From the IMG/VR virus record IMGVR_UViG_3300035698_021793, positions 1 through 26,633 of that record: a stretch of DNA of 26,633 nucleotides. The stretch is one strand, 5' to 3'. Numbering within the stretch: the first letter of the stretch is position 1; each line of letters opens with the position of its first letter. Positions 1 to 26,633 of the stretch are shown here, one piece after another. Source of the stretch: a virus. The position numbers were made by a program, and so were the translations under genes. The notes under the pieces were generated by a model, which worked only from the letters and a program-made list of their open reading frames with translations, had not been told where the DNA came from and searched no databases.

Positions 1-26
1 ATTGCGTCGTGTGTTTCTTGTGACAT
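1..26 (-). CDS. 5' end of an unidentified gene, cut by the left edge
   Basis: Only the first eight codons and part of a ninth are inside the window; they read MSQETHDA. The start is supported by a strong purine-rich ribosome binding site (AAGGAAGGA on the minus strand, about positions 32-40) a few bases before the ATG, and by a promoter-like pair further upstream. It lies downstream of gp46 in the same direction, separated by about 90 bases, so it may have its own promoter. No function can be read from so few residues. Confidence 0.5.
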
Positions 27-77
27 ATTAGTCCTTCCTTTGTTGTTAGTACGATAACATTAATTAACGTTAGTGTT

Positions 78-107
78 ATTAAAGCACGTAAGATGTGGTT
101 TTGTCAA
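78..107 (-). promoter_or_regulatory. Candidate sigma70-type (early) promoter for the left-edge gene
   Basis: On the minus strand there is a perfect -35 box TTGACA (complement at 102-107), then 18 bases, then TTTAAT (complement at 78-83), a 4/6 match to TATAAT. The transcript would start near position 71, roughly 45 bases before the ATG at 26. An AT-rich imperfect dyad at 56-71 would overlap the transcription start. The -35 match and spacing are seen directly; use by a host RNA polymerase is inferred. Confidence 0.45.
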
Positions 108-115
108 CATAAAAA

Positions 116-1891
116 TTATACAATTATGTCAACATCATTGGCATAGTTGGTAAATCCATTTTCTTTTACCACTTTTAGCACGGAATTCACCCTGCTTACC
201 AATTCGTCCTTGTGTGAGATTAGAAAAATATTCTTCTGTTGTGTTCTACTCATGTCTTTCAACACAGCCATTGAACTTTCAACACCTGATATATCCATAC
301 CGGCATCGATTAATTCATCAATGAACAACAAGTTGATCTGTTGATAAAGACTTTCCCAAACATCTCTAAACGCCCAACTCAGGCTCAGGATTAGTCTGTT
401 TCTTTCACCCCTACTCAGATTATCAAAGTCCAGTTCTCTGCCCAGTTCTTCTATCTGCACAGATAGGTCACTTTGGAACACCACTGTGTGCGGCAGTTTA
501 ACCTTGCCTAGGAAGTATGCCAGACGCTGATTCAGATACGATAAATTTTGTTCTATGATCCTTGTTCTTATGAATGAATCTTTTGCAGTCAACAGCTTGT
601 ATAGGAACTCTTGGTGCCTGTGTAGATCTTCCATTTCGTTTGCTTTTTCGAAGTCGACTTTCTGTATCGCTTTGCTCTGCATTTCCTCTATCTGTTCTGC
701 ATACACATCATCTTTTTTCTCAGTTTGCTCTAGCTGACGTTTTAGATCCTGCAATGAACCTTTGTGATTGTATGCTTCGTCCATTGTGTCATAATATGTG
801 TCTGGTATGTTGCCCAGGTCACCTATTGCGTCCACGTCCTGTTGTATCTTTGTAAGGTCATTTGTAAGTTTCTCTGCGTATTCTTTTGATTCTGTTAATG
901 TTGTTTTAAGTTTTCCAACCAGGTGTTCGTGCTTGTCGTCATGCAGTTCCTGTTCACAAGTGGGACATTTGGCCGCTTCTGCAAATTCTAAATCTTTCTT
1001 TGTCTTTCCTACCGTGCTTTCTGCTTTGGCCAGCGAATCCTCATGATATGCTTTTTCTTTCTCTAGACTTCTCAATGCGGTCTGCAGTTCGTTGTGTTTG
1101 GACAGTCTCTTGTGTGCATCCAATTCTTTAGTGATGTCCACTTTGTCCAGTTCTGCTATTGCTTCTTTAAAACTTTTTATGTCTTCGTCTTTTTGACTTG
1201 CCCAGGCGGTGGACCTTATTTTTAAACTCTCGATTGACTCCTGTATCTTTTCATTTGACGCAACCCTGGCATCTATTTTTAATTTCTCTTCTGTTAACAA
1301 CTGTTTGGTTGCTTTCTGTTTCTCCTTCAAAAGATCTGCTTTTTGAGACAACAAAGTTATACCTAGCAACTGTTCGATGATCTCTCTTTGCTCTGCTTGT
1401 TTGGTTGATAAGAACGGTTGTGTGTATGTGTTTAATGCTATTATGTTTTTAAACATAGCATGGGTCATGCCCATTAACTTGTTGATCTCTGATTGTGTTT
1501 CACGATTCTCGCCCTGTGCTTCGTTGGATTCTAAGTTCTGTTCAATATCGTTTGCATAGAATTTGAATATCTGAGGTTTTCTTCCTCTTTCGATTGTGTA
1601 GGTGACCCCGTTCTTTATGAATTTGACACTTACAACCATGCCACGCTCGTTGGTCTTGTTAACGAGGTTATCTCTTCTGATGTTAGTCAGTGCTTCACCA
1701 AAGAACACATAAGATAGTGCATTGATGATTGTGGTCTTACCTGTACCATTTCTAGCACCTGCATCATCACCACCTAGGTCCATATTCTCACCAATAACCA
1801 ACACCAGGCTTTTGTTAGAGAAGTCAATAGCCTGGACCTGATTGCCCACGCTCATGAAGTTCTTGACTGTGATTTCTTTAATCGTTAGCAT
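116..1891 (-). CDS. 46: gp46-like recombination endonuclease subunit (Rad50/SbcC family ATPase)
   Basis: This is the large ATPase subunit that in T4 pairs with gp47 to process DNA ends for recombination-dependent replication. At 591 residues it is close to the family size (T4 gp46 is about 560). Visible parts in order: a Walker A loop at residues 45-54 (GARNGTGKTT, Lys52), long charged coiled-coil arms on both sides of a zinc-hook CPTC at 309-312, an ABC signature LSRGE at 492-496, a Walker B LLFIDE ending at Asp525-Glu526, and a switch histidine in LISHKDEL. The Walker A is preceded by an extra Gly/Asp-rich stretch (ENMDLGGDDA) compared with T4. The ribosome binding site is weak (GGAAA). The start overlaps the end of the 53-codon ORF by 14 bases, and gp47 lies just upstream, as expected for a heteromeric complex. 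Family assignment is very secure. Confidence 0.96.
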   Translation of the reverse strand: MLTIKEITVKNFMSVGNQVQAIDFSNKSLVLVIGENMDLGGDDAGARNGTGKTTIINALSYVFFGEALTNIRRDNLVNKTNERGMVVSVKFIKNGVTYTIERGRKPQIFKFYANDIEQNLESNEAQGENRETQSEINKLMGMTHAMFKNIIALNTYTQPFLSTKQAEQREIIEQLLGITLLSQKADLLKEKQKATKQLLTEEKLKIDARVASNEKIQESIESLKIRSTAWASQKDEDIKSFKEAIAELDKVDITKELDAHKRLSKHNELQTALRSLEKEKAYHEDSLAKAESTVGKTKKDLEFAEAAKCPTCEQELHDDKHEHLVGKLKTTLTESKEYAEKLTNDLTKIQQDVDAIGDLGNIPDTYYDTMDEAYNHKGSLQDLKRQLEQTEKKDDVYAEQIEEMQSKAIQKVDFEKANEMEDLHRHQEFLYKLLTAKDSFIRTRIIEQNLSYLNQRLAYFLGKVKLPHTVVFQSDLSVQIEELGRELDFDNLSRGERNRLILSLSWAFRDVWESLYQQINLLFIDELIDAGMDISGVESSMAVLKDMSRTQQKNIFLISHKDELVSRVNSVLKVVKENGFTNYANDVDIIV

Positions 1892-2039
1892 TTATTTTTT
1901 CCATTAGTTTACGCCATCTTTTATAACCAGTTATCCATACACTATGCGGTGTATCTTTGACCAATACAGGTGAATTCCAGATCTTTGTATGACCTTTCTT
2001 TAGAATATTCCAAAATTTCTTCTTACTAACTCGTGACAT
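1878..2039 (-). CDS. Small overlapping ORF between gp47 and gp46 (53 aa, unknown function)
   Basis: This 53-codon frame begins with ATG at 2039 inside the last codons of gp47 (14-base overlap) and ends with TAA at 1880 inside the first codons of gp46 (14-base overlap). It fills the space between them exactly. The product begins MSRVSKKKFWNILKKG and is rich in Lys, Arg and Trp (calculated basic), with no membrane segment or signal peptide. The symmetrical overlaps suggest a real, translationally coupled gene. T4 itself has small unnamed genes between 47 and 46. Against it: no clear ribosome binding site precedes the start, so it would depend on coupling. I do not recognise the family. Confidence 0.6.
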   Translation of the reverse strand: MSRVSKKKFWNILKKGHTKIWNSPVLVKDTPHSVWITGYKRWRKLMEKINAND

Positions 2040-3048
2040 CTAGATCGTTGTAAATTGCTGTTAATATGTTCTTGTCGTAGGTCTCGGAGTCAACACCCTG
2101 TAACTGTTTGATAACAATTTGATCCACACTGTCAAACTTCTGTACCTTTACGGTTGGCTGTTGTGCGTTGTCTACTTGTTCTGGTATCAGTTGTAGTTCT
2201 CTTAATTGATATTTGTCAATGAAGGTTTCTCTGACAAAGTTTGCTTCTTCGTAGCTTATCTTTATGTCCAGCGTGACTCTCACATACATCTTTGGTTTTA
2301 AGTATTTCTCTGGTTCTGCCAACAACTCACTTATTTTTATCGTGATATATCTTGGCATATCTGGCCAATTTATATACTTGGGCTCACCACCCCACTCTAA
2401 TATCATCATTCCTCTGTCGTCGTCCCAGGCATCTGCGTAGTTGTGGGGAAACGCATTACCCATGTATGTGATGTTCTTCATGTTCTGTCTCTTGTGGAAG
2501 TGTCCTGAGAACACCTTACCGCATCCTGCGAAATGATCCGCTTGTATGGTACCAACGTCTGGCATCTCCACCATGGCATTCATTTTGAAGTACGGAAGTT
2601 CAAAGTGTCCAAACACGTACTTCTGTTTCATCTTTTCAATTTTTTTGTATTCGTCTTCTACGATCCACGGGATAATTGCCACGTCATCTTCTACCAGCCA
2701 TTGGTTGACGATGTGTATGTTTGGAATGTTCCTGATGTATTCCATGGAATTGATCTCTCTTTTCTCCCTGTAATACAGATCGTGGTTGCCCATGATGACA
2801 TAGACCTTCTCGAATGCCGCACCCAGTCGTTCCATGTTGGACACTGTGTAGTTCATTGTGCTAACATTGGTCGCTGATCTGTGATGGTGCCAGTCGCCTA
2901 GGAATATACAGGTCTCACAGCCTTCGGCCTTGGCCTGTTCTATGAACCATCTTACAAAATCTTCACAGTCGTCATTGTGTATCCTGGAGTTGCCCTTCAA
3001 CCCAAAGTGTATGTCCGTGAAACATGCGACTTTCTTAAAAAATGCCAT
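2026..3048 (-). CDS. 47: gp47-like recombination endonuclease subunit (Mre11/SbcD family nuclease)
   Basis: This is the calcineurin-type metallophosphoesterase partner of gp46. The 340-residue length matches T4 gp47. All the metal-binding motifs of the family are present in order: DIH (Asp12, His14), GDWH (Asp52, His54), GNHD (Asn88-His89-Asp90), a GHFE histidine at 148, and GHFH (His183, His185). The C-terminal 130 residues would form the capping and partner-binding region. It starts three bases after the end of the gp55-like gene, with only a weak purine stretch before it, so it is probably co-transcribed and coupled. With gp46 it should form the end-processing complex used for recombination-primed replication in the cytoplasm. 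Confidence 0.96.
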   Translation of the reverse strand: MAFFKKVACFTDIHFGLKGNSRIHNDDCEDFVRWFIEQAKAEGCETCIFLGDWHHHRSATNVSTMNYTVSNMERLGAAFEKVYVIMGNHDLYYREKREINSMEYIRNIPNIHIVNQWLVEDDVAIIPWIVEDEYKKIEKMKQKYVFGHFELPYFKMNAMVEMPDVGTIQADHFAGCGKVFSGHFHKRQNMKNITYMGNAFPHNYADAWDDDRGMMILEWGGEPKYINWPDMPRYITIKISELLAEPEKYLKPKMYVRVTLDIKISYEEANFVRETFIDKYQLRELQLIPEQVDNAQQPTVKVQKFDSVDQIVIKQLQGVDSETYDKNILTAIYNDLDVTS

Positions 3049-3051
3049 GTG

Positions 3052-4038
3052 TTACCATTTCTTCTTCACGGTTGGTTTATGATTGGTCATGTCTATCTTG
3101 TTCTTGAACTTGATGTCTCCAAAGTCGTCCTTGAGATTAAGTTTGCCCTTCTTCTTTAATTTCTTGTTCAGTTTTGCTAGACCGGTCTTGTTGACCTCGT
3201 GTACATCTCCGTGTGCTGTTTCCATCATCTTCTTATATGAGGGTGCGTTAGTGGAATTCTCATTCTGCCTTGTGAAACTGGGCATCATGCTGTTGTACTC
3301 CAACAGGTCGTCCCTGATGGCTTGATTTTTCTTTTCAATGTTCAATATTCTAGTAAATGAGTTTGTGATGGCCGCGGTGTAGTATGCGAACGGATTGTCT
3401 GACTTCGATTCATCAAACTGCAATCCTATCTGACTCAGTTGCATCAGTGCCTGTGATTGCATCTCGTCATTGTAGGTGTAGCCCCTCCAGTTTGATCTGG
3501 TCCCGTATCTCTCACACAGCTTCATGTACATCATTGCAAGAGTGTTGGTCATCTTGCCATGGTCACATGAGAAGTGTCCGTTGTCCATGCCGCCTATCCA
3601 GTGTGATTTTCCTACGCACTGTGGTTTATTTTTTTCGTCAAGCCTGTAGTGTTGGAATGGTGGGAAGTTTACTTTTGCATGGTGATCTGATGTCTGCTTG
3701 GGATTCTTCTTCCTCTCGCTGTCCAGTGGCACATGATCAAACATCATAACCCTGAACACAAGATCCGTTTTCTCTATCTTCCTGGGTGATACTGTGTAGT
3801 CCACTAATTTAATCTTCTTCAGTCCCGACTCCTTAGCCGCCTCCCAGGCCTCTTGGGTCAGTCTTTTGGCCTTGGCCTTTCTGGCCATCGCTACTGCATT
3901 GGCATTGATCTTCTTTAGATTGGGCACTATCAGGTCAAAATGTGCGTCTTCGACAGCAACATATGAACAGTAGGTGTTCTTGCTGGCATGTATCTGTGCT
4001 AGTAGATCACGGTTGTTTAGGTACTTTACTCTCTTCAT
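3052..4038 (-). CDS. 55: gp55-like sigma factor for late transcription, with a large internal insertion
   Basis: Residues 5-16 (KYLNNRDLLAQI) resemble the T4 gp55 N-terminus. Residues 175-250 resemble its sigma region 2 core (RGYTYNDEMQSQ, then FDESKSDNPFAYYTAAITNS, then an Arg/Lys-rich segment), the part that binds the beta' clamp helices and melts the -10 TATAAATA box. At 328 residues it is much longer than T4 gp55 (185). Most of the extra length lies between these parts (residues about 27-165), and there is a Lys-rich C-terminal tail (260-328). The insertion holds Cys141, His146, His155, Cys158 and His160, which could bind metal. The T4 C-terminal clamp-binding motif (SLDFL-type) is not seen; the protein ends in VKKKW. 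The start has a good GGAGA site at 4042-4046. It is first in the leftward operon and faces a late promoter across the spacer. Confidence 0.85.
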   Translation of the reverse strand: MKRVKYLNNRDLLAQIHASKNTYCSYVAVEDAHFDLIVPNLKKINANAVAMARKAKAKRLTQEAWEAAKESGLKKIKLVDYTVSPRKIEKTDLVFRVMMFDHVPLDSERKKNPKQTSDHHAKVNFPPFQHYRLDEKNKPQCVGKSHWIGGMDNGHFSCDHGKMTNTLAMMYMKLCERYGTRSNWRGYTYNDEMQSQALMQLSQIGLQFDESKSDNPFAYYTAAITNSFTRILNIEKKNQAIRDDLLEYNSMMPSFTRQNENSTNAPSYKKMMETAHGDVHEVNKTGLAKLNKKLKKKGKLNLKDDFGDIKFKNKIDMTNHKPTVKKKW

Positions 4039-4041
4039 GAT

Positions 4042-4046
4042 TCTCC
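4042..4046 (-). promoter_or_regulatory. Ribosome binding site of the gp55-like gene
   Basis: The minus strand reads GGAGAATC directly before the ATG at 4038, a near-consensus Shine-Dalgarno at close spacing. It fixes the start at the conserved MKRVKYLNN end rather than at an internal Met. Confidence 0.7.
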
Positions 4047-4072
4047 AATTATGTTAATGTAAAATGACCACA

Positions 4073-4084
4073 AACAGGTCTGTT
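4073..4084. repeat. Short perfect dyad AACAG-GT-CTGTT
   Basis: Two 5-base arms are separated by two bases, followed by a partial repeat (GATCTGT). It lies about 35 bases upstream of the leftward ATG and about 45 bases before the rightward late box. It is too short and loop-poor for a terminator; an operator-type site is possible but unproven. Confidence 0.3.
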
Positions 4085-4127
4085 GATCTGTGTCGTATGG
4101 GTAATTAAGTGTGCCTAAAATAATGCC

Positions 4128-4135
4128 TATAAATA
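4128..4135 (+). promoter_or_regulatory. T4-type late promoter (TATAAATA) for the baseplate operon
   Basis: This is an exact match to the T4 late promoter -10 box, TATAAATA, on the plus strand 45 bases before the first structural ATG. T4 late promoters have no -35 box and are read by gp55 as sigma. The transcript should start around 4141, giving a leader of about 40 bases that contains the AAGGGAAAG ribosome binding site. The presence of a gp55-like gene next door supports this reading. Confidence 0.8.
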
Positions 4136-4180
4136 TAGTTTAAGTATACATAATTTTACAAGGGAAAGCAACCGTTAAAA

Positions 4181-5011
4181 ATGGCAATAGATACATTTGG
4201 AAAAATAGTCAAGAATGTGGGCACGGGCATATTCAACAGGACGTTGGGTAGACTGTTCGGTTCCGGTATTTCAGGCAACAGCAATCAAATAAAGAGGGCA
4301 ACTGCCCGTTGGAGCGGCAGGGCTGACAACGAAGACTGGCGTGTGAAACTGACAGTGCCAGATGGTCCGTTGACCGGTTTCTTTGATTTTGACTCTAACC
4401 CACTGATGCAACCCTTAGCAGGTATGAACGGCATATTCTGGCCCTTGACACCATCCATGGTGATACAGCACTCGGCCAACTACAATGCCATGGACATGAC
4501 ACACAGCAACTTCCCACACCAGGCGTACCAGAATTCACAGGTGGACTCACTGAACATTATTGGAGAATATCCTGTACAGAACCAGGATGATGCCAAGCAC
4601 TGGGTAGCAACGGTCAACTTCCTGAGGACGGCGACCAAGATGTTCTTTGGCCAGGACGATGGTACAGGATTGAAAGGAAATCCACCACCGATACTGCACC
4701 TGTCAGGCTACGGAGATCACATGTTCCAGAAAGTACCTGTGGTGCTGAACTCTTTCAACGTTGAGCTTAGGGCAGGCATAGACTACATCTCTACTAGACA
4801 GAATGAATCAGGTTACAAAACTGCCAGAACGAGGGAACGTATGGGATTACCGGAATTAGAAAAAAACCAAACATGGGCGCCAACACTGTCAAACATATCA
4901 GTGCTGGTGACACCAATCTACTCTAGAGAAAGTATTAAAAACTTCTCCATGAAGAAGTTCGTGCGTGGCGAGTTGAACGGACAGGGTGACAACGAGGTAG
5001 GGTTCATCTAA
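4181..5011 (+). CDS. Baseplate tail-tube cap/initiator protein, gp48/gp54-like
   Basis: This 276-residue protein heads the baseplate operon and immediately precedes gp53. It has no signal peptide or membrane segment. The central part (about 85-215) has the alternating strands of tail-tube-like folds: a stretch around residues 90-130 (VIQHSANYNAMD, LNIIGEYPVQNQDDA), a helix with ATVNFLRTATKMFFG, then PPILHLSGYGDHMFQKVPVVL and a strand ending in DYIST. A YPVQN-type strand, an FLRTATKMFFG-type helix and a PPILHLSGYG-type strand are what I associate with the gp48/gp54 class that joins baseplate to tube. It is shorter than T4 gp48 (364) and gp54 (320), and which of the two it equals cannot be decided here. 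Its end overlaps the gp53 start as TAATG. Confidence 0.7.
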   Translation: MAIDTFGKIVKNVGTGIFNRTLGRLFGSGISGNSNQIKRATARWSGRADNEDWRVKLTVPDGPLTGFFDFDSNPLMQPLAGMNGIFWPLTPSMVIQHSANYNAMDMTHSNFPHQAYQNSQVDSLNIIGEYPVQNQDDAKHWVATVNFLRTATKMFFGQDDGTGLKGNPPPILHLSGYGDHMFQKVPVVLNSFNVELRAGIDYISTRQNESGYKTARTRERMGLPELEKNQTWAPTLSNISVLVTPIYSRESIKNFSMKKFVRGELNGQGDNEVGFI

Positions 5012-5310
5012 TGGCTGACTATTCAAACACATCACCATACGCAGACACAGGAGAGACAAGAAACTACCTTGACATACTTAATCCTAGGACGCTGACCGCG
5101 GAACAGGACGACCAGAGCTACACGATTGAAAGAACTTATGCAGACAGACCAGACCTACTGGCCTATGATCTATATGGTTCACCGAGACTGTGGTGGGTTT
5201 TCGCACAGCGTAATCCAGATGCAATAGAGGATCCAATATACGATTTCAAACCAGGCGTGACAATACAGTTGCCCAAGAAGGAAAATCTTCTCAAAGACCT
5301 GGGGATATAA
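5011..5310 (+). CDS. 53: gp53-like baseplate wedge protein
   Basis: This is a short 99-residue protein with the gp53 family signature in its second half: RPDLLAYDLYGSPRLWWVFA, followed by RNPDAIEDPIYDFKPGV and a strand with IQLP. This LysM-like unit (an aromatic YGxxxLWW core, then a PG turn) is diagnostic. The T4 protein is longer (196 residues), so this is the minimal form. In T4, gp53 joins wedge to hub during baseplate assembly. A Shine-Dalgarno-like GAGGTAGGG lies inside the upstream gene's end. The ATG overlaps the previous stop by one base, and only three bases separate its stop from the next start. Confidence 0.9.
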   Translation: MADYSNTSPYADTGETRNYLDILNPRTLTAEQDDQSYTIERTYADRPDLLAYDLYGSPRLWWVFAQRNPDAIEDPIYDFKPGVTIQLPKKENLLKDLGI

Positions 5311-5313
5311 TCC

Positions 5314-7590
5314 ATGGCACCAAATTTAAAAGCAACGGCTATAGAATCGTTCAGCATACACGATAAGAAGACGGTTGACTCAAAAACATTCGTACACACG
5401 GTTAACGATCCCAATCAACTGAACCAGTTTGCATCTTACACACCTCTGTTCACACTGTCGGCACTGAGCCAGGCAGACCTGGAAAATACCAAGACACTGT
5501 TGAACAGCAAACCACACGACATCATAATCAAGAGCGGAGGTATAGCGGACGGCAACCTTTCGAGCCACAACGAGTCATCGCAAAATGCCCGGGAGAGAGG
5601 TAGAGATCCCAACAACGACTTCAACAAAACATTAGAGCAAAATACTAGGATGGCCGCAACGTTGGGCAAAAGTTCAAGGACTTTTAAGAGGGATAGAGAT
5701 TTGTACTTCACGGATGTGACAATGAATGCCATACCGGGACTCAACGAGAAGAGGAGATTGACATCGGTGACACAGATAAAGATGACCATAGTGGAGCCAG
5801 CTGGCATCAGCCTGTTCGAGAGAATGAGGGCGGCCGCGGCCAACAACGACTATCTTGATCATCTAGATGCACCGTACCTGTTGACGGTGGAGTTCACGGG
5901 TTTCGACGAGCACGGAAAGTTAGCGCCGGCCGAAGAGAGAAAGCACATGAAGAGACTGATACCTGTAAAAATGACCGACGTGCAAGTGGAAGTGAACAAC
6001 GCAGGATCGGTATACACAGCAACGGCCATACCCTATAACGAATTCGCATACGTGGACAGATTTAACTGGCCCAGGACATCAGGAACACTATACTCTAGAG
6101 ACCAGAAATTGAACACGGTGGTCAAGACACTAGAACAAATACTGAACGACCAGAATAAAGAAGAAATGGTGTCAGCGGGTGTCAGCGTACCAGACCAGTA
6201 CGAGATCTACATAGACGAGTCCTTCAATCCTAAAGGAGTCACAATTGGAAAAGATTTTTTCAATCAGAATGCGATGGCATCACAGGCAGTGGACACCGGA
6301 GATGCAGTCATAGATTTCATGAGGATCAGTTCCTCAACAGCGATAACAAAGATACTGGAAGAAATGATGAAAGCGGACGAGAGATTCTCGGACATCACTT
6401 TTACTGAATGGAAAAGCAAAGTGGCAACGACACTGGCATCGGTACAGCAGTCAGGTGGAGAAAAAGCCGTGTTTGACACCAGCGGTGGATATGACAAGAG
6501 CAAAAGCAATCCCGACATGTATTTCAAATACTTCAGGATCAGGTCCACAGTGATTCCGATGAAAGGAGCGTTTGATCACAAGAGACAGACCAACGCCAAG
6601 AAGATCAAGTTTGTGGTGGAACCATATATGATACATGCCTACTCTCTGGCCATACCCGGCGTCAGCACAGGACAGAATTTTAAAAATTTCGTGTACAAGA
6701 CCTACAACTACATATTCACAGGGGAGAACACTGATGTTCTTGATCTCAACATAAACTACAGGGTGGCATACTTCCAGAGCAGACTCAAGGATGTGGACGG
6801 CGATAGCGGAAGAAAGAACAAATCAGCGAAAACAGAAAATGAAAAGAATAAAGGCATAACAAACCCTGTTGACGTTGAGGATCAAAGTTTCTTGTTGAAA
6901 AACAATCCCAGTCTCGTAAAATCTTCTGGGACTAATAAGACGGGAGGAGGCTTCACATTCATTGATCAGTTCCTAGACGAGTTGACACACCCATTGGCGG
7001 ACATGGTTAACATCAGGATGGAGATTCTGGGTGATCCGGCGTGGTTGGGACAGTCACAGTTCATCCCGGCAAATCCCGAACAAACAGAGGAAGGAACAAG
7101 CAGGGACAAGGACATAGCATTTTGGAGAGGAAACAAAGAGGCAATATGGGATTCAAAAAGAAAATGTTACAATGCAGACCTGGCAGAACCTATCATACTT
7201 TTGAATTTCAAGATGCCAACTGACGTAGACGACAAGCGTGGTGTATATGAGATGCAATCAGAACAACAAGCACAGTTCAGTGGACTGTACAGGGTCATTC
7301 AGGTGGAACACAACTTCAACAACGGCAGATACACTAATGTCTTGCAACTTACCAGATTCAACAACCAGGGTGTGTACATATCATCTCCGATGGACGAGTA
7401 TGTAGTCGTAAACAACAACTCGGGTGGAGGTACTGTGTTCAACAAAACAGAATACAATGCGTTCCTAGAAACTGAGGGCGGTAACCTATCTGAAGTAATT
7501 AACATAGGAAAGAAGGTTAACGACCTTGTTGGTAAAGTTACAAAAACCATAAAAAGCAGGGTCAAAAGTATAGCAAGGGGTTTTTACTAA
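5314..7590 (+). CDS. Candidate baseplate hub protein (gp27-position), 758 aa
   Basis: This large soluble protein lies directly before the gp5-like spike gene, the position expected for the gp27-type hub that forms the socket for gp5. Visible parts: an N-terminal region with SYTPLFTLSALSQ (about 41-53), then DLYFTDVTMNA and a TIVEPAGISLFERM segment followed by APYLLTVEFTGFDEHGK (about 130-205), typical of hub beta domains. Late in the protein come VNIRMEILGDPAWLG (about 560-575) and FSGLYRVIQVEHNFNNGRYT (about 650-670), which match the usual end of LysM-like hub domains (a G-Y-V-x-H strand before a T-x-L-x-R strand). It is about twice the size of T4 gp27 (391). GGGGA at 5301-5305 gives the ribosome binding site. 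Hub role is inferred from position and these motifs; direct homology to gp27 is not shown. Confidence 0.6.
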   Translation: MAPNLKATAIESFSIHDKKTVDSKTFVHTVNDPNQLNQFASYTPLFTLSALSQADLENTKTLLNSKPHDIIIKSGGIADGNLSSHNESSQNARERGRDPNNDFNKTLEQNTRMAATLGKSSRTFKRDRDLYFTDVTMNAIPGLNEKRRLTSVTQIKMTIVEPAGISLFERMRAAAANNDYLDHLDAPYLLTVEFTGFDEHGKLAPAEERKHMKRLIPVKMTDVQVEVNNAGSVYTATAIPYNEFAYVDRFNWPRTSGTLYSRDQKLNTVVKTLEQILNDQNKEEMVSAGVSVPDQYEIYIDESFNPKGVTIGKDFFNQNAMASQAVDTGDAVIDFMRISSSTAITKILEEMMKADERFSDITFTEWKSKVATTLASVQQSGGEKAVFDTSGGYDKSKSNPDMYFKYFRIRSTVIPMKGAFDHKRQTNAKKIKFVVEPYMIHAYSLAIPGVSTGQNFKNFVYKTYNYIFTGENTDVLDLNINYRVAYFQSRLKDVDGDSGRKNKSAKTENEKNKGITNPVDVEDQSFLLKNNPSLVKSSGTNKTGGGFTFIDQFLDELTHPLADMVNIRMEILGDPAWLGQSQFIPANPEQTEEGTSRDKDIAFWRGNKEAIWDSKRKCYNADLAEPIILLNFKMPTDVDDKRGVYEMQSEQQAQFSGLYRVIQVEHNFNNGRYTNVLQLTRFNNQGVYISSPMDEYVVVNNNSGGGTVFNKTEYNAFLETEGGNLSEVINIGKKVNDLVGKVTKTIKSRVKSIARGFY

Positions 7591-10019
7591 TGTTTAGAGA
7601 TTATTTAAAAGGTGATGCGTCAAACTCAAAAGCACCGGGAACGGTGAACGAATGGGCGGCCGAGGGGATACCGGGACCATACATCGGCATAGTCAAGGGC
7701 AACACAGATCCAACCAGGATGGGTAGGCTGAGTGTCTTGATCCCATCAATGGCAAAGACGAGTTCCGGAAACGAAGATCAATTGATCACATGCGAATACC
7801 TCTCACCATTCTACGGAGCCAAAGGAACAAAATACAGTATTCCAGGTTCAACGGAATACCAGCACAGTCAACACTCTTATGGATTCTGGGCAGTACCACC
7901 TGACCTAGAGACAACGGTATTGGTCATATTCGCAGAAGGAAAAATGAACCAGGCATTCTGGATTGGTTGTGTGCAGGATCCCTACACCAATCACATGACA
8001 CCGGGCATAGCGTCCAGCACCAACACACACGATGCGTTGGATGGAACATTCGAGGGGCCAGATGCCGGATTCCAAGCAGACAAGAAATCAACCTACGGAT
8101 CGACTAATGTACCCGCAGGCGAGCTTAATAGGACAGCACCAGGTGCCTTGCCGGGCAACAACTACGAAGCCATACCAAAACCCATACACCCTTTCGCTGA
8201 GGTACTTGTAAGACAGGGATTGAGTGCAGATGACATCAGGGGTAACACGTCGAGTTCGGCACGTAGGGAATCACCCAGCCAGGTATTTGGTATCAGCACA
8301 CCAGGACGTAAGGACACAGGAACAACCAAGCAACCAGTGGGTGCGAAAGATTCGAATGAGACCGACTATGTTGTCAGGACACCAGGACACACATTCACCA
8401 TGGACGATGGAGCCGCCGACGGCACAAACCAACTGACGAGATTGAGGACGGCCTCCGGACACCAGTTGCTGATGCATGACACGGAAGGTGTAGTGTACCT
8501 GGCCAATGGTTCAGGTAACGCATGGATAGAGATGAACAGGGACGGTAGGATAGATGTCTACTCGGGAGTGGGTGGAATAAACATGAGGACACAGGGTGAC
8601 TTCAACCTACACAGTGATGCCAACATAAACATGCACGCCAAGGGATCCATAAGGATGAGTGCGGAAACTGACATGATACAGTCGGCCTCGGCAATGTTCA
8701 ACCTAGGAGAAAAAGGAATATTCAACAGTTCACAGGCAGGATCCATAAGGGATTTCGCAAGGGATGGGTTGTCATCTTTCACCAACGGAACACAACTGCA
8801 CGGAGCCGGAGGACAGATACATCTGGCAGGAGCACAGGTACACATGAACTCAATAAAAGCAAGTCCAACTTGGGGACCAGGATGGCTGAACACAGACAAG
8901 GTGGGAATGACACCCCGGGATGAAGGTGATGTGGAACTGGCAGGAAAACCACAGGGTAAATTATTACAACCCTTCACCAAGAAAACAAAGACCACGGTAC
9001 ACAGGTTCGTCACACACGAACCCATGCCTAGATTCAAGGCATTCACGTCGGAAGGACTTCTACCCATAGGCGGAGCAGACAATGTCAAGCAGTACTACAA
9101 ATTGTCCACAACGCCAGGAACGGTGGAGTACATGGAAGCAAAGAACAGGCTGTCTGAGATAGACAGCATCAAGCAGGGACAGTGGCAGGCGGATGCAGAG
9201 AGTTACCTCAAAGCGTCAATGGGCGATTCGACTAGTGCAGTCAAGGCAAGACAACTGTTAGCGGAGTTTGGAGAAAAATACGACAAGACGTTCAGTCTTC
9301 CGGATACCGTGGACAGTATCTCAAACAAATTAAAGAATTTCAGCCTCAGTGACTCAGTGAGTGATGTCAAAAATAACCTAACGACACAGTTATCCAACCA
9401 GGTCATAGAAAGCATAACAGGAAACGATGCTGTGCAGTTGTTCAAGGACAACGTGTTTGTAAACACAGTAGGAGAGTTGTACTCACTGAAAGGCGGTGGA
9501 GCAGACCTAGGACAAGTGTTGAACACGGTACAGGGCATCACAGGAAATTTAAACATAGGAAACCTCGGATCAGTGGTGAATGATGTAAGCACAGTGACGA
9601 ATGTGTACAAGAATGTCCTGGCAGGCAATATCACAAGCGTGTCACAACTTTCGAGCATAGCCAACAGGGCGAAAGGATTCTTCAAATCAGGGCAGGGAGG
9701 TGGTCCAGGTCAGTATGAGCCATCAGGATTCTCCAGTCTAGCGACATCTATTGGCTCCTATGGAAAAACAGCGATAGCGTCTGTAGGTAAATTCTTCTCA
9801 GGATTCAAGTTCAGCGATGTCAGACTGAAAGAAGACATTAAATTAGTTGGCAAGTCACCTGCTGGTATCAACGTTTATTCGTTTAAATACAAGCAGTCAG
9901 CAGGAACATACGAGGGCGTGATGGCACAGGAAGTTCCATGGGCGAGACAAATGACAGACACAGGATTCTACATGGTGGATTACAGCAAGGTGGATGTTGA
10001 ATTTAGGAGAGTGAACTAA
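7590..10019 (+). CDS. 5: gp5-like baseplate hub/spike protein with C-terminal S74-type chaperone domain, no lysozyme seen
   Basis: This trimeric spike-type protein of 809 residues opens with an OB-fold region (residues 30-135): PYIGIVKGNTDPTRMGRLSV, then an YGFWAVPP...TTVLVIFAEG strand pair, as in gp5 and VgrG. Residues about 270-420 hold short strands such as GDFNLHSDANINMHAKGSIR, the pattern of the gp5 C-terminal beta-prism/helix. Residues 500-730 are a long Ser/Asn/Gly-rich part. The last 68 residues form a Peptidase_S74-like intramolecular chaperone: SDVRLKEDI with Ser742 and Lys747, then GVMAQEVPWARQ and YSKVDVEF. T4 gp5 carries a lysozyme domain between OB-fold and prism; here that space (about 140-270) is a Gly/Ser/Thr/Pro-rich linker with no lysozyme motif. 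The ribosome binding site AAGGGG lies at 7575-7580, and TAATG overlaps occur at both ends. Confidence 0.82.
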   Translation: MFRDYLKGDASNSKAPGTVNEWAAEGIPGPYIGIVKGNTDPTRMGRLSVLIPSMAKTSSGNEDQLITCEYLSPFYGAKGTKYSIPGSTEYQHSQHSYGFWAVPPDLETTVLVIFAEGKMNQAFWIGCVQDPYTNHMTPGIASSTNTHDALDGTFEGPDAGFQADKKSTYGSTNVPAGELNRTAPGALPGNNYEAIPKPIHPFAEVLVRQGLSADDIRGNTSSSARRESPSQVFGISTPGRKDTGTTKQPVGAKDSNETDYVVRTPGHTFTMDDGAADGTNQLTRLRTASGHQLLMHDTEGVVYLANGSGNAWIEMNRDGRIDVYSGVGGINMRTQGDFNLHSDANINMHAKGSIRMSAETDMIQSASAMFNLGEKGIFNSSQAGSIRDFARDGLSSFTNGTQLHGAGGQIHLAGAQVHMNSIKASPTWGPGWLNTDKVGMTPRDEGDVELAGKPQGKLLQPFTKKTKTTVHRFVTHEPMPRFKAFTSEGLLPIGGADNVKQYYKLSTTPGTVEYMEAKNRLSEIDSIKQGQWQADAESYLKASMGDSTSAVKARQLLAEFGEKYDKTFSLPDTVDSISNKLKNFSLSDSVSDVKNNLTTQLSNQVIESITGNDAVQLFKDNVFVNTVGELYSLKGGGADLGQVLNTVQGITGNLNIGNLGSVVNDVSTVTNVYKNVLAGNITSVSQLSSIANRAKGFFKSGQGGGPGQYEPSGFSSLATSIGSYGKTAIASVGKFFSGFKFSDVRLKEDIKLVGKSPAGINVYSFKYKQSAGTYEGVMAQEVPWARQMTDTGFYMVDYSKVDVEFRRVN
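9810..10016 (+). other. Peptidase_S74-like intramolecular chaperone domain of gp5
   Basis: Residues 741-809 carry the family landmarks: SDxRLKxxI, a G-x-N-V/I-Y-x-F-x-Y strand, GVMAQE, and a closing VDYSKV. Ser742 and Lys747 have the S-x4-K spacing of the self-cleaving dyad known from endosialidase tail spikes. If active, it would trim itself off after the trimer folds, leaving a product of about 741 residues. Confidence 0.75.
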
Positions 10020-10444
10020 TGGCATACGGTGATTCAGGATCGGGTTCAGGAGCAGGTGGCTTATCAAACAAGTCTGTGACCTTCAAGGGTTTCAGTTCAC
10101 GTGCGGACAAGAAAAACTTCAAGCTGTACGATTTTGAGTGTGCCAAGCAGGATCTCATCAACAGACTGAGCATACGTAAGGGCGAAAGGGTAGAGAATCC
10201 AGAATTCGGCACCATAATATATGACGCCATATTCGAACCGTTCACAGAGGCACTCAAAGATGCCATTGTCGAGGACATCACAGCCAACCTAAATGCAGAT
10301 CCACGTATATCCACAGAGGAGATACTGGTAACAGAATCTGACAAGGGCATAGCAATACAGGCGACTATAACATATGTTCCCCTGAATATCACCGAGAAAC
10401 TGCAATTCGACTTTGATGAGAACTCACTGTCGCGCCTATCTTAA
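10019..10444 (+). CDS. 25: gp25-like baseplate wedge protein
   Basis: This 141-residue protein (T4 gp25 has 132) has the GPW/gp25 family core: residues about 38-70 read DFECAKQDLINRLSIRKGER, then ENPEFGT and a FEPF motif, followed by a helix and two strands ending in TITYVPLN. The EFGT/FEPF pair is the family hallmark (the wedge core that nucleates the sheath). The N-terminus has an added Gly/Ser-rich stretch (GDSGSGSGAGG). AGGAG at 10005-10009 lies nine bases before the ATG, inside gp5. The stop at 10444 is followed by a 52-base gap, the first real gap in the operon. Confidence 0.93.
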   Translation: MAYGDSGSGSGAGGLSNKSVTFKGFSSRADKKNFKLYDFECAKQDLINRLSIRKGERVENPEFGTIIYDAIFEPFTEALKDAIVEDITANLNADPRISTEEILVTESDKGIAIQATITYVPLNITEKLQFDFDENSLSRLS

Positions 10445-10464
10445 AGTACGCACATTTCCTAGCA

Positions 10465-10472
10465 CATAAATA
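10465..10472 (+). promoter_or_regulatory. Late promoter-like box (CATAAATA) upstream of gp6
   Basis: CATAAATA is one base from the T4 late box TATAAATA. It lies 24 bases before the gp6 ATG, in the only gap of the structural operon. A start of transcription about 11-13 bases downstream would leave a leader of only about 12-18 bases, with no purine-rich ribosome binding site in it (the sequence before the ATG is AC/T-rich). Confidence 0.6.
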
Positions 10473-10496
10473 TCATTGTTAACACATTAATACATT

Positions 10497-13400
10497 ATGG
10501 CCACAACAGATAGACAGAACAGATTACTTGTAGCGGAAGATTGGAGGAAGATCTACCAGTCATTCCAACAGGCAGATTTCAAAAGTTACGACTTCGAGAC
10601 ACTTAGAAGAACCATGGTGGCATATCTACGTGAGAACTACCCAGATGATTTCAATGACTTTGTAGAGAGCTCGGAGTACGTTGCACTGATTGATCTGATC
10701 GCCTACGTGGCTCAAGCACTTTCATTCAGGGTGGATCTTAATGCAAGGGAAAATTTCCTAGAAACGGCAGAAAGAAGAAATTCAGTTCTAAGATTGGCCA
10801 GACTTATCAACTACAATGCCAGTAGAAATAAACCTGCTACAGGACTTTTAAAAATTGACTCTATATCCACAACGCAAGATGTTGCAGACACCACAGGAAC
10901 AAATCTTGCAAACAGCACAATAGTGTGGAACGATTCAGCAAATTCAAATTACAGAGAACAGTTCACAGCGATACTGAATGCGGCCAACCAGACAGGACAA
11001 CTTTTTGGTTCACCTAGGGAGTCAGGAGCAATAGGCGGGATAGCAACAGAGGTTTACACTTTGAGTTCTAATCAGGCCGACCTTCCTATATTTTCTTTCA
11101 ACAAATCCATTGGCGGAACAAACAGACCGTTCGAGATAGTGCCAAGTTCTATAAACAATTCAGAATCAATATACGAGTCATCACCAGTGCCAGGAACAGG
11201 ACTGACATACACATACAGATCCGATGGATCCGGTGACAGCTCCAACAACACGGGTTTCTTCTTTCTCTTCAAACAGGGAATAATACAGCAGACAGAGTTT
11301 TCGGTGGACACAGCAATAACAAATTACGTCAAGAGTCTTAATGTTTCGAATGTCAACGACACCGATGTGTGGTTGTACAAGTTGGACCAGTTTGGGCAAC
11401 TGTCAGAACAGTGGACCATGGTACCATCACTGTCAGGTAACAATGCAATTTACAATTCACTGTCAAAAGCAGAACGAAACACTTATAATGTTGTAACAAA
11501 ATCAGATGACTCGATCGATCTTGTGTTCGGTGATGGTAACTTCTCAAACTTGCCATTAGGTACATTCAGAACATATCACAGGGTCAGTGACAATGCCAAG
11601 TTTGCAATACAACCAGCGGACATGCAAGGTATTACATTAACGGTTACATACGTGGATGCCAACGGTGCACAACAGATACTGACACTGACTGTAAGTCTGA
11701 AGGCATCAGTGTACAACAGTGCCGCAACAGAATCAAACGCTTCGATCAAGGAGAAGGCCGCACAGGTCTACTACTCACAGAACAGGATGATAACTGCTGA
11801 AGACTACCAAGTGGTGCCACTTTCAGCGTCACAGGAAATAGTCAAAGTGAGATCAGTGAACAGGTCGGCATCAGGCATATCCAGGGCCAAGGAAGTGCTG
11901 GATCCAACAGGTGCATATTCAAACGTGAACGTGTTCGCAGAGGACGGCATAGTTTACAGGGAGGAAAGCACACAGCAGTTCACCTTCACCTTCAACAACA
12001 GGAACGACATACAGTCAACGATTGACACATCTGTTGAAGCAAAATTAAAACAAGCATACGCTAGACAGTTCTACTATTTGAAATATGCAACAAAGGATCT
12101 GAGTTCTCTGTCAGCAACATGGAATTCAACCACGACGGGAACAAACACCAACACAGGATACTTCACATCAGGTGGAGCATTGGTTGTTGGAGATTTCGCA
12201 ACGTCAAATTTGAAATATGCCAAAACAGGTGCATTGATCAAATTCACATCACCGGACACAAGGGAATTTTTAAACGACACATTAGTAACGGCAGGAACAG
12301 ACAACGCCGAAGATAGAGCATGGGCCAAAGTCGGTGCAGTTGTGTTGGATGGTGCTAATTCGGGTGTGGGTAATCTAGAGGACGGAACAGGTCCAATCAC
12401 GCTCAACGACATACTACCAAACGGTGCTGTACTCAATGCAGTCATCCCCGCTTTCACAACATCATTCTCAGCAACTCTTGAAGCAGACATAGTAAACAGG
12501 ATCGAAGCATACGAGGAATTTGGCCTGAGATACGATCAAGATTCAGAAACATGGAAAGTTATAACAAGCACAAACCTAAGTACCAGCACAGTGTTTGATA
12601 CGGCAGGTGCAGGCAGTACGGCAGGAACCAATGTAGACGCTAGTTGGTGGTTCAAGTTCACCAATGATGGGAACACATACACAGTAGTGTACAGGAAACT
12701 GGAATACATATTTGAATCAGAGGGACAGAACAAGTTCCATTATGATGCACAGGAAAAAATATACGACTACAAGACGGGCAAGAGTGTAAAGGACACAGTA
12801 AAAATTCTCAAAACGAACTCTATCGTTTCAACAGGCAACAGCATAGGTTATCCTATAACATGGCAGGTTGTGGACACAGTGACTGAAGCAGACGGTTTCC
12901 AGGACAACAGGAAAGTCAAGGTTGGCTTCTATGATGATGACGATGACGGTGTTGTTGACAATCCAGAAATTTTTGACATACATGTTGAACCGGATACCTC
13001 TATTTCGACTAAATTCGTGTTCTTTGAAAAATACATATCTTACGACACAATAGAGAGATACAGATTCTATGCCGCAACAAATTTCATCGTGGCTGAGAAC
13101 GAAGCAGACATCAATGTGAACACTACCACGTACACAGACGGTCAACTGTTCTATTTCTATGATGGCGCAGAGGACGTGATCAAGAAATACAGTTCAACTA
13201 CGAACACACTCTCAACTACAACTGATTACATTGCGAGAAGAGGCAGGAGTTCGGTCAGCTTCCAGTACAGGCACAATGCCGGACAAGAGACCAGGATCGA
13301 TCCCAGTGTGTCAAACATCGTGGATGTGTACATGCTGGAAAGAACTTATGACAATTTATTTAGAGTATGGTTACAGGACGGAGGAACCAAACCCGAAGCT

Positions 13401-13979
13401 TCAACATCAGATCAAATGAGAATATCGTATTCGGGTACACTTGACCAATTGAAATCGTTGTCAGACCAGATCATCTACCACCCAGTGAAATACAGGATAC
13501 TGTTTGGCACGAATGCAGATGAACAATTACAAGCAACGTTCAAGGTTGTTAAGAACACAAAAACAAATGTCACAGACGCAGTGATAAAGACAAGGGTCAT
13601 TGCCGCGATAAATGAATTCTTTGCACTAGACAACTGGGATTTTGGTGACGCATTTTACTACACAGAACTAGCCGCTTACATACACAACCAACTTGCTCCA
13701 GATCTACTGACAGCAGTGATTGTGCCAAACCAATCAGGACAGGCATTTGGGTCTCTGTTCCAGATCAATTCAGCGGCAGACGAGATTTTTATCAGTGGGG
13801 CCACCGTTGATGATGTTTCAATCATAACTGCACTAGGAGCCAACCAATTGGCGGTTTCCGGTACAGTGGTTACATCTACACCAACTGCCACAACAAATAC
13901 GACAACAGGATCAGCAGTGTCAGGCTCTACTACAACAGGTTCGGGATCAAGTACCGGCAGTAGTGGGTCAGGATACTAA
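10497..13979 (+). CDS. 6: gp6-like baseplate wedge protein, enlarged (1160 aa)
   Basis: In T4, gp6 forms the inner ring of wedges around the hub. The family signature is near the N-terminus (about residues 55-110): YPDDFNDFVESSEYVALIDL, then a SFRVDLNARENFLETAERR helix and RLINYNASRNKPATG. Around residues 970-1110 are conserved strands (VDVYMLERTYDN, HPVKYRILFGTNADEQLQA) and a helix with INEFFALDNWDFGDAFYYTE, the typical gp6 end. The protein is much longer than T4 gp6 (about 660). The extra middle part is beta-rich and includes an Asp-rich loop DDDDDGVVDNPE near residue 815 that resembles a calcium loop. The last about 40 residues are a Thr/Ser/Gly tail. No ribosome binding site precedes the ATG. 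Its stop overlaps the next start as TAATG. Confidence 0.9.
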   Translation: MATTDRQNRLLVAEDWRKIYQSFQQADFKSYDFETLRRTMVAYLRENYPDDFNDFVESSEYVALIDLIAYVAQALSFRVDLNARENFLETAERRNSVLRLARLINYNASRNKPATGLLKIDSISTTQDVADTTGTNLANSTIVWNDSANSNYREQFTAILNAANQTGQLFGSPRESGAIGGIATEVYTLSSNQADLPIFSFNKSIGGTNRPFEIVPSSINNSESIYESSPVPGTGLTYTYRSDGSGDSSNNTGFFFLFKQGIIQQTEFSVDTAITNYVKSLNVSNVNDTDVWLYKLDQFGQLSEQWTMVPSLSGNNAIYNSLSKAERNTYNVVTKSDDSIDLVFGDGNFSNLPLGTFRTYHRVSDNAKFAIQPADMQGITLTVTYVDANGAQQILTLTVSLKASVYNSAATESNASIKEKAAQVYYSQNRMITAEDYQVVPLSASQEIVKVRSVNRSASGISRAKEVLDPTGAYSNVNVFAEDGIVYREESTQQFTFTFNNRNDIQSTIDTSVEAKLKQAYARQFYYLKYATKDLSSLSATWNSTTTGTNTNTGYFTSGGALVVGDFATSNLKYAKTGALIKFTSPDTREFLNDTLVTAGTDNAEDRAWAKVGAVVLDGANSGVGNLEDGTGPITLNDILPNGAVLNAVIPAFTTSFSATLEADIVNRIEAYEEFGLRYDQDSETWKVITSTNLSTSTVFDTAGAGSTAGTNVDASWWFKFTNDGNTYTVVYRKLEYIFESEGQNKFHYDAQEKIYDYKTGKSVKDTVKILKTNSIVSTGNSIGYPITWQVVDTVTEADGFQDNRKVKVGFYDDDDDGVVDNPEIFDIHVEPDTSISTKFVFFEKYISYDTIERYRFYAATNFIVAENEADINVNTTTYTDGQLFYFYDGAEDVIKKYSSTTNTLSTTTDYIARRGRSSVSFQYRHNAGQETRIDPSVSNIVDVYMLERTYDNLFRVWLQDGGTKPEASTSDQMRISYSGTLDQLKSLSDQIIYHPVKYRILFGTNADEQLQATFKVVKNTKTNVTDAVIKTRVIAAINEFFALDNWDFGDAFYYTELAAYIHNQLAPDLLTAVIVPNQSGQAFGSLFQINSAADEIFISGATVDDVSIITALGANQLAVSGTVVTSTPTATTNTTTGSAVSGSTTTGSGSSTGSSGSGY
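13864..13976 (+). repeat. Thr/Ser/Gly low-complexity C-terminal tail of gp6
   Basis: The last about 37 codons encode almost only Thr, Ser, Gly, Ala and Val (segments such as TATTNTTTGSAVSG and GSGSSTGSSGSGY). It looks like a flexible linker or adhesion tail rather than folded wedge sequence. It is immediately followed by the start of the giant protein, with no gap. Confidence 0.7.
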
Positions 13980-16900
13980 TGGCTGACAATACTACAAACA
14001 CATCATCCAACAACGAAGTAGTCAAGCAAGGCAACAATGAGTACAGGAGGACTGTACAACATCTACCGGCGTTCTACAGGACAGACAGCAACCAGAGATT
14101 CCTGTCAAGCACACTGGATCCTTTGGTACAGAAAGGTGAACTGGAGAGATTGGATGGCCACATCGGTAGGCAGGATGCCTATACCAGGGCAGTAACAGAC
14201 AGATATATTACAGCTACCAACAGAGACAGGATGGCATACCAGCTGGAACCTGCTGTGACATACACAGATAGAGACACAACATCAATAAATCCAGAGGACC
14301 AGGTCAAATTTACAGGAACGTATGACGACTACATTAACCAGCTCAATTATTTTGGCGGCAAGGTGGACAACCATGACAGGTTGAACAAGGAAACTGTTTA
14401 CAGTTGGAACCCGGCGATAGACTATGACAAGTTGGTCAACTACAGGGAATACTACTGGATACCGAACGGTCCAAATGCAATAGAGATAGACTCGGTGGGA
14501 CCGTCGGCAGTGGCAGAATACAATGTCAGCAAGTGGCCGGAAGATGGCAGTTCTACAAAAGCATGGAACTTCCCACACAAGGAGGACGAGAGAAATCCGA
14601 TAATAAAATTGTACAGGGGTAACACATACAAATTTAACGTAAACGCAAAAGGACATCCTTTCTACATAATGACCGAACCATACAAGAGTCAGGTTGCAGA
14701 AGATGGTTCAACATCAACACTTTACTCAACAGGTGTAACCAACAACGGAGCTGATTACGGTACAGTGACATTCACAGTTCCACTGACAGGTGGCACAGAC
14801 ACATTGTACTACCAGTGTGGTAACCATGATTCCATGTACGGAATACTACAGATCAGAAACATAAACACACTGGCGAAAATCAATCCCGAGGATGACATAA
14901 TAGGAGTCAAGGATTACAGCTTAAGAACATTGAATCTTTCTAACGGAATGAAAGTAAAATTTACAGCAGGACAACTTGCAACGAATTCACCATATCTTAA
15001 CAAGGAATACTATGTGGAGGGTGTTGGGGAATCTATAACACTGACCAATGTTGACGATCTTATAACACCGGCAAGTTATGCCACAGAAAGTACCATACTC
15101 TACGATTCGGTTGATTATGACTCGAGGCCTTATGCCCTGGCATACTACACACCCGACGCCAAGGATCATATAACAATAAAGAGGGATTCTCTTGATCAGA
15201 ACGCATGGTCCAGATACAACAGATGGTTCCACAAGTCTGTGATAGATGAAACGGCTAGGATAAATGGTTTCACAGCGAACCTGGACGAGGATGACAGGGC
15301 CAAGAGACCTATTATTGAATTTGATTCGGGACTTGCACTTTACAACCACGGTACCGTGGCCAAAACATCTGTAACACTTTATGACACAGTGACGACAGAT
15401 GCATTCAGTGATGTCGTGCTCCAGACAGGTTACATAGTGGATGGTATCACACTTGCAGAAGGTATGAGGGTGATATTCTCAGCAGACACGGATCCCACAG
15501 TAAACGGCAGGATATACAAAGTCAGCTTTGCGACAGCAGGCGACAGCACACAGGTGATCTCACTGACACAAGAGGCAGACGGAGTTCCAGCTGACAAGGA
15601 CAGTGTGTTTGTAGAATTTGGAACAAAGAATCAAGGCAAGACCTTCTATTACAACAATGCAACCACTGCCTGGATTGAATCACAGCAGAAGACAGGAGTA
15701 AACCAACAGCCATTGTTTGGTATGTGGGACGATAAACACACAAGTTTCGATGATACAACAACATATCCAAACTCGACATTTGCTGGAGCGAAGGTTTTTG
15801 AATTTGCAACGTCTGACACAGCAACCACTGACACGGTCCTGGGCATAAAGGTAAAATACAACACAATTAACAATGTTGGCGACATAGTTTTTGAATCGGA
15901 TCATACATCGGGAACATTCACTTACAAATCCGGATCTTCCACTGTAACAAAGAATCTAGCAGAAGGACATCTTCACTACACAACAAGTAGGGAAACTCAC
16001 AACTCAAGGAGCGCCTGGATAAAAAGGACAAACGAGAGTAAACAGAGGGTCATGAGGACTTTCATCGTGGACGATACAGAGAAGCAACTGTTTCCTATAG
16101 ATTTCTACAAAAATTCTGCAGACTTAACAGACCTAGAAGTTTCAGTTTCTGTGAACGGTTCTAGGAAAACACTCACAACGGATTACACACTTGTTGACGG
16201 TACAACAAACAGATACGTAAAATTTGTCAAGGCATTGGCAGTCAACGATCAGATACGTGTTGCTGGTTATAGCAGTGCCGACAAGATAGTTAACAAAGGG
16301 ATATACGAAGTACCAGAAAATTTAGCTACTAACAGCTTGAACAAACAGTTGGGAACATTCACCTTCGGACAGATACTGAACCATGTCAGGGATATATTTG
16401 ACAAGAACCAAGATGTAACAGGTGCTATACCGGGAGAAACAAATCTCAGAGACAAACCCAATGCGAGACTGAAAGGTGGTAGCATACACCAACACGAATC
16501 ACCATTAGTTCCGGCAGTGTTTGGTCTGATAGACCAGGACTCTAACACAATATCGGCAATAGACCATGCCAACCAGGAATACGAGAAATGGTACAATGCA
16601 TTCCTGACACATGCAACAGGTACGGCGTATGAAGGGGTTGCCGCAGACAGGGTTGACGAGATTGTGACAGCAATAACACCAGGCAGGAACAGCACTTTCC
16701 CATTCTATTACGAGGACATGCTAGGTTGGGGAGAAAATGTCAGCACAAGAACTTACACAGTACTTGGAGCGTCACAGACGGATTACGCACTTGATTCACA
16801 ACACAATATAACAACACCCAGCAACAGGGCAGTTTATGTTTATCTAAATGATGTGCAATTAATTTTAGGCACGGACTACACGTTCAGTACAACAGACGAC

Positions 16901-19900
16901 AGTGTGAACATATCAGCCACACTTGCGGAAGGCGACATAGTTAAGATTAAGGATTACACAGACACAACAGGCAGTTACATGCCACCGAGTCCGACTAAAC
17001 TCGGAATGTATCCAAAATACAAACCGGAATCATTCACAGATACAACCTACATAACTGACACAGCAGTGATCAGGAAACACGATGGATCGATCATAAAAGC
17101 ATACGGAGATGAGAGAGATGATTTAATAATTGAATTAGAGAAAAGGATTTATAACAATCTTAAGACAGCACATGATCCGGCCTTACTCGACATACACGAT
17201 GTAATGCCCAGTGCATTCACATCAACAGAATACACACTGCAAGAAATTAATGATGTTGCGGCAACTGACTTCTACACATGGTCAGGCAGGAACAGTGTGC
17301 AGTACATCAACAACACAAGTTTTGTTGAAGGTTCTCCATTCACATACAACTATGCGAGAAGCACGGATAGACTGAACATTCAATCTCTTCCGGGACACTG
17401 GAGAGGCATATACAACTACTTCTACGACACAGACGCTCCGCATGTGAGACCATGGGAGATGTTGGGACATTCAGAGAAGCCAACGGACTGGGAAACAATA
17501 TACGGCCCAGCTCCGTACACATCGGCTAATGACGTACTTTGGGATGCCATTGCAACGGAACCAGGCAGGTATGGCAAGCCAGAAATTAAAACTTATCTAC
17601 CGGTCGATGCATCAGGTAATCTTCTAGATCCACTTGCCGCAGGACTTGTGGACAACTTTGACATACCGGGCAGGCAGGCCTCTTGGAAGTTCGGAGATCA
17701 TGGACCAGCAGAAACATCGTGGAGGAGATCTAGTGCATATCCTTTCAGTGTAATAAAGACACTGGCATTGACTAAACCGGCTAAATTCTTTTCAAACCTG
17801 TTTGACCCTTCTAGACTAAAAACTAACACAGCAGGAAATCAGATTGACACAGACACAGGTATCAGGAAAACACTTGCCACATCCAGGTACCACCTGGAAA
17901 CAGTGACTGACAATAATACTGGGGTGACAACAAGGTACCAGACAGCAGGATACCAGCCATTTGTGGTCAACTATTTGATATCACGTGACTTAGATGTTAC
18001 AGCATTCTACTACGACAAGATGAAAAATCTTTCCACACAGTTGGCATACAAACTGGGAGGATTTACAGACAAGGACAACTTAAAAGTATTGACTGATTCT
18101 GTATCACCGGGATCAACGTCAGGTTCAAAATTTATTCCGGACGAGAACTATAAGATATTGTTTAGGACATCTAATCCTGTTAAAAGTTTCCAGTACTCGG
18201 GCGTGTTGATAGAGAAGAACAATGATGCGACCAGTGACGGTTCTACGCTTTTAGGCGGATACAAGATACTAGGATACTCGACTACAAAACCATATTTCAA
18301 ATTTAACTACCCTGTCAAGACGACAACACACTCAGCAGTCTCGGTAGAGGGAACAACACCGGTCAAACGATACACTTCTTTCCAGGAAAATACACAGACC
18401 ATCCCTTATGGTTACGTGTTCAACACAATTCAGGATGTAACTGATTTCCTTTTTGGCTATGGCCACTGGTTGGAAAGCCAAGGATTCAAATTTAACAGGT
18501 ATTCGAATGAACTGAAAGAAACACTGAACTGGGCAAACGCAGTCAGGGAGTTCCTGTTCTGGACCACGCAGGAATGGGCACCAGGATCTGCAGTGACAGT
18601 ATCACCAGCGGCAGATGGGTTTGAACTTGATACTGACAACAGCATAGTTGGCAAATTAAGGAACCTGGCAGGCGATTACTCATTGCTGGACGCAGGAGGA
18701 AGGAAAATAGATATAGGAGAGATATCAACAAAACGTATTGGCAAGACGTTTGACTTATCGATCAAGTCAGACAGCATAGGTCTTTACAACGTGGCGCTGA
18801 ACACAGTACAGAAAGAGCACATATTGTTGTTCGATAACAGCACAGTATTCGCAGACATCATATATGATCCGTTCACAGGATTTAGACAGCAACGATTAAA
18901 ACTTGTAGGATGGAAGACGGCAGGGTGGAATGGTGACTACTACGCTCCAGGTTTTGTATTTGATTCCGCACAGGTTTCATACTGGAAAGCAAACACAGAC
19001 TACAGGATAGGCGATACAGTAGAGTACCAAGGAAAGTTTTATGTTGCAACAGCGAATCATAATTCGACAGCAACGTTTGAAACGGTAAACTGGAAATATA
19101 AAATAGAAAAACCGGCACCGCAATTGATTCCAAACTTTGATTACAAAATATCACAGTTCAATGATTTCTATAATCTAGAGTCAAACAACTTTGATGATTC
19201 ACAACAGCAACTGGCACAGAGACTTATAGGATACCAGTCTAGGGATTACTTGGAAAATCTTTTTGTCAATGATGTATCACAGTACAAGTTCTACCAAGGA
19301 TATATCAGGGAGAAGGGCACACAGAATGCAATAGACAAGATTCTAAAGGCACAGTACGAGGGAGAGGATATCAATTTGGAATTGTATCCGGAATGGATGA
19401 TCAGGACAGGCAGATTTGGAAATATAGATTCAGTGGAGAACATACAGATAACACTGAAAGACAACGAGGTATATTCAAATCCACAGAGTGTGGAACTGTT
19501 TAACACAACTAACGAGACCAAGGAGTTCACGAGATCTCTTTCAGTTAGCAAAGATCAGATGTACTACAAGCCGGTTGAGTACACAGCTTCTACAACTTTC
19601 AGCAGGATAGACTACACCAAAGAAGGTGTAGATAGGGAACATGCACAGGTCTACAAGACAGCAGGATATCCACAACTTACACAGGTACAACACACTGCAT
19701 TTAATATAACGGATATCAGTAATCTGGATATGAATGCTATAACAACGAATGATCTTGTGTGGGTGGCAAATAAATCCAACAACGACTGGGACGTGTTTAG
19801 GATAACCAGCGCCAGACTCAAGATAGCTCAAGTACAGTTAATTAATGATTCCACACAGTTGGAACTGACCTTCACCAGTTCACATGGATTGACAGGAAGC

Positions 19901-22900
19901 TCACCAACAAAACTGGCCGACTACTTTGGAATATCAAACAGTCAAGAACTGACGCTGAACGGTGTGTACCAAGTTTCAAGTGTGACAGATCACAAGACTG
20001 TGATAATAGATTACACTGGAAATACAGCATTCATACCAACACTGGAAGATGGATCAACGGCAGACAGCTACGGAAATATTTACAAATTCATATCAGTGAG
20101 ATTGGCATCCATGGACAATGTGAATGACCTGATCAACTATGCTGACTACAAAGATAAGGATGAGGCCATAGAAAAAGAAGGCGACAAGGTGTTCTCTGAC
20201 ACAGACAGCTCAGGACTGTGGCAGGTGTACGAGAAACAGGATCCGTACGTACCAAGTATAATACTGTCTCCAGACGTATCAACAGCAGACCAAGAATTTG
20301 GTCACAACATAGTGGCGAGGAATGATGGTAGGACAGTGGTAATATCAGCACCGGGCAAGACACAAGGTGAGGTACACTTCCTGTTCAGATCTAATACAGC
20401 GGCAGGAACGCTGTTTCAGACACAGTTGACTGCAACAATGACTGAAAATGATGATGCCACTAGCAGATTGGGTGAGTCACTGTCTATGAGTACAGATGAA
20501 AACTTTGTTGTGGCAGGTGCACCATTCACCAACACAATAAGTTCAGATGGCAGTACTAGATACGCAGACAGCGGGCTGATCAAGATCTACCTATGGGAGC
20601 CAACAACATTCAAGTATGGATTACTGAACACCCTAACACCGCCAGAGGATGGTTCGACTACAGATTCGGCACAGGCACAGAACTTCGGATGGTCTCACAA
20701 GATTTCGGAACCAGGATTGAGTTCTGGAAGAAGCACAGCAACGAAATATCTTTTCGTTGGAGCACCGGGACATGGTGATGACGTGGGACAGGTTTACATG
20801 TATGAGTGGGGCATCGGTGCAGATGGATCAACATACGACACATGGACGCAGAATTTAACGATCACATCAGCTGATCCAGGAGCAGGGAAAAGATTTGGAC
20901 ACAGGTTAGAAGCCAATGACAACGGTGACATATTAGCAGTCAGCTCACTAGCACCGGGACAGGCAGGTAAAGTGGAGATATACATAAGAAGTTCACAAGC
21001 AAATGACGGTAGCACAGATCATTCGTTCACTCTTGCACAGACACTGGAAGGTATCAGTGCAGACGGGTCGTCACTGAACACAGCGTTTGGTGATTCGATG
21101 ACAATGACCAACGACGGAACTGTCTTGATAGTAGGTGCACCTGGGGTTGATGACGGTAGCACAGGACAGATAGATGGTGGAGCAGTTTACTACTACAAAT
21201 GGAATGCAGACGGTTCTACAAACACATACACATTACAACAAACAATAGCGGCACCGGATTCGCAGTCAAACATGAAGTTTGGAACAAGTGTTGACATAAA
21301 CAACACAGGCACGAGAGTAGTGATAGGTGCAGAAAAGGCCGCGACACCTAGGGAAATGAAAATTGACTCGGGCGAGACCACTTTTGACCTACAGGACACA
21401 ACAATTGGTGATTTCAATACAGGCTCAGGAGCGGCATACACGGCCACTATGTACAACACAAAATTCATGATAGATGACAGGATGGTAACCGATAACACAT
21501 CAGAAGACGATGACTTTGGGAAAGGTTTATGTATTATCGATAACACCGTGTTTGTAGGTGCCCCGGACGATGAAGGGAATACTGCTATATCAAATGACGG
21601 AACGGTGGCCTGCTATGACCTATCAGTCAGCGGAGAGTACGCCTGGAAGAACATAGCTTCAGAGACAGCATTGATAGACATAGACAAACTTGGACAGGTG
21701 TTTGAATTCAACAACAAAACCAAACAGGTACTAGATCACTATGACCTTTATGATCCAATACAGGGAAGGATACTGGGAGTCGCAGACAGGGAAATAAACA
21801 TCAAGACAAATTGGGATCCGGCGGTGTACAACACAGGAACAAATGCCAACACCAAGACTCCGTGGGCAGAGAGTCACTTGGGTGAGGTATGGTGGGATCT
21901 TTCAAAAGTTAAATGGACATGGTACCAGCAAGGTGATCAGAAATTCAAAGCAAACAACTGGGGTAAAACTTTCCCAGGATCTAGCATAGACATATACGAG
22001 TGGACGGAATCCACGTTTCTACCAAGCGAATGGCAGTTGAGAACAGGAACGCAGGGAGGCACCAGCCAGGGAATAACCGGGACACCTTTGAATCCTGATG
22101 ACTCAAACTACACAGTAATACAGAAATATAATTCTAGATTAGACACTTTGGTGAATTACTATTACTACTGGGTGAAGAACAAAACAACAGTTCCATCTAA
22201 CAGTGTCGTTCAAAGAAAGAACTCGACGGGATCTGTAGCAACCCTGATAGCAAACCCTCAGGGATCAGGATTCAGCTACTATTCAGTGACGGACACCAAC
22301 AAACTGTTGCTGAACAATGTTGGCACACTATCAGGCAGTGACATAGTATTGAACATAGACATTAGGACCAACACGTTTGATGGTGATGCACACTCGGTAT
22401 GGAAGCTGGCCAAAGAGGGAGACAAGGATTGGAGACCAGGAACAGTGATAGAGACACGTTGGTGGGATTCACTGATAGGGCAGAACAGCACAGGTGATCT
22501 AGTGCCTGACATTACTCTTCCAGTGAACGAGAGATACGGAAACAGTGTGAGACCTAGACAGAGTTGGTATGTGGACAGGTATTCAGCACTGAAAGAAATC
22601 ATAGACTACACTAACATCGAGTTGAAAAAAATACAATTGGGTGGGACAATCAATCTTACAAATCTGAATTCTAAAGAGCCAGAGCCAACTGCCCAGAGCC
22701 TGGAATGGGACACGACCATAGACACATATGCGGAACTAACTTACATCGACACAAGAGATCTCTCCGGAACAGTGAGATACCTGGTCAGAGCAGACGAAAC
22801 ATCAAATGGTTACTGGGCGATATACACATGGGATGGCACAGAATTCACTAGGACAAAATTACAGACTTACGACACATCCGGTTACTGGAGTTACACAGAC

Positions 22901-25900
22901 TGGTATGGCACGGATCCTGCTGTTCATGAGATGATACACAATGAAAACACTCCTATTGACAAACAGGTAACTTATGAATACGAGCTAGACACACTGGATC
23001 TTGCCATAGGAAAACATGTCAAGGTCACTAGTGCGGACACAGGTGGATGGAAACTGTTCATGAAGACGGCAGATGGGTACATAAATGTTGGCACAGAGAA
23101 CGGAACAATAAGGATATCAACGAAACTGTATGACTACACACAGGACGCTACAGGTTTCGCAGGTGAAGATACATTTGACGACAACTTCTTTGACCAATCT
23201 CCTGCAACGGAAACAAGGAAAATACTTACAGCACTGAGGGATGACATATTCATAAATGATTTTGCTGTGGAATACAACACACTGTTCTTCACAGGATTGA
23301 GGAAAGTGTTGGCTGAACAGACTTACGTTGACTGGATGTTCAAGACATCATTCATCAATGCCAAGAATTCTGTTAGAGAATTGGACCAGAGGAAGGCATA
23401 CACGACAGGCACGGACAGCTGGATAGAGAGCTACATCAATGAAGTGAAACCTTTCCACACAAAATTGAGAGAATACAGACTGGGACACACAGGAACCGAC
23501 ACACAGGACGGTTTATTCACAGACTTCGACAGTCCAACATTCTACGATGCGAAAACAGGCAAGATCAGAGCATTAAATGTTGACAGCGACACAGACAAAC
23601 TTACTGAGTATCCTTGGCAGATGTGGAATGACTATCACAAGAAATATGTTTCGTCTGTCACTGTAAGCAAGGGCGGCTCCGGATACACTAAAACTCCAAC
23701 AGTTACCATAGTTGGTGGAACAGCAGGAGCAACAGGGCCATTCCAGATACTGGCAACAAGCTCAAGTGGATCAACGTCAGGCAGTTATGGTTACTTCTAT
23801 CCATTGTTCACTAGTCAGATACAGGCAGAGATATATGATTCACAGAATAGTGGGGCAGGCACGACAAACAGCTACACGTTCGATGGTTACACAGGCACGT
23901 TCTATGGACCAAGCACGAGCATAACAGCCCAATCAACAATTTCGGGTGCATTCAAGATGTACACAACACCTACCACGACAGCGGCCACTGCCACGGCAAC
24001 AGTTGTTGGAGGCACAGTGACAAAAATTACAGTGACAGGCATTGGTGCAAACTACACTTCAACACCCATGGTGGTGTTAACTGGAGGTACTGATGATGGT
24101 TCAACGCCATCGGACACGGCCAGAGCTTATGCGAACCTGAACAACGACCTTGTCAGAGACATAGATACAACAATAAAATTTGATAGAGTTTCAAGTACAT
24201 CAAGTGTGGTCGACTGGACGGCATCCACGAGCTATGTGTATGGACAACTGATCAGATACAAAAACGAATTATACAAAACAACAAGTGCCTTCACTGCAAC
24301 AACAGACTTCAACGACAGCACAAACAACTTGTACAAGGTGTACGGTGATGAGACAGGACTAACAGCGGCAGACAGAACAAAAGGTTTCTACACACCAGGT
24401 ACAGGAATGGCAGGGAATGAACTGTCGCAGGTCATGTCAGGTGTTGACTATGGTGGAACAATGGTCACAGGATTGCTGTTCTCACAAGGTCAAGGATGGG
24501 ACAAAGAAGGTTGGTATGACTTCCCATGGGACACTTATGGTGAATCTAGGGTCAAGGCCTTCACGGCCGACGGAACAACAGGAACGTTCACTATCACGCC
24601 GGCACCAGCTGTGAGCGATGTTTACCAGGCCTATGTGACGTCTGATGACAGCACAAGGAAAAAGTTAGACGGTGTATTCAGGGGTGATGGATCAACAACA
24701 GTATTCACAATATCAGTTGTACCAGATGCAGGTGCACTAGTGGAGTTCATACCTTTCGACGATGATGGTGTACTGACCCCAACAGATGATAGGACAATTG
24801 ACTCAATAATCAAGGGTGGACTTTTTGGTTCAGCAATGGGATCAGCACCAAGCGACATATTACTGGAAGGCGATGATTTCATATCACCAGAAACCGGCTA
24901 TGCACCGGAGGAAACTGTACCAGGACAACTATTTGACACATTAGACATCAAAGTTTACACATCTCCAGAGTCAGGAGTGCCATTTATTTCAAGTAAAAAT
25001 CACAGAGGGGATGGATCGACTTTGACATTCAGTATTGGCGATTACCCCGGAACACTAGGCTCTGTCACAGTTTCAGTAAATGGTGCAACACAGAAAGTTT
25101 CATTGGACGGATCAACAGCAGGAGATTATTCAGTAGACATCGCAGGAAAAACAATAACATTTTTAAGCACGGCACCAGCGGCTAACAGCGTGGTGGCAAC
25201 AAGAGTTTTTGCAATAAGCGGAGAAAATTATAGGGTACTGGATCAGTACACAGGCGACGGAAGCACAGTGACATTCACCACATCGACTAGAGGTGAATTT
25301 AATTTAGATTCGACTGTGTCAGACATGTACATCACCATCGACGGCGTGCCGACCACATCATTTACAACGACTACAACGGCCAATGCAGTCACAGTTACAT
25401 TCAGTTCTGCACCGGCGGCAGATGCATTCGTGCAGATTGCAGGGTTCAACAAGTCTACAACAAGCACACGAAGTTTTGCCAGCGTAAGAAATGAAAAAAT
25501 TACGTATGACGGATCAACAAACAGATACACTTTAACTTATCCACCAGGATCCATAGGTCCACTGTCAGGCTTGACAATAATTGAATTGAATGGCAAAGTC
25601 CTTAGAGGCCCAGACGTAAGTTACTACACGGGTGACGGAAGCACTTACAGTTTCAATCCAGTGGCCGGATTGGGTGACGATTCAACGATAGATCCAGCCA
25701 AGGTTATCACAAGTGCCTCACAGATACAAGTACACATAAATGGTGTGTTACAGGAATTGAACACTGACTACGTTGTGAACCTAGGAGCATATGATAAAAC
25801 TGCAGACGTAACCACAACACTTGCTGACACAAACACACTAACTGCAGACACTATAGGTTCTCCAGAAAGGATAGAACTTGTACAGCCAGCATCAAGCACA

Positions 25901-26633
25901 GACTTGGTAGCGATAACAACTTTAACCGATAACCAATATTACAATGAAGGGTCGGACATAATTTTAGATGTGGCACAGATAGATGCAGACTCAAGCACAC
26001 TGGGATACCAGTTGAGTGAGAATGATGTTCTGTCAGTGACTACATTCAACAACGCACTTGGAATGAAATTGAGAAGAGAGGTTCTCGAAGGCAGAACAAA
26101 CAATGTGTTCAAATTAAGATTTGAACCTTTGAACGGCGGATATACTTACGTGTGGTTGAACGGAGATCAACAGACACAGGGACATGACTTTACAATTAGT
26201 GGCAACACAATTACATTCGTTGGCAAGACAATAACAGCATCAGACAGACTCGACGTGATGTACTTTGCAACAGAATCTGCCGCGAGTGCAACAGGATTCA
26301 GAATATTCAAAGACATGCTGAATAGGACTTTCTACAAACGTATCAGCAAAACAGCAACAACGGAACTAGTTGATGATTTGACAGATACAATTAACACATT
26401 ACAAGTCAAAGACGGGACTGTGTTACCAGAACCTGATGCGTCAAGCAACATGCCAGGTGTTGTCTTCATTGACAAGGAAAGAATAGAATATTTTACCAAG
26501 AACGGAAACACGTTGGGACAACTTAGACGTGGAACACTTGGAACAGGAATTAAGGACCATAGCGATGGCACACTAGTGGTAGATGCCAGCGGAACTCAAA
26601 CTATACCTTATGCGGACACAGTGTACACCAACA
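13979..26633 (+). CDS. Giant virion structural protein, over 4218 aa, incomplete at the right edge (peripheral baseplate/adsorption protein)
   Basis: I translated this frame codon by codon from ATG at 13979 to the window end and found no stop: 4218 whole codons, still open. It occupies the place of T4 gp7 and the wedge/fibre genes after gp6. Parts in order: a conserved N-terminal region (about 23-160, with LPAFYRTDSNQRFLSSTLDP and FREYYW-like YREYYW); a cupredoxin-like domain (207-294); a segment with NAWSRYNRWFHKSVIDETAR and RPIIEFDSGLALYNHGT (about 405-455); SYMPPSPTKLGMYPKYKPE and a DDLIIELEKRIYNN helix (about 1000-1060); a carbohydrate-binding-like module (1668-1708); a helix-rich part at about 1740-1820; seven FG-GAP blades (2106-2549); a conserved helical part (3093-3169); Gly/Tyr beta repeats; a second carbohydrate-binding-like module (3411-3456); and GDGST beta repeats from about 3525. 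It is soluble with no signal peptide. The start is coupled to gp6 by TAATG, with AGGA at 13970-13973. I believe similar giant proteins follow gp6 in marine T4-like phages. Virion role is well supported, exact job inferred. Confidence 0.85.
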   Translation, partial: MADNTTNTSSNNEVVKQGNNEYRRTVQHLPAFYRTDSNQRFLSSTLDPLVQKGELERLDGHIGRQDAYTRAVTDRYITATNRDRMAYQLEPAVTYTDRDTTSINPEDQVKFTGTYDDYINQLNYFGGKVDNHDRLNKETVYSWNPAIDYDKLVNYREYYWIPNGPNAIEIDSVGPSAVAEYNVSKWPEDGSSTKAWNFPHKEDERNPIIKLYRGNTYKFNVNAKGHPFYIMTEPYKSQVAEDGSTSTLYSTGVTNNGADYGTVTFTVPLTGGTDTLYYQCGNHDSMYGILQIRNINTLAKINPEDDIIGVKDYSLRTLNLSNGMKVKFTAGQLATNSPYLNKEYYVEGVGESITLTNVDDLITPASYATESTILYDSVDYDSRPYALAYYTPDAKDHITIKRDSLDQNAWSRYNRWFHKSVIDETARINGFTANLDEDDRAKRPIIEFDSGLALYNHGTVAKTSVTLYDTVTTDAFSDVVLQTGYIVDGITLAEGMRVIFSADTDPTVNGRIYKVSFATAGDSTQVISLTQEADGVPADKDSVFVEFGTKNQGKTFYYNNATTAWIESQQKTGVNQQPLFGMWDDKHTSFDDTTTYPNSTFAGAKVFEFATSDTATTDTVLGIKVKYNTINNVGDIVFESDHTSGTFTYKSGSSTVTKNLAEGHLHYTTSRETHNSRSAWIKRTNESKQRVMRTFIVDDTEKQLFPIDFYKNSADLTDLEVSVSVNGSRKTLTTDYTLVDGTTNRYVKFVKALAVNDQIRVAGYSSADKIVNKGIYEVPENLATNSLNKQLGTFTFGQILNHVRDIFDKNQDVTGAIPGETNLRDKPNARLKGGSIHQHESPLVPAVFGLIDQDSNTISAIDHANQEYEKWYNAFLTHATGTAYEGVAADRVDEIVTAITPGRNSTFPFYYEDMLGWGENVSTRTYTVLGASQTDYALDSQHNITTPSNRAVYVYLNDVQLILGTDYTFSTTDDSVNISATLAEGDIVKIKDYTDTTGSYMPPSPTKLGMYPKYKPESFTDTTYITDTAVIRKHDGSIIKAYGDERDDLIIELEKRIYNNLKTAHDPALLDIHDVMPSAFTSTEYTLQEINDVAATDFYTWSGRNSVQYINNTSFVEGSPFTYNYARSTDRLNIQSLPGHWRGIYNYFYDTDAPHVRPWEMLGHSEKPTDWETIYGPAPYTSANDVLWDAIATEPGRYGKPEIKTYLPVDASGNLLDPLAAGLVDNFDIPGRQASWKFGDHGPAETSWRRSSAYPFSVIKTLALTKPAKFFSNLFDPSRLKTNTAGNQIDTDTGIRKTLATSRYHLETVTDNNTGVTTRYQTAGYQPFVVNYLISRDLDVTAFYYDKMKNLSTQLAYKLGGFTDKDNLKVLTDSVSPGSTSGSKFIPDENYKILFRTSNPVKSFQYSGVLIEKNNDATSDGSTLLGGYKILGYSTTKPYFKFNYPVKTTTHSAVSVEGTTPVKRYTSFQENTQTIPYGYVFNTIQDVTDFLFGYGHWLESQGFKFNRYSNELKETLNWANAVREFLFWTTQEWAPGSAVTVSPAADGFELDTDNSIVGKLRNLAGDYSLLDAGGRKIDIGEISTKRIGKTFDLSIKSDSIGLYNVALNTVQKEHILLFDNSTVFADIIYDPFTGFRQQRLKLVGWKTAGWNGDYYAPGFVFDSAQVSYWKANTDYRIGDTVEYQGKFYVATANHNSTATFETVNWKYKIEKPAPQLIPNFDYKISQFNDFYNLESNNFDDSQQQLAQRLIGYQSRDYLENLFVNDVSQYKFYQGYIREKGTQNAIDKILKAQYEGEDINLELYPEWMIRTGRFGNIDSVENIQITLKDNEVYSNPQSVELFNTTNETKEFTRSLSVSKDQMYYKPVEYTASTTFSRIDYTKEGVDREHAQVYKTAGYPQLTQVQHTAFNITDISNLDMNAITTNDLVWVANKSNNDWDVFRITSARLKIAQVQLINDSTQLELTFTSSHGLTGSSPTKLADYFGISNSQELTLNGVYQVSSVTDHKTVIIDYTGNTAFIPTLEDGSTADSYGNIYKFISVRLASMDNVNDLINYADYKDKDEAIEKEGDKVFSDTDSSGLWQVYEKQDPYVPSIILSPDVSTADQEFGHNIVARNDGRTVVISAPGKTQGEVHFLFRSNTAAGTLFQTQLTATMTENDDATSRLGESLSMSTDENFVVAGAPFTNTISSDGSTRYADSGLIKIYLWEPTTFKYGLLNTLTPPEDGSTTDSAQAQNFGWSHKISEPGLSSGRSTATKYLFVGAPGHGDDVGQVYMYEWGIGADGSTYDTWTQNLTITSADPGAGKRFGHRLEANDNGDILAVSSLAPGQAGKVEIYIRSSQANDGSTDHSFTLAQTLEGISADGSSLNTAFGDSMTMTNDGTVLIVGAPGVDDGSTGQIDGGAVYYYKWNADGSTNTYTLQQTIAAPDSQSNMKFGTSVDINNTGTRVVIGAEKAATPREMKIDSGETTFDLQDTTIGDFNTGSGAAYTATMYNTKFMIDDRMVTDNTSEDDDFGKGLCIIDNTVFVGAPDDEGNTAISNDGTVACYDLSVSGEYAWKNIASETALIDIDKLGQVFEFNNKTKQVLDHYDLYDPIQGRILGVADREINIKTNWDPAVYNTGTNANTKTPWAESHLGEVWWDLSKVKWTWYQQGDQKFKANNWGKTFPGSSIDIYEWTESTFLPSEWQLRTGTQGGTSQGITGTPLNPDDSNYTVIQKYNSRLDTLVNYYYYWVKNKTTVPSNSVVQRKNSTGSVATLIANPQGSGFSYYSVTDTNKLLLNNVGTLSGSDIVLNIDIRTNTFDGDAHSVWKLAKEGDKDWRPGTVIETRWWDSLIGQNSTGDLVPDITLPVNERYGNSVRPRQSWYVDRYSALKEIIDYTNIELKKIQLGGTINLTNLNSKEPEPTAQSLEWDTTIDTYAELTYIDTRDLSGTVRYLVRADETSNGYWAIYTWDGTEFTRTKLQTYDTSGYWSYTDWYGTDPAVHEMIHNENTPIDKQVTYEYELDTLDLAIGKHVKVTSADTGGWKLFMKTADGYINVGTENGTIRISTKLYDYTQDATGFAGEDTFDDNFFDQSPATETRKILTALRDDIFINDFAVEYNTLFFTGLRKVLAEQTYVDWMFKTSFINAKNSVRELDQRKAYTTGTDSWIESYINEVKPFHTKLREYRLGHTGTDTQDGLFTDFDSPTFYDAKTGKIRALNVDSDTDKLTEYPWQMWNDYHKKYVSSVTVSKGGSGYTKTPTVTIVGGTAGATGPFQILATSSSGSTSGSYGYFYPLFTSQIQAEIYDSQNSGAGTTNSYTFDGYTGTFYGPSTSITAQSTISGAFKMYTTPTTTAATATATVVGGTVTKITVTGIGANYTSTPMVVLTGGTDDGSTPSDTARAYANLNNDLVRDIDTTIKFDRVSSTSSVVDWTASTSYVYGQLIRYKNELYKTTSAFTATTDFNDSTNNLYKVYGDETGLTAADRTKGFYTPGTGMAGNELSQVMSGVDYGGTMVTGLLFSQGQGWDKEGWYDFPWDTYGESRVKAFTADGTTGTFTITPAPAVSDVYQAYVTSDDSTRKKLDGVFRGDGSTTVFTISVVPDAGALVEFIPFDDDGVLTPTDDRTIDSIIKGGLFGSAMGSAPSDILLEGDDFISPETGYAPEETVPGQLFDTLDIKVYTSPESGVPFISSKNHRGDGSTLTFSIGDYPGTLGSVTVSVNGATQKVSLDGSTAGDYSVDIAGKTITFLSTAPAANSVVATRVFAISGENYRVLDQYTGDGSTVTFTTSTRGEFNLDSTVSDMYITIDGVPTTSFTTTTTANAVTVTFSSAPAADAFVQIAGFNKSTTSTRSFASVRNEKITYDGSTNRYTLTYPPGSIGPLSGLTIIELNGKVLRGPDVSYYTGDGSTYSFNPVAGLGDDSTIDPAKVITSASQIQVHINGVLQELNTDYVVNLGAYDKTADVTTTLADTNTLTADTIGSPERIELVQPASSTDLVAITTLTDNQYYNEGSDIILDVAQIDADSSTLGYQLSENDVLSVTTFNNALGMKLRREVLEGRTNNVFKLRFEPLNGGYTYVWLNGDQQTQGHDFTISGNTITFVGKTITASDRLDVMYFATESAASATGFRIFKDMLNRTFYKRISKTATTELVDDLTDTINTLQVKDGTVLPEPDASSNMPGVVFIDKERIEYFTKNGNTLGQLRRGTLGTGIKDHSDGTLVVDASGTQTIPYADTVYTN
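14597..14860 (+). other. Cupredoxin-like domain in the giant protein, full copper-ligand set
   Basis: Residues 207-294 read as a small Greek-key beta barrel: LYRGNTYKFNV, GHPFYIMT, TGVTNNGADYGTVTFTVP, then LYYQCGNHDSMYGILQIRN. This is the layout of plastocyanin-type domains. The expected ligands are His226, Cys280, His283 and Met286, in a C-x2-H-x2-M loop. The loop is two residues shorter before Met than in plastocyanin (C-x2-H-x4-M). All four ligands are present, so metal binding is plausible. Copper binding itself is inferred. Confidence 0.7.
18980..19102 (+). other. Carbohydrate-binding-like module 1 (CBM5/12-type pattern)
   Basis: Residues 1668-1708 show the pattern W-x-A-x-T-x-Y-x-x-G-D-x-V-x-Y-x-G-x-x-Y followed by an H and a closing W (YWKANTDYRIGDTVEYQG, then KFYVATANHN and NWKYK). 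This matches the small chitin-binding-type fold found in chitinases and phage tail proteins. It suggests glycan contact, but the module may only be structural. Confidence 0.5.
20294..21625 (+). repeat. Seven consecutive FG-GAP-type repeats, predicted seven-bladed beta-propeller
   Basis: Residues 2106-2549 contain seven units of the form FG-x-S-x(5-10)-hhhGAP-x(5-15)-G-x-hYhh. The opening motifs are EFGHNIV, RLGESLS, NFGWSHK, RFGHRLE, AFGDSMT, KFGTSVD and DFGKGLC. The matching second motifs are VISAPG, VVAGAPF, LFVGAPG, LAVSSLAPG, LIVGAPG, VVIGAEK and VFVGAPD. Five keep the GAP or SAP core; blades 4 and 6 are divergent. Blade 6 carries an insertion of about 40 residues. The closest pattern I know is the FG-GAP_2 type, which folds as integrin-alpha-like propellers. 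The unit length is about 50-75 residues. Confidence 0.75.
23255..23485 (+). other. Conserved helical segment of the giant protein
   Basis: Residues 3093-3169 are mostly helical and low in Thr/Gly, unlike their surroundings: FFTGLRKVLAEQTYVDWMF, FINAKNSVRELDQRK, and WIESYINEVKPFHTKLREYR. Among the proteins I know, such a segment recurs in the giant structural proteins of marine T4-like phages. It is probably an oligomerisation or baseplate-docking part between beta-rich regions. Confidence 0.5.
23654..24088 (+). repeat. Two Gly/Tyr beta repeats (G-x-GYT-x-x-PTVTI-x-GG type)
   Basis: Two copies flank a Ser/Thr/Gly-rich spacer: VSKGGSGYTKTPTVTIVGG (from 23663) and VTGIGANYTSTPMVVLTGG (to 24088). 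Each is preceded by a short strand (SVTV, KITV). This is a recurring unit of phage tail-fibre proteins that probably stacks as part of a beta-helix. The two copies differ in sequence, so this is an old duplication. Confidence 0.55.
24209..24346 (+). other. Carbohydrate-binding-like module 2 (CBM5/12-type pattern)
   Basis: Residues 3411-3456 repeat the pattern of module 1: W-x-A-S-T-x-Y-x-x-G-x-L-I-x-Y-x-x-x-L-Y-K (VDWTASTSYVYGQLIRYK, then NELYKTTSAF). It lacks the histidine and closing Trp seen in module 1, having a Tyr there instead. It lies about 1700 residues away from module 1. Confidence 0.4.
24551..26269 (+). repeat. Array of beta-sandwich repeats opening with (G)DGST
   Basis: Residues from about 3525 to 4097 hold about seven repeats of roughly 55-100 residues. 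Each begins like GDGSTxxFTI, then a strand with hxVxVNGVxQ, then DYxVxGxTITFxSAPAA, then a closing strand hxVxxF. Openings: FTADGTTGTFT, FRGDGSTTVFTI, HRGDGSTLTFSI, YTGDGSTVTFTT, TYDGSTNRYTLT, YTGDGSTYSFNP, and a degenerate seventh (FKLRFEP). A further module, IDKERIEYFT...LRRGTLGTG, follows and is cut by the window edge. Units of this kind are common in phage fibre and peripheral baseplate proteins. Confidence 0.6.

Follow-up and report, generated by a model that had tools for sequence, protein, structure and literature searches.

A gp55-type late sigma factor from a jumbo-phage clade carries an inserted domain and lacks a T4-like clamp-binding end

The window analyzed here, meaning the whole stretch of DNA at its full length, is a virus record of 26,633 nt, a 26.6-kb fragment from a virus whose hosts are probably ocean bacteria. 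On its minus strand lies a gene for a gp55-type late-transcription sigma factor, with gp47- and gp46-like genes after it on the same strand and structural genes diverging from it. The features and the evidence for each are as follows.

116..1891, minus strand: gp46-like (SbcC) nuclease subunit (PHROG 77, E 6.3e-101)
2026..3048, minus strand: gp47-like (SbcD) nuclease subunit, downstream of gp55 (PHROG 100, E 2.9e-68)
3052..4038, minus strand: gp55-type late-transcription sigma factor, 328 aa (PHROG 12791, PHROG 234 and T4 gp55 matches)
3052..3288, minus strand, residues 251-328 and stop: C-terminal extension found in the sub-clade to which the window belongs, with no T4-like clamp motif; its end is basic and conserved (alignment; pN/pS 0.187)
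3289..3552, minus strand, residues 163-250: sigma region 2 homology, for core binding and recognition of the -10-like element (alignments; pN/pS 0.061)
3553..3978, minus strand, residues 21-162: inserted alpha/beta domain of the clade, containing C141, H146, H155, C158, and H160 (AlphaFold; conservation)
3979..4038, minus strand, residues 1-20: conserved N-terminal helix (YLNN), in which N9 is the equivalent of T4 N13 (alignment; pN/pS 0.036)
4066..4080, plus strand: GACCACAAACAGGTC, an interrupted dyad of 15 nt within the 5' leader of gp55, with identical copies in relatives (upstream-region comparison)
4128..4135, plus strand: TATAAATA, a late promoter element of the T4 type, 45 nt away from the start of the structural gene at 4181 (single exact match; conserved in relatives)
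4181..5011, plus strand: gene for a virion structural protein, divergent from gp55 and presumed to be its late target (PHROG 12050, E 2.6e-41)

Farther along, a single open frame (13979-26632) of at least 4,218 aa continues past the right end of the window and probably encodes a giant structural protein.

Residues 1-270 of the 328-aa open reading frame (ORF) matched PHROG 12791, 'sigma factor for late transcription', with an E of 9.3e-80. The match to PHROG 234, the ordinary gp55 family, was confined to residues 160-288 (E 1.5e-23), and phmmer matched the ORF to the T4 gp55 chain 7d7c_F (E 2.5e-5). Pfam and NCBIfam gave no match for the protein, and Rfam gave none over positions 3000-5400 of the window. 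The order gp55-gp47-gp46 opposite structural genes also occurs in PA5oct, Munch, RaK2, Hallingskeid, 121Q, XaC1, GAP32, and Vibrio phage 2.275.O; in Atu_ph07 and Phosso additional genes interrupt it, and in SCTP-2 other genes lie downstream of gp55. These sequence comparisons indicate that the window protein is a late sigma factor of the gp55 family from a jumbo-phage clade. It shares with the PHROG 12791 jumbo-phage proteins the family match, the insert and, in those eight, the gene order, but it has a longer C-terminal extension and another set of Cys and His residues.

The N-terminal helix and the sigma-2 core of the window gp55 align with those of T4 gp55. Five of the seven T4 residues that contact the -10-like element are identical (N9, R181, F208, Y219, and T221, corresponding to T4 N13, R57, F86, Y97, and T99), while T4 H95 is replaced by F217 and T4 L54 by Y178. 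The available text of a T4 study reports that N13, R57, F86, Y97, and T99 matter for promoter contact (PMC7892883). Among the T4 acidic core-binding residues E70, D74, and E77, only E70 is kept, D74 being replaced by Q196 and E77 by M199.

The window contains one exact match to TATAAATA, which is not significant by itself since one or more matches turned up in 52 of 100 shuffles. In the relatives, the 160 nt upstream of gp55 were compared as 166 distinct regions, of which 134 contain ATAAATA facing away from gp55, toward the presumed divergent gene, 89 of them as TATAAATA; the regions were assessed by sequence and are related rather than independent. By comparison, 10 of the 166 regions have ATAAATA pointing at gp55, and the element occurs in 245 of 21,394 background strands and in 8.4% of simple region shuffles, so its presence in relatives is more than chance. 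In two contigs, TATAAATA copies stood 10-120 nt upstream of a same-strand ORF of at least 100 aa in every case (G006, 4/4; G007, 2/2), against about 7% of positions, although these numbers are small. Atu_ph07 and Phosso have no ATAAATA element, and their divergent gene is annotated as a nucleotidyltransferase. T4-like late promoters appear to be retained across the clade, and because they are conserved and promoter-contact residues are kept, promoter recognition looks T4-like. The preliminary description had suggested that late promoter control may differ from that of T4; given the 134 of 166 regions with ATAAATA and the identity of N13, F86, Y97, and T99, the promoter element does not seem to have changed, but the link to the clamp probably has. 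The leader of gp55 contains a second conserved element. A GACC-N5-9-GGTC dyad occurs in 56 of 155 distinct upstream regions, in all 56 as the exact 15-mer GACCACAAACAGGTC, which is present somewhere in 61 of 80 close loci, once each in G006 and G007 and not in G004; it is possibly an operator or a translational control site.

Between the conserved helix and sigma region 2, the window gp55 has about 142 residues, whereas T4 gp55 (185 aa) has about 18, a net gain of about 125. Alignment with T4 gp55 thus bears out the earlier observation that the gp55 core is split by about 140 extra residues, and the interval then given (3541-3950, residues 30-166) approximates the insert at 3553-3978 well. In an alignment with 16 phage proteins, the insert was found in the window protein and in those of 11 jumbo phages (PA5oct, Munch, RaK2, 121Q, GAP32, XaC1, Hallingskeid, Atu_ph07, Phosso, Vibrio phage 2.275.O, and SCTP-2); in T4, Vibrio phage ValKK3, Syn30, S-SSM4, and XacN1 the N-terminal helix leads almost directly into sigma region 2. 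Comparison with marine T4-like phages, as had been proposed, did not yield the close relatives: both cyanophage gp55s examined (Syn30 and S-SSM4) share the sigma-2 core and lack the insert, and the relatives are RaK2-, PA5oct-, and Atu_ph07-type jumbo phages. At E<=1, a query with the insert alone picked out 56 phage records from 50,697, with 24 of the 56 covering at least 80% of the query; judging from their names, all 56 (two of them short records) are RaK2-, PA5oct-, or Atu_ph07-like phages. The sigma-core query matched 1,695 phage records at E<=0.01. The insert alone also matched PHROG 12791 (E 1.8e-21), as did pieces of the PA5oct and Munch gp55s; for the remaining jumbo-phage gp55s of this type the insert was assigned from the alignment.

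Searches of viral contigs with two queries gave candidate stretches that nearly all code for gp55 relatives (290 of 291 and 48 of 50), as do 594 of 600 among the matches listed for a further query; a Vibrio-phage query found no relative in these contigs. The presence of the insert was verified in the environmental relatives that were aligned, and all 162 distinct proteins of that set contain it. This set was derived from 208 loci with an ORF, from which 17 truncated or odd ones were dropped and identical ones collapsed; together with 12 named rows, including the window, it makes up a clade set of 174 rows, which retains four intein-bearing rows. In a sigma-core tree, all 129 insert-bearing rows formed one clade (support 0.93) that included none of the five insert-free rows; the tree is a rough one, as the insert was cut using the alignment of insert-bearing rows only, the five rows served as outgroup, and CM1 was left out. 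The tree indicates inheritance of the insert within a single clade, which comprises jumbo phages and large phages related to T4. Estimated from 600 pairs sampled among 70 distinct coding sequences of close relatives, with synonymous sites near saturation, pN/pS was 0.036 in the N-terminal helix, 0.163 in the insert, 0.061 in sigma region 2, and 0.187 in the C-terminal tail, which argues that the insert is constrained by purifying selection, though less so than the core. Because the insert by itself matches PHROG 12791, folds confidently alone, and is under purifying selection, it is more than a product of chance. In the literature covered by a limited search, no earlier description of it was found.

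AlphaFold modelled the whole window gp55 (69 window and locus sequences) with a pLDDT of 86.1 and a pTM of 0.69. The insert alone (residues 21-163) was modelled with a pLDDT of 94.3 and a pTM of 0.86 as one long helix with short strands, and is confidently predicted to be a separately folding domain. By VIA-align, the whole-protein model matched T4 gp55 in its RNA polymerase complex (7d7c_F; Z 14.1, 121 residues, 2.9 A), and the further structural matches were many sigma factors. The two gp55s thus have in common the sigma-2 fold, the N-terminal helix, the five contact residues, and promoters of the TATAAATA type, and they differ in the extra residues between the helix and region 2.1, in the longer C-terminal tail without a clamp motif of the window protein, and in its changes at D74, E77, H95, and L54. 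E. coli sigma70 (4yln_F) matched with a Z of 9.7 over 93 residues, pairing residues 5-236 of the model with 109-447 of the chain; as the aligned length fits no other way, each must skip a large block. The available text of one sigma70 source places a non-conserved region between regions 1.2 and 2.1 (PMC4598750), and the insert apparently sits at this same place in the sigma fold, the position of the gap being deduced from these lengths. No likeness of fold was seen between the two, the non-conserved region being absent among the Foldseek and VIA matches listed for the insert, and homology is not claimed. Against the PDB the insert gave no match (best Foldseek E 0.29; best VIA Z 3.4), but as VIA re-ranks Foldseek's own list only, the insert may still have a known fold. 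A viral structure library gave one full-length match, to a 340-aa protein of Myoviridae sp. ctWb16 (E 1.7e-16, 22% identity).

The hydrophobic-acidic C-terminal sliding-clamp motif of T4-type tethered gp55 was not found in the window protein, nor was a clamp-binding motif found elsewhere in it. The missing clamp-binding end noted in the preliminary description proved to be clade-wide: a strict polymerase-type motif was present in none of 174 gp55 ends, and a broad motif in 3 of 174 tails (last 25 residues), compared with 11.5% expected from shuffles. Neither motif is fully sensitive: of 13 polymerase ends, those of Munch and SCTP-2 escaped the strict motif, and those of Munch and V2275O escaped the broad one. 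Inside the insert, the strict motif occurs in three of 174 proteins (L214-L216, two of them nearly identical), which carry the polymerase-like YNDLFEY or YDNLFTY; the window's own insert has no polymerase-like clamp motif, and a looser [DE]-phi-aromatic turn is found in only 30 of 174 rows. Of five insert-free gp55s subjected to the broad test, only those of T4 and ValKK3 passed, and those of Syn30, S-SSM4, and XacN1 failed, so loss of the tail motif is not limited to the insert clade. In T4, according to the available text of PMC7892883, the gp33 clamp motif is essential, whereas loss of the gp55 motif impairs activation but does not abolish it.

Most DNA polymerases of the clade have a clamp motif at their C-terminal end (e.g., TFNKLFEF, HFDSLFGW, and TLFDFS), and the strict motif was found in 11 of 13 polymerase ends, T4 included. 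Adjoining the polymerase gene, or one gene further, is a gene for a 239-255-aa protein that fell into PHROG 12062, 'unknown function', in all 10 cases tested; it was found near the polymerase gene in L284:9449-10183 (G006), PA5oct, Munch, Atu_ph07, Phosso, SCTP-2, and Vibrio phage 2.275.O. One member matched the gp45 family (E 6.7e-5). In hhalign, PHROG 12062 matched gp45s at 94% (E 8.8e-8) when these included the XacN1 and CM1 proteins, which are encoded beside polymerase genes and are themselves only weak gp45 matches; profile comparison with four ordinary gp45s gave 6% (E 0.006), and the candidate's profile found no clamp among PDB sequences. PHROG 12062 is likely, though not proven, to be the divergent gp45-like sliding clamp of the clade. 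All 17 insert-bearing records searched contain it, and none of five insert-free ones does; the query alignment had been built from 10 of those 17, leaving an independent count of 7 of 7, and shared descent explains this co-occurrence as well as function does. The standard PHROG gp45 model detected a clamp in one of 12 insert-bearing records and in none of 15 contigs. After the candidate clamp, a 482-503-aa protein (L284:10186-11634 in G006, with homologues in G004 and G007) ends in FSSLFE or FHSLFEEV; its G006 copy has no Pfam or PHROG match, and given the clamp-like motif at its end it may be a clamp client.

For gp33 (PHROG 254), matches were obtained in all four short-gp55 T4-like controls, cyanophages Syn30 and S-SSM4 having both gp33 and an ordinary gp45, unlike the window clade as far as these searches reach. 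None rose beyond noise in the 17 insert-bearing records or in XacN1 and CM1, and the same model also matched 4 of 14 control genomes. Matches in Phosso (E 0.026) and Hallingskeid (E 0.06) were taken as chance, as second matches in ValKK3 and T4 had E values of 0.004 and 0.03. A four-sequence gp33 profile run at full sensitivity on the ORFs of PA5oct, Munch, G001, G004, G006, and G007 (three of these partial contigs; T4 as control) gave a best non-T4 E of 2.4. Screening for the C-terminal motif yielded no convincing gp33 candidate; this is a weak screen because each genome has many ORFs with the broad motif (8-42). One conserved protein ending in the motif, at PA5oct 77856, has a homologue with Cys pairs and may be a baseplate hub protein. 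Since in 11 of 12 insert-bearing records the clamp escaped the PHROG gp45 model, non-detection of gp33 is not evidence of its absence; sensitivity is low for small fast-evolving proteins, and a gp33 may be present but unrecognised in the clade. XacN1 and CM1 have neither the insert nor a detectable gp33, and Syn30, S-SSM4, and XacN1 have no tail motif, so the insert does not simply track the loss of gp33 or of the tail. For CBB, a RaK2-like jumbo phage, the available text of a published report describes gp55 and ATAAATA promoters, with gp33 and gp45 homologues undetected (PMC5259590).

We favour, with moderate confidence, the reading that the window protein is a late sigma factor whose insert provides an extra contact to RNA polymerase or a phage partner, and whose tail no longer holds the clamp. 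The sigma-2 domain would direct host RNA polymerase to TATAAATA, and the insert, at the position of the sigma70 non-conserved region, would make the extra contact with the polymerase core or a phage partner. This contact could stabilise the holoenzyme or aid promoter opening or escape, and any coupling to the clamp would run via another protein or via the insert, not via the gp55 tail. Contact between insert and polymerase is argued only from position, as no known fold was matched; against it stand the change of two of the three T4 acidic core-binding residues and the faster evolution of the insert relative to sigma region 2.

A possible but distinctly less probable explanation is that the insert replaces the function of gp33 and the clamp tail by binding the PHROG 12062 clamp or the beta flap directly, with coupling kept via a built-in module. 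The joint occurrence of the insert and PHROG 12062, the missing gp55 tail motif, the gp33 searches, the clamp motifs kept by the polymerases, and the polymerase-like motif inside the inserts of L214-L216 would all fit such a replacement; however, the co-occurrence is confounded by shared descent, the window insert has no such motif, few rows have even the looser turn, and the insert has no PDB fold match.

The late genes of T4 provide the classic example of transcription activated by a sliding clamp. The available part of a 2010 review asks how general the T4 mechanism is, notes possible variation in clamp attachment among relatives of T4, and raises the question of why a fused late sigma is not known (PMC2988020). 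It is a doubtful proposition that the clade moved replication coupling from a clamp tail and a separate gp33 into a sigma-built domain gripping its own divergent clamp or the beta flap; if true, this would be a naturally occurring counterpart of the fused late sigma, which the review noted as not found. The present analysis describes the clade-wide inserted domain, removes the zinc idea considered below, and identifies in the clade a candidate clamp, PHROG 12062, near the polymerase. With this candidate in hand, the question of coupling is sharper, and it can now be tested using three named proteins from PA5oct, RaK2, or 121Q.

It is quite improbable that contact with the clamp or another replication factor is made instead by the C-terminal extension (residues 251-328) through its basic end. 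The extension is conserved in the window's sub-clade, last residues included, with a pN/pS of 0.187, but it is largely missing from about half of the clade rows, and its basic end is unlike the hydrophobic-acidic ends of these phages' polymerases.

A zinc-binding module formed by C141, H146, H155, C158, and H160, as the preliminary description had proposed, is very unlikely. All five residues are present at those positions of the window gp55, and in 65 close rows (the distinct ones of 81, including the window and two with an open C-terminal end) C141 and H146 are kept in all 65 and H160 in 64, but H155 in 46 and C158 in only 26. Across the 174 clade rows, H146 is kept in 174, H102 in 173, H130 in 172, H160 in 143, C141 in 120, H155 in 64, and C158 in 27. 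Of the five proposed ligands, two therefore fail to be conserved in close relatives and four across the clade; the insert has no clade-invariant Cys, and His146 alone of the five is invariant, so a zinc cluster built from these residues is not shared by the clade. The (nearly) invariant H102, H130, and H146 are more likely structural or contact residues, although a three-His site with another ligand in the insert is conceivable.

That the insert is neutral or selfish, perhaps the remains of a mobile element which the protein tolerates between its two sigma segments, is highly improbable and already disfavoured by whole-clade inheritance, the confident fold, and a pN/pS of 0.16, even though four relatives have an intein-like insertion elsewhere in the gp55 gene, so insertions do land here.

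These four environmental relatives (L222, L223, L225, and L227, with gp55 ORFs of 634, 636, 640, and 645 aa) carry the intein-like insertion, assigned by sequence appearance, in sigma region 2 near the core-binding residues, where it starts at a Cys after NWRGY and ends in ...TGN before TYLDEM or TYVDEM. At L252 (PA5oct, 218-222 kb) two ORFs together encode the DNA polymerase, and the intein-like VTEDHSIMVIRNAELLEVKPTDL at the end of the first suggests an intein or homing insertion in the PA5oct DNA polymerase.

Follow-up and report, generated by a model that had tools for sequence, protein, structure and literature searches.

The window, by which we mean the whole stretch of DNA analysed (26,633 bases, a 'linear' fragment in IMG/VR), comes from a marine virus of bacteria, most likely a jumbo-type myovirus distantly related to T4. 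Its genes follow the order gp46, gp47, gp55 (minus strand), a structural gene, gp53, a further structural gene, the gp5 hub, gp25, gp6, and a giant open frame. This order is identical in the jumbo phages PA5oct, RaK2, and CBB. The baseplate genes of the window are the following:

5011..5310, + strand: gp53-like wedge protein (phrog_7145)
7590..10019, + strand: gp5-like hub protein (phrog_13211)
10019..10444, + strand: gp25-like wedge protein (PF04965)
10497..13979, + strand: gp6-like baseplate wedge protein, 1160 aa (phrog_10646, E 1.5e-287)
13979..26632, + strand: giant, putative baseplate wedge protein in the gp7 position (phrog_10938, 1118 bits), 3' end cut by the contig

The gp6-like protein aligns with T4 gp6 (hhalign, E 3e-4 over 315 columns), and its stop overlaps the start of the giant by one base at 13979. 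The gp5-like hub has a weak match to Peptidase_S74 (intramolecular chaperone) at residues 733-801 (E 7.9e-4), and its C-terminus also weakly matches phrog_6121. Downstream of the giant, the near neighbour L008 has an adjoining gene of 241 aa (12173-12898 in that locus, phrog_11259) that is conserved in close relatives, and genes of ~200-240 aa occur at or near the position just after the giant in more distant ones. The tail-fibre cluster of L008 also includes (17259-18480) an aspartyl/asparaginyl beta-hydroxylase-like and a short-chain-dehydrogenase-like gene.

The giant frame (13979-26632, plus strand) starts with ATG and runs unstopped over 4218 aa up to the end of the contig. Since the linear record itself stops there, at 26,633 bases, this end is the contig edge and not the end of the gene. 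Eight merged relatives, 76-96% identical to the window over the full length, encode the complete giant in one frame each (4,281-4,341 aa); two of the eight have the same length and share 81.7% identity with the window. The preliminary description of the locus had proposed extending the contig rightward to find the stop, and the place of the stop was estimated through the relative L008, which is 95% identical to the last 611 aa of the window in the best segment and 87.1% identical over the whole aligned gene. Because L008 has its stop ~109 codons beyond the end of the window, we estimate that the full giant would have roughly 4,330 aa and a mass of ~478 kDa. One full-length relative has a mass of 476.7 kDa. 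The part within the window already amounts to 466.6 kDa, in line with the chain of more than about 450 kDa that the preliminary description had announced.

A wider search gave at least 594 relatives, of which 80 loci were retained. Complete frames were found in 44 of these 80 further loci, with lengths between 3,676 and 6,436 aa (median 4,626); the longest among the matches listed is a single frame of 6,436 aa and 699 kDa (L175, from 5640). Compared with three relatives, pN/pS lies between 0.14 and 0.45 in every 470-codon block of the giant, and purifying selection acts along its entire length. These full-length frames and pN/pS values confirm the claim of one frame of more than 4218 codons directly after gp6. 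They also exclude the refuting scenario named with that claim, a sequencing error fusing frames or a chimeric contig. The window stops within the frame, which would leave room for such an artefact. However, the same single frame recurs in many separately assembled contigs, 44 times complete, as well as in isolated phages, and selection is seen in every block, so that we regard an artefact as ruled out for all practical purposes.

The profile match of the giant to phrog_10938 extends over five stretches, and the PHROG label of this family is 'virion structural protein'. Its giants include PA5oct gp355 (3,857 aa), RaK2 ORF070w (3,326 aa), CBB_236 (3,340 aa), Atu_ph07 gp180 (4,449 aa), Vibrio 2.275.O (3,771 aa), and SCTP-2 gp140 (3,807 aa). 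The giants of these six isolates are homologous to that of the window; the alignments cover ~2,900-3,260 residues, with identities of 24-29%. Several have been found in virions, which supports the earlier proposal that the very long chain is a virion protein. Mass spectrometry of CBB virions yielded 21 unique peptides of CBB_236, at a coverage of 7.72% (PMC5259590), and the record of PA5oct gp355 is marked ESI-MS/MS, i.e., as a virion protein. The phAPEC6 protein gp245 (381.88 kDa), listed beside the wedge protein gp244, gave 17 virion peptides at 7.6% coverage (PMC7247149); from its place and size, it is probably a homologue of the giant. Because peptide coverage in these studies is only ~8%, the giant may be cut into pieces in the virion.

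We aligned the giants of the six jumbo phages with those of three distant metagenomic relatives. Conserved blocks (~1-165, 361-1865, and 2581-3180) are separated by variable inserts (~170-300 and 1870-2560), and conservation is poor after residue 3180. With the structure models and profile matches, this divides the chain as follows:

13979..14473, + strand: aa 1-165, N-terminal core (LPAFYRTD...) with conservation across six jumbo phages, which we propose as the first piece of the gp7 core
14480..14881, + strand: aa 168-301, inserted domain with a predicted cupredoxin fold (model, fold search)
14882..16978, + strand: aa 302-1000, largely conserved core (alignment), with many modelled strands up to aa 700
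16976..19588, + strand: aa 1000-1870, most conserved core (model mean pLDDT 83.7)
18968..19117, + strand: aa 1664-1713, small CBM5/12-like (chitinase-type) module (Pfam E 1e-9)
19196..19513, + strand: aa 1740-1845, proposed gp7 core with FYQGYIREKGT (profile match to cyanophage gp7)
19586..21658, + strand: aa 1870-2560, variable insert carrying FG-GAP-type repeats, for the most part absent from RaK2 and CBB
21719..23518, + strand: aa 2581-3180, third conserved core block (alignment)
23519..26632, + strand: aa 3181-4218, C-terminal part of poor conservation, in which DGST motifs recur (alignment)

The CBM5/12-like module was matched in eight out of ten family members, and structure matches show its resemblance to modules that the phages Milano and 7-7-1 and the Anabaena injection system have in their baseplate or fibre chains. 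The FG-GAP repeats lie near aa 2418, and the C-terminal part ends near a conserved ERIEYFTKNGN..LRRGTLGT stretch. Repeats of the type GGxGYTxxPxVxIxGG are common to the end of the third core block (22643-23728) and the giant gp7 of S-RIM2 (hhalign E 1e-5). Sequence searches against solved structures gave no match with the raw giant chain, only CBM-type matches and one weak tail-fibre match with the second core, and one weak tailspike match with the third. A PDB fold search with the model of aa 1000-1870, in which the KGT region has low confidence, retrieved, among the matches listed, only the CBM-like module and no gp7, which leaves room for a gp7 fold.

The position of the giant offers the first indication of its identity. 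It is encoded directly after a gp6-type gene, as gene 7 follows gene 6 in T4 and I follows J in P2. Giant genes at this position are also found in Kyanoviridae, where they are labelled gp7, 'baseplate wedge initiator', or structural and range from 3,884 to 6,395 aa: S-RIM8 (6,395 aa), S-RIM2 (6,378), S-T4 (4,749), S-CAM7 (4,314), ACG-2014f (4,225), DSL-LC03 (4,107), and S-CAM9 (3,884). A tblastn comparison of the window giant with these proteins revealed no similarity apart from the cupredoxin-like segment. Profile comparisons go further. The motif FYQGYIREKGT of the window giant (aa 1771-1781, with the lysine at 1779) is conserved in jumbo phages; cyanophage gp7 has FYSAKG-type motifs in a core that itself matches T4 gp7 (E 2e-9), T4 gp7 has FYSTKG at 734, and P2 gpI has HKGT in the corresponding place. 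The invariant K-G-T of the giant aligns with the KG of cyanophage gp7 in a comparison that scores 28.2, a value reached by none of 200 column shuffles (maximum 22.0), and the match spans only ~40-110 columns (E 0.0016). When the cyanophage gp7 core was scanned along the whole giant, the best windows fell within 1601-1920, which holds aa 1700-1840, and the full S-RIM2 giant aligned with the second core in the same KGT register. The direct comparison with T4 gp7 also gave the corresponding register, yet 11 out of 200 shuffles scored as high. At the other end of the putative core, 5 out of 100 shuffles reached the score of aa 1-165 against the N-terminus of cyanophage gp7, and the alignment is no more than weakly suggestive of these segments being counterparts.

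Searches with single-protein profiles were less informative. Profiles of T4 gp5-gp12 and gp53 gave nothing significant on the giant, in a setting where the control of gp6 against gp6 worked. The Tail_P2_I HMM did not match the giant, nor did it match T4 itself, and the P2 gpI homologues in IMG/VR are near-identical and thus too narrow for a profile. In summary, the place of the gene supports the identification as gp7 well and the sequence supports it moderately, and we hold this identification with moderate confidence overall. Because the KGT core matches cyanophage gp7, we read the giant as a gp7 inflated by inserted domains. The preliminary description had put the chain in the place of gp7, in agreement with its position after gp6 and with the alignment of aa 1740-1845 to the cyanophage protein. 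Our main reading is that the frame encodes a gp7-type wedge protein with a small gp7 core and long insertions that bear modules, with a probability of about 0.7.

Could the giant be something other than gp7? It might be a host-contact or whisker protein that is associated with the wedge and encoded after gp6, with a KGT match that arose by chance. The register-consistent match to the cyanophage gp7 core, above all 200 shuffles, argues against this, and so does the gene order, which is the same in P2, T4, cyanophages, and jumbo phages. Moreover, the jumbo phages viewed have no other gp7 candidate beside gp6. We therefore deem this reading unlikely, even if it fits with a public annotation that says merely virion structural protein, with the presence of accessory CBM, cupredoxin, and FG-GAP modules, with the lack of a direct T4 gp7 match, and with the unexplained tail hairs on CBB and phAPEC6 (PMC5259590, PMC7247149). 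We also considered that the CBB tail hairs are this giant, an idea for which we found no positive evidence.

A different question is how much of the baseplate periphery the chain has taken over. The preliminary description suggested that it stands in place of gp7, gp8, gp9, and gp10, of which the gp7 part is supported and the gp9/gp10 part is not. The N-terminal module of T4 gp9/gp10 is encoded by separate genes directly downstream of the giant in three relatives (G002, G004, and G005), in PA5oct a gene of its own is noted as T4-like gp10, and several separate fibre-like genes follow the giant in the close relatives of the window. For gp8 the picture is more ambiguous. A PF09215 search did not detect it in the jumbo phages bearing the giant, whereas it does detect a separate gp8 in the cyanophages with a giant gp7. 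This would be expected if one chain had absorbed gp7 together with gp8, gp9, and gp10, and the gene after the giant being on the other strand in RaK2 and CBB also points in this direction. However, none of the profiles of gp8, gp9, gp10, gp11, and gp12 found a matching stretch in the giant. Given this and the separate genes, we think such a fusion quite improbable, and retain the reading of an inflated gp7.

The most peculiar of the insertions is at aa 168-301. Its predicted fold is a Greek-key beta-sandwich that Foldseek matched to rusticyanin (E 5.5e-6), and the model superimposes on the cupredoxin domain of copper nitrite reductase with Z 10.4 and an rmsd of 2.1 over 97 residues. The sequence contains a complete set of type-1 copper ligands, H226, C280, H283, and M286 (codons at 14654, 14816, 14825, and 14834), with the spacing C-x2-H-x2-M. 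All four ligands are kept in 17 of the 71 aligned relatives. The other 54 keep the region without the full set, and in 40 a serine replaces the cysteine; on a quick tree of 65 of the 71 rows, the distribution of the set needs three changes. The region is largely missing from the giants of RaK2, CBB, PA5oct, SCTP-2, and Vibrio 2.275.O. The cupredoxin-like segment has matches in 326 phage records, almost all from cyanophages. In S-RIM2, a gp9-type protein (L300, 39406-40638), which is a tail-fibre connector, ends in a similar domain with H...C-x2-H-x2-M, so that this phage has the domain in a separate protein and the window has it in the giant. Our literature search did not find cupredoxins described in phage virions, which does not prove their absence. 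We tentatively propose, against the odds as we see them, that the giant gp7 might bear a working type-1 (blue) copper centre on the virion exterior, as a redox- or copper-responsive element of the baseplate. If this is true, the loss of ligands in most relatives would imply that the copper centre is a lineage-specific function. A domain with a copper site on a virion protein allows a cheap and concrete test, whose answer may be surprising.

T4 gp7 is a monomer within the wedge, present in six copies, and belongs to the pin along with gp10 and gp11; its domain A swings ~45 degrees outwards when the baseplate changes state on contraction (PMC3004832). The inferred parts of our model of the giant are gp7 identity, six copies, placement in the baseplate, and contact with the host. 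The gp7 core (aa 1-165 and the KGT block at ~1740-1845) would sit with the gp6 dimer in the six wedges, and the insertions that separate and follow the pieces of the core would build the outer wedge as arms bearing surface-binding modules and sockets for fibres. By analogy with T4, six giants of ~478 kDa would make up much of the wedge periphery. The accessory modules, namely the cupredoxin fold, the CBM5/12-like module, the FG-GAP-type repeats, and the variable C-terminal part, probably hold fibres in place and make contact with the surface of the host, and the products of the separate downstream fibre genes might attach to the giant.

These results connect the jumbo-phage giant, a virion protein so far unexplained, with the gp7 slot in the wedge, and they tell structural biologists what exactly to expect in baseplate maps. 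The preliminary description had seen in the giant a different way of building the baseplate periphery. It is not a way peculiar to this window: many jumbo phages and Kyanoviridae encode a giant after gp6. Such genes were already known, and it is the gp7 assignment that improves on public annotation. The giant directly follows gp6 in the window as in PA5oct, RaK2, CBB, Atu_ph07, and Vibrio 2.275.O. It is longer in the window than in the listed jumbo isolates, Atu_ph07 excepted, and differs from theirs by the additional cupredoxin insert with copper ligands and by a longer FG-GAP region. This insert shares its predicted fold and four ligand residues with known cupredoxins (rusticyanin, the copper nitrite reductase domain, two-domain laccases); unlike these, it is located inside a phage virion protein. 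The gp7 giants of Kyanoviridae resemble that of the window in their position after gp6, similar size, single frame, KGT core, and GGxGY-type repeats. T4 gp7 (1,032 aa) and P2 gpI (176 aa) are 4 to 25 times smaller. With the jumbo giant tied to the gp7 slot, T4 gp7, P2 gpI, the gp7 of cyanophages, and the giants of jumbo phages may be regarded as a single protein whose length, through insertion of modules, varies between 176 and over 6,000 residues.
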